Assembly: GCA_934045905.1 (NCBI GenBank)
Contig: OW203768.1
Span: forward strand, 7,220,316 to 7,284,315
Source of the DNA: Leuctra nigra
Lineage: Eukaryota > Arthropoda > Insecta > Plecoptera > Leuctridae
Direction: 5' to 3'
DNA: 64,000 nucleotides
The notes beneath the pieces are model-generated. The model worked only from the letters and a program-made list of their open reading frames with translations. It had not been told where the DNA came from and ran no database searches. A program made the translations under genes and the position numbers. Position 1 is the first letter of the stretch; every line of letters starts with the position of its first letter. Shown piece after piece: positions 1-64,000 of the stretch.

Positions 1-888
1 CGTAGCTATTTATAATCATATTTTTCAAAAATGACTCGTTTGTTTTGTGTGAATTTCTAATAACGAAGCATTAGATCTTCACTCTATTTACACGAGAGGT
101 ACATATTGAGATAGGTACTTATAAGTTTCAACAATATTTGGTTCAACCGAAGAAAATGCCAAGTGTGGCACGTGTATATCTGAAATAACAGATAGATTTT
201 TTTTTCTTCTCAACAAATCTTGTAGCTGAGTAATATATAGTTTGTTTTGTGAATAAATCGTTTCAGAAAAGTTTGATATAGTTTAACGGAGAATGTATTA
301 TGTGAAGGTTACATTGTATCAGAAACTGGAAATGAATTGAACTGGCAGTTATTTCATTTTATCAAGCAAAATTATTAGAGTGGTAAGGTAAGATAGTTGA
401 TACTGAAGACAAGTTCACTCACATCATACCTTTATATTTTGTCTCCACTACTATTTGTTACTAACGAGAGAAGGGGTGTGATACATACATAAATAGGCTC
501 CATATTTTGGAGTACGGGTAGCAAGTTGCCAAAAGCTACTTATAGAAACAAAAAAGTTCTATCTTTGCAGTTCACCAGAATTCAGAGTAAACTTTTGACA
601 ATTTAATGTAGTGGTAAAACGTATACGTACTCCGTGAAATGAAACCCTTTTTTGTAGAATTTATATAGAAGCTACTTAAAGAGGCTCTATATTTTGGGGG
701 TTTATACGTTTTAACAGCTTTGAAGCTGTGAAAAGTCCGCATTTGAAGTGGGCTCAGTTTTTTGCTTCTATGCGGACTTTGGACGAATAAATCTATATAA
801 ACTCCCACGAAATCGATCCTTTTTAAGTAGATTTTCCCTTCTCTCGTGGTAGAGATTAACTCAGTATCGGTCGGATTGTTCATTGCTT
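1..888. other. 3' flank / possible 3' UTR of the RGK gene
   Basis: No convincing gene. The segment follows the RGK stop codon on the minus strand, so part of it is probably 3' UTR. A minus-strand ATTAAA (plus-strand TTTAAT near 602-607) could be a polyadenylation signal, but no AATAAA stands out. A short hairpin with 11-bp arms (AAAGTCCGCAT and its complement) lies at about 731-781. The phrase aggctc-atattttgg occurs twice (near 494 and 680). Confidence 0.4.
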
Positions 889-1157
889 TCATGAGAGCAC
901 ATTGAAATTCTCACAGTTCTTAAACTTGGAGTCTTCTTTGCCGAATACCCACGTGAACATCTGTCGGGCCTTCATGCTGGCGCGTACGACGCCTCTGCTC
1001 TTGTACCAGTGAGCGCCGGAGCCTTCTCGCTCCGCGTTCTCCAACTTCATGCGGATCTGGTTCAGGATGCCCACCAGGAGCTCGTCGATGTTGTGGCTGA
1101 TGCCCACCGACACTTCGATGAACTTGGCGCGGTAGGTGCACGCCAGACACTTGCCGT
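889..1157 (-). CDS. Rgk: RGK GTPase, exon 5 (terminal)
   Basis: The exon opens after a clean acceptor (tttgcag, AG at 1159-1158) with AC. These two bases complete a GAC codon begun by the last G of exon 4. It encodes 88 further residues: the G5-like EVSVGISHN, the last GTPase helix, and the basic C-terminal extension with WVFGKED and the RGK-type end CENFNVLS. In vertebrate RGK proteins the conserved end is normally C-x-x-L-x-V-L; here one extra Ser precedes the TGA at 891-889. Confidence 0.9.
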
Positions 1158-4100
1158 CTGCAAATGCACACAGAAGCATTTATAAATATCAAAACATTTT
1201 TAAAAACGACGTTTTTACGTAGGTAAGTACACTCGACAATTCATAAAACGGTATTTGAACGAAGCAGATTGGCTGCTGGTCAGGTTCATTGACAATCAAT
1301 CCTTGTTATTATCAATGAAATCAGAGCTCACCTACGTACTAGAGGTAGATGACGAGTAAGTATAGACTTCGTCAGATGATGCCGTCACATTTTTTTTTCA
1401 GACAAACAATTTCTTTCAAATACCGTTTTATGAATTGTCAAGTGTACCTACGGATTTTGATGATGAAAAAAATTAGTTCACAGCATTTTTTTATGTGGAA
1501 AAAGCATAAGGAAATAATTTTTGAACACCAAATATGTCTTGACAAATCAAAACACTTGCTTTCTGATTTTTTTAAAATACTTTGAGATTCATGTTTAGTA
1601 GAGTGTTTAGTAGTGGCAAAAGGAAAATCATTTTTTGACACTTTTATTTCTTGAAAAATCAAAACATTTGCTTCATTTGAAGAATCGTGCTTTTTTAAAA
1701 AAAAATGTTGAGATTCATGTTTAGTATGTACACTCCCCCAAATAATAAACGGTTAAATGGCATCATCCCATGAAGTCAGTGCTAACGCATTATCTAACTC
1801 TTTTAGGTGAGCTCTGATTTCATTGATAATAACAAGGATTGATTGTCAAGGAACCGGCCCAGCAGCCAATACGTTTTGTACCAAGTACCGTTTATTATTT
1901 GGGGGAGTGTACCTAGTATTTAGTAGTAGGCAAAAGGAAAATCATTTTTTGACACACATTTATTTATTAAAAAATACAAAAAGCTGCGATTTTTTAAAAT
2001 ATTTTGAGATTCGTGTTCAGTAGATTGTCCAAAACAAGCTCTTCTTACAAAAGCTAAATTAATAATTCGGTTAGGATAAAAGCTCAGACTCGACTGTTCA
2101 GGTTTCAAAAAGTGTTCAGGCTCAAAAAGTCCATGTTTCACCACTTTGCGTGGTGAAACATGAATCAATGGTTTATCTCTACTAGTCGAAAATGACTATT
2201 CCATTGGTAGTTGTTTACTCTAAGATTCTACACTTGTGGCTGATAAGTCCCATCGGTCTGGCTTCAGGAAGCATCCTGATAAGATAAGATAAGACTATAG
2301 AGAAAATAATTGTCCAAGGATAAGATAGATAGGTTTGTGCAGAAGCAGGAGTCCAGAAATCCCATGGGAGAAGAAAAATCAATATTACGTTTGGAAGCTG
2401 TCATTAAACGTATTTCATTCGTGACGTCTGATAAAGACAACGAAAAATAAATGAGAAACGTTGGATCAATTCAAAACGCAACGAACGTACTTTTGTACAT
2501 TACGGTACATACTGAGTACTGAACTGAGTACTAACATTCCTTCTGGAAATGGTATCCCAATTATTTTTTTTTTTTACTTTTTTTAGTACGTCGCACTGTT
2601 CTGAAGCTCTGACGGATGAATGATTGGGAGATGATGGTGAAGAGTAGGTAAGGATGGAAGGTGGGAAGGAGGCGGTCATGGCCTATTAGTAGGGTACCTT
2701 CCCAGCATTTGCCTATCGACTGAGGGAATACCACGAAAAAATCCCAGTCAGGAAGGACGGCCGCGGGAATCGAACCCGGGCCTCCGGAATACAAGTTCAC
2801 AGCGTTACCTCTGAGCCCAACCGGGTCCGTTTTTTTTGTTGAAACGTAATTGTTTGAACTGACCTTGTGACGAGATGACCCTACTCCTGACCAAGTCCAC
2901 TTTGTTCCCTACCAAGATGGCTGGTCTGGAGCGCAGCAGGTCCCAGTCCTGAAGACGCGCCAACTCATCTTCTGCCCGCGTGAAACTTGCCTTGTCGATC
3001 ACCGAGTACGTCACGATGTAGGCGTCAGGAGGGTCTTGCTGGTTGATCTCCTCCTGCAACACGCGATCGTTATGTCACGCCATCTTGACAAATATTCAAA
3101 ACTTTCAAAGTCCATTAAAACGTTCCATAGTTTTTTAACCACTGACGTCTTCATACAATCTTTTAGCTTGAAAAACTCATGTATAGAAGGCAGTGGCTCG
3201 AACCACTGCTTCCTCACGCTCATAAAAGAGACTGGGAATGATTCAAAAGGTGCAGTGATTTAGAAAAGCGATGCTCAAAAATATTCCAGAACCTTCCAAT
3301 GTACGGACAGAAATATAACATTCGTCCAGCACCTCACTTCAATTCGAACATTTTGTTTTCGAAATCTGCTGAAATAAACATAATGATACGCAGCTCGTCT
3401 CCATTGCGCAATTACTTATAATTTCCCCAGCTAGAGCGAAGAGAGCTGTTGCTTACATCTTGTACCGTCCCTGAGGGGGGTTGATACAGCTCGGGTCGGA
3501 TTACATTAGGTGTAACCATTAGTCAGATTGAATAAACAACAGCGTTCCCCTGACGAGCTGACGAACATCCGAAGTAAATCAAGCAGGAGATCAGATGGAA
3601 TGGATGGATTTTCAATCAAGTCAAAAAATACAATATACTAGTTTTATTGCCGATTTCAACAATTATTCACAGAAGTCCACACAGTCATATTTAACTATTA
3701 GAAAATATTACGCGGAATGTAATAATAAATTGCAATAAAGTTCATAACAAAACAAGGGAAATTGGAGTTTGGTATGGAATGGTTTAAAAATACATATTTC
3801 TATTCCTTTAGCTATGTGCCATAATTATTAAATTGTGTACACTGTACACCATACTTAGTTATGTTTCCTATAGCTTCCAACCCCCCACTTTACAGTGAGT
3901 TTTAGATGAAAGGGTCAGACTTTTTTCTCGGTCCGGCCAAATTACAGCTCTGATTACACACTTGACGACACTTGACTGGTATAATTATTGCGAATATGTA
4001 GCCTCATTACCCTCGTCCTGCGTTTAGAGAAAATGTAAAACTTCTTTGACATGATTCAATGACAACTTGCCAAATCATCAACTTACTATGCGTGGGCGAG

Positions 4101-7100
4101 TTCGTTCACAGACCGAAAGATTTACGAGTCAGCTAAACTAATTTCAAACACTTTATTCCGGCTAGATTTGATAATGGTCAACGAACTCTGTGAAGTGAAA
4201 TTTTCACAATTTTTTGTTGGCTCTCTCAAAGTAAGTTTATAAATAACGTATAGAGAGAGTGCAGTTCAAGTATCGGAGTAGTATCGAAATAATAAGACAA
4301 GGAAGGAAATCGCGCCAAAATTTCACTTTGACATACTAGACAAGTGTGGCTAAGAATAAACAAAATGACGTGATAAAAGAAATGATACTCTAAGGTTACT
4401 GGTGATACTAAATTTGTACCACAGTCTTTAAAATTCCGTCAGTATCTCGTTGATAGTTTTAAATTGAAAACAAGTTGAGTAATATTTTACCTTTGTGTTT
4501 GAGACGTTGATAAACTTGAGTTCGGATTCTTCACCGTTCAGCATTATTGAGACCGACTGTTCAGTCGGAGTGTCTGAAAACCAGAGAAACACAACTTCGG
4601 TGAGTTTTAAAAATATGCTTGATAACAAGGCAGGCATTTGTATCGCGGAAGTTGCTGAGCCAAGCCAAGTTTTGGCAGTTTTCTCGAGATGCCAGCACGC
4701 CGGGTCTAAATGACCTGCCAGTGGCACCAGATGTAATATTACGTTGACATTTGACCTCACGTGACCTTTTAGTAGATTAGCCACAATATTGAGCAGCTCG
4801 ATAACAATTTGAACTCTTTTTGCTGTGTAACGTGTTGTATTGTGTATTGTAATTATAATGTGTAATTGGATAGTTGAAGAGTCTTGGAATGAAACGCTGG
4901 GACAGCGTTTGTGTATTTTACTATGTACTTGGAAAGGATGGGTTCAAACCCACACTTCAGTGTAGGTAATTTCGTTGATTGCTGTTTGATTGGTCCTTGA
5001 TATGACATTTTAATTACTTACCGATTATGATTACTAAAAAATGGATGGGATTTTTTTTCTACGATTACAGCAGCTCTGTACAAAATTAGACATCATATTG
5101 ATTCCGATTGATTCAAACTTTTGGTGATGTACCTGACTTACATATCTGATGGGTCCAATCAATTTCATTGGATGTATGGATGCACTTTTGTGTTGATTAT
5201 AAAATATTTCCGTACATTCTTATGAACATTTGACAAAATAATGGTAGTAATTCTGCGAGTGTACCGAGCATCAGGATTTTTATGCCACTTTCTCTACGTG
5301 TTTTTTGTTTGTGTTTCCTTTTGTAGGCAAAGCCCAGGTAACACCGCACAACCAATCTATCTGAAATTTTGCACACACACTAATGAGCGGCCTTATGAGC
5401 GGTCACTTGTATTGTTTTTGAACGAGGTCCTGTGATTGGTGGAAATTTACGAGAGTAACCTTACCGATCAACTTCAAATTTTGCATGATCATGGGACCGA
5501 CATTTTAGGTACCGCAATCTACCCCCATTCTTTTGACATTTTTGAGACAAATCTGTCGATACATTCATTAGTAATTAACATTTTATTGAAAATTTATGAT
5601 TGTAATTTATGATTTATGTGTTGAAAATTGTATAAAATTTATTCCAAGAAATTTCGAAGAAAATATCACTGCTCTTTTTTCAGGGGTTTCCAAGGCCTGT
5701 AGAGCATCAACAACTTTCACACGAATATTAATTCGCATGCAATACGAATGCTCGCTTATCAACGCGTAGGGTTGGACGGGATAATTAACATCACGTATCT
5801 TATTTGGCGTGACCTTTATGTTAAACAGGCCACAGACTGTCTGAAACTGTAGCGAACTAGCAATTATTTATGTCCTCCTTCATGAGTCAGAGCTAACTGT
5901 TTTCACTGAGATTCAATACATTTGAATCGAAATCATGGCTGGCACTTCTGCAAACCAACAAGAATTTTATGTTGCTCGCTTTTCTCGCAGTCACCACAAG
6001 GCACGCAGAGTTTATTTTCATGATTTGACAAAACGCTGCCACGCTCTGAGGTTATAGATAGAATGAAAAAGCTATCTGAGTTTGTTGCTGCTTCGAATAA
6101 TTCTCTTGGTGACTTCTAGAAAAACTGCTTTCTCTGAAAAGCTTCTTTGAAAAGCAATCATCCGCTTTATGTCGATCTAAAAATATTGTGGATACTTTCG
6201 GTTCTGGCATGGGACTAATACTGCAATACGGGGACTTGAACTTCTACAAGGAGCAAGCGTCCACGCTCTGGCCATGTCAAGAATGTTCAATCATTTCAAC
6301 AATTTCAGCTATTTCTTTCAATAGAAATGGCCGACTGATTCGAGCTAAATCATTGCTATTTCGTGTCCAGTTTTCACAATATCAAAATTATTATTATTAT
6401 TATTAAGTCTATATTCTCAACAGAGCCAGGCTCCACTAGTGAGAATGTAATATAGAGAAGGGAGGAGAGGAAACCCGGTACCGGCATGTAGCCTACTCCT
6501 GACGAAAGATACCAAGGGGACCAACGGCTTAACGTCCCTTCCGAAGGACGGTGTAACATTCACAGCACGAGCCTCCACAACCCGCGCCGTCGAGAGACTG
6601 ATAACAGGTGGAGGGAGGTCGTTACACTGACCCCCAAACACCCCAGTCTCTCTGACCCAACGGCAGCAACCTGGCAAGGCAGAGTTGAATGGTCACCCAT
6701 CCAATCGCTGACCGCGCTCAATGTTGCTTAACCTCGGTGATCTGACGAGAACCGTGGTATCCAACACACCAGCCGTTGGACATTTATATGATAAATATCA
6801 TATATCATATCATATTTAACCTCATATAAAATTACCTACATATTAGTATTATCTGTTTCTATGTATTGTAAAATCTACTCACAAAAGATTCACAGACATA
6901 CATTTTAGAACTTTTTAGGGATTTCTCCCAGTAAAATATTGACAAATTATTTACGTGTGAGACAACTCTTTAAATATCGTATCATCTTCACTATAAGACC
7001 TCGACCATAAGTATTCGCTCAATTTATGAATCCATGGACTATTTTTTGAGAGTATTTCCCATATATCGTGTGCTATTGATTCGCTTGTATCATCAAAATG

Positions 7101-10100
7101 AGATTATTTGAATATACTATCAAAACTATATAAACCAATACAAAAGCATAGGAAAATTTCAAATAAGCTATAAATTTTTTTATGACTAAATTTGGTGCCA
7201 AGTGTCACATTGCCAAACACTTTACAACTGAAAACATTATTTTCCTAGCTTAACGACATCAATTATGTTTACTATATTGGATTATTGCGTGGTTCAAATG
7301 TGTAGTTCTTTTGATACGAAGCAATGATTGCATTCTCTAGGGAAGTTATTCTCACTTATTGTCTACAGAACCATGTTGGAATTTCTTTTGTAATAAATGC
7401 ACGTTGTAACGTTAATCGTTGATTGCAGTGATTTTCTTTTGTGTAAAAGACAAAACATGGCGAATGTTGATCTTGCCAAAGCAGAACAGGACAAAGAACA
7501 AAGCAGAACAGGAGTTGCTGATACCATCATACAGTCAACACTCTTCACAACTCAAACATTTTACAAGTAGCTAAGTCTTCAAGACGGTGGGTATTTATTT
7601 TATTAAAATGTAAATATAGTAAATGTTTTTATATGTGTTTAAAACGTAAAAATCTTTGCCGATTTCGCCTAAAATTCGTAAAATATGATATAATGTTCGT
7701 CTCAACGACTATACAGAATTTATTTTCTTTTTGTACAAATTGTTAATTATTACTCTAACCAATAAGAGAATATAAACAAATGATAGAAAGCAAGCAAGTG
7801 ACGTAAAAGTACCACTGTAACGCTCGCTACGTTTTACTTGACTTTGCAGCAGAGCTTCTACAAAGTCTTTGAATCTTTTGTCCGGCATCTTCTCGCCCAA
7901 TCTATACCGTGGTCTGTAACTACACTTCACTATGTAGTGAGAGAGAGTGGAACAGAGAGACATCATTATTGACTCGAGCAACTGACCAAATATTGATTAA
8001 GGACTGCTATTTTAACGTGGTGTACAGCCAGACTTGAGCGCGCTCCTGAATTCACCTCACACTACCCGGAAAACTTTGCTGCTATTCGATTCAACCAGTC
8101 AAACTTTACTTCAATGCGCTTCCTTCAATGCAGCATTTATTTTACATCGCTTTTCAAAAAGTTGGTTTCGTATTAATTATATTTTATACACAGAAATAAA
8201 CGAATTATTTATTCTCATTCAAATTTTCCTGAACACGATTATGAAATTCTTGAGCCAAGTGTAAAAAACTTAACTCAATTTCGGTCATTTTGAGTTAGGA
8301 GCAATTTCCCACTAATTACTAACGTTCTTTTAATTGGACTATTTTTGAGATTAAAAGACCTACCTCAGTTATTCACAGCGCGTATAACTGTGAGTTTCAC
8401 CACGTTTCCAATGTAAATGTAAATGCCAGCGTCGAATACGCTGGGCTATGCAGGTGTCGTCGTTTCCTGAATGTTTAAAAGTAGACAATGTTGTTATTTT
8501 TCATTTAATGTTTCAATCCTCATCTGAGCGTTTTTTGAACCTTCTTGACTTTGACATATTATTATCGCGATATGTTTATTGAATGCGATTGAATGTCTAC
8601 CTAAGCGTTTTATTAATATTGTTTTCTATTTCGCGTATCCCTATGGAAGCCTGCCGAGTGCCGATACAAAGGTTATACGTAGAGCCAAGATTATATGGTT
8701 TTATCACTTTTAATCACGATATTTTGCTTTAAAATCAAACATTTTGTAAAATTTATATTTTGTGATTTTATATTATTTGTGTTAATTAACATAAAACTAA
8801 GAGAAATTATATCTTTTAACCACAAAAACGCGAAATTACCAATATTTAAAACGAAATTTCGTCATTTATAAAACCATATAATCTTGGCTCTAGTTATACG
8901 TAAAAAAAAATCTAGATTAGTATCTGCAGCTAGGCTAATGGTGACGGATGAATGATTATGATGATGATTGGGAGATTATGAAGAATAATATGTAAGAATT
9001 GATGGTGGGAAGGAGGCGGGCATGGCCTATTACAACCCCAGAATTTGAAGGGTACAGGGAAAGATAAGTCATTTGTATAAGTCCATAAGTCTATAAGTCT
9101 ATAAGTCCATTTTTTGAAAAAAAATATTTTAAGGGTAAATCTTGCAGTGATTTTTATGAGCTTTCAGAATTTACCCTCGGTTTTTAGAAAATATTGTCAC
9201 AAAGTCTTTGAAAAACACACTTGAAATATCGATGTGTATGGGAGATAGTTACACAAGTTTCAACATAAAACTTCGTTTATCTCAGTTTCATCCGAATGTG
9301 ACTTATAGCGTTCTTTCCCTGTATACCTTTCAATATTTGTCTTTATACCTACTAATGGCGTTTTCGGCTGGCCGCACTGGTGCTGCACTGGGGTTGCACT
9401 GAAATGACGTCACCATACAAAACTCAATGCTAATTCCAAACCGAGTGGAAACCCAGTGCGGCCAGTCGAAAACGCCATTAGAAAAAAATACGAAAAATTG
9501 ATGAACGGACGCGGGAAGCGAAGCCGGGTCTCTGGAGTTCAAGTCCAGAGCGTTATTGCCTGAGCTTATAAATCTGAGTTAGACACAATTATAGAGACAA
9601 TTTGTAATTTCTCTTTCTATCCGAAGCGAGTGGCCAAAACCCTGTTATTGTTAATTAATCTTTACTCATTTACAGCAGCGTGCATACATAGTGGTTATTA
9701 CATACGTACAATCTGGACTCGGAATATTTAGAGGTGAAATTAATTCAATTAATTTGATTCTCTGGAGGTTTCGTTCTCTTTACCTGAAACCCGCATCTGA
9801 AAATGTATTTCTTGGAGCATGATTTATACCCTCTGATCCTCAAGTCAAGAACGCAATTACAACATTGCCCAAAGAAATTAACTCGTGCACATATTTGAAA
9901 TACGAAATAAAATTGTATGTTCTGGGGAAGGTGAGCTCAAAAGTTCAACCGTTAAATTATACATTATAATTCAATTTCCTATAGCAAGTAGTATTTTACT
10001 TGAATACATGAAACTCCCCGAAGAATTCTCTTTTGACAGTAAACCTCTCGTATATATTCGTACCTCATTAAAAATTAACAGTTAATTTAATAAAAAGACA

Positions 10101-13100
10101 TTATGTAAAATGAATTGGAGTGGAAGCTAACACCATTTAGCTCCATTTACTAAAACGCTTTTAGATTGGACATAAATAATGCATAAGGGGTATCAGTTAC
10201 GTTCCATTTTCATTATATCGATGTTCACAAAAGATCCATCAGTTCGTATTGTGTTTGGTGTGGGTTATACATGAAACTAAGCTGCTACAATAATGTATTA
10301 ATTATAATTTTTTATAATAATAATATATATTATCTACACGCTTTTGAGAGGAGAACGAATCCGTTGGTTGTTGTTATTCTCAAAATATTTTACCTCTGCG
10401 ATCTCAAGTACCTACCTGGTACCTACTATAAAAACAAGGTATTAGTTATTCACTATTTATATCTATAGTTTACAATGGTTTTACATAACAATAAAATTAA
10501 ATTTGTCTACTTTAAATTCATTATTTGACCCACATATTTTCATTCTAAACTTTATAACCCGGGTATTTTCAATTTGTGAATTTCGTTGGTTTGAAGAAAA
10601 CTTATACTTGCAGTTTAGTTTTTCATACATTCAGTACGTGAATAGAAGATTTTATTCAGATTGGACGAAGATTCAGATTCAAATTTATTCATATTGAAAT
10701 AGTTTTTTTTTTAGAATTCAGGACCACATTTGTTTATTAATATTCGTAAATCTATATGGTATTCTGCAGTTTTCTAAATAAAATATCTGTGAGCAGAGTT
10801 GTTTGTCGCCTGTGTTCGTTTCCAACTTCATCTGATCAATAGTCACGTCTGAACTCTCTCAGAAAGCTCAAAGTACCATCGATAAAGTTCACCTGAGTGC
10901 CCAGGTCTCGGGTCAATCATTGGCTTGTCATGTCGCGAAAGAGTTCCGTACGGTCGAAGAGAGCTATTGACTAGTGGACCACTAAGTGCGACACAACTTG
11001 TTGATTGTTGATTCAATTTCAACGTAATGATACGAAGAAGCTTTTCCAGACCATCACCAAGAAGCTAGTTTGACGGGTTCTGTCAAATTCATATTACATT
11101 TCAGACATCGTCAGTGGAAGATGACAAGATGACCTGGATATAGCATGTTACAATATTTACAAATACGCACAGATGAAATGAATAGAATCTAACATCTGTG
11201 AATACTTTTTGAAGCAGCACGAAAATGAAATTACGGTTTTTGAAATGGTCATGATGAATTCGAGCATACTCGATTACGTTGATGTTTGCAAGAAACTCAT
11301 GGCGAGGCGAACTTTAAGGATTAAGTATTATTACGCCATCCTGTATTTCATTCTCTCTTCTTTCGCCCTTCTTTTTAGTCAAAGGGATTTCAGCTCGCTC
11401 TCAAGGGGAAGTAATTAGTCCTTTTGTTATCGAATACTCCCTCTGGATTTAGAGTTTGCAATACCAAAAGCCTGCAAGCTATATTCTAACATTTCTTTGT
11501 CTGATTCTTATTAATTGCCACTATACAAGTAATTCAAGAAAATCGTATTTATAATTGAACGATTTTGAATTAGATCAAACTATTTACAGTGTGGTTTTCT
11601 AGATATTTTGATATCACAATTATTAATCGATTTAGCTGAATGTTTATGTGTGATGGCACACACCCTGAGCGTTGGCGCTTCAATCGCTATAGGTTATTGA
11701 TAAAGTTGATGGGATTATAAATTGGATACCAAGCAGCACTGATGGGAAAGGGTAGATGAAGGTTGACAACGAGGGGAGGATGGGGGTGATTCCGTAATCA
11801 TTTTTATACCAGGAGTTTTCAATAAGATTCACTAGATAAACGAACTCGGTTTGATATTATATTTTATCTTGAAATCGTAAGGAGAAAAGGATTGCTAAAT
11901 CTACACAGACAAGTAAACCCATGTTATTCTGGTTATTTATGACTAAGCATAATGCTAACAGATTGCAAATGCTAACAGATTATTGCCATACCTATAAATT
12001 CTGTTGATTCTCACAATTGTATTATTAATTGTTAGGAAATCCTTCATTGATAATACATACTTTATGAGTATAGTAGAGAGGTGACTTTTACGACTAAATG
12101 TTATTTAGATGGTGAATTATATATTGAATCCAGTAACTTTCTTTCACATCTGCACGGCAATTTACTCAAAATGATTCAATAACCTGGCGCAACGTTCCAG
12201 CAAAGATTAGGTTCTAGTCATCCATCAATTTGACATGACAGTTTCAGAGGCACTTGTATGACTTTTCAATGTAGCAGAGTGGGTTTAGGGGTTTGCATCA
12301 TAGCTGGAGCCACACGTTCGTTTCTTTTTGGGAACTGTTATAATTTAAACTTTCAAAAATAATCTCGAACTACTTGTATCAATTAATTTACAAAGGTATA
12401 ATAAAGTGTTTACATTTTTGAAAATAAATTAAAACACGAAAATAAGTTGATTTTGCTCGGCAAAGTTATGTAATATGAGAGAGAATTTATTTTCAAACAA
12501 TGCCAGCTGTCCAACAATGGAAGGCTACTTAGTGAGCTGAAAGAGGCATCGTCGTACCTCTCTAAAAACTGAAGCCTCATCACTCTTTACTGAGTTTTGA
12601 TTCTTAGAAGTTGGTGTCGGTGAGACAATTCGACGTCAGCTTCTCCATTAGCGTCTTGACGCTTGTAACCAGAGGCAAGATGAACAATAGCTGCGGGGCT
12701 GAAAGTAAGAAGTATGATCAATACAGCTCATGAGAAAAGCTGTAGGATCAATATCCATTGGATGGAGAAACGACACGTAGAGCTCACAGTTAAAACAAAA
12801 TATTTTAATTAGCAGGGGTCAGCCACCTGCGGGTCCTTAGTGGTTCTTGAATTGCTCTTTATGATTTAAAATAAAGATCTGGAATCGAAAAACTCGGAAA
12901 AACGTCCTGCAGGGCAACAATTGGAAGGTTATTTCATTCAATTTCTTCATTTTACAGCCCTTAAATAACTTTTAAATTGTTGAAATTCTAAAAAAAAAAT
13001 ATCCTGCGGGGCACGTCAAAATATAAAGATAACTACTAATCAAGCAATGTATTATTTTCAATGTTTTAAATTTGATGGCCTCTAGGTACTGCGGCTCCCA

Positions 13101-16100
13101 TTATTATCTAATTTCTTTTTTCTTTTGGGAAATTGGCTCAAGCTTGATCAAAAAATGTTGCCGATCCCTGATTTAAAGGTATTATTTTCATATTGACGTA
13201 CTACCTACTTGTTGCATTTTCATTGTGGATGAATTACTCGCATTGCTGGAATACGGTTCGATATGTTCCTCTCTAACTTGCTCTTCTATGCTATTGTATA
13301 GACTAATTTATTTCTATACTCTCTATTTTCAATCTCTATCTGAATTCTATTTGTAACTGTACAGTAAGAGATTTCTCATTTTATGCACGGATCGTAAATC
13401 TATTGTTCTTTATTTGGCTTTGTTTTATTTGGTTTTGTTTGGACGTGAACAAAGGTTAATTGTAAAATATAGGTATACCTATCCACCTATAGCTTTTGCT
13501 CAATGCATTCGAAAAGCTTATCAGAACAAAATACTTATAAATTATTAGTATTTGTGCTATTTTTCTACGCCGACCAATGCCATACAGAGATCAACATTTT
13601 GAATCAAGGCTATACCGTCAAACTTTTGTGAAAAAAGGCGAGTATTTTTGTAAAGAGCAATTTTCAAGATTGTTACCGTCTCGTTGAAGTTGAACAAATG
13701 AACCGACGAACTTGTTGAGAATGAAGTCAACAATTGTGCACTGTTTTTATATACTTTGTCTTATATTAATGTTAAACGGTTTTCAAATAATTATTTCGAG
13801 TTCAACATTTTAAATGTGAAATTCAACGACTTTTATGCAAAATGACAGCTCCATAGGAGATCAACAAAATAAGAAAGTGGGTAGGTAAATGAACACGAAG
13901 AGCAATTCATTCTCTACAACCTTGTTACTTCAACTAGTTACTTTTCTAGTTATTCCAAAACTTGCAAAAGGTCTTCATTTGTACATGTTTTCTCAAACAT
14001 CTTGAATATTGATTCAAGACATTTATCCTCGTAAATCAGGCCATGTTCTTTCAAACCTTTCTTGATATAGGTCACATTTAAAAACAACTCACACATGAAT
14101 TCATGTTCTCCCAGCTCCGTCTATATATGTTCATCTCAGAGATAATATGAATCACATTTGTCTAGAGTGTATTTCAATGTAAGCTCTCCGCTAACTTCAT
14201 AAGCCGTCTAGATTAGAGTCTGGAATATCTGACGTCACGCTCGTAGAATTTCAATCCCGGAAGATACGCCTTTTGACGTAGAAGACTCGTAGGAAACCAC
14301 AGGATTCAGAGCAACCATCACGTAGCTAATTACCATACCTGGATCCTTTTAATGTTCGGATGTAAGCTTTAATCAAGCAAGCTAAAGAGCGAGTTATTAT
14401 TTTATCCGGAGGGGGTGGGAGGCACGCGGGTGACATTCCACGCGACCCCGGCACGGCTTTTGGTATAAAAAGTAAAACCTTCGTGTAAATGTTCAAAAGG
14501 AATTACACGTGAAATTTCAATTACTTGTGATTGGATTTTGTATTTTTTTCATGAACTTGATTGGTTGATTGGTGCGGTAATTAAATTTAATTTCATTTAA
14601 AAATAAACTTAAAATTAAATGTGATTAAATTGCAATATTCACGAACACTCTTTACTTTAGGCTCTACTAAAGGCTTTTACCTTATAATTCTACTTAAATT
14701 TTACACGAGTGAAAATCTGAAGCTGAAGCAAATTTACGAAATGGGAGTTCGTCAACGTATTCAAAGCAACTTTGAATTACTGAATAATATCAATGATAAT
14801 ATGCTGCTAGGAATAGAGAGAGGAGGATTATATTGAAATACCAGATGATTTATACAAGATATGAGAGTTTTCCAATTATTTTACAAAAACGTAAGCAATG
14901 CGTTTTCTTCATTTTGTTTTACTTGAGAGTTCAGTTCGGGACCGCAGGTGCGTGTGTGGAGGAGCCGGGTTCGTTCCCAGTCAAGTTAATTTCATCTAAC
15001 ACGTCGCAGGTGTGTGCCATTCAACAGGTAGTGTGTCTCAATTCAGATCAATACATGTCCACAGCTTGAAGCGTAACATTTATTCGGATTTCAGAATGAG
15101 TTTGTTGAGAGACAGAAATCACCTGATTGATTAATTAGTTTGTAACGGGACAAATAAACGAGCTCCGCATTTACAACAGCTGTCAGTAACGGAGATTATA
15201 GAGGGGGAGGGGGGGGGGGGTCAAAATATTTATTGTGATGAGTGATGACAAAGAGCAGCAGTAAATACCATTACAAATCCATTTGCAAGTAGACGTATTT
15301 CAAACGCTGCTTACGTTAAAACCATCGTTTTTCAATATTAAATTTCGATAACTATATTTTTCGCAATTTTGAATACCTATATATATTTTTTTTACAAGAT
15401 CAGGATACTATTCTCAATAAAATAACTCAATAACTCACGAAAATCTATTTTTTTCCATAATGTCCCGTCAAATACAACACAATCTTACCAATTATCATAC
15501 GAGGGGAGGTCGCAAAGTGCCCGACTGGAAGGGTTTAGTAGGGGCTTAGACTAAATAAGTTATTTAGTCTAAGGTAGGGGTGAATTCCTAGTACACTTCA
15601 CAATTGTGTTACTTAATTAGTACCCAGTTCTGCATAGGTAATTGTGTCATACGTGTAAGTCAAACCCGAAGAAAATATCGAATATAAAATTGAATATCGC
15701 ACCGTCATCAAGTTCTTTCAAAATCAAGAAAAAAATACTTCAAACAGTATTGGAAAAGACTTTTGCTGTTAACGGGGACATGGTGCATGGATCCTTAGGA
15801 TAATCTATTTCATTATTGTCTGAGTTTTATTTATTTTTTTCCCTTCTTTTTAAAAACGACTCCTGAGTGTAATATTTTAATGAGTTGAAACTCTGGTTGA
15901 TGTACTTTGCTGTACCTTTTCTACTTTTCTGCGGTTGATACTGTATGAAATTCAAGAAATAAACCTGAATTAGTATTGAACACCTTGGTTACGTTGAACT
16001 AGAACAGCTCATTAGTTAGTTTCACCATAAAGTAACTTCACGTAGGATCTTTCACTCGAGCAGGAAAATATATTCCAATCGGATTTGAATACTTTGTTTA

Positions 16101-19100
16101 CCTTGACAGATTTCTAACAAAAGACGCTTTTTGCGATATTTGACAATTTGCAGTAAAGCTCCCGTTGTTGTTGAAAGGAAATTGTAAACGAGACGATAAA
16201 GGGAATTCTTCTTTGAGACACCTATTTTTCTCCCTTATCTTTCCCTATCCATTGTATGCTTTGTATACTGTTCAAATATTTCCAAACGACAGTAAAAAGA
16301 CTTTCAAAAGAGTAGCAGCTGGCAAGTATAGTTGTATTTTTTAAGTTTATTTGTACACACAGCGTATAAAAAAGTGGCGTACAATTCAATCCATGTTCTT
16401 ATACTTTTAAAAAATTTAATAATTTACGAATTAAAGCTTTAATTTTTATTAATTTTGTGAAACACTGTGTACACATTATTTTTTTAGTATATGCAAATAG
16501 GTTTACTTTATTTTAGATATAAATATTGAAGAAATGATCAAGAGTGTAATATCGCTATTATCTTATAGGTATAATAACAAGGATTGATAGTCAAGAAAGA
16601 ACCTAACCAGCAGCCTATCCGTTTCTTTCAAATACCATTTTTACTTTGATTAAGTGTTAAATAGAACCACTTTTCATATTAATGTGTGTGTACCTGACCT
16701 AATGAATTAACCCACATTTCTTTAACTAATGTATCCGTTGGTTAAGGTAGACTTCTGACATAGAGTGTTGCTTCCGCAGGTAATTTATTGTCAAAGTCTG
16801 TGTAGACGGCAGATACAAGCCAACAATCTATTTTTACCTAAATCTCTTTTTACTTATAAAATAATATGTAAGAAAAAAGCAATCATTACGCCTCAAAAGA
16901 GAAACGTTATTTTTAGATTTAGAACGGATGCAACTTAAAAAAGCTCTAGAAACATATTAAGTCCAGACAAAACAAACTGAACATCAGAGAAAAAGTGTTA
17001 AAAAAGCAGAATAGAAAATATGTCTATTTGAAAAATTTCATTTTCATTCTCGATGGCTCGGTCTCGTGATAAAGCCACATTCTGCGTGTAAGATGAAAAC
17101 TTGCTACGTCAGATAATGACCGCGGCTGTAAAGATCGACGTCGGTGGTAGGCGTCGGCAGCGTCGCAACGACGTCGATGACGAGATAACGAGGACGTCGT
17201 CGACGAACTCTCATCTTACATGAAGTGTTTAGCAGACTATCAGGCGCCGTGTTACTCAGACTGATGTCTTTGATAACGAGGGTGAGGGGGGAGGGGGGAG
17301 AAATATGCCCCGAATGAAACCGTAATGAGCTGATTCTTGAGTAGTTTGAACTCTGGGAGAGTTTTAATCCAATAGTGTAAAAATGTGTATGGAAATTTTT
17401 TCATTTTTCGAGTTTAATACTGTATAGTGATTTGCATATTTTATAAAAGGTAAAGTGGGCAACAATTTCAACTATATACCAAACAAGGTTTTGTATATTT
17501 TGTGACCTGTTGCGTAATGGCAACAGACATTACATTTGTGTTCCTTTTGAAGTGGTCTTGTCAATCAATTTAAAAACCAATCATAACACTTTGTCAATAT
17601 ACTTTTTCGTATAAAGGAGAAATCTACCAAATGTGTTGCCACATGTTTTCTCTGACAAGATCCAGAAAATGTATATTTCTTGTGTATTTTTCACTTTGTT
17701 CGTATAAAAGAGTATTGATTGGTTATTCACTTGAACCAAAGATGCTTGAACTTTCAATATACGCACGTTGCTTTCTTGACATAGCTCTTCAATGCAGATG
17801 GCAATAACAAAACCGTAGATCATCATCGATCATCATCTTCACAAACAAAACTGTTTTTCTGTTTTCAACCAATACCTATGTGTCTAGACACAAGTTATAA
17901 AGAACAATACGAAGATAATGAGTTACTCCAGTAGTTTGACCCATAAGGGAGCAAACAATCAACAGAAAGTGGTTTACCCTCCTGCGGTCCCTTCACAATA
18001 CTTTCAATGGGCTGTTGTGCCGTAATACAAGACGAGTAAAATATAATGGAGGTCCTTTAACCTTCGTCAGGTAAAGGGACTCCAAATATAAAAAAAAACA
18101 TCCTTGGGGGGTTCCTCGATGGAGGTGCAAAACTCCCGAACCTTCCAATCATCCTCAATCAGAAGCAGAAGGCCTGAAGTTCATTTTGGAATCATGTAAT
18201 TAAGTTTTATCGATTGCATATTGAATGAGAATGAAGTACCTAAACAAATGTACAGTGTTATTGATATTCTAACGCACTTGTTAGGTTGTTAGTGAGTAAG
18301 CTCACTTCTAGAATCGTTGACGCGGATTTAAGGCCTTCTGCTTCTAAGGTACAGTTTGATAGACGCTATCTGTCAAAATCTCCTCAGGGGGGAGGGGGTG
18401 TCTGTTATACTGTGACAATCTCGACAGGGGGGGGGGGGCGGACTAGCGTGATGTCACACTTTGTTGTATCTATTCTGTGTTAATTTGTACGTTTCACCAA
18501 AAATAAATATCATATTTATTATTCTCAGCTGAGATTTGAATTTTCGCTCTTTTGAGGATTTTACCATTATTCGGGAAATTCTCCTCAAGAAAATCCTCAA
18601 TAAGAATTTTCTTATTCTTTGAATGTATAGTGGAGTTTTTCTCTCTATACCTAAGTCGGCAAACGCGGTATCCAGTCAAAGGCCATTCATCCATTGTCAA
18701 TGGCTCAAAAACATGACATTTTCTAACAAGCTACAGGCTCGGCTACAGGCCTTGTTTTATGATCTCCAAATCCCAACTTTCCCCTGTTGTCAAATATGGT
18801 CAAATGTTTCTTAAAATATGGAAAGGGGAAGGACATCTTTCTAAACCTCTCAAATGTGTGGTATTTGGCATCAATGCACAGTTGTAAAAATCGCCCTCCC
18901 TGCGCCTGACTTGATACCTGGCTCATCTCTATAAATTTACAACCTGCCAAAACAAACACTTGTTCCTAGTCAAGCTCCATTGTGCAAATTCTGAGTGGAA
19001 ATCAATGGAAACTTTCAAATAGGTATAGAGAGAAAAACTCAACTATACCTAATATTTTGCAAAAAATCAATATAAAGTTTTGTGTCTCCTCATTCTTTCA

Positions 19101-22100
19101 ATATTATTTTGAAATAAATCAATAACTAGTGAAAATATGAATTTTGTGTCTTTTCTAGGGGGAAGGGGGGTTTGCAGGTGTGACATACTTTTTAGGGCGG
19201 GTTGTCTAAACATTGACAACTTGTGACAAGGGGGAAGGGGGGGGGGGGTAAAAAGTGGCCTATTTTGCGTGACATACTTTGTGAATAGCCCTATTATAGT
19301 GCGCTGTGACCGGTGAGGTGAATTGTTAATCCTGTGTCCCTGCGGCACGGTGGGTTTAGCTGCTATCAGTGTTGTGATGGAGCTGGCGGTGTGTTGTTTA
19401 CATCAGCTGATCTGGGGTTGGGCGGTCGAGGTGGTTTTCGCGTCAGTGTGCCAGATGAAGAAGGTAGAATCACCTTCGAAATATTGTGTTTTATTTTATT
19501 TTAATTTGTGACGCGTATGTCCAAGAGTTCGTGTCTTTTAAATAATTGATTACCCGGTAGATTATCTTCTTCTCTTTTATCCCCCTCTGTCAAGTAGTAA
19601 ACATGCTTGTGACTCACCTCTTTGTCTGTCATAGGCGTTGATACACTCTGACGTCATAAACTGGCTGATGAGCGCCGTCTTGCCGACGCCCTGGGCGCCC
19701 ATGATGGCGACTCTGTAGGAGGCGATCTCTGCGGGGGGCTCGTTGCTCCGGTAGGGACTGTTGTTGGGGGCGTCCCGACTGGGTGAGGTGGCTGGAGTCA
19801 GACCCTGGGGTGGCACCAGACTGTTGCTGCGTGAGCGGCGACGTCGGAAACTGTCTCCTCGGTTCACCACACCTGGAAGCCGACTCAATGTTATCGAGGA
19901 CAATGTGGCTGGAGTCAGACCCTGGGGTGGCACCAGACTGTTGCTGCGTGAGCGGCGACGTCGGAAACTGTCTCCTCGGTTCACCACACCTGGAAGCCGA
20001 CGCAATGTTATCGAGGACAATGTGGCTGGAGTCAGACCCTGGGGTGGCACCAGGCTGTTGCTGCGTGAGCGGCGACGTCGGAAACTGTCTCCTCGGTTCA
20101 CCACACCTGGAAGCCGACGCAATGTTATCGAGGACAATGTGGCTGGAGTCAGACCCTGGGGTGGCACCAGACTGTTGCTGCGTGAGCGGCGACGTCGGAA
20201 ACTGTCTCCTCGGTTCACCACACCTGGAAGCCGACTCAATGTTATCGAGGACAATGTGGCTGGAGTCAGACCCTGGGGTGGCACCAGACTGTTGCTGCGT
20301 GAGCGGCGACGTCGGAAACTGTCTCCTCGGTTCACCACACCTGGAAGCCGACTCAATGTTATCGAGGACAATGTGGCTGGAGTCAGACCCTGGGGTGGCA
20401 CCAGACTGTTGCTGCGTGAGCGGCGACGTCGGAAACTGTCTCCTCGGTTCACCACACCTGGAAGCCGACTCAATGTTATCGAGGACAATGTGGCTGGAGT
20501 CAGACCCTGGGGTGGCACCAGACTGTTGCTGCGTGAGCGGCGACGTCGGAAACTGTCTCCTCGGTTCGGGACACCTGGAAGCCGACTCAATGTTATCGAG
20601 GACAATGTGGCTGGAGTCAGACCCTGGGGTGGCACCAGGCTGTTGCTGCGTGAGCGGCGACGTCGGAAACTGTCTCCTCGGTTCACCACACCTGGAAGCC
20701 GACTCAATGTTATCGAGGACAATGTGGCTGGAGTCACACCCTGGGGTGGCACCAGACTGTTGCTGCGTGAGCGGCGACGTCGGAAACTGTCTCCTCGGTT
20801 CACCACACCTGGAAGCCGACTCAATGTTATCGAGGACAATGTGGCTGGAGTCACACCCTGGGGTGGCACCAGACTGTTGCTGCGTGAGCGGCGACGTCGG
20901 AAACTGTCTCCTCGGTTCACCACACCTGGAAGCCGACTCAATGTTATCGAGGACAATGTGGCTGGAGTCACACCCTGGGGTGGCACCAGACTGTTGCTGC
21001 GTGAGCGGCGACGTCGGAAACTGTCTCCTCGGTTCACCACACCTGGAAGCCGACTCAATGTTATCGAGGACAATGTGGCTGGAGTCACACCCTGGGGTGG
21101 CACCAGACTGTTGCTGCGTGAGCGGCGACGTCGGAAACTGTCTCCTCGGTTCACCACACCTGGAAGCCGACTCAATGTTATCGAGGACAATGTGGCTGGA
21201 GTCACACCCTGGGGTGGCACCAGACTGTTGCTGCGTGAGCGGCGACGTCGGAAACTGTCTCCTCGGTTCACCACACCTGGAAGCCGACTCAATGTTATCG
21301 AGGACAATGTGGTACATTCATCAATTCTTGGATGTTTTCGAGAACTTCGTTGTATCAAGATGGTAGATGACAGTCAGTCTGTTCCGTTTGATGACGGCGA
21401 AGTGTTGGTCTCCGAAAGTCGCCAGAACGGTTACATCGCCAAACGCACATGTGCCATCTTCATTCATAATAAAACGTGAATTCTATCTGGACAAACAGAG
21501 GTTCCATGGTGGAGCAAAGAGAAACCCTTTCCCTCATCCTGACTCAAATTGACGTTTTCATAAACTTAGTTTCCTTTATTGTAATAATACATGCAAAAAT
21601 GTCAATGGTATTGTAACATACTTTTTTGATCAATATTATCTATTTTCTAAACAGGTTTAGGGACTATAGTTAGAATGTGCGAGAAGAAGCAATGAGGAAG
21701 AGAAGCCAGGACACCTGTTGAAATATATTCTCCCATCCGAAGAACGACGTAACCCTTCCACCTGGGACCTGACCACAACCTGCGTAGTCGAGACTGATAA
21801 CAGATGGAGGGGGGCTGTTGTTACTTGATACTCTCTCTCGACGGCAGCAAGCCAGCATTGTGTGTTCACATACATTCCAGCTAGTGGTCATGATGTTACA
21901 TCTTCCGTGAAATAGCATCATACTAGCGATAATCCGTTCATAATAGCGATAACTAATCCCAATTCAAACAATAATATTTTTGTCACTGATCTTGAAAACG
22001 TCAATAAAATAACATAATTCCATCTAATTTAATTTTCAGGGTAGTACAAGTTGCATTACATGAGTTTTGGAAATTAATATGGAAATTCACAAAATGATAG

Positions 22101-25100
22101 AACGAAAGTAATCAAAATATTTTGAAATTCTAGAACTAATACCAACAATAATTAACTTACCTATAATGTACGAAATCGAGTCCATACAACATGAAAATAA
22201 TATTTAAATATTTATCTCTATGGAGTTCTTGAATTTAAAGTAGAATAGTAGATCAAATAAGCCCAGAAATCAACCCCTATCAATGCCCCAATCAATGCTA
22301 GATTGTATTTTACAATGACGCAATCAGACATCGTATATTTGAAAATGTCTATCGTCTACATGACACAGACCATTTTCCTGATAATTGAGCCACGTTATTC
22401 GATTTGAAATACCTAATCCTCGACATGGTGTGAACTAATCTCTCCATCCCATCCATGTGAAATATATGCTAAAACCAAGCATTAGCTCGAGTGTGTAGTA
22501 ATGAAAACCATTACCATTCATACTCTATAGCATTTAGGTATACCTCTGACATTATATGGTTTCTGATAACGAATGAATAAATGTATCATAAAATAAAAAA
22601 ACTCGATATTTCTGGCAATATTCGATATTCTAAACTTGTGTTTTGCATATTTATGATATGGAATATAATGTTTCACATTTTGGAGCAAAAATATGGAAGA
22701 ACATCAACGGAGTTCGAAGTCACCAAATACGTCAGAATTGTCGTGGAGGGGGATTATTTATTAAAATAAGTATCAGGTCGCACTGTTCAAAAGAATCGAG
22801 AACCTTCCCATAATTTGCCTCTCGTCTGAGAGAGCCACGACAAACATCCGAACCAGGAAGGACAGCCGCGAGGTTCGAACCTGGGGCCTATTCTCAGGTT
22901 GAATCCTTCAAAGTAGGTGTTCAATTCAGCATTATTTTACATTTGAAGGGTATACAGGGAAAGAATGCTATTAGTCCACATTAGGATATAAACGAGGTTT
23001 TATGTTGAAACTTGTATCTATCTTCCAACCATTACAAATCGATATTTAAATTGCGTTTCTTCAAGACTTGGTGGCAATATTTTCTAACCCCTAGGGTATA
23101 TTCTGAAAGCTCATAAAAATCACTGCAAATTACAACTTAAACTATATATTTTTTTTCCCAAAAATTGACTTATAGCGCTTTTTCAAATTTACATTAATTA
23201 AAATGTTTTAATTAATGTGGATTTGAACATTTTCGTTTGACGGATTTAACTCGGAAACCAGAGCATTGGAAGTGCAAGTCAACCAAGCATAAACCAACCA
23301 AGCTTCGACCTTACTTCGACCAAGCATAAATTGTTTATTATCAAGAGGACACAGCTTGATTTGAGCTCTACAAATATTAATTATTTACGTTTGAAGTACC
23401 TGTCTAATCGGGCCTAGACTGATATTACTTTGTTCCTGAGAGTTTCTTCTTCGATTTGAGTCGTGGATCGTTCTGCTGTGCAAGGAATTGTGAGTGATAT
23501 CCACTTTTGAAATATAAATGTATTGAGATTTTCTGCTGAACATTAGAGTTGAAAGTATAATTTTCACGACCCACGAAGATGTCAAGTAACTGCAAACCAG
23601 GAAGCTCATGTCTCCAAACAAGGTCATCAGATTCACCACATTTTATTCTCAAGAGCATTGATGAACTTAAGATGTATGAAATTAAAAGTGAACTATTCAA
23701 TCGGGGAATAAAGGATGTTATGGGTAAAAAATCTGTTCTTGTGGATCGATTAAAAGACGTGATGAAAACATTGAATCAGGACCCAGAAGTCTTTATGTTC
23801 GAGACTAATGACAAAATAGTAGAAGATATTTCTTCTTCGGCGAGAACTGTTCCCAAAAAGACTGTCAGGCAAAGTTGCTTCTATTGTACTATTGAAGTCC
23901 TTGATTCTGACAAGGCACTACTGTGTGATGGATATTGTAACAGGTGGGCTCACATTGCGTGCCTTCATTTATCTAATTCGCAATATAATACATTATCCAC
24001 AATTAAATCAGCTCAGTGGTGGTGTAAACCTTGTACAATAGAGCACAGAAACAAGAAAATTGATTGTGGAGCATCAGACCAATGGCTGAAGTCAATTAAA
24101 TCAATGGAAGGGATCTTGAAGGAGTTGATCAACGAACAAAAGATGACGAAAACAACACTGCATATGTTGTCAAATGAAGTGCAAGAGTTGAGAGAGGGTG
24201 TAGTCAGCCTGGCATCTCATATAGGAAGTAAAAGAGAGAACAGTCAAATCTCGACCGATTATTCTTCTGAAATCTCTAACTCTTTCTGCGTAGTCAATGA
24301 AACCAGCGCTAAAGTCTTGACACTAGATGTAGAAGAACAGAAGAAAGGTGTTGAAGTTGAAGAGGGTGAAGATCGAGGAGTAGAGCATAAATGTACATTA
24401 GATGGAGGACAAATAAACAAGAATGCTATGAATAACTTCTGCTCTGCAATCAATGAAGTAAGCTTTGAAGTCTCGACAGCAGACGTGGCAGACAGTGGGA
24501 CGGAGATTGAAGATGGTATCCTTCGCATTACTGACGTAATCTCTACTGATACCGCAAGATCACTACGCCAATTACCTGCTAATTCATGTATTAATGTTAT
24601 CAGAGGCAACTTATTTGATGCCCCAGCAGATTATGCATTCGCTCATTGTGTTGGGAAGGACTTGGTGATGGGAAGTGGAATTGCTGTTCAATTTAAAAGT
24701 AGATTTGGAGGCAGTCAGTTGTTGGCGGCACAAAAGAAGGATATCGGAGAAGTAGTGTATCAAGAAGTTGATGGTAGACCCATTTTTCATCTCGTGACGA
24801 AAGAAAAATCTTCTGGGAAGCCAACTCTCATTGATTTTGTAAAAACTATATCAAGCCTAAAATCCATATGCATCGAAAAAGACATTAAAAAATTGGCTTT
24901 ACCGAAAATTGGTTGTGGAATTGATGGTTTCACCTGGGACCTAGTTAAGAGTGTTTTAGAAAATACGTTCAAAGAATCTGACGTTATCATCAAGGTCTAT
25001 TCTCTGCATGCCGGGCAGAGGTTGAGTACCCAACGAAGTGTAGCCTGGTCGTCGGACAATTCCAAGACTAGAAATCCAAGAACAACAGCTGTGCTGAACA

Positions 25101-28100
25101 GACATGCTCAAAAGGTTCAAAATGGCATCCAATCAAAATCGTATCCACAAAATAATCATACTGATAAGGATTATAATGAGACAGGCAGGGTGTGGACATC
25201 AAAGACTAGGAACCAAAGATCAAACGCACTGAACAGACCAATGATTCATCTACCAAATAAACCTTTAGTTCAGGATTATGATTTGAGATTTGGCGAATCA
25301 GAAAATAAAACACTGCTAAATGATCCGATATCCGTATCCGTAACCGCAAGTACAGTACCGGCTGAAAGTAATCAAGTACGGATTGAATCCTGTCCTCGCT
25401 CGCATGGTACAAGTAACAGAACTATTATAATGCCAACCATGCTTCTCTTGGGAGACTCTACCCTTGCCAATGCAAGAGATTTTCATCTGTGGAAGAATGA
25501 AGACTCAAGAATATTCCCAGGCATTCGCATTAGTGAACTTACAAAACAGCTTCAATTGTCTCAACCAGAAGAACCTATGAAACATGACATTGTCTTTCTC
25601 CAAGTAGGTGTTCAAGATGCAAAGCTGGGAATAGATGCAGCGAATCTTGTTAATGACTTTGCAAATCTGCTACGAGTAGTCAAGGAGACATTTAAGGGAG
25701 CTGAAATCTGTGCCAGTGGAGTTCCATTGAGGAAAGATCTAGGAATTGCGACAGTATGCAGAATGAACTGTATCATAAGGGAGGAAGTTATTCGAAAAGG
25801 AGGTTGGTTTGTAGATCCTGGTCAACACATTGGAGCCAGAGAAATGAAAGCGGACGGGAATAGATTGAACAACTTAGGAGAAAACACTTGGCTGGAAATA
25901 TTCAAGGATTTTGGTAAAAGCATGATTCGTGTTAAAAACAATGCCAATTTCTCGGGAAACTGGTTGCGTTAACTGGTCTTGAAGGAAATGCACAATGGGT
26001 TGTGAGGGAAAAGGGCGATGTGATTAATCAGCGAAATGCGGTACGGCTGTTACTAATCAACTCTAGAAGTATTTTAAAGAAGATTGATAATTTCCGAACC
26101 ATTGTCGAGACTTATGATCCCGACTTGTTTGTTGTTGTTGAAACGTGGTTGAGTCAAGATATAAACAACAGCGAAGTATCTCTGGCAAATTACACACTTC
26201 ATAGAAATGATCGCAACAGACATGGTGGAGGAGTGATGATTGGCACCAAGCATGAACTGAAAGGAAAAGTTCTCTGGACTGATGACAATTTTGAAATGAT
26301 ATGCGTCGCAATCAGTACTAGTAAAAGCAAGACGATTAATGTCATAGGTACCTACAGAAGTGGCACCGGTGGCATTGAGTTTCTTCAAAGATTGAATGAC
26401 CATCTGCAGCGACAGGACATCAATCAGAGGACAATAGTGGCCGGTGACCTCAATTTTCCAGAAATTGAATGGAAACATGGAATTGCTACGAATGTAATTA
26501 CTAAGCAGGGAGTAGTTTACTCCATCATGAATCAAGGTTATGAACAAGTTGTAAAGGAGGGCACAAGGATGATTGATGGGACCAGGAGCAACCTGTTGGA
26601 TGTGGTGTTGATTAATCCAATAGACAGTCTGCTTAGAAGTGATGTTGTTGAGGTAGATCTGAGCGATCACAAGGCAGTCATCGTTGAAGTCGAATGTGAT
26701 ATGAATGGCTTGGTTACTGAGGCGGAGACAAAAGCAGTAGTATGGTGTTACAAGAAAACCAATAGAAGAGGACTTCAAGATGAGTTAAGCTACAATTTCT
26801 CTGATTGGGCATCTGTAGACAAGAACGTTGAAGAACTTTGGGATGGATTCTTGAATATCTGTAAAGCCGCGATGGTACACCACATTCCTCAACTTGTGTT
26901 AAAAAAAAATAGTGACCCACAGTACTATAACGAAAAAATCAAGAAACTCAAAAGAAAGGTTCGAAATCATTACAATAGAGGAAAGTTTAGGGGCGGCTAC
27001 AAGGAGAAACTTAAACTTCTCACTAAAAGACTTAATCAGGAAAAGGCTAAGGCAAAGGATAAATTCATGAAAAACATGTTTCGAAAAGATGATGAAGCAG
27101 GCGGATGGTCCATGCTGTATAAACATGTACGTCAGCAAAAGGGTGGAACGGGTGGAAGAGATTTACCAACTTTAGTAGGAACAGATGGCACAGAGTTTTC
27201 GACTAATGAAGAGAAGGCAAACGAATTGAACATTTTCTACTCCAATGTATTTAATAAAAATCATTGCCATTTGAATGAAGACGTAAATGCGGGAGTTTCA
27301 ATGGGAGCATATCCATTTTCCATTAGTGTTGCAGGAGTTCTCGACATTATTCGCAAACTCAAAAATGGAAAAGCCCCCGGCGAGGATGGACTAACAGCTC
27401 GCTTCTTCAAATTGGGTGGTTACATTATCTCCAAATACCTTTTCCACCTGTATACTCAAGTAATAAAAGATGGTGCAATTCCAATTGACTGGAAGAAGGC
27501 AATTGTTATTTCAATCTTTAAAGGCGGTGAGAAGTGCCGACTGACCAATTACCGACCCATTAGTCTTACGTCCCTTGCGTGCAAAATCCTGGAGAAACTA
27601 ATTAACCAATACATCTGGCAAATATTAGTTGAAAAGAATTGGATCATAGAAGCACAACACGGCTTCAGGGCAAATTTCTCGTGTGAGACGCAACTTACTG
27701 GCTTCGTACAAGAACTGTCTGATGCACTGGATAGTGGAGAACGAGTGGATGCAGTATATTTGGACATGATGAAAGCATTTGATAAGGTTCACCACAAGAT
27801 ACTCATTTCAAAAGTTAAATCAATAGTTCCAAACGATGCAGTCATTCAAGTACTGGAAGCATTTCTTTTAGGGAGAGAACAAAGGGTCAAAGTTGGAAAC
27901 ACCCTGTCTGACAGTATACAAGTCACTTCCGGAGTACCTCAAGGTAGCGTTCTAGGCCCATTACTGTTTCTCATTTACATAAATGATCTAGTATCAAATG
28001 TACAGTCACCTGTTCGACTCTTCGCTGATGATTTAGTTGTCTATCGGAAGATTAGTAATGAAGAAGATGAGCAGGATCTTCAACATGACTTGGAAGTGAT

Positions 28101-31100
28101 CAATGAATGGATGATTAAGAATGAAATGAGCTTGAATGTGAAGAAGTGCGTAGTTGTGAGTTATACGCGAGCCAGAAAAAGTAATCCTGCCAAATATTCC
28201 ATTGCTGAGCAGACACTGCAAGTGATGAATGGCTACAAATACCTTGGAGTCTGGATTGATGAAACTTTGGAGTGGAAAGACCATATAAGTCTAGTTGCCA
28301 GTAAAGCCCTTAAAAACATAAATTTTGTCTATAGAAACTTGATGGGAGCAAGCATAGCTACGAAAAACATGGCATATAAGACACTCTTGAGACCTCTTCT
28401 GGAATATGGAGGTGCCATATGGGACCCTTACCGAGAAAATGCAGTTAGGTCACTAGAAAATATTCAAAAAATTGCGGCTAGAAGGGTGACTGGTAGAGTA
28501 AAGAAGTGGAAGAAGGAACGGAATGAGAGAGGTGTTTTGAATGTTGTTTGGGAAAGTCCCAATGAAATGATGAAGGAATTGGAATGGGAAACTTTAGAAA
28601 GCAGAAGGAAGACTGCAAGGTTATGCAATATGTTTAAAATGAGAAATGGCAATATTGGATGGTCTGAATGTGCTGGAAAGTTAGAAGAAAAACGTCAAGG
28701 AAGAACAACCTCAAGTCACATGATAAAAGAACTTTTTGCACGAACCGATTGCGGTAGATTTTCATTTTTGGCCAGAACCGTTCGTGACTGGAACAAATTG
28801 CAACACTTTGATATGACTGACATATCTGTAAAAGAGTTTCGACATATGGTGACATCTAAGAACGAGGAGGACGGTGATGAAGGAAGTGAAGACAACAAGA
28901 ATTAGAAGGACCTTGAGAGCTGGCTCTATTATTTATTATACCATATTATTAATTTTCATTGTACTGTTGTTCCTTACCACCTTGTGGATACCCACTACTT
29001 GTAAGATGTGTACAAAATAAATCTAAAAAAATCTAAATCTAAAGTAGTAATCGGACAAAACAAGTTAATCTTTAAATCAAAAACAGTAAAAGTTAATCTC
29101 TGCTTTGCCATTGGTTAAATCCACAACTTTCAGTAAAGTTGGAACTTAGGTCATGCTGAACGAGCACAATAACTATAGAACTTGATCTGCCGATTCCAAA
29201 GATACACATCATAACTCAATAATTTCAAAAATGTCGCTTGAGTGCTTTAGGTATTTAGTACGGCAGTATTTACTGGCCGAGCCAAAAGCTCCGTCATTGC
29301 TTTCCTCTATACTCTGAACATTTTTCTCTTCGAGTATTATCAGCTAGTGTGATCATCATGCAGAATGCAACACTGGTATTATGTCATGAGCTATTATCGC
29401 ATTCAGTCGAAAGCAATTGAAATGCCTCTATGAATAATGAATCCTGTCCCAAGTAATCGCTGCAATGACGTGTGAGTAACCAAAGCGTTATAAATAAAAT
29501 AGGTCTAATTTAACATCCCATTTGGGACAAAAGCCAACATTGCCCTTCTACAGTTTAAAATCTATGTTTATGCCACAATGACTGTATAGAGTCAGACGTC
29601 AAGCTATAACAAGAATAGCAAAACCGCTATTGCATTTGAACTGATAACAATCTTTTGAAGCGGGGGGTGGGGGGGGGGGGGGGTCGATTAACTTGCTTGT
29701 TAAAAAAAACAGTTAATATGAAATAACATTAATTTGATGAATCAAATTACCGAAAATTAAAGTCTAAATTGTATTGAAATTAGAAATGGCTCCCTTTTCT
29801 CTAAGTTATCACGTCACAACACTCTTAGTTATAAAGGAGTTTGTCTCGGCGTTCCACGTTATGTTTATATTATGACGTTTCATCAAATAATAACTTAATA
29901 AAGTGGTTACAATTTCTCCAAATTTATTTTTGAAATTCTTAATTTGCCATGCCCTGTGCGGTGCTGACCCGCATCTGACTCCAACCTCCACTTTTTCGTA
30001 AAAATCGTGTTTTCCATCAAGGTTAAACATTTTCCACCCTAACAAATCTTTTTTGGGGCGAGTTGTCTAGATACCGTCATTAGGCGATATTTGAAGGGAA
30101 ACATAAACATCATACTTTACAGAGAATGTAACAAATTGTTAACAAATTGGCAGGAAGCTCCTTCTGGTGAATATTCATTCTGGTTGTTTTATTACTAAAA
30201 TTTGCTACCTCACACTGTCCATTTTCCATTCTCGTTTTGTACTTGCCTTTTTCTGCAGGTGATGGGATTGTAAATTAGATTATAGAGTTCCATTTTTAAG
30301 ATTCAATTTAATTAACTTTTGAAACAATATTTGTTCAGCCGATCCCGATAGCGGATTGGTTTATTCAACATCGATTCTGCGTTATCTTTTGTGAATGTTA
30401 TCAGCTTTTGCGGCGGCATCACTTTTAATGAGATTTTGCAATCGAGTTATTAGTTTTTAGGAAAATATCACGGAGAATGGGAGCACGAAGCTTTTCAAAT
30501 ACACGATTCGACATTTTACAAGTCGTAGAAATTCGCGCAAGTGTGCGATAATAGATGGAGCCACCTGTTTGGAAAGATGGTGGTCTAAAATTAATCGTAT
30601 TAAATATTACTTTTATAATGAAATATCATTGTGATACTAAAATTGAGGCCTGTTTTTATAAAAATAATAAGCTATTACTTTTAATTTATAATTTTGGAGT
30701 TAATAAAAATAAACTATAAAAATAAATTATAAAAAATAATGGAGCCCTAACACCGCCATTGCTATAGTACTTAGCCGACATAAATTGTGTTTCTCGTTTT
30801 CTCGAATATTCTTCCATTTTACTATTTTTGCATTTTCTTCAATCGAATAAAACTCTAATATTGAGCCAAATGTTTTTATTAAAATTTAAGTTGTCATGTC
30901 GTATGACGGTATGCTCTACATCATTTCATTAAATCATCAGAAAGAGAAGTATTTTGTGTACAGAAACTCGTCTGTATGCTGATTTTCTGCGAGAATGTTT
31001 TGGGCAAGTAACAATGGGCCGTGATTTTGGCAACCGTGATTTTGGCAAGCCTCGATGTAGATCATTGGGTCAATAGTATATTAATATTAGTCGTTCCCTA

Positions 31101-34100
31101 CAATGTTTTAAATTAATGCATGTGACAAGAAAACAGAAAACTCTTCGCAAAATGGGTCATCAGTTGATCTTGAAATATATGGGCGAATGAACATTACGGT
31201 CGCTGGAAAATTGTAAAGGATACAATTAATTATTTTGTGTTTGGGAATTTATGCATTATGTTGCCAAATATTATGAATTTACACAAGTTACGACTGCACT
31301 GTTCGTTTCACATAGAACCATACCACTTTTGAGATTAGCGCATACATATCAGAGTGTAAACTTGATTATTTCCATGATAGATGCGGTTTTAGTTTACTCC
31401 CAAGTGAATGAAACCCCTTAACAATTAGATACACCCTTGGACAAAACAATGTGTCGTCGAATGTGCTACTAAAAATTAAATGTTTTTTTGTCTACTTGAC
31501 TTCACACTGGGATGATTACCCTGAGTATATCTCACCCAGAATGTTGTAATCTCTACAATTAAAATAACCTGAAATATATTCAGTGGAATTCAAAATTCTA
31601 AGACCTCACATTACTATAGGAATTCTCAATTGTAAAAAAATGGGCGATGAAGAAAAAAGATAAATTATTCATTTATACTAGATTTCGAAAACGGCGATAA
31701 ATTGGGTAGAAATTCTTCTTCTACCAAAGTATGAATATTGGCGAACAGGTAGAAGAATTATGAATTGTAATCGATTTATGTTGTCTTGTATTTCAAAGCG
31801 ACCGCATTACGTAACTAATGTTCGATCTTGTAACTTCTTGCTTTAGTGACGTTTCAAACAACAATAGCTTTTACGTCCAGCGTTTAGTGCCACGATTGGC
31901 GAAATTCATCACAATTCCTCGTAATTTTACCATATTTAAATAATGTACCTAATCCTTAAAAAAAGTAAATTGATACGAGTACTCGTATCAATTTACTATA
32001 CCTATAGGTATTATCTAGAAAGTATTGTGCGCACCGCAGTTTGATCAAAATCATTCTTTAGCCTGCAGGTATGAATAGATTAGCAACATAATTCGCATGC
32101 AACACAAAGTCTTTCTAATCACACACAGAGCGTTTTCCTAGTTGATATACTTTGGGTAAGAATGAACCAGTCTGTAATGTCGATCAAACTTGCCTTTTTA
32201 AATAATTCGAGGAACTAAACTGTTTAAAACTGCATTTTGATTTTCGGCTTTTCTAAAGACGTAAAGATGAACGATGCTTGGATGAACGGTTGAAGGCAGA
32301 TGATGGACCATTGGTGAATAATGTAGAGTTAATCTAGCGCGAACTCTGACCCTACTTGATGTGGAAACTAACAACATGATCCAAGAGATATTACAATATT
32401 CATGAACATGGAAACCGCGTGTGGGAATGTGCAGCTGCTATCGTGAAATAGAACGCATATCAGGTATTATATTCGCCAATCACACGGGATAGGATGGGAA
32501 ATGAAAATAAGTAATATATGAAATATGTTGGCTCAACATGTTGATCCATAGTGAATTTTGCTGCTCTATGAATGAACGAGTAAAAATAAACTTAAACCTT
32601 TTGATCCCCCTAAAGCCAAAACCCATTCTAATATTTTGTTGATTTTTTACATGGCTTTTAGGTCAAGAAATACTTTTCACCCCTGATCAATCTGAAATTT
32701 GGTATACTTTTCCTGACCCACGGCCAGAATTTTCGAGGAAAATTTTCTGAGTTAAATAAAAATGAAAAATTGTCTAGATAATAATAATTGTACCTCAGAG
32801 GTAGAAGACCGGAAGTCCATTTCAATGATTCTTGAGGTGAGCTCACAAAACAGTAACTCTGCCTTCATCCAGACATATGAATTATGATATAAATCATTGT
32901 GTAAGAGAATTCTACAATATAACTATATTTGTGGGCATCAGTCAAATCGTAATTGATAGAGCTTGATTTCATCATTCCAATAATGTGCAACGCAAAATCA
33001 AGAAAGTGGACTTCCACCTTCCACCTTCCAACCCATGTAGGTTTATGAATAAGCTGCGGTTGCTTCGCTTACGGCTGCTTGCGAAGACTTAAAAGCCTGG
33101 AAAAATTTGCCCCCCCCCCCCCCCCCCCCCCCCCTAACCCAGTATCATGAATTTGGTGCGTTTCTACGCGATTTGAATATAATTTTAAGACCATTTCATA
33201 CTCCACAGTAGAGTTTTCAGAGGAGGAGGGAGATTCTCCCCACCCCCCCCCCCCCCCTCCACCCCTTCCAAGACTCCTGATTTTACTTTTATAACTTTTC
33301 GGTCAAACTTTTAAGACTTTAAAATCCTTCTAAACGGTGTTGAGATTAGAGACGCACAACTAATGCTTGCTTATCGCTAGCGTTTTCCTCGACACCTTGA
33401 AATACTGAACCCACCATGACATTCAATTCTACCTGCTCCGTACAATGTAGATGCCCGCTTGCATGCAACCGCTCCCAGTAAAGGGCAATATATTAGGGAG
33501 AAGTGAAAGGGGTGCGTGTTTACTGTTCTGCCAGGTGAATCAGTCGGGGCCTACTCAATACAGTAGACTACGCTTTTCTAATATCGATTCAAAGTGGTGC
33601 GACTCCAGCTCTCGTATTAGAGTTATTCGACTTTCTATTCCATTGCACTTTGACGCGTTATTTACGCTGCAACGCGTTCGGTACACTTCAATGTTTCTTA
33701 TGTAATAAATGGGGTGGAAGGGGGGGGGGGGGGGGGGGGGAGATTCGAAAGCAAGTCGTCTCCACTTTGCATGTGTTAGGAGAAAAACATTTTTTTTTTT
33801 TATACAAATAGCTCGGAATTAGTTTTCAATCCACGTTTTGAAAAGGAATTTTGTTTTGCACTTGACATTGTATTTATGAATTAAAATTTAGCTCAAAAAA
33901 TATTTTATTGGAAGGTTTTGCATTGTCAAAACCAACCTCAAATGTCAAATAAACGTTTCCTTTGCACTTCAACATTGTATGCGATGTTTACATAAAATGC
34001 TTTAGATGATGATCGTTTTTACGGTTTTTACGGTTCTCGGTTTGCTTCTCGGTTAGCTCGGTTTGCATGGAATCGAACTCCATCTGAATTGGGAATTTAT

Positions 34101-34557
34101 AACAATCAAGAATAGGACTCAGGGCCGGTCTTTCAATACCCTGCTAAAGTCTCAATTAGCTGTTAACAGTTAGTTAGTACTAAACTCTGCATTTCAATTG
34201 GTTGTTGCCATGACAATACAGTCATCAACAGTTTAAAAGTTAGCAGAGTATTGAAAGACTGGCACTCAGAAGGAAGTTTGACTAAAATTTCAATAACTTT
34301 GGAATATTTACACTTTGGTTTAGGTCAGCAAATAGCAACTACAATGATTTTATACGCAAAACATTTTGTTGTTTTGACAATCTTGAATCTTCACACTCTC
34401 GGCAAAACTCCTGCACTTTGACTCCCGGAGATCCAGGATTCGATTCCCGTAGCTGACCTTCAGCACTGGTGTGTTTCGTGGTTCCATAACTAATAGCTGG
34501 TTACTTTATGCTAATAATAAGCCATAACTACCTTATTGCCAACTTCATCTTTCTACA

Positions 34558-34602
<45 letters not shown>

Positions 34603-37600
34603 TTACAATCATTGTCAAAATCTTTCACAGATGAGAAAAGATCTAGCAACATTAAAATACAATATTTATTTCCTAACGTTCTTCCACAGACAGTTCTTCT
34701 AAAGGCAACTTTGTAGACCACAGGGAGATGAAGAAGTAGATTTGAAATTTTAATTCGAATTGCGCAGAACAAGTCTCTAACCGTTGTCACGTTTCCAACT
34801 TGCCAGGTGCACAAAAACAAACTTCTCTTTAGTGAAGATAATTTGCAAGGCTAAAAACCCTGCCAAGTTAGAGGTAACCATATTGAAGTATGGTTTATAT
34901 TTTGTATTCATTCCTTCAACAGTCAGCAATAAAAAGGTTACGAGCAAAATATTTTCAATTTCATCAATCGATACACATATGCGTTTTCTGCGTTCATATT
35001 GTTTCCATTGTGTGTGAAAATGGTGACAAGTAAGATGGCGACGCAGCAAGTTATTTGTCTATATTCGCTCCATTTCTTCAACCGGAATAGAATTGTCCGT
35101 TGAAGCGATGTGACAGTGCAATATGTTCGTGAAACGCTTTCGACGCTCTCGCCAGAAAGCTGCCGCACACAATTGAATACCATTAACAGCTGGCAAGCAG
35201 GAAGCAAGCTCACTGCACCCCTTCACGTTCAACAATATCTAATTAAAATCTAATTTCATGTCCTAGGATAAATGCACCAGTAATTGACACTTCGACACTT
35301 AATTAATATGTTTAATAATTATTAAGGAGTCAAAACTAATATTAAATAGTATCTGTAGTCAGATGAAGGTACTAGTTGGTACTAGCTTTAACTTTCCATA
35401 TTCATATTCATCATTCATATCATACCTTCATAGAAGGCAGTAGAAATGATTGAAACCTATATTCATTATTCTGTCTTATTATCTATACCAATTTTAAAAC
35501 ACATAGTGGTGATTATTGTACAGAAGGTATTGTAGTTTTAAAATAGAGTATCATTTTTGTGTTATTTACAATGATTTTGATATAATTTGGGGGTGTCAAT
35601 TACTGGAACACCGACTGCCAATTACTGGAAAAAGTGCCAATTACTGGGACAATGGCATTTTTTCAATAACTCTATTTCTTACTTCCTTATGGTAATCGTA
35701 TCACATCTTTGAATAATTATGAGTATTCCTAGATGTATTCTTATTAGTTATTACTTAGTTCAAGTTTGAAGTTGATCTAACAATAAATCACACTTTTATG
35801 ATATTATAGGTAATGGTGCCTTTACCCTACACTATTACTAAAGTTTTAACGTATTTCAACTTCATAAGTAAGTATAAAAATATGTAATGAAATTGCGTAC
35901 TTCAATTAAAAAGACGCTTTTTAAAAAGGTATACCTAGAATAGGGTATAAAAATGTAATTTAGCCCATAAAAATATTAGAGCAACGTTCTTTTTATGTAC
36001 AATAAAATGATCCTGTTATTCGTATTTATTGCTTTCTTGACTTTCATAGAAAATCAGTTTTTCAGAAATAAACATGTTTGTGAGGTGAAGCGAATACGAA
36101 AGCCCGGTAACATAAAATGAAGTATAGAATTTTCTTCGGTTTCGATAATCAAATCGTATGTGAAAAGCAGTAAAAAGGGTAGCAAATAAGTCGCTGAAAT
36201 CCCGTGTTAAACCTGTTGGGAAATTCACGTCGATTCATGAAATATGGACGCCCTACGACGCTCCTAGACGCCCAGGCGTCGTGTTTATTCAAATACACTG
36301 GATTAGTAGGCAAATCACGGGTGTGGTGTTATAGGCGACATGACAGCTAGGTCATTTCGAGTACCTATATTGAATGATTATGATTGGAGATAGCGATAAT
36401 GAAGAGTGGTGACGGAACAGGTTGGGTGAGTGGTTAACGCGCTGAACTTGTATACCGGAGGCCCGGGTTCGATTCCCGCGGCCGTCCTTCCTGACTGGGG
36501 TTTTTTCGTGGTTTTCCCTCAGTCGACAGGCAAATGCTGGGAAGGTACCCTACTAATAGGCCACGACCGCCTCCTTCCCACATTCCATCCTTACCTACTC
36601 TTCACCATCATCTCCCAATCATCATCATAATCATTCATCCGTCGCCATTTGCCTCGCTGCAGAACAGTGCGACGTAAAGCTCCAGACAAAAAAAAGAAGA
36701 GTGGTCAGGGAGAATATTGCAAATTTTCTAAATGTAAAATCCTAAATGTTTCAAGAAGTTATTGAGGATAAAGCACGTGGCCATTATTCCAATACATTTT
36801 AAACTAATTTTATCGTGTTGTGTAGTTAACTGTGTTTAAAATAAACAAAAACAACATAGCCTCTGCCAACTCTCTAATCCCTATAAGAAATATATTTGTG
36901 TGTGTATTTGTGAAACCATCTGTAATTCGATACTTTTCTGCTATCCCCAGACATCCAAGTCGAACTTCAAGATTTTCCGCTCATATAAACCATGCAAAAT
37001 TGTCCTACTTGAAAGTAAACCCAAATTTACACAGTTTATTGAGGTCCGTGAAGTTAGCACCGCCCATTAACGCACTAATTATCTCATGTGTGGGATGAAT
37101 TAGTGCACAATTAGTGCGTTCGATCGGCACTAATTTTATAATTAGTGCGTCATCCGTTTCCGAGAAAAACGCACTTTACTATGGGCGGTGCCAACTTCAC
37201 GCAGCACCGCCCATTGACGCACTAATTTTCAAACCCACACAGGCAATTAGTGCACAATTAGTGCGTTCGATCCCCCCCATTCCCATAATTAGTGCGCACT
37301 TACTTTTCGAGTTATTCGTGAATAACCGTGGGCGGTGCAGCACCGCCCATTGAAAATTTCAAGGTTTTCAGCACGCCATATTTTAGTGCACAATTAGTGC
37401 GTTCGATTCCCCCCATTCCCATAATTAGTGCGCACTTACTTTTCGAGTTATTCGTGAAAAACCGTGGGCGGTGCAGCACCGCCCATTGAAAATTTAAGAT
37501 TTTTAGCACGCTATGTTTTAGTGCACAATTAGTGCGTTCGATTCCCCCCATTCCCATAATTAGTGCGCACTTACTTTTCGAGTTATTCGTGAAAACCCGT

Positions 37601-40600
37601 GGGCGGTGCAGCACCGCCCATTGAAAATATCAATGTTTTCAGTACGCCATGTTTTAGTGCACAATTAGTGCGTTCGATCCCCCCCATTCCCATAATTAGT
37701 GCGCACTAACTTTTCGAGTTATTCGCGAATAACCGTGGGCGGTGCAGCACCGCCCATTGAAAATTTCAAGTTTTTCAGCATGCCATGTTTTAATGCACAA
37801 TTAGTGCGTTCGATCCCCCCCATTCCCATAATTAGTGCGCACTAACTTTTCGAGTTATTCGCGAATAACCGTGGGCGGTGCAGCACCGCCCATTGAAAAT
37901 GTCAATGTTTTCAGTACGCCATGTTTTAGTGCACAATTAGTGCGTTCGATCCCCCCCATTCCCATAATTAGTGCGCACTAACTTTTCGAGTTATTCGCGA
38001 ATAACCGTGGGCGGTGCAGCACCGCCCATTGAAAATTTCAATGTTTTCAGCACGCCATGTTTTAGTGCACAATTAGTGCGTTCGATTCCCCCCATTCCCA
38101 TAATTAGTGCGCACTTACTTTTCGAGTTATTCGTGAATAACCGTGGGCGGTGCAGCACCGCCCATTGAAAATTTCAAGGTTTTCAGCACGCCATGTTTTA
38201 GTGCACAATTAGTGCGTTCGATCCCTCCTATTCCCATAATTAGTGCGCACTTACTTTTCGAGTTCGAGTGCTTACTTTTCGAGTGCTGCACCGCACACGG
38301 TTTTTCACGAATAACACGAAAAGTAAGTGCGCACTAATTATGGGAATGGGGGGGATCGAACGCACTAATTGTGCACTAAAACATGGCATGCTGAAAACCT
38401 TAAAATTTTCAATGGGCGGTGCTGCACCGCCCACGGTTATTTACGAATTACTCAAAAAGTAAGTGCGCACTAATTATGGGAATAGGGGGGATCGAACGCA
38501 CTAATTGTGCACTAAAAAATGGCATGCTGAAAACCTTAAAATTTTCAATGGGCGGTGCTGCACCGCCCACGGTTATTCACGAATAACTCGAAAAGTAAGT
38601 GCGCACTAATTATGGGAATGGGGGGGATCGAACGCACTAATTGTGCACTAAAACATGGCGTACTGAAAACATTGAAATTTTCAATGGGCGGTGCTGCACC
38701 GCCCACGGTTTTTCACGAATAACTCGAAAAGTAAGTGCGCACTTATTATGGGAATGGGGGGAATCGAACGCACTAATTGTGCACTAAAACATGGCGTGCT
38801 GAAAATCTTAAATTTTCAATGGGCGGTGCTGCACCGCCCACGGTTATTCACGAATAACTCGAAAAGTAAGTGCGCACTAATTATGGGAATGGGGGGAATC
38901 GTACGCACTAATTGTGCACTAAAATATGGCGTGCTGAAAACCTTGAAATTTTCAATGGGCGGTGCTGCACCGCCCACGGTTATTCACGAATAACTCGAAA
39001 AGTAAGTGCGCACTAATTATGGGAATGAGGGGGATCGAACGCACTAATTGTGCACTAATTGCATGTGTGGGTTTTAAAATTAGTGCGTCAATGGGCGGTG
39101 CTGCGTGAAGTTGGCACCGCCCATAGTAAAGTGCGTTTTTCTCGGAAACGGATGACGCACTAATTATAAAATTAGTGCCGATCGAACGCACTAATTGTGC
39201 ACTAATTCATCCCACACATGAGATAATTAGTGCGTTAATGGGCGGTGCTAACTTCACGGACCTAGTTTATTGTTCAACTTTTGTGTCATATTCCTTTTTT
39301 CATACAACTTTGTATTTACACGAAGCAACTTGTCACAGAACTTGATCTCAACTTTCATATCATTTAGAACATGATCTAATTTCTATCAAGAATTGTGAAA
39401 CAGAAGCTGAAAAAGAAGTCGCTCTGAAATTTAGTTTCTCTCCATAATATAAAACTAAACCAATTATAAAATCAAATAAAAAAAAATATATATAGAAATA
39501 TGATAGGTATGTTACAGCATTTGAAACTTTTTCACCCTAACAATTTGATTTCCTGACAGATCGGAATATCACGAATTCCTTGGCATTTGGGCAGCACCCA
39601 TGGTCACATAAAATTGTCATTTATCGATTATAAAAATAATTATGAGACCGCGTTCAAATCTGAAACCCAGCAACTTTTTGAATAAATAAACTCACCGAGA
39701 AAAAACGTGATTTCGTCTCAGTTTTGCTGTTTGGCATCTGAACGTTCGCTGACGTAATTCTGAGATTTCCTGGTGGGGAGTGACGGGTGGTTGACAGACA
39801 GCTGGAAAACAGGCATTGTTTCACTGCCAAATAGAACTAAAACTCCTGTTTTCTTTTGCTCGAAATCGATAAACAGGATGAAGCATTGGCGTTGTGGTTT
39901 TCTGGTGTTTTCTTCCATTATTGGTGAAAATCTGATATATTGTTAGGATCTTTTGTGATGCTGTGAATACAAAAAAAGAAAATCGAAACAATGCAACTAT
40001 CTTTAATAAAAAATCGGGATGTTCAAAATAAAACTGTTCATCAAATACCTACTTATACAATAGTGTACACAACAAAAGAAAGAACAGGGAACGTCATACG
40101 GAATTTCCCCGGAATTATTTCCTGAAGATGTTCCCAATACTTTTATGCCTTTATACATGCATGTAAAGGAATATTTTTGATTAAGAAGAGCAGACCCTAA
40201 GTTTAAAAGCTAGACCCTAAGTTTAAAAGCTTTCAAGACGCTCGTTAAGGATAAACTCGCTATCATTCAAGAAAGAGAATTCGTGAAGTAATGATATTGG
40301 AAGACGAGAATCAAGATTACATCCTGCTGAGAATGTTTTTTCAGTGGTTTTCCCTCAGCTAAAAAGCAAATGCTTGGATGTTCTTCCAATATTACCACTG
40401 ATATTGAAGCACAATTTTAATGACTATTATGAATTAAGAAGAAGTAGGTAAATGGTGAAGATGTGAAGCAGCTGAAGAGAAGAGATGGATGTATGGAAGA
40501 TCAACGACTCGATTGTTGAATACAGACCAATTATGTACCTATTTTATGTGCTCAATAAATTACATTATTATTATTATTATTAGTCATTTTGTTCCTTTTT

Positions 40601-43600
40601 TGACAATCAATTTTTGAAAGATCAAAGCTATAATTTTGCTATTTTTATATAACAGTGTGCCACGAAAATAGAAGTATTCTTTCTAAAATAAGATTGAACT
40701 GCTCTATTCTTAGTTTGAGTTCATCATAAAACTAATGCTTTCTATTTCCAAACTCTGGAGACCTACATAGGTTGCAGGCCATGTGGTCGGTTTTAAGTTG
40801 GACTGCAAGAATAATAAACAATCGTTTTGTACTTCCAATAATATTCGTTTGTAAGATGGAAACAAACTTCGGTTTATTGTGTACACAAAGACAGAAGTTG
40901 CGGCAAAATGAGTGAAGTCTTTATGACGTGAACTGAGTTCCGTGAAACGAACTCTTTAAATGTTGCTACTTCGGGTGTAAATCAAGGTGTAATAAAGTCA
41001 ACTTTCCGGTTCATTTGTAATTAAAGTGTTAACAACTTTGTGAGTTCTGATGAAAAGAGTTGACTAAGAAGTCAAAATTAAAAGTCTACTTAAACTAAGA
41101 ATATTTATTTTTGTGTTTTATTTTAAGCGAGCCTCTTTTATTTTTTTGCCTGTACGACTCGGCTCCCAACTATCAACCTGGAATTTTATTTTGAGGACAC
41201 ATTGATGTGTCAAGTTGACTCTAGAGGGAGGGGGGGGGGGATATCGAGTTAACATTTTGATTGGTCATTGATTTTATCTTATTTTATAAATTTTCGAATA
41301 AATCGGTACATAATTTAGTGAAATTGTAACTTTCATAATTTTGCAAGTTTATTTGTACAATATTGTCGTCGAAAATTAGTAAAATTCATTATAATAAGCG
41401 ATCAAATAAACCTTGCCATCCTTGTTGCTTTTTAGTTTTTCAGTATTTTTAGTTTAGGTAAGGCGCGATGTCCAATTAACTCGATTTTGTGTTGCACACT
41501 TTCGGAATCGTGTACTCAAGCTCTATCAATTGCAATTTGACTGATTTCAACAAATCTATTTTTAGTTACGTATTCACCTACAAGATAACTCGTACCTATC
41601 ACAATTAAAATACGTTTGAATTCTGGTACTTGAGCTCACCTCAAGACATTGAAATGGACATCGGACCTTCTACCGCTGAGACATAGATATATTTCCCGTC
41701 CATTACCGAATCCTTCAACACTAGATGGCAAGCTGGTTAATACTTTGGCTGACACTCAAGTTCTTCCAAAACCACATTTGACATTTTAATGCCGGAAGAA
41801 AGTAAAGTAAGTTGACATGATTTCCGGTTGCAAGTATACATTTTCAATTAGGATAAATTAGTTACTTCATGGCTCTGTACAGTAATACATAATTATTGAT
41901 TTGGTATATTGAGTAATAAACTTCTACGCATCGAGCAGATTTGTCTGCTTATCGAATTAAGTATGGATGAAACTATAAAATGATTATCCTCTCAAAAGAT
42001 GACATTCTCATAAACACATTTGATGACAAAACAATGTCAATAAAGACTAAAGGACCAAATGAAGTTGTAAACAGAGTCGTTCTGTTGCTCTGAACCATTG
42101 TTCGATCTCAGTGGCATAAGGCCTCATGTCCGATTTTCTCGATTTTGTGAATCACGTAATCTATCTCTAAATTACTATTTGACAAAAGCCAATAAATATA
42201 GTAAATAGTATTGAATTATTCTCTGACAAATGACTGACTTACAAATGTGATTGGATAAACATATAATTAACTTTTTTATGAGCTTAACCACATGAATCAT
42301 TGAAATATACATTGGGACTTATACCTCTGCCTTATACCTTATACCTCTGCCTTATACCTTATACCTTATAAAGCCGTAAGGCAATACCCCTCCACCATTC
42401 TCTATTACAAATTATGACAAAAGTGATACAAAAAACATGATAAAGTGGCAGTTTGGCCACAACATGTCGGTAAAATAATCACTACCTACCTAATTAGTCA
42501 AATAAAAGCGATTAAAGCCCAAAATCCTATACAAATTACTATTAGGGCCGGTATTACCAAAGTTTAGCCGGATTAACTAAATATTGGACTAAATTGGCGG
42601 CACAGCCAATCATACCTCGAAATGATTGAAACAGTTGAATTTATTTAAAAAGTTAGTTAATCCAGCAGAGATACCCAAAAAATTTAAACTTATTATTGAA
42701 ATTTTTAGATAAGCGAATACTGATTTTATAGCAGAAAGGGTAATGCATCAAACTGCATTTTCAGACTTTTCATTGGCTCATGTAACAGTTTTATATAGTT
42801 TTGTAGATAGAGATTGGCCAATAGAAAAAATAGCAAGAGAAAGAAAAAGAAAATATTTTTTTTATTGCTACTAATTTGAAATTCATGTCGCCTAAATCCA
42901 TTTCAATGCAATGTATCACTTATCAGGCAAGTTACATTTTAATGTGGTGAAATGAAAGTGAAGTGAAGATTACGGGCAGCGGGCAGGGACGGATATACCA
43001 CATTTATACCCAAGATAAATCCCCACGAAAAAGATTATCCACGCTATCTTATTTGCCCAGCTTTGTCAATGTCCGTCCCCGGCAAGTCGTAAGCCTCCAC
43101 GGACTCTGCCTGTTGCTTTGTCACGACGGCGTCGGTTGCGTAAATCGTGAATATTTCCCACGTCGCGACGTCCGTAGGGGTGGGGGGAGGGGGGATGGAA
43201 ATACACCGAGCGTCTATATTCAACAAGTCCGCATCGTTAACCACGCACGCGCGTTCAACAAGGATATTAACTGCCGCCGAGCTTATGCAAGCTTGTTTAA
43301 TAATTCAATGTGACATTCGATGTTTTGTTCCAATAGTTTGAATACAAGGATAATTAGAGTTGGCGCGTCATTAGACCATTTCAATAGAATAATACAATTT
43401 ACATCGGAGCAACGGAACAGGTTGGCTGAGTGGTAACGCTCTGAACTTGTATTCCGGAGGCCCGAGTTCGCCGTCCTTCCTGACTGTTTTTTTCGTGGTT
43501 TTCCCTCAGTCGACAGGCAAATGCTAGGAAGGTACCCTTCTAATAGGCCACGCCCGCCTCCTTCCCACCTGCCATCCTTACCTACTCTTCACCATCATCT

Positions 43601-46426
43601 CCCAATCATCATCATAATCATTCATCCGTCGCCATTAGCCTCGCTGCAGAACAATGCGACGTTAAGCCCCAGACAAAAAAAAATACATCGGAGCAACGTT
43701 CTGGACTTGTACTCCAGATGTCCCGGGTTCGATTCCCAAGCCGTCCTTCCCGATATTTTGTTTTCTCGGATTCGATCAGCCGTGAGGCAAATGATGGAAA
43801 GGTTCATTACTCCTCAGTTCATCATCATAATCTTTCTTCCGTTGTCATTAGACCATTGCAACGTTAGACCACTGAAATAATAAGAGCTCGAAGGATCTTA
43901 CAGTTCCCGGCAAGACAATACAAGAAGCAATGATGAAATAAAAATGAAAAGTCTCGCTAGGCAGCCATGTTATTTTACCTTTGGGCCAGGGGAAGAAAAC
44001 AAAAGTGAATATTTAGTTGGTCATGTTGGCGACGCGATTATTGTGGATATTCCCATTTTCCCAAAGGCCACATTGTTTTATAAAATGCAAAATTCGCTAT
44101 ATTTGAATAAGTTGAACCATTCTCCGCTGAGCCACTCACGCGCGTGTTTATTTAATTTGAGATAAAGCGTCTGAAAAGAGAAAGTCCTATACATAATTAT
44201 GCATTTACAATGATATCCAAAGTTTAAATATTAAAGGAATTTTATCAATATTTCGTACAAACCGAGTACAAATTTCAAAAGCTCAATTTAAATATTGAAA
44301 TAATTGCAAAATACATAAAAAATTAACGTTTCTATAATATTTGTATAACAATAATGTACTCGAATAATATTATTAATTTCATGTAGGTAGTGTTCTTCAC
44401 TTACACGCTGAGATTTCCTATTACTTAATGACAAAATGTATAAACTTGCCAAAGTTTAGTTTGGCGAAGGAGCGTTTTCTCTCACTGCTCTTATGAAGTT
44501 TCAAGCAATAAAATCATGGCGTTGGCAATTTAGAGTATATTGTTATGTAGTTTTATGATTGTACTAATTTAATAATAATCCAACTAAGACAAGATTTTTA
44601 ATTATTCCCACTTTTTCAACATGATCATCAAATAGTCGTTTTGCAAAATAGTGCCAACAACTCTGACGAAATGGATATGGCACCGAAGTGTGGACAAATC
44701 TGTAATAACCCGTTGAAGATAGCAATTTTTGGAAATGTAAAGGAACCTAACATTCTATCATTGTGTATGAGTTGCTGTGCCTTTGAATATTTAATCCTTA
44801 CGATTTAATCTTTAGAAATTCAATGGTTGTGCTGGTCATAACACTCTGTAATGAAAGCACAACTCAATGATTTATAAGTGACATTATCGACAGTTGATGT
44901 TGAAAACCATTTTTAAAATAGGTGCATATGCATAAAATGTGTAGGTATACCAATTAAGTTATTAACAATATGTGCTAAACAAATGGTTAAAGATACTAAA
45001 TTATTGCACTCAGTGCCTCAATGATAATGTAAACCTTGTTGACCAATTGAAATTATTTTATTTTTCAACCAATTTAAAGATATTGCTCAAACCTGTTCAG
45101 GCTCCGCTCATGAAGTATGTATAAAATATCGTTTGTTGATCGGTGTGGCTTGGGCGGTGCATACAAAAATAAAAATAACAAAAAAGTGTCGTAAGTGCAA
45201 TTGTAATCAGTAAAGACAGGTTGAAGTCTGCATACCAAAAAAGTATAATTTTGAATTAACCGTTTCATTTCATTTTAAAATTAACATGATATTCAGTATA
45301 TATTTTATCTTTCAATTTCATCAATACGAAGAAGCAAAGAGATCCTACACTTCAAGAAACTTTCTTGATTTATACTTTTTATGACATTTTTTGACTCACA
45401 GTTTCATTTTAACTTAGTTATATTTCTTTAGATGAAAAAAGTTAACAACTTCTTCGACTGTTTTACCGTCCACTCGATGTCTGATGTTGTCTGAATCAAC
45501 CGCGTTATTTTCGTCTCATGACCAAACTGTACTCTCTCATCGGGAACACAATTAAGAATTCGCTGAAAGTTTTGCAAATATTGCGACGGAATTGAGTCAG
45601 CTGAAACGATCATGCGTCACTCTCCAAAACTTCACTTAACGTTCATCTTAGAATACTTTACGAAAGTTACATCTCCCAGAGAGCAGTCTGTTATAAGGTG
45701 AATCAACAGCTTATAAAAAGAAAAAAAGGCAAGAGCTTAAAAACTTTAAGAGTATTTCATGGAGAAGCTTTAGAATTTTAACAAAGTTACATTTTATTTT
45801 TAGAATCCAGTAAGACAGGTTGCAGATGCGAAATTTCTTTTCTCCTACTACTCCAAAAAAGCAATTCTATCTCATTCCCGGAAGACTACATAAGTGGCAC
45901 GCACTTCACTCCCCAAAAAGCCAATTACTATTTGAAGATGAAAGTAAAATTGTTCCCTCTTACCTTTGGACGTAAAGCTGAAGGACCTAAGACGGTAAGA
46001 CTCTTCATCTTCTGGATCCTGACAACCTCCATCTCCGGGGACATCGAGGAAGGCCGCCGACTTTCTCTGCTGATGTACCGACTTCCTCGTCGACCCCTTC
46101 CGTCTTATTCCCGGCGACGCTTCCGGCGTCTCGATCGTCGGTATCGACATATCCGTCAATCGCGGTTCACTATTTCCGGTTCGCATAACATTACTATTAC
46201 TCCCGTCGTCCGGTTTCCGACGCCGCACTGACTTCGTGAGACGTGCACTCTGTGAACGCGCCGCCGGTCTTCGACGACGTCCTGTCGGCGTCCCACCAGC
46301 GGAATCCGAATTCTGACTTTGTTGTTGAATTAACGCTTGTTCCATGCTCGAGAAACCCGGTGCGCAAATCGACGCCGAGCGTCCCTTTTGCGACGCCAGG
46401 AGTAACACGTCGTCGGCCATGGTCAT
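889..46426 (-). CDS. Rgk: RGK-family (Rad/Gem/Kir) small GTPase, five coding exons
   Basis: Spliced gene with coding exons 46426-45964, 21276(or 19872)-19618, 4573-4491, 3053-2864 and 1157-889. All introns are GT-AG and phases agree (1, 1, 0, 1). The product is a Ras-superfamily GTPase of the RGK group. Family members inhibit voltage-gated calcium channels through the beta subunit and affect the cytoskeleton. Seen in the sequence: a long basic, serine-rich N-terminus; P-loop GAQGVGKT; no DxxG G3 motif, as is usual for RGK; G4 NKVD; a G5-like EVSVG; and a cysteine-containing C-terminus CENFNVLS with no CAAX box. Predicted length is 419 aa if the last acceptor of the exon-2 array is used, and 887 aa with all 13 units. 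Introns are 24.7, 15.0, 1.4 and 1.7 kb. The family call is firm; the choice among Drosophila Rgk1/2/3 or Rem is not resolved. Confidence 0.9.
1210..2030. repeat. Composite of nested inverted and direct repeats in RGK intron 4
   Basis: A 66-bp inverted pair lies at 1268-1333 and 1805-1870 with few mismatches. A second inverted pair joins 1232-1259 to 1405-1443, and a third joins about 1728-1750 to 1889-1912. Three diverged direct copies of a roughly 90-bp segment ending in gagattcatgtttagta occur near 1512-1600, 1634-1722 and 1943-2022. A related partial copy appears near 16565-16645. No coding capacity is seen, and the superfamily is unknown. Confidence 0.6.
2561..2830 (-). mobile_element. 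tRNA-derived SINE, near full length
   Basis: Read on the minus strand, this has a tRNA-like head with B box GGTTCGATTCC. It is followed by a conserved body (ttcgtggt.ttccctcagtc, aggcaaatgctggg, aggccatgaccgcctcc) and a gacgta...A-rich tail. It matches the copies at 36411 and 43414. Its head ends about 34 bp from the exon 4 splice donor (2863-2862). No target-site duplication is obvious. Confidence 0.8.
2864..3053 (-). CDS. Rgk: RGK GTPase, exon 4 (G4 motif exon)
   Basis: Acceptor gtgttgcag, then GAG in phase 0; donor AAG|GTCAGT, ending one base into a codon. It encodes 63 residues including DAYIVTYSVIDKASF (beta-4 strand region) and ILVGNKVDLVRSR with the guanine-specificity NKxD. The canonical DxxG would fall near the start of this exon and is absent. 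This agrees with RGK proteins, which lack the usual switch II chemistry. Confidence 0.9.
3054..4490 (-). other. RGK intron 3, no gene seen
   Basis: Intron between exons 3 and 4. AT-rich, with no recognisable ORF, tRNA or well-formed transposon. Confidence 0.6.
4491..4573 (-). CDS. Rgk: RGK GTPase, exon 3 (83 nt)
   Basis: Acceptor tggttttcag (AG at 4575-4574) and donor ACAAAG|GTAAAA (4490-4489). The 83 nt start with the last two bases of a GAC codon and end in phase 0. It encodes TPTEQSVSIMLNGEESEL and KFINVSNTK, the beta-2/beta-3 hairpin in which RGK proteins read 'LDGEES'. It was too short to find by ORF length; phase and family match support it. Confidence 0.88.
4574..6385 (-). other. RGK intron 2, downstream part, nothing recognised
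   Basis: AT-rich intronic sequence without a supported gene or clear repeat. Short ORFs here have no coding signature. Confidence 0.5.
6386..6780 (-). mobile_element. 5S-rRNA-derived SINE (SINE3-like)
   Basis: On the minus strand the element starts near 6780. Its head resembles the 3' two thirds of 5S rRNA: ggttctcgtcagatcaccga, then gttaagcaacattgagcgcg, then gattggatgggtgacc. The internal Pol III A box and C box positions are recognisable. The non-5S body runs to an (AAT)n tail at about 6387-6404. A relative without the 5S head is at 21655. It is not a functional 5S gene, because the 5' third is missing and it is fused to an unrelated body. Confidence 0.8.
6781..8671. other. RGK intron 2, nothing recognised
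   Basis: AT-rich sequence with short unsupported ORFs and no clear repeats. Confidence 0.45.
8680..8892. mobile_element. 213-bp MITE, hAT-like
   Basis: Terminal inverted repeats TAGAGCCAAGATTATATGG and CCATATAATCTTGGCTCTA are perfect. Both ends are flanked by the 8-bp direct repeat GTTATACG (8672-8679 and 8893-8900). An 8-bp duplication fits hAT-type insertion. No coding sequence. Confidence 0.85.
9043..9334. mobile_element. MITE family A, copy 1
   Basis: Ends ATTTGAAGGGTACAGGGAAAG and its imperfect complement ctttccctgtatacctttca form the terminal inverted repeat. The interior (aaaatattgtcacaaagtctt and neighbours) matches, in the opposite orientation, the element at 22942-23189. That agreement defines a family. 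Confidence 0.75.
9353..9480. mobile_element. MITE family B, copy 1 (128 bp)
   Basis: Starts TAATGGCGTTTTCGGCTGGC and ends GCCAGTCGAAAACGCCATTA, a near-perfect inverted repeat. The interior has aatgacgtcaccatacaaaa. A second copy with the same layout is at 59012-59139. Probable TA target site; superfamily not assigned. Confidence 0.8.
9569..12812. other. RGK intron 2, nothing recognised
   Basis: About 3.2 kb of AT-rich intron without a supported gene, RNA or well-formed repeat. Confidence 0.45.
12813..13170. mobile_element. Degenerate hAT-like non-autonomous element
   Basis: Begins CAGGGGTCAGCCACCTGCGG and ends gttgccgatccctg. The ends are imperfect inverted repeats (about 11 of 14 match) of the type common in hAT elements. 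No transposase remains. An 8-bp flanking duplication is not convincing, so the element is old. Confidence 0.55.
13171..17099. other. RGK intron 2, AT-rich, poly-G tract
   Basis: No gene recognised. It contains a G-run near 15205-15221, a 29-bp palindrome at 15545-15573, a GC-rich patch followed by GGTATAAAAAG near 14403-14480, and a partial copy of the 1.2-2.0 kb repeat near 16565-16645. Confidence 0.4.
15545..15573. repeat. 29-bp perfect palindrome
   Basis: CTTAGACTAAATAA and its exact complement are separated by a single G. Function unknown. Confidence 0.85.
17105..17220. promoter_or_regulatory. CpG-rich islet inside RGK intron 2
   Basis: A short block crowded with CG dinucleotides (gtcgacgtcggt..., gacgtcgtcgacgaac) sits in strongly AT-rich intron. 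This could be a conserved regulatory element or an alternative 5' exon. A minus-strand ORF of about 36 codons crosses it, but nothing identifies it. Confidence 0.3.
17221..19617. other. RGK intron 2, G-rich tracts
   Basis: AT-rich intron with G-runs near 17287, 18385, 18427, 19160 and 19231. The runs at 18385-18455 and 19155-19285 are embedded in related phrases (gtgacatactttgtg, gtcacactttgttg), which suggests decayed copies of one repeat family. No gene. Confidence 0.5.
19618..21276 (-). CDS. Rgk: RGK GTPase, exon 2 (P-loop exon with tandem array)
   Basis: The donor AGAG|GTGAGT is at 19618/19617. The acceptor consistent with exon 1 phase is CTTCCAG|GTGTGGTG. It occurs 13 times, 117 bp apart, at exon starts 19872, 19989, 20106, 20223, 20340, 20457, 20574, 20691, 20808, 20925, 21042, 21159 and 21276. 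Joined to exon 1 the reading is TSK-G-VVNRGDSF, followed by RRRRSRSNSLVPPQG, TPATSPSRDAPNNSPYR and then the P-loop GAQGVGKTALISQF. The exon is 255 nt from the last acceptor and 1659 nt from the first; both keep frame. The Arg/Ser-rich motif looks like a basophilic-kinase and possible 14-3-3 site, as known in RGK N-termini (inference). Confidence 0.85.
19791..21311 (-). repeat. 13 x 117-bp tandem array spanning a splice acceptor
   Basis: Exactly 13 units. On the minus strand each has 35 bp of intron end (CACATTGTCCTCGATAACAT...CTTCCAG) and 82 bp of exon 2 start (GTGTGGTGAACC...CTCCAGC). Units are nearly identical. The main variants are GTG versus CTG in the five highest-coordinate copies, AGT to CGT in two copies, a CAGTCTG/CAGCCTG synonymous change, and a three-base block change at 20568-20570. 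Four of the six frames are open throughout, simply because the unit length is a multiple of three. Confidence 0.95.
21655..21862 (-). mobile_element. Fragment related to the 5S-derived SINE
   Basis: Shares the body of the element at 6386-6780 (gtcgaga.ctgataacag.tggagg, then cgacggcagcaa). The part matching the 5S head is missing. 5'-truncated and diverged. Confidence 0.6.
22776..22892 (-). mobile_element. tRNA-derived SINE fragment
   Basis: Minus-strand partial copy with gtcgcactgttc at the 3' side, the body complement and a B-box complement aggttcgaacctgg. Same family as 36411, heavily diverged. Confidence 0.55.
22942..23189. mobile_element. MITE family A, copy 2 (inverted)
   Basis: Begins ATTTGAAGGGTATACAGGGA. 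Its interior is the reverse complement of the element at 9043-9334, including aaaatcactgcaa and gcaatattttctaa. The right terminus has lost the ggtatacaggg part. Confidence 0.7.
23579..25972 (+). CDS. LINE ORF1: SAP-like, PHD, TARG1-like macrodomain, SGNH-like
   Basis: 797 aa, starting at an ATG in context gaagATGt. In order: SAP-like helix pair at about 27-65 (YEIKSELFNRGIK); PHD finger at about 99-151 with C-x2-C ... C-x3-C-x4-H-x2-C ... C-x2-C; likely coiled coil at about 175-215; macrodomain at about 337-480 (VIRGNLFDAP, MGSGIAVQFKSRFGG, LVTKEKSSGKPT, PKIGCGIDGFTW); SGNH/GDSL-like domain at about 618-775 (LLLGDSTLANA, FLQVGVQDA, DGNRLNNLGENTW). The macrodomain matches the OARD1/TARG1 type, and the Lys and Asp positions used for catalysis there appear retained. 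PHD and esterase-like ORF1 domains are known in CR1-type LINEs; a macrodomain there is unusual. In this copy the expected block-V His of SGNH is Arg. Confidence 0.88.
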   Translation: MSSNCKPGSSCLQTRSSDSPHFILKSIDELKMYEIKSELFNRGIKDVMGKKSVLVDRLKDVMKTLNQDPEVFMFETNDKIVEDISSSARTVPKKTVRQSCFYCTIEVLDSDKALLCDGYCNRWAHIACLHLSNSQYNTLSTIKSAQWWCKPCTIEHRNKKIDCGASDQWLKSIKSMEGILKELINEQKMTKTTLHMLSNEVQELREGVVSLASHIGSKRENSQISTDYSSEISNSFCVVNETSAKVLTLDVEEQKKGVEVEEGEDRGVEHKCTLDGGQINKNAMNNFCSAINEVSFEVSTADVADSGTEIEDGILRITDVISTDTARSLRQLPANSCINVIRGNLFDAPADYAFAHCVGKDLVMGSGIAVQFKSRFGGSQLLAAQKKDIGEVVYQEVDGRPIFHLVTKEKSSGKPTLIDFVKTISSLKSICIEKDIKKLALPKIGCGIDGFTWDLVKSVLENTFKESDVIIKVYSLHAGQRLSTQRSVAWSSDNSKTRNPRTTAVLNRHAQKVQNGIQSKSYPQNNHTDKDYNETGRVWTSKTRNQRSNALNRPMIHLPNKPLVQDYDLRFGESENKTLLNDPISVSVTASTVPAESNQVRIESCPRSHGTSNRTIIMPTMLLLGDSTLANARDFHLWKNEDSRIFPGIRISELTKQLQLSQPEEPMKHDIVFLQVGVQDAKLGIDAANLVNDFANLLRVVKETFKGAEICASGVPLRKDLGIATVCRMNCIIREEVIRKGGWFVDPGQHIGAREMKADGNRLNNLGENTWLEIFKDFGKSMIRVKNNANFSGNWLR
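26002..28905 (+). CDS. LINE ORF2: AP-type endonuclease and reverse transcriptase
   Basis: About 967 codons from an arbitrary GTG at 26002; the frame is open from 25936 (TAA at 25933). Endonuclease at residues 10-235 with VVVETWL, AGDLNFPEIEW and LSDHKAVIVEV. Reverse transcriptase at about 430-720 with NGKAPGEDGL, NYRPISLTSLACKILEKL, DMMKAFDKVHHKIL, GVPQGSVLGPLLFLIYIND and the catalytic FADD at residue 673. The C-terminal ARTVRDWNKL is typical of CR1/Jockey. There is no in-frame ATG before residue 79, which lies inside the endonuclease. Translation therefore needs frameshifting, reinitiation or a non-ATG start, or this copy has lost its start. Confidence 0.9.
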   Translation: MREKGDVINQRNAVRLLLINSRSILKKIDNFRTIVETYDPDLFVVVETWLSQDINNSEVSLANYTLHRNDRNRHGGGVMIGTKHELKGKVLWTDDNFEMICVAISTSKSKTINVIGTYRSGTGGIEFLQRLNDHLQRQDINQRTIVAGDLNFPEIEWKHGIATNVITKQGVVYSIMNQGYEQVVKEGTRMIDGTRSNLLDVVLINPIDSLLRSDVVEVDLSDHKAVIVEVECDMNGLVTEAETKAVVWCYKKTNRRGLQDELSYNFSDWASVDKNVEELWDGFLNICKAAMVHHIPQLVLKKNSDPQYYNEKIKKLKRKVRNHYNRGKFRGGYKEKLKLLTKRLNQEKAKAKDKFMKNMFRKDDEAGGWSMLYKHVRQQKGGTGGRDLPTLVGTDGTEFSTNEEKANELNIFYSNVFNKNHCHLNEDVNAGVSMGAYPFSISVAGVLDIIRKLKNGKAPGEDGLTARFFKLGGYIISKYLFHLYTQVIKDGAIPIDWKKAIVISIFKGGEKCRLTNYRPISLTSLACKILEKLINQYIWQILVEKNWIIEAQHGFRANFSCETQLTGFVQELSDALDSGERVDAVYLDMMKAFDKVHHKILISKVKSIVPNDAVIQVLEAFLLGREQRVKVGNTLSDSIQVTSGVPQGSVLGPLLFLIYINDLVSNVQSPVRLFADDLVVYRKISNEEDEQDLQHDLEVINEWMIKNEMSLNVKKCVVVSYTRARKSNPAKYSIAEQTLQVMNGYKYLGVWIDETLEWKDHISLVASKALKNINFVYRNLMGASIATKNMAYKTLLRPLLEYGGAIWDPYRENAVRSLENIQKIAARRVTGRVKKWKKERNERGVLNVVWESPNEMMKELEWETLESRRKTARLCNMFKMRNGNIGWSECAGKLEEKRQGRTTSSHMIKELFARTDCGRFSFLARTVRDWNKLQHFDMTDISVKEFRHMVTSKNEEDGDEGSEDNKN
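31964..31997. repeat. 34-bp perfect palindrome
   Basis: AGTAAATTGATACGAGT followed directly by its exact reverse complement. Could be a binding site for a dimeric protein or a relic of an inverted duplication; no function assigned. Confidence 0.9.
32790..33010 (-). repeat. Dispersed repeat family C, copy 1
   Basis: The reverse complement resembles the segments at 41461-41700 and 42110-42350: phrases for 'atgtccatttc...tcgattttg', 'ctctatcaattgcaatttgac' and 'cctcagaggtagaag'. Class unknown, no coding. Confidence 0.6.
33108..33260. repeat. Poly-C tracts
   Basis: A C-run of more than 20 bases at about 33111-33134 and another of about 13 at 33244-33257. Several comparable G or C runs occur elsewhere (15205, 18427, 29665, 33719, 50321, 63757). 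Confidence 0.9.
33719..33741. repeat. Poly-G tract
   Basis: More than 20 consecutive G. Length in the assembly may be unreliable. Confidence 0.9.
34123..34263. mobile_element. About 140-bp MITE
   Basis: Ends GGCCGGTCTTTCAATACCCT and the complement agagtattgaaagactggc form an inverted repeat. A short direct repeat actcag lies outside both ends. A diverged relative of the left end may occur at 42544 (agggccggtattaccaaag). Confidence 0.65.
34395..34602 (+). mobile_element. tRNA-derived SINE with (ATC)n tail
   Basis: Diverged head with B box ggattcgattcccgtagctg, body remnant gtgtttcgtggttcc, and a tail of about 14 ATC triplets at 34561-34602. Confidence 0.6.
36411..36695 (+). mobile_element. 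tRNA-derived SINE, full length with 10-bp TSD
   Basis: Head ggttgggtgagtggttaacg (A box) and gggttcgattcccgcg (B box), body ttttcgtggttttccctcag...aggcaaatgctgggaagg...aggccacgaccgcctccttcc, 3' gacgtaaagctccagac and a poly-A tail. Flanked by GAAGAGTGGT at 36401-36410 and 36696-36705. This copy gives the cleanest ends for the family. Confidence 0.92.
37042..39263. mobile_element. 2.2-kb foldback transposon
   Basis: The whole element is an inverted repeat. It begins AGGTCCGTGAAGTTAGCACC and ends with the exact complement, and the arms of about 1.1 kb meet near 38.28 kb. It is flanked by the 9-bp direct repeat AGTTTATTG (37033-37041 and 39264-39272). Each arm holds several copies of a roughly 136-bp unit containing the hairpin GGGCGGTGCAGCACCGCCC and repeated ATTAGTGCG/TTAGTGCAC words. 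No transposase. A 9-bp duplication fits Foldback or Mutator-type elements. Confidence 0.92.
40336..40582 (+). mobile_element. SINE relic with (ATT)n tail
   Basis: Contains the SINE body phrase cagtggttttccctcagct and aagcaaatgcttgg, then diverged sequence up to an (ATT)n run near 40563-40582. Head not found. Confidence 0.45.
41461..41700 (+). repeat. Dispersed repeat family C, copy 2
   Basis: Forward copy of the segment inverted at 32790-33010 (gcgatgtccaattaactcga, ctctatcaattgcaatttga, ttctaccgctgagac). Confidence 0.6.
42110..42365 (+). repeat. Dispersed repeat family C, copy 3, with short duplications
   Basis: Third copy (cctcatgtccgattttctcg, ctaaattactatttgacaaa). It ends in a small tandem array of ttatacctctgcc / ttatacc units at 42319-42368. 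Confidence 0.55.
42965..43275. promoter_or_regulatory. GC/CpG-rich islet in RGK intron 1
   Basis: About 300 bp much richer in CG than its surroundings (gtcacgacggcgtcggttgcg, acgtcgcgacgtccg), 2.7 kb downstream of exon 1. Open frames exist on both strands, but none shows a recognisable domain. Likely conserved regulatory sequence or an unrecognised alternative exon. Confidence 0.3.
43415..43683 (+). mobile_element. tRNA-derived SINE, inserted in an older SINE
   Basis: Same family as 36411 with a small deletion at the B box (gagttcgccgtcc). Flanked by TACATCGGAGCAACG at 43400-43414 and 43684-43698. The duplicated target is itself the head of the older SINE that follows. Confidence 0.88.
43699..43882 (+). 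mobile_element. Older diverged SINE, split at its head
   Basis: gttctggacttgtactccag, B box cgggttcgattcccaagccg, body ttttctcgg...gtgaggcaaatgatgg and 3' gcaacgttagacc. Its 5' head was interrupted by the SINE at 43415. Confidence 0.7.
45964..46426 (-). CDS. Rgk: RGK GTPase, exon 1 (start codon)
   Basis: Encodes 154 codons plus one base. It starts MTMADDVLLLASQKG; an in-frame TAG lies two codons upstream of the first ATG. The second ATG (codon 3) sits in a better context, ACCATGG, and may be used instead. The sequence is rich in Arg and Ser (GRRRRPAARSQSARL, RRKGSTRKSV) and ends YRLRSFSFTSK. The donor is CCAAAG|GTAAGA at 45964/45963, phase 1, matching the array acceptors. This is the disordered N-terminal extension of RGK proteins. 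Confidence 0.85.
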
Positions 46427-46570
46427 TATCTAACTGAGCGTCGAGTTTTCGACGTCGGTGTCTAGTGGTATGCCAGACGTGTACGATTAACAAGCGCTAG
46501 AGCGCCGACATCGGGGGGTACGACTCGGGTGTTTCCGGAATGGTTCGGTTTCGACGCCGGACGCCGACTC
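46427..46570 (-). promoter_or_regulatory. CpG-rich 5' UTR/promoter region of the RGK gene
   Basis: Directly upstream of the start codon, with dense CG (gagcgtcgagttttcgacgtc, gtttcgacgccggacgccg). A promoter or 5' UTR is expected here; no TATA box or clear initiator was identified. Confidence 0.45.
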
Positions 46571-48215
46571 TAAGGTATTTTTCTTGGCCACGTGTCGTTT
46601 TAGAATGTTTTTTTTCAAGTTTTAAATTGGAATGAAAGGAAAGTATACGTCGGTTAATAAAGCTGACACCAGACAATATTACACGAAAACACGAAGTCCA
46701 TGCAATTAACGAATCGGTCGAAAACTTAATCAATATCTGCTTGAATGTCTACTTACCGACTCTAGGCTCTCTAAGTTAGTCTATTGAGTAACTACAGAAT
46801 TACCTAACTGCCTATCATTCAGTCAGTTGTAAACGATTGGAGTATTAAATAATTAATTAAACCACCACACTGATTTAGAGCTGCAAGTTTATTACTTCAG
46901 TTTCAGAAACAGTCAAGTTTTGTCAATTAAAACTATTTTTGTCTTTCGTTGTGTAACAATGTTTACATATCATGATGGTTATGTACCACACATCGCAAAA
47001 CCACTGTTTCTCCAATCTTATAATAATTATCTCACTCTCCCATTGTTTGAATGTATACTTATATTGAATTATTATTTAAAGGGGTTGTAAAATTCGAGAC
47101 TCGCCTAAAAAGTAATTCTTAAAGAATCACTCTGTTTTTAAGAAACCCCTATGCATAGGAAAATATTTATAACATTTTCCTCTGACCATAAGGAGAAAAG
47201 GTCCCCATTAGAGTGTTATTTTTGTTCCTACCTTTGTTTTTACTATTTATTGTATTATTGTATTTTTGTTGTATTGATCTATTGTGTTGAGGTTGACTTT
47301 TCTTTGTACCCTATATTGAATAAAAAAAATGGTTTATTTGAATTATCTTTATTTAATCACATGACGTTATTTAAATTGTGAATTAAATTGAATAGGAATA
47401 GAAAGACGTCACTAAAGGAAATTACTACAGAATATGATTATTGTGGACAAAGTCTTTCAATTTAGCAAGTCTCCATGAAGCAGCGTTCACACTAATGGAA
47501 ATTAGAATTTGGTTGTATTCTGTTGAGAATATAATTAGAGCGGGGAGAGCTTCTTCGTACCATTATACCTAGTCTGAAATGTTTCCAGTAAATATTCTGA
47601 ATCATTATCGGTATTCGGTAGAGTATACGTACGCTTTAATCTAAGAGTAGTCTGTTATTATTATTATTATTATTATTATTTAAAGTTTCGAACGTTTTCC
47701 ACAGTACCTATACCTAATGATTCAGACATTTTCATTTTCAAATCAAATCTTATGGCGCGCGCAACTTATATTCAAAACAGTTATGACAAACATTTCTACG
47801 GTCAAATACACATGAAAACATGAGAGGACTGAAGAAATCTCTTTGCTTATTTTCGGTGTCCGGGGCACACAGCCCAAAGAAAATCTGTAATTTCCTGATT
47901 TTTAGTGTCAATTTAATGTAATTTTTGTCAGCACATTTTTAATTTGTTGAAAAACAAACACACAAATACCAATTTTTTCTATAATTTTCCTAAAGTTTTA
48001 ATAGATGGGGCAAATATGTAAGCATTAAAAAAATTTGTTCACTTAATATTTACACTAGTTTGCATAATTTAACTTCATTTTAAACCCTCTTGGGTATGCA
48101 TGGAGGAATCATCACTGCGGTTTTCCAGCTGTTTTTCGAACGTTGAAGTTTAAATATTCCGGAATCTCGTGATGAAAATGACTGACATGTTTTCAGACGC
48201 ATTAGCTCCACGATT
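46571..48215. other. Upstream of RGK, nothing recognised
   Basis: AT-rich, with an (ATT)n run at about 47656-47680. No gene seen. Confidence 0.45.
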
Positions 48216-48275
48216 AGGACGTCGAAGTGTGACGTTAAAGCGTCGCTTAATGACGTCATTTCAGACGTCACGACG
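48216..48275. promoter_or_regulatory. Cluster of CRE-like sites
   Basis: Within 60 bp: gacgtcgaa, gtgacgttaa, a full palindromic TGACGTCA at 48251-48258, and agacgtcacg. About 1.8 kb upstream of the RGK start codon. CREB/ATF-type binding is inferred from the motif only. Confidence 0.35.
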
Positions 48276-48599
48276 CCATATGCCAAGAGGGGAAGGTGAC
48301 GTGTCGTAAATAACAAAATTCCCCAGATGTTTGGCGACAAATCGACGCTTTTTCTATAACAATCTTGGAGGATATCTAGAACCATGTCGATGTTATCTAT
48401 CATCATAATGCTGACATGACAGACGCTATACGGATTATGTCATATTATAATATTACGAACTTCTCTGCAGTAGATACCTGAAGAGAATGCACAAGCATTA
48501 TGGTACGGAAAACTTCATAATGCTTGATAATGATGGAAAATTTAGTGAATCTCTCACTTAGGGATGGTGTTTTTGGAGGTAGCCTGCGAAATAAAAACG

Positions 48600-48677
48600 C
48601 GCACCCCGACTGGGAATCGAACCCAGATCCTTCGGGTTACCGGCCCTATGCTTTAACCATTAAGCTATCGGGACGCA
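48600..48677 (-). ncRNA. tRNA-like sequence (left arm)
   Basis: Read on the minus strand: acceptor-like GTCCCGA/TCGGGGT, A box TAGCTTAATGG, B box GGTTCGATTCC, D stem GCTT/AAGC. The anticodon loop would be CCGGTAA (GGT, Thr) but lacks U33, and the stem has a mismatch. More likely a tRNA-derived SINE head than a working tRNA. Confidence 0.5.
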
Positions 48678-48821
48678 TTCTTAATCAGAAGTTTGAGCAT
48701 AGCCATTCGAGAGAGATGTATTCACGTTGTCAAATGAAGTCGAAGTGCTTCAGTCTTCGTGTATAGGTCAGATACTCGGACTCGCAAGAGTTGTATGGCA
48801 ACCCAACCTGCTGATTAAGAA

Positions 48822-48899
48822 TGCGTCCCGATAGCTTAATGGTTAAAGCATAGGGCCGGTAACCCGAAGGATCTGGGTTCGATTCCCAGTCGGGGTGCG
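48822..48899 (+). ncRNA. tRNA-like sequence (right arm)
   Basis: Inverted copy of the tRNA-like segment at 48600-48677 with the same boxes and the same missing U33. Confidence 0.5.
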
Positions 48900-48940
48900 C
48901 GTTTTTATTTCGCAGGCTACCTCCAAAAACTTCATAATGC

Positions 48941-49880
48941 GTTCTGCAGTTGCGGTTGTTTTTCGTCGGCAGGTGCGCCAAGGATGCAACTAATGTAGTA
49001 TGTACAATCATTTGTTTTCATTATACAATTACACTTTTGGAAAGAGGTCAAGGGCCAACTGACCCGGATTGTCAGGATATCGCATCCCGCCTTTTGGTTT
49101 CCGGAACTTTTTAGTTTTTTTGACTTTGTACTGAATTTCACTCATTTTTTTCGTGCCCCTCTCTTTCTCTACTCTGCTCTTACGGCCACTTATCGTTGTT
49201 CACGCGGGTCCTTTGAGTTTGAAGCGTGGCATCCGGGCCTTTTCAGACTGGGAATTGATTATAATTTGTTTGGTGATTAGAACAATAAAAGATAATATGA
49301 TGTAAAATTATTAAGTACGGACGTGTATCTGATAGGTAGGTGGTATGTATACCTACCAAAGATATTGAGAACATTGCAACATCACCTCACCACTTAGATT
49401 TTTTTTTGAAAAATTGGTAGATACTAAGTTCGTATAAAAAATTAAAACAGTTAAGACCCTGAATATATTTTTACAATAATGCCCATGCGTACCGTGTCAT
49501 TATGCTATAGATTTCAGAAATGTATTAGAACTATCTATGAATAAAAAATAATAAATTAGGAATTAAATAGACGAACAATTAGGATAGTTAAATCTGACCT
49601 GACAACCCACTGAAAGGCAAATGCCTCCAATGATGTGTGATCTACGCACATGTCCTCCAGTGACATTGCAATGGGTTTCTATGGTGTTCAACAACATTTA
49701 CCATAGCAACCTGATAGAACTGCCCTATGATCGGCATGATCAGTTTGCATGCTAAACATAAGATTTCTTGCCACAGATTTAGACAAGCTGAAACCATCCC
49801 AACCAAATCAAAATAATAAACAGTCCCGAAAATACGATCCTTACAAATTGGTGTTCTCGATCGATATGAAAAACAAACAT
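48941..49880. other. Intergenic, nothing recognised
   Basis: AT-rich, no supported gene or repeat. Confidence 0.45.
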
Positions 49881-49884
49881 GATG

Positions 49885-50430
49885 TCTGTTAGATGGATCC
49901 AGGGTGGTGTGGGACGGATATAGACGGCCGAGGGACGGGGCGAAGTGCTAGGTTAGCCAGGAGGTATTTCAGTCCACGCACCGTCTGACGCATGTTCACG
50001 TGATATTGGTCCCCTTGAAGACGGGCTTCGAACCCGGTGCGGTTCTCGCACAGTGATGGCGGCAAAACGACGGAATGTCTACTGAATATTTTGACAACCC
50101 CCCCCCTCCCCCCTGTGTCCACACTTTTCGAGACCCCCCACCCCCTGAAAGGACGTCACAAATCTATCTCTACCCCCCCTTAAATAGAATATTTTTACGA
50201 CTGTAAAATGTATCAGAATTTATCGTTTTTAACGAAATTTTTGGTCCCGACATATCAACTGAAATTTCAAATGCTTGAATAATATCTGTATCAAAACGTA
50301 ACGTCCTACTGGCTCCAGACCCCCCCCCCCCCCCCCCCCCCCTCCCCACAGTCATACTGTGTCGTCCCATACTGGACCCCCCCCCCATCCAACCCCCTGA
50401 AGCGTGACGTCCTTTATGCACAGTCCCTTA
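49885..50430 (-). repeat. Dispersed repeat with C-homopolymer 3' parts
   Basis: A GC-rich block (with a B-box-like complement ggcttcgaacccggtgcgg) passes into C-rich lines separated by words such as gacgtcac, gtcatactgtgtc and gcgtgacgtcc. These resemble, on the opposite strand, the G-rich segments near 18.4 and 19.2 kb. Probably decayed members of one transposon family. Confidence 0.5.
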
Positions 50431-50459
50431 TTGAACATAGCGTCGGGTTAATGCAGAGA

Positions 50460-50760
50460 TTTACTATTTCACATTTTGTGAAAATTGTAATATGAACTCG
50501 GTTACATTTAGTGTAAATTGTAATATTCGAACTCTCGTTACATTTTGTGTAAGTAAATTGTAAAATTGTAATAACTCACATGTTGTGAAAATCAAAAAGG
50601 TAAAAATTTTAATAATTCAAATTTTAATAAATTATGTTTGATTGTAATAAGTAAAATTTTGTGAAAATCGTAAAAATGTAATGACAAAAAGTTTGCGAAA
50701 ATTGTAGAGTTGTAATGTAACTTACATTTTGTGGAACATCGTAGAATTGTAATAAATATT
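50460..50760. repeat. Degenerate tandem repeat
   Basis: Repeated words acattttgtg, aaaattgta and gtaatatt in about 30-60-bp irregular units, e.g. ttacattttgtgtaag and ttacattttgtggaacatcg. Old satellite-like array. Confidence 0.55.
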
Positions 50761-53700
50761 GATGTTATTAAATCAGCAATAGTTGATTCTATTTTCTGTC
50801 AAAAGCGCAAACTCATAACAGTAAACCCCTAAAAAGTATAAATTGTTAGAATATATCACTAGCTTCACAAAAAGCAAAATTGTGTCATTAGCGAAAACTA
50901 ACCAAGTACATTCCCAGTGTTTTCTATCATTCTTGGCACTGCATACGAAGTGAGAATTAGTTTAATTAAAGACAATTGTGTGCATTCAGGCACATAGATT
51001 TTTTCAGCGCGAAGTCGTTGCACTAATAATATTATCTCAGAACTACGAAATTTGAGTTGTGACTTTCTGTAGTCAACCGAAAGTAGAAAAAAATCACGTT
51101 CCATTATATTTCCTGTTTTCAGCGTTCTTAACACAGATAAGCTAGTTAGGTACTTGCTAGGTACTTGTAGTTTTATGATATTAAATCAATGCATATTTAG
51201 GTATAAAGTGCATAATTAAAAAAAAAATCAATATGAATTTCAATGTAATACTGCTTTTTAAATACATTTTTGCAGATCCACCGTTTGGGTATGAATTGAA
51301 ATTTACCAAATTCACATAAGATTTATATTTTTATAAAATCCTATTGAAATTATGACATTTCTTAGAATTTTCAGAACGTCTTAGAAAATAAATATTAATA
51401 TGTTAATTCAGTAGGTACGTAAATTTTTTCTTGCTAATTAATACAAAGTAATAAACTATGGATAAAGTGGTACTCATAATGATAGATTTCGTACATCACT
51501 CGGTATCTGGTAAATCTTAGCTGATGGGGAAAAAACCAATGATAAACAAAAACCATATAATAAAAAAGAAGCTAAAAAAGAGAGGATGCAAATACACACA
51601 TTCCTGAATTTGCAAATAATTACCGTTAGCTACACATTATATTTTCTTCCATATTGTCAGAGGACAGAGATAATGTAGAGGGGAATGAATAGTTGAATGA
51701 ACAATAATGACAATCAATAATACATTTTAAACTTGATTTATTGAGTAATAACAACAGAAATATACATAGGAAATTGGAGTAATACATTAGGTATCTAAGC
51801 ACATATATTTCTTTGATATAACTCTGTTATATAATAAACTATCTATTAGGGCATTGAAAAATAATTATAAAATGTGTAATTTACAATAGTACCTGCTAAT
51901 GTTACACCGAAGCATTATCTACCTCCCATTATTAAAATATAATTATATTATTCTATATCATTGTGATCACATTTAATCCGGTTATAATCAGATTACGCAC
52001 AGCTCTTTCCAATATTTGAATGATCTGTTCCAAAGATTCACTTTGGAATAAAAAGCAATATAAAATGTCTTATTTACATGTGTTCAATCTCATTGTAAAC
52101 TTAGTTAACACAGATTAGTATAACAGAAAAATACTCATGTATTCAGAGCTCAACAATTAGGTAGCATGTAAAACGATATAAAAAATGATAACATAAAGAT
52201 AGACATAGAAGTTGGGTACAAAAGTACAAACTAAAGAATTAATAAAAATATTAATAATATTAATAAACAAACAAGGAAGGAAGCACAGTAACAAGGAAGC
52301 AGTACTAATAGTACCTACTCGGCAGTATGTATTACAATACTAATGTAAAATTAATCTAATTTGACATCTGTCAGAATAAAGGACAAATAGTCTGAGATTC
52401 TTCGATTACTGATTTCTGATAGCATGCAGAGCTTATCAATTGTGGTACGTAGGTACGGACACCTCCAAGTCATGAACGAATACACCTATACAGGGATAGA
52501 TAACGCCGTATCAATTACATGCTAAACGACAGTCCCTATCCGTGTCCTGTTTTCAAATTAAATTCAGAGAAATAAAACATGGCCGACCACTAAAAGCCAA
52601 ATAGTATGAGTTTTCTTGTCAAGCTGACACAATGCCTACACCAATATATTACCAAAACATGATGTATATAGGAGCGATAATACAATATCGACTTAATTAA
52701 ACCAGACAAACCTTAATAAACAGCTTATGTACAGAGAAAGCCATGTCAACACGAAGGCGGGTTTTCAGATTCTTAAATATGGACGGAAAAATTGAATAGT
52801 TTCATTCTTATGTCTTGCTAATTTACATATTTACTCTCTGCTTCATGGGCAATTAAATAAACACTGATTCTTCTTCTTTGGCGTGGGAATATTCACAGTA
52901 TTGTCAGTTATTTTACGGATGAAGAAACAATTAAAGAAATTACAATATATACGACAAAAGCACATAAAATATGTCAAAACATTTTTGTATCAGCTGTTTC
53001 AATGAAGTGACTTTCAGAAAGCTGTGGTTTATATTACTTTTACTGCATGCATGAAAACTGCGTGAAAACGAAAGTAGAAATGTTTAGAAGGCTAAGGTGA
53101 ACCGGATAGTTCAAATGAAACGCGAAGTTATCTATCCCTGTATAGGTGTATTAATTCATGTCCAAGTGAAAGGTAACCCCTCCATTCACCCCCCACCACA
53201 TTCAAACAATTTTTCCTATGTTTGGGGTCGAGGGCGAGGGGCCTAAAAACTAACGTAAATGCACGGAAAGGGGGAATGAGGGTTCACCTCATACTTGGAG
53301 TCGGGCGTACAACCACTACTTAGCCCGAGTGCCAACGTAAAAACACTCCAGAGCATGAAGGAAAGCTCAAATGGATGTTATTTTCCTCTCGTTCTTTGTA
53401 AAGAAGAAACAATGGTTTTTCATGTTTAATACCAAAGTTCAGTACCAAAGTATGCAACTCAAGATTGCCACGGAAATCATAACAAAATATCACCTGAACA
53501 AAAGCAATGTTAGTACTAGGTTTATCATCACCATTTAATGTAATCACATCTTTAGGCCAATAGTTCACTTTGGTTACAATTGTTGCCCTTAGGGATGTGA
53601 TGATTTCTATCCATAGTATGAATTTTTGTAGGTAGTTGCAACGTATGTGGTTCCAATCACACATGAATGTTGGAGTAAACAAACTTTAAAATGTTAAATT

Positions 53701-55447
53701 AAAAAAAAGAGACGTCGCGGAATTAAGCATTTCCGTAATATCATAATAACAGTGTTATTTGTGTCAAAAAATAATTCCTAACGTACGAAACAAGCAACAA
53801 GCGAAAACAGAAACTTGGTCTTGGCTGTGCCAAGACCAACCAGCCAACTTTAAGATGCTGGCTGAAACTTAGGTGGCTCACCCTCTCTATAAATGAGAGT
53901 CAGAAAATAAAATAAAATTTAAACACAACTTAATTCATAGAGAGCAGTTTCATTGACAAACAATTCTTTGTTTGGGATTTGAAAGTCTGTCATCGATATA
54001 TGCTGACAAAGCACGCCGCCTCATAATTACATGCATACGGCTGAGATTGTCTTACATTTTACCAGATTGCAGGTAATCCTAACACAGTACAACAATATGC
54101 CTCTGATGGGGTCGTATGTTTAATATGTACACATGATCTGATCGCAAACAGAATTAATATAATATGTCTTGATAAAGCTAGAATCTGGTAAAGAAGTGTG
54201 ACCTTTGACATCGATGAAAACATTCAGTGCTGCAGGTATAGCAGTCACAAGGTCACAAGTCACAAATCCCGTAGGGCGGAAGTTAATGGGCAGTTGGTGT
54301 TCACAACTCATTTTCGATAGAAAGGAAATCAATTACAAAAATTTATAAATTAAGTAAACACCATCCATCTTGCATGTCAATATTACTTGTCAAGACCGGC
54401 TTGACACAAGATTGATTAGATGTGGGGCTTTCAGTGTGGCTTGAAGAAAATCTAACATGGACAGAAATCCTTGACTCCGCAGTCACCTAGCTTATCATGC
54501 AAGTGTCAGGCAAGTCTGATGTTACGAAGACCTTTAAACATTTGAAACAAAAGAATAGCGTCAGAAATCAAGTTCATACTCATCGGAAATAACTTGACCG
54601 ACTTAACGTTCGGCTAAACTCAACATTTTTGTAGACTTTTCTAATAGAATCCCTTGACTGTTTGTCTTAAAGAATCTGGTTTGGTGGTTATCGAAGTTGC
54701 AGAATACGTAAATACTTTCTTTCCAATCAATGGCGCATTTTTACACAATCTATTTTTAGTAGTAGAATTATTAAAATACTATGTAGTATCCTCATCCTTC
54801 ACTTCCACACTGTATATAGTTACATCTCATGAATTGTCTATATCCATTACCTACTTAAAAAAGTACAATATTTCATGTAATACAAAACAGTGGGCTTACT
54901 AAATGCATTGGAGATACAACAAGTTTTATAATTGGCATTTAATAATGAAACAGTAAACAATATTGCATGATCAGTTAGGAATGATAACCATCTATTAAAA
55001 ATAGTCAGGATGTAAATCTAAATTAGAATTACATCAATGGATTCAGTTTTTAGATGGACCAGTATTAAAATTATATTTTGAATATGTATATAAAATAGTG
55101 TGATTGAAGTTTAAGAGTATTTATAAAACATCCAGGTACGGCATCACAATTTAACACCAGGAGACTCGTCGGTTGCCGTGTACATTTTGTCCGCGTGTGC
55201 ATTGCGTTGCGACAGCGGTTTCATTTAGTAATGATCTGGGATCACAACAATCGACGTAACACAGGTAAAGAAATTTAAAAGATATTTCAGTTAACTCTTA
55301 GTAAATAATAGAAAGAAAAACATTTCGATGCCTTCTGAACTGAGAAAAATGTTTGGGTAGATAAATATCGTAAAAATCATTCAACAAAGAGAAAGTATTA
55401 CAATAGTCTGAATTACGGTTATTTCCGTAGTCATTTGCAATACTTTT
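50761..55447. other. Repeat-poor AT-rich stretch, possible psq 3' UTR
   Basis: Few transposon remnants compared with the rest of the window. Minus-strand AATAAA (TTTATT on plus) occurs, for example near 51730. Because pipsqueak ends at 56191 on the minus strand, part of this may be its 3' UTR. The longest ORF, minus 53320-53682 (120 codons), has no recognisable features. Confidence 0.35.
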
Positions 55448-55455
55448 ATATCGTT

Positions 55456-55993
55456 AAGTAGGGTTTCCATGACCGGAATTATTTTCGTGACACGGAACGA
55501 TTTTCGTAAAATGGCGGACATCAACCAATCACAAGACAGAGAAAAAATCGTAGCGAAATAATCGTCCCTAACGAAATTAGTTCAGCTAAGCTCAACTATT
55601 TTCGTGTCGTCGGACGATTTCGTGAATTAAATAGGATGTGCAAGAAAGAACTACTAGTAACAATCCACATTGTAATAATGTTGTGTACTCACGTTTTAGT
55701 TTGAATAACCTGAAAACCATTCAAATCCATTTTCATAGATAGTTGTGTCTAATTTGGCAAAGATAATTACTTTGAACACAACCAAAACACAACGCACATA
55801 ACCTAGAAAAATGCTAGAGGTCGCCCACTAACAACTTCCCGAGCCCCATATTCTCAACCAATCAGAGAAGTTAAAAGCGGTAGTTCTGGTTTTTGCCACC
55901 AGGAATATTTCCGTGCTGTGTCGTGTTCTTTCACGACACGATTTAAAATCGTTTCGTATGACGAAAATAATTCCGGTCATGGAAACCCTACTT
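55456..55993. mobile_element. 538-bp non-autonomous DNA transposon
   Basis: Terminal repeats AAGTAGGGTTTCCATGACC and GGTCATGGAAACCCTACTT are perfect, continuing through ggaattattttcgt. Flanked by TATCGTT at 55449-55455 and 55994-56000. The ends and interior share the word attttcgtga. No transposase. It lies just downstream of the psq stop codon and may be within its 3' UTR. Confidence 0.88.
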
Positions 55994-56190
55994 TATCGTT
56001 TCATTCCCTGAAAGTAGTAAACTTGTACTTGTGTGACACCCTTCCAGCAGAACGGCATCGAAACGTGCTAAATAACCGCGAGAGCATTTCTAAACAGAAC
56101 CGCCATCGCCATGAGCTCCCCCTCATCTTACAACTGTCACTGGGCGTTTCCTTCGGGGAACGTCGCGAGCTGGTGCGGCGAGAGTAACTC

Positions 56191-56342
56191 TCAACTGGCG
56201 TGCTGTTCGTACATTGTGGCGTGCTGCTGTTGCGCCTGCAGCTGGTTGTGGTGCTGATACTGCACCACCATGATCTGCGGCGGGGGGGACGTGTCCGAGT
56301 TGATGTCCTCGCCGGGCGGGTGACCTTCGGCTTCGTACTTTC
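56191..56342 (-). CDS. psq: psq terminal exon
   Basis: Acceptor ctctcag, then GA completes a Gly codon: R-G-K-Y after repeat 4. It encodes a short tail with a Pro run (SDTSPPPQIMVVQY) and a His/Gln-rich end (HHNQLQAQQQHATMYEQHAS), stop TGA at 56193-56191. Confidence 0.85.
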
Positions 56343-59300
56343 CTGAGAGGAGCGGAGAGGGTCGCCTTAGATAGGTATGTTCTTCTAATCACACTCGGCT
56401 TATCTCTTCTAGAGAACTTCCTGATTCTCAACTGGTTCTAACCTTTTTAGTTCGTCGATTATATTGATATGTTTTTTTTGGAATAGTACATTACATTTTA
56501 TTAAATTATTAATTTACTGTTAGACAAAGTTCAGTAAAAACCCTAGGTGTACAAATTGTTTCTCTAAAATAGGCAGCAGGTGATCTGTGGATTGGGTTTT
56601 ATTTTAAAACCGTCATTTTACGAACACCTGAGCTAGCTCAACTTGGGAGTCCAGAACATTTCCATTGTTAGGATCATCTCTATTATTAGTTCCAGACTTC
56701 AGGTTGAGAGAAAAACAAGTTCATAAAATACTGATCTTAAAAGTGAAATTAATCTACAGATTGCTTGCTGCCTATTATAGGTACCTATGGTCTCTCTCTA
56801 CATAAAAAAGAGAACAAAAATTGCTAGGCACAATTAATCTAGGATCCTCCTGATGTTAATTACTAATAAGTAATATTTTCTATGGATAAAAAATTGAAAC
56901 TGTGCATGATATGATATGTTAAAGCTTTAAATAGAAAATCAGAAGAGAGAAGTTTAAAACATCGAAACTAACATTTATATTTAGTACCTATCAATTAAAA
57001 AACCAGCAGCTCACCTCTCTTAAACCTGCCATAAAGTGAGGAGTACGGAAGATTGTAGTGTATGGCGGCCTGGTTGATGGACATCTGACCGACGCGGACG
57101 GCTTCCAGCGCCTCGCCCATCGCTCCCTCCGACCACGGTGTGGGATTACTGCGGGACAGCTCGATGCCTGATGTGAAGCAAACGCGGGGTTAAAACAGAG
57201 TAAACACTAGGCCAGAGTCCGACACAAGCAGAATAGGTTGGAAAATCATTTCAACTACCTAGGTAATTAGTAATTCTCTAGGAAAACATTCAGAAAAAGA
57301 TACACAGTAGAGTATGCAATAAAATATGTCCAATCCAATCCCATATGTGGTGGTTGTATCAATCTGATCATACAGAATAATTTTTGGGTTTTATTTATAA
57401 AAACTCTGAAGTGTTATGCTTTTTTAAATAATTTTCCTACTTAGAGGGGTTTAGAAATATGAGACTAGTCAATAAATTAAAATTTATGAATGGAACAAAT
57501 TCGTCCATTGCTCATACTTTTCACATAAACCATGTCCTTCCGTCACGCACAGTGAAATAAAGTGTGCCAATATTGGTGTAATCACCTTCTCGCTTGCACC
57601 GCCCGTACAACGTTCCAGTCGGTATCCCGAACTCGGTGGATGCTCTCTGCACCGTGGTCACGCCAGAGCGGATCGCCTCCAGCGCGCGTTCAAGGTCATC
57701 AGGGCTCCACGTGGTGGGGGCTGCGTTGAATGGAGCGGCTAATCGGATGCCTTCTCTTCTCGCGATCTTGTAGAGCGTGCTGCTGGGGATTCCTGCAAAA
57801 AACAATTCCGATGTTAAAAATTGCTGTTAAAATGATTTTATATTCAATGGCGACATCCAAAGTTAAATTTATATGACCGGAGGACACTCAATCTGACAAG
57901 TCTAAAAGGCAAAAAATGAATTATATCCATTTGAAATGATCATACTACAAATCTAGTACTAATGTACTCAACACAGTTTGGTGGATCATGTTTTCCCATG
58001 AAAAATTAGTACCTAGTATTTAATTGACATCAGTTAAAAAAAACACAAACGTTTGGCATCATAAACTTGAGAAATTCATAGCTTGAATATTTTGTGTAAG
58101 ATGTTTGATCAATAATAAAAAAAATAATGTTAATACCAGAAGATTCAATGATGTGACATTATGTTCTTTTTAATATAATTTAAATTTTTAAAAATAAAAA
58201 GTTTAAAACATAAAACATACCTTACATTTAACTAGGAACTTCTGTTCTATTGCAGAAGAATGTGACTGTTTTACAAACCCTTTTCCGCTAGTTGATTTTC
58301 CAAGTGAATTTACTTTAACATTTCTTGTGATAATATTGCGATAACGCCTGATGTTCTACCGTTAAAAAGTTACACCTATCGCACAAATGACTCACCGTAT
58401 GCTTTGCTGGCTTTGTTTGCCGATATCGTGCCGGTCCTGAGCGCATCCAGCGCCGTGTTCAGAATGTCCTCTGTCCACGACTTGGCCGGCCCCTCCTTCT
58501 TGGGCGTCGTGATGCCGAGCCTGTGGGCGCGCTGCCAGAGCGTCGTCGATGGAATGCCGTACGTCGCGGACGCCTTCGTCAGGCTCATGTTGTGGTTGCG
58601 GAGCGCGTCCAGGGCAAGCTCCATGTCCTCTTGTGTCCATGACTTCGGAATACCGGCCTTGCTGGGATCTCCGTTCATGTCTGCAGGAGTTACAGTTACA
58701 TTTAAACTTTGTATTTAACAATGTAGTTTTAAGTTTCCAATACACAATATGTATTGAAAAGTAAAAAGTTTCTGCCTTTTCAAAAATGTAAAATGCAGTT
58801 CAGTTACCAGGTACCTATTTATTTACCTATGTATCGAGGTCCTATTGTTGAATCATAAATAGTTGAGCTGCTTGTGAAATTTTGTAAAAAGCACAGTTTA
58901 CTAGATAATTTTTAACGTTGTCTGGCACATTTGTCAACCAACTAGACAATCCTTCCAGTGCCCCCTAAAACAACTTGTAGACAATGAGGTTTATCAAATG
59001 TTACAAACAATTATGGCGTTTTCCACTGGCCGCACAAGGGTTTACATGTAATGACGTCAGCATACAAAACTCAATGCAAATTTCAAACTGAGTGCAGAAC
59101 TAGACACGGATCGAGTGCGGCCAGTGGAGAATGCCATTACTGTATGCCTTTTGTTACCTACTCCAAGTATTGTCTAGGGTGGTATCTCTCATCATTGCTT
59201 TACTTGACTACAAAACGCTCAGTGTAATGCGTTGATGAGTAGTAAAATTAGTCCAATTACCTATGGCACAATAATGTAAACAAAGTTGAAAGAAGCATCC

Positions 59301-62300
59301 TTATGCAAAGGTAAATGTACATTTTTTAAGCAGACAATAGGTGACTTATAATAATTCTTACCGGAATGTATGGAAGAGTTGGGCATGAGACCGAGAAGCT
59401 CTGGAGTGACCATCATCGTATGCATCGCATGGTCGTGGTCTTCATCATCAACCTGAAATAAATCAAGAAACAGTTTTATTTACCATAGCACAAGTAGGTA
59501 TTTCCAGATATCGTGATGTGGTTCAATCACGTGACAGTTATGTTATTGGCTTGAGAAAGAAGAAAGATGAAGGGAATAGTACAAGGTTAAATAGAGACCA
59601 TATTTGTATAGATATTAAGGTAGATATTTTGTCCACATTGGTTGTTTATAATTGATATTTGATATGTATTGACGGTTGTATGGTGTGCTTATTCCTACAG
59701 TATAAACCAGCGGTCGCCAACCGGTGGTCCGCGAGAAAATCTTGGTGGTCCGCAGAGAAATTTGGAAGTTTACTTTAAAGTTTCCATGCAATTTATTTAA
59801 TTTAGAAAAATTTCAATCCAATACAAATGTACTGAATTCGGACATGTTTCAATACGTAAATGTGCCTTTTAAAAGTATATACATATTCACTCTAGCACTA
59901 TAATGAAAATATTATCAGTTTCCGAGTATATTTCCAAAACCTAAGAGTCATTTTAAACGCTTTTTCTCGAAATAAAAGTTGGTTGAAAACGCGTAGAAAC
60001 GCGCCAAATGACTTCCTGAAAACAAAATTTTTCCGGGGCTAAGCGCCCCGGACCCGCTTGGTACTGGGGGGCCCTCCCCCCGGACCCCCCCATTGTCTCC
60101 CTCACCAATCGTATTTGCCGGCATACGTATTTTACGCACCTGAGTGGTCCGCGAGATATAAAATTGTCATATAAGTGGTCCGCGAGGTCCAAAAGGTTGG
60201 CGACCGCTGGTATAAACAACAACAAAAAACACTGCAACAGGTTGATTTATGATAATAATACCTAGTCCACCCCTGGTTCCAATTCAATGGGTCAGGGGTG
60301 TGTATTCACCCGAGTGGCCGCACCGCAGGACTCCTGGAAACCGGCTGGCCAACCTGACGTTTCCTCCTCTTCTTCTTCCACTTCTAATTGTTCCACAAAT
60401 TCCTTCCACCGTGTTCTGTTCTCCCACTGTCTCTCAGCCTCCAACTCACTCCACCTTCCTCCTCTCTCCAGCACATCCTCGTTGATCAGTCCAATCCACC
60501 TGTCTCTTGGTCGCCCCACTCTCCGTGTTCCCACTGTAGTCGTTTCAAACACCCGCCAGTGGCATTCTATCGGTTCCCATCCTCTTCATGTGGCCGAACC
60601 ACCTAAGCTCCTCTCTTCCCAGCTTGAACCCCAATCTTTCTACCCCCAGCTCTCTTCTTATCTTAATACTTCGAACCCTATCCAAATAAAATCTATTTGA
60701 AATGTGTCTCAGCCCCTGGATGGTCGAAGTAGTATTGACAACTCACCCTATCGTCCATGTCATGATCGTCTGTGTCGTCGTCGATGTCAATCGCATCCGC
60801 TTGTTCCATCGCCCGCAATGTCTCGAACTTGACCTTGACAATGCTGTTCTCCAACTCTCGCTGGGTGTGCAACGAACTGCGGGAGTTCTCCTAAAGAAAT
60901 GAAACCAAGCGGTCAAAAAATACCGTGTTTAAAATAAATACACCTGGTAACATAGGTATAAAAATAATTCATACCACCACAGTTTCAATTATTGTGGAGT
61001 TGAGGAAAGAATTTGGCAAAATAATTATCTCATTCTAGAGAAATCACAAGCAAAATAGTCTGCAGATTAGATTATTTTTCCTAATTTTTGTAGCGAATCG
61101 ATTTGTTTTGGGAACCAAACATAATAAAAGAACAAAATAAATAGGTACCTGTACTCTAGGTCTACTATGTAAGAAAATATCAAGAAGGCCAGCATTGAGA
61201 TATTTTGACCTCTGGGTGGTTATTCTAAATTTCCTTGTCATCTCATATCAATTGATTCAGCAACACTACCATGTTACATGTTAAATAGATAGCATTCCAT
61301 TGGGCAGTGAGCCCATATCGAGTGAAACGAGACAAGGACATGTAGAATAGCCATGAAGACAAAGACTCAGTCTCATTTTAATTAAATTGAAATTAAGGAA
61401 CACACCTGCAATTGATTCCGATCATGCGCGGAACACTCGTTGATGTCGAGGTTCTCCACCAGGGTAGCGGCCGGCGCTAGAGGTTGAGGTTCAGGGAGCA
61501 AGTCTACTTCGTTGCTCGTTTGATGGGTCATGGAGTGGGAGTCGAGAGAGATTAGCAACGGAGTTGTAATCGGCGCAGGTCCGTTTCCAACCTAGAGGTG
61601 AGCGAGTAGAAAATTGTTGTAGAGGTCCTCTAGATTTGACAATCTTATAATAATAATCTTCTTCAGTCTTATGTGACAATATTTACATGAAGTATGGCAC
61701 GATGTACTTGGGACATAATTTTACCTAATATAAATTGGAAAATGGCAAAATGCCCTGTACAACATATTGATAGGACTAGGAGACCCGTTGTAAACAAATT
61801 AATAATGTGATATGTGTGCTAGTCTCTCTGTTAAGACAACATTTATACAAAATGTTAATAAGGTAACCCCTGGAAGCGGATCCACAAAGAGAGATTCTAC
61901 AGAATTCCAGAGATTTTGATTGAGATTTTGTTTACAGTCTGGGTAAATTAAACAAAAACTCAATCAAAATCTCTCTTTGTGGATCCGCTTCCAGAAGTTT
62001 TTGTCTAAATTGGCTAAACATGTCTAAACTGTAAACGTTTTTTCTGATGACTATTCAATATTTTAACTTCTGATTGTCTATTATTTCACTTTTTAATCAG
62101 AGGAATTTGCTAAAAAAAACTATTTGATTGCTGGTATGACATTAGTGTTTGTGTCAAATTTGGGATTGAAATAGTTGATCAATGTTACTTAGACAGAACA
62201 GGCAAAAGAAAAATTTACAAAAAGAAAACAAAAAACTAACCAACAGAGAAAGTGCAGTACAAGAGAAAATGATAAAGGTCACTTTGCTCGCTTAAGTTTA

Positions 62301-63336
62301 GATGAAAGCTTGCCTGCCTCTCAAGTCTCAGCTATTCGTTTATGATAAAAAAAGCAGAGAGTGTGACCTGTGTTTTTTTGAATATTTTAATCCTTGATGA
62401 AGAAACAATCTTACCACTTGTCTTTTAAAGTTGTGCTGGTTGTGTTGATGATGATTCTGCTCATGTAATACAACGGGTGTGTCAGAATGGTCCTCCTCAG
62501 TACAAGTTGCCACAGTGTTGAAGCCTCGATCTCGAGCAAAGTCGGGCAAGTCGACATCTCCCTTTAAAATATAATTGTTTCGTGAATCGGATTCTTAAGA
62601 ACTGACAGCAGCCGAGTTAGTTGGGTACATACATTCAAACATTAAAGTGAATAAGATTACCAAGCTCTTGTTCATAAATAACGCAATATTAATTTATAAT
62701 ATTAATAAGTTGGTATGGTAATCAACGAGGGAATAGACAGTTACTTCATCCCAACTGACACAGAACAGGTATTTCCTTATGAAATATTTACCAATTGGTA
62801 CAATTGTAGATCGAAGACTGGATCAAATTGGACCTTCATATGTATGCTGAAGTAAACTTAACTACCAAAATAGGGAAAAATGTTATTGTCGGATCAGGTC
62901 CCTTCTCCGATATGATGGTGAATCTTTTAAAATTCAATCAATTCTGATTTTATGTTCTGAAACTGATTTCATGTTTAATATTAATATGTTTTTAATAGAT
63001 TTATATTCATTTTCATTATACCTACCCAGGTATTCTCATACGGTCTACATTAAAGTTTTATATAGAATAATTTTGTTGTAAAATTGTCAAGTTCCTGTGT
63101 GTTTTATGCTAGGAGGTACCTACATCATCATTGAATATGGCCCTTCTAACTCCGTCCGGTCCTCGCGGCCTCTTCGACCCAGATAACTGACGAAGCTTCG
63201 TAAACGTCCGCCTGGAGAGTACCGAGTGGGGATCCTGATCGTTGGATCCGCAGTGATTCATTGCTGAGTTTTCTTTGGCTTCTGGCATTTCACATAATCC
63301 TTTGATTTTCAGTTGATCGGCAGTCTTTAGTAGAGA
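56191..63336 (-). CDS. psq: Pipsqueak (BTB-psq transcription factor), 3' nine exons
   Basis: Nine coding exons with matching GT-AG sites and phases: 63336-63124, 62561-62415, 61591-61406, 60890-60747, 59452-59362, 58680-58396, 57792-57586, 57167-57015 and 56342-56191. Together they give 525 residues to the stop. The first exon carries the end of a BTB domain (SLLKTADQLKIKGLCE). Exons 6-8 encode four tandem psq helix-turn-helix repeats; Drosophila Psq has four such repeats, binds GAGA-like sites and recruits Polycomb-group proteins. The middle exons are acidic and His/Gln-rich linkers. The 5' exons with the BTB core are outside the window. The four-repeat architecture and the sequence of repeats 2-4 make this psq rather than another BTB-psq gene. 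Confidence 0.9.
57015..57167 (-). CDS. psq: psq exon with psq repeat 4
   Basis: Phase 1 at both ends, 153 nt. Repeat 4: TPWSEGAMGEALEAVRVG, then INQAAIHYNLPYSSLYGRFK. Skipping this exon would keep the frame. Confidence 0.9.
57586..57792 (-). CDS. psq: psq exon with end of repeat 2 and repeat 3
   Basis: Phase 1 at both ends, 207 nt. It completes repeat 2 (IPSSTLYKIARREGIRLAAP) and encodes repeat 3 (TTWSPDDLERALEAIRSG, FGIPTGTLYGRCKREG). Confidence 0.92.
58396..58680 (-). CDS. psq: psq exon with repeat 1 and start of repeat 2
   Basis: 285 nt, phase 1 at both ends. Repeat 1: KSWTQEDMELALDALRNHN, KASATYGIPSTTLWQRAHR. Repeat 2 begins KSWTEDILNTALDALRTG and stops at SKAYG, where the intron splits it before the recognition helix. 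Confidence 0.92.
59012..59139. mobile_element. MITE family B, copy 2 (128 bp)
   Basis: TTATGGCGTTTTCCACTGGC and gccagtggagaatgccatta form the ends. The interior aatgacgtcagcatacaaaa matches the copy at 9353-9480. Confidence 0.8.
59362..59452 (-). CDS. psq: psq linker exon
   Basis: 91 nt, phase 0 to phase 1. Encodes VDDEDHDHAMHTMMVTPELL and GLMPNSSIHS; acidic/His-rich linker. Acceptor tatttcag, donor TCCG|GTAAGA. Confidence 0.8.
59708..60209. mobile_element. 502-bp hAT MITE
   Basis: Terminal repeats CAGCGGTCGCCAAC and GTTGGCGACCGCTG are perfect. Flanked by the 8-bp duplication GTATAAAC (59700-59707, 60210-60217). Several subterminal copies of ggtggtccgcgag. The termini are of the classic hAT type. 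Confidence 0.92.
60285..60690 (-). pseudogene. LINE ORF2 C-terminal fragment
   Basis: On the minus strand, two frames together encode a reverse-transcriptase C-terminal tail: ELRWFGHMKRMGTDRMPLAG in one frame, then ETTTVGTRRVGRPRDRWIG in the next. A TGA and a frameshift near 60545-60555 separate them. Such 'GRPRxRW' tails occur in several insect non-LTR elements. It is a dead 5'-truncated copy in a psq intron, unrelated to the LINE at 23.4 kb. Confidence 0.7.
60747..60890 (-). CDS. psq: psq linker exon, acidic
   Basis: 144 nt in phase 0. Encodes ENSRSSLHTQRELENSIVKV, then KFETLRAMEQADAIDIDDD and TDDHDMDDR. Acceptor tttctttag, donor GATAGG|GTGAGT. Confidence 0.82.
61406..61591 (-). CDS. psq: psq linker exon
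   Basis: 186 nt in phase 0, from acceptor cacctctag to donor TTGCAG|GTGTGT. Encodes VGNGPAPITTPLLISLDSHS and PEPQPLAPAATLVENLDINE; no domain. Reading continues in frame on both sides. Confidence 0.78.
61866..61993. mobile_element. Short palindromic MITE
   Basis: Ends ctggaagcggatccacaaag and its exact complement, with a second inner inverted pair (attttgattgagattttgttt / complement). About 125 bp, no coding, in a psq intron. Confidence 0.75.
62415..62561 (-). CDS. psq: psq linker exon, His/Gln-rich
   Basis: 147 nt in phase 0. Encodes GDVDLPDFARDRGFNTVATC and a His-rich end (EQNHHQHNQHNFKRQV). Acceptor tttaaag, donor AAGTG|GTAAGA. Confidence 0.78.
63124..63336 (-). CDS. psq: psq exon with end of BTB domain
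   Basis: 213 nt in phase 0. Begins SLLKTADQLKIKGLCEMPE, the last helix of the tramtrack-group BTB domain. A basic patch (SGSKRPRGPDGVRRAIFND) follows and may act as a nuclear localisation signal. Acceptor attctag, donor GATGAT|GTAGGT. The upstream BTB exon is not in the window. Confidence 0.85.
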
Positions 63337-63393
63337 CTAGAATTTAAAAACAAAATAACGTATATTATTAAACACAAGTACCTTCCTACTACC

Positions 63394-63564
63394 TACCGTA
63401 TTTACTCGCGTGTAAGGCGCACCCGCGTATAAGGCGGAGTGTAGTTTTGAGAAACCTTATCTTGGAAAACATAGTTGTAGGCGTGTATAAGGCGCACCCC
63501 CACTTTTTGAAATGCAAATTTTTGAATATAACTGCGCCTCATACCTACGCGAGTAAATACGGTA
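63394..63564. mobile_element. 171-bp MITE
   Basis: TACCGTATTTACTCGCG and CGCGAGTAAATACGGTA form the ends. Internal words (ataaggcgcaccc, gtaaggcgcac) recur. CCTACTAC lies close outside both ends (63385-63392, 63565-63572), though one base off on the left. Superfamily not assigned. Confidence 0.8.
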
Positions 63565-63572
63565 CCTACTAC

Positions 63573-64000
63573 TAGTCTGAAAAAATTTTATGCTTCGGCT
63601 TCTGTACTCTTGAACACCTTATCAAAATATTTTATGTACCTCTTTAAAGAAGTAGGTAAGTGTTTAGTGTATGCACATTCAATGGTCCTGACTAATAATC
63701 TGGGCAATAGAATTTTTTATGACTTTGTTGAGAATTTCACTCAGTGGTCAAATTGGAGGGGGGGGGGGGGGGGGGGACGCAGAAAAATGGCATCCCCCCA
63801 TGGGGAATATATTGATGGTTCCATCCCCCCATGGCTAATTTGTCCACTTCACCATTCCCCCATGAGAGATTAAAAAACAGCACCAAGTAATGTATAATTA
63901 ACTTAAAAATAACCATTTTCCGAGAATTTGTCTATTTAGCCTTATAGACGCCATTTGTCGAGATGAAAATAGGGTTAAAATAACGTCAAAATAGCGTAGA
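63573..64000. other. psq upstream intron, poly-G tract
   Basis: No exon recognised. A G-run of about 19 lies at 63757-63777, next to repeated ccccccatgg words. Confidence 0.5.

Follow-up and report, generated by a model that had tools for sequence, protein, structure and literature searches.

The window analysed here is the whole 64,000-nucleotide stretch of Leuctra nigra DNA, and its minus strand carries a gene with five coding exons. The exons were located by eye, a script joined them, and GT/AG stands at all junctions. A tandem array covers the boundary between intron 1 and exon 2, and exon 2 is listed below with both its last and its first acceptor.

45964..46426, minus strand: coding exon 1, 463 nt, ending in phase 1 at AAG/GTAAGA; conserved with homologues
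21312..45963, minus strand: intron 1, the part upstream of the array; the intron measures 24,687 nt if it ends at the first acceptor and 26,091 nt if it ends at the last
19618..21276, minus strand: exon 2 from the first (intron-proximal) acceptor, 1659 nt, 13 copies
19618..19872, minus strand: exon 2 from the last (donor-proximal) acceptor, 255 nt, with the G1 motif GAQGVGKT and the donor GAG/GTGAGT
4491..4573, minus strand: coding exon 3, 83 nt
2864..3053, minus strand: coding exon 4, 190 nt
889..1157, minus strand: coding exon 5, with the G5 region, the C-terminal CENFNVL plus one extra Ser, and the stop TGA at 891-889

The introns on the two sides of exon 2 are at least 24.7 and 15.0 kb long. 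The deduced protein gave a Pfam Ras match (2.8e-17), the G-domain match began at about residue 206-209 in the Pfam and PDB comparisons, and the top ten PDB sequences were GEM, RAD, REM 1 and REM 2. A protein search returned 822 matches at E <= 0.001; all named ones among the 120 listed were insects, and several of the listed insect relatives were annotated as 'rad, Gem/Kir family member 3', REM 1 or RAD. The stretches NKVDLVRSR and EVSVGISHN, aligned to Gem, hold the equivalents of Gem R196, V/I223 and H225 (residues described in PMC4081519), and patterns of both types occurred in at least 86 of the 120 listed homologues when the 12 commonest combinations were counted. At the C terminus the C-7 motif with its invariant Cys is present as CENFNVL, followed by one extra Ser (889-912, minus strand), and the heptamer C-E-N/D-L/F-x-x-x ended without further residues in 117 of the 120 listed homologues (3/120 otherwise). 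The RGK hallmarks named in PMC4081519, namely the extended N terminus, the G4-G5 residues and the C-terminal motif, were all found in the deduced protein. These comparisons identify the gene as encoding an RGK GTPase of the insect Rgk3-like type. Fly RGK proteins have been shown to inhibit voltage-gated calcium current (PMC4081519).

The array was cut unit by unit, which gave 13 units of 117 bp with zero indels and six sequence types (A to F). Tandem Repeats Finder reported the span 19788-21312 with period 117, 13.0 copies, 99% matches and 0% indels. The array of 13 units is real in the assembly, from which the copy number is taken. Each unit consists of the 35-nt tail of intron 1, ending in CTTCCAG, and the first 82 nt of exon 2. 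CTTCCAG is present in 13/13 units, placing the exon starts at 19872+117k (k=0..12). Both the RGK identity and this unit composition had been proposed in the first-pass annotation, and both were borne out, the first by the PDB list and the 822 matches and the second by the cutting. The array and its edges, in gene orientation, are as follows.

19791..21311, minus strand: array of 13 units; read 5' to 3' along the gene, the types are AAAAABCDDDEFD
21309..21312, minus strand: left-hand duplication breakpoint, putative, TA-CCAC-ATTG, with the same CCAC as on the right
20568..20570, minus strand: triple change GGT to CCC in copy 7, turning VV into VP and the donor-like GTGTGG into GTGTCC
19788..19791, minus strand: right-hand duplication breakpoint, putative, AG-CCAC-CTC, microhomology CCAC

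Departures from the column consensus are confined to six positions in total (23, 40-42, 88 and 107), and the reading frame is kept throughout. The four type D units are identical to the consensus, and the five type A units differ from it by one base that changes L to V in GLTP. Type B carries a synonymous change only, which is also found in type E, and types E and F both have S to R in the intron-derived tail. The single type C unit is copy 7, where the triple change gives VP at a site that is V or I in 120/120 homologues (120 listed of 822 matches). The GC content of the array is 59%, as compared to 37% for intron 1.

The homologues read ...RLRSFSFTSKG-VVNRGDSFRRRRSRSNSL... across this region, which is the product expected from exon 1 joined to any of the acceptors, copy 7 (VP) excepted. 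The inferred junction, SKG/VVNRGDSF, occurs without a single difference in homologues, P0001-P0003 among them. Furthermore, NRGDSF was found in 120 of the 120 listed homologues (of 822), and the R/S run that follows it was nearly as constant. Several of 11 short proteins resemble genomic frames in which an intron-like tail runs straight into G-[VI][VI]NRGDSF; taken as protein strings rather than DNA, these would point to the same intron position in other insects. An insert of 6-7 residues at the junction was seen in 9/120 listed homologues (the eight named are beetles), and as a protein string it reads as an upstream-acceptor form of the same exon in other insects. One or two extra junction residues were found in 26/120 listed homologues, 24 of them with the moth or butterfly-type KGGIV, which may simply be fixed sequence, and 1/120 did not fit the pattern.

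When exon 1 was joined to each of the 13 acceptors no internal stop was found (0/13), and the products lengthened by 39 aa per unit, from 419 aa up to 887 aa. The exon boundaries, the phase and the product sizes given in the first-pass annotation therefore stand, and the repeated segment is itself strongly conserved within the protein. All units descend from one founding duplication, and for this reason the in-phase acceptors are one draw and not thirteen. Among the 35-nt tails before an AG in introns 1 and 2 of the RGK gene, 953/2010 (0.474) are open, and the chance of in-phase open units is then 1/3 (period a multiple of 3) x 0.474, about 0.16. A joint chance of this size led us to reject the notion that selection is needed to explain 13 acceptors in phase. 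The openness of the array was also rejected as evidence of coding or translation, as four of the six frames across it are without stops. A start at another ATG in frame with the array was rejected as well, the first in-frame Met after 21373 being at translation index 557, within the G domain. On the plus strand over the array (19761-21479) there are two open frames of 572 and 527 aa, which are a trap for gene predictors.

At the unit boundaries the sequence CAG/GTGT is present in 13/13 cases and continues as GTGTGG in 12/13 and as GTGTCC in copy 7, and every boundary could be read either as an acceptor or as a donor. This AG/GT at the boundaries is a point absent from the first-pass annotation; dual use of the sites would allow exact excision of a unit. 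The 13-fold recurrence of AGGT is no evidence by itself, because it follows from the duplication. Splice sites were scored with a rough matrix of fly-like frequencies rather than with MaxEnt. On this rough scale the donor-like CAG/GTGTGG scored 7.56, close to the donors of exons 3 and 4 (7.65 and 8.24) and below those of exons 1 and 2 (11.2 and 11.5), and the next-best donor-like site in the unit, AGG/GTGTGA in five type A units, scored 5.42. The unit acceptor scored 4.45 (4.9 in copies 11 and 12) by the same rough matrix, vs. 3.2, 6.6 and 9.2 for introns 3, 4 and 2. It ranked in the top 19% among the 3309 AG sites on the strand and was outscored by three AG sites (6.5-6.9) in the 600 nt before the array, which shows that the matrix discriminates poorly and is a weak guide. 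GTGTGG deviates from GTRAGT at +4 and +6. By eye, 11/13 units have a GAG that separates the acceptor from the candidate branch site (ATAAC). Units 11 and 12 (19908-20141) carry an A to C change in the intron tail that removes the AG just before the acceptor, and owing to this loss their acceptors may be slightly stronger. An unusual RNA structure of two units was considered as a driver and rejected (z -0.13).

To place the array among related genes, three protein searches (822, 270 and 376 matches) were used, with 120 matches listed from each and 355 distinct proteins examined. Two of the searches (822 and 376 matches) scored the 7,987 and 7,984 candidates that had most words in common with the query; the search with 270 matches held many fragments and the one with 376 matches included more distant RGK proteins. 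By two motif patterns the segment occurred twice in 0/355 of the listed proteins. The first pattern was present once in 352/355, only the second in 2 and neither in 1. Internal 10-residue repeats were detected in 4/355 listed proteins, and the printed examples (two each) are sequences other than the array segment. The best long matches among the 120 listed of 822 were Bacillus rossius (73% over 79% of the query) and Cryptotermes (77% over 74%). A near-identical full-query match was absent from the 355 listed proteins, and the Leuctra nigra protein itself seems absent from the matches listed. As far as the listed relatives show, the 13-unit expansion looks lineage-specific and is probably recent, because none of the 355 relatives has the segment twice and the units are near-identical. 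Among the open-licence papers listed for precedents and for RGK, we found no prior report of this array.

The edges of the array suggest how it may have arisen. The same CCAC stands at both breakpoints, and the span reported by Tandem Repeats Finder exceeds 13 x 117 by four bases. These features fit a single microhomology-based tandem duplication, followed by expansion and local homogenisation. In such a founding step a tandem duplication via the 4-nt microhomology would have copied the intron 1/exon 2 boundary, and local exchange or slippage could then have expanded the duplicate to 13 near-identical units. That like units stand in runs along the array fits local homogenisation.

By its layout, the array belongs to a known class of splice-site-bearing tandem repeats. 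A close likeness is to human UBC, which has head-to-tail units of a length that is a multiple of three, bounded by AG/GT and usable as exon or intron without change of frame (PMC10809524). The corresponding features are present here, with AGGT at every boundary (13/13) and a period divisible by three (117). However, the UBC units are 228 nt long and are the gene's own functional repeats, and the ladder of products was measured (PMC10809524), whereas the RGK unit lies across the acceptor of an intron of 24.7 kb, consists of former intron in 35/117 nt and corresponds to a segment that is single-copy in the listed relatives. In potato RdRp, as described in PMC4974935, a duplication likewise spans the intron 1/exon 2 boundary and the acceptor was copied with its branch region. 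Duplicated splice signals are present in the RGK array too, where a new intron would be putative. The potato case differs in having two copies with ten differences, an RNA-confirmed new intron and a cryptic GTAAG donor (PMC4974935), as compared to 13 copies here and a best donor-like site that is the unit boundary itself (7.56 in the rough matrix). In human duplicated genes, variable tandem repeats across splice boundaries alter splicing, and 27 intron modifications are given in PMC2812944; that set comprises segmental-duplication paralogues. The ratchet points of recursive splicing in the fly also juxtapose an acceptor and a donor in a long insect intron, but according to PMC8605326 these points are well conserved and generally have donors stronger than that of the cryptic exon. 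The RGK units, as candidate ratchet points, have AG/GT with a donor that is moderate in the rough matrix, and unlike at the fly ratchet points GTGTGG is weaker than the donor of exon 2 (7.56 vs. 11.5, rough matrix).

We put at about an even chance the explanation that a recent microhomology duplication was expanded to 13 units and is buffered by splicing, with an mRNA that mostly has one or few copies and, in addition, a stochastic in-frame ladder. The acceptor and a donor-like GT coincide at each CTTCCAG/GTGT boundary and the unit is exactly 39 codons long, and therefore the expansion would be buffered by splicing. A direct junction of exon 1 with the donor-proximal acceptor is one possible route. 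Alternatively, exon 1 may join an upstream acceptor, and units may then leave as in-frame 117-nt introns, from AG/GT to AG/GT. By analogy with UBC, such dual use of the sites would further shorten multi-copy products by exact 39-codon removals, and a stochastic ladder of in-frame isoforms would be expected, like the one measured for human UBC (PMC10809524). The extra copies would need no function, and after a duplication across an acceptor that is buffered in this way the copy number could drift without selection for function, a second point absent from the first-pass annotation. Since the 13 sites are so alike, acceptor position can decide, exon 2 being 255 nt from the last acceptor and 1659 nt from the first. 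Long flanking introns favour the splice sites closest across the exon, and there is an overall preference for the upstream acceptor that is reduced with long introns, according to PMC9225289. The second tendency makes it uncertain that the last copy would be favoured, and the two tendencies together predict a mixture biased to few copies rather than a single form. Removal of units as introns is made less likely by the poor fit of GTGTGG at +4 and +6 and by the base composition of the unit, as a unit with 59% GC is exon-like. The GTGTCC of copy 7, the GAG ahead of the acceptor in 11/13 units and the three higher-scoring AG sites before the array also count against the buffered expansion. A stronger version of this explanation is a natural splice-site competition array, in which dual-purpose sites at a conserved acceptor would yield a ladder of calcium-channel regulators with 1 to 13 copies of the conserved basic Arg/Ser segment through direct acceptor choice and recursive unit removal; the segment dosage would then differ from molecule to molecule and, where the copy number is polymorphic, from one individual to another; we regard this version as rather doubtful.

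Among the other explanations the one that survives best, although we find it unlikely, is a silent intronic minisatellite, where only the last acceptor (19872) is used, 12 units are intronic and the protein is an ordinary RGK GTPase of 419 aa. The last acceptor gives the shortest exon 2, and the long introns on both sides favour pairing across the short exon (PMC9225289). The layout of the one-copy protein is also that of the homologues, and the VP of copy 7, at a position invariably V or I in the listed homologues, suggests that not every copy is constrained by coding. However, the 13 acceptors are locally near-identical, and to exclude 12 of them completely position alone would have to decide. 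The 6-7 residue junction inserts in 9/120 listed homologues, which as protein strings read as use of an upstream acceptor, also argue against it, as do the 1-2 extra residues in 26/120, where the 24 KGGIV forms are possibly fixed sequence.

Each translated copy would add a basic Arg/Ser-rich segment with one RSNS motif, which may be a 14-3-3-like site. The net charge rises by about +6 per extra copy, from +12 for the one-copy protein to +86 with 13 copies, and a functional gain could follow. This leads to the explanation of a regulated, splice-tunable array, in which the acceptor used would determine how many Arg/Ser segments the channel regulator has and hence the strength of its membrane, 14-3-3 or kinase interaction. 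The segment is strongly conserved in insects, and in Rad the charge and phosphorylation of the C-terminal domain govern binding to CaV-beta and the membrane (PMC10904049). On the other hand, there is no sign of regulation, two copies were seen in 0/355 listed homologues, and in Rad, phosphorylating just the N-terminal sites had no effect (PMC10904049). A regulated phosphosite array is possible but unsupported, and we hold it to be quite improbable. An assembly artefact, with one or few genomic copies expanded or a longer array compressed, is equally improbable, for although assemblers can miscount arrays whose units are 99% alike, the six unit types stand in runs, unlike a simple assembler loop over one copy, and the flanks are clean with a plausible shared microhomology.

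The main interest of a splicing-buffered expansion is as a natural experiment in splice-site choice, as 13 near-identical competing acceptors and candidate donors could reveal whether position, exon length or transcription order decides. The array would be a case where splicing shelters a conserved signalling gene from a large expansion in frame, a matter of relevance to the origin of introns and of repeat proteins. If multi-copy isoforms are translated, they would equip a channel regulator with an array of charges and phosphosites in graded number.

Several other features were observed in the window. Inside intron 1, on the plus strand (23579-28905), lies a long LINE-like element, whose ORF1 has 797 aa and whose ORF2, with 967 aa, covers an endonuclease and a reverse transcriptase. 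Its ORF1 gave a PHD finger match at the cut-off (24.0 bits) and, less expected, a Macro domain with 29.2 bits (cut-off 22, E 9.8e-07); 'macro domain' in retrotransposon papers was not found among the matches listed (10 of 43). Intron 1 also contains two arrays of 136-bp units (37247-38264 and 38283-39058), 18 bp apart and with consensus units that are reverse complements, which together are a putative large inverted satellite-like structure. Further on, a pair of tRNA-Thr (GGT) genes stands in divergent orientation 150 bp apart (48602-48674, minus strand, and 48825-48897, plus strand) with equal Rfam scores; they may be working genes or may belong to a mobile element. Finally, three open frames with HTH_psq domains at 56998-58714, on the same minus strand as the RGK gene, are probably exons of one gene, which we presume to be pipsqueak-like.
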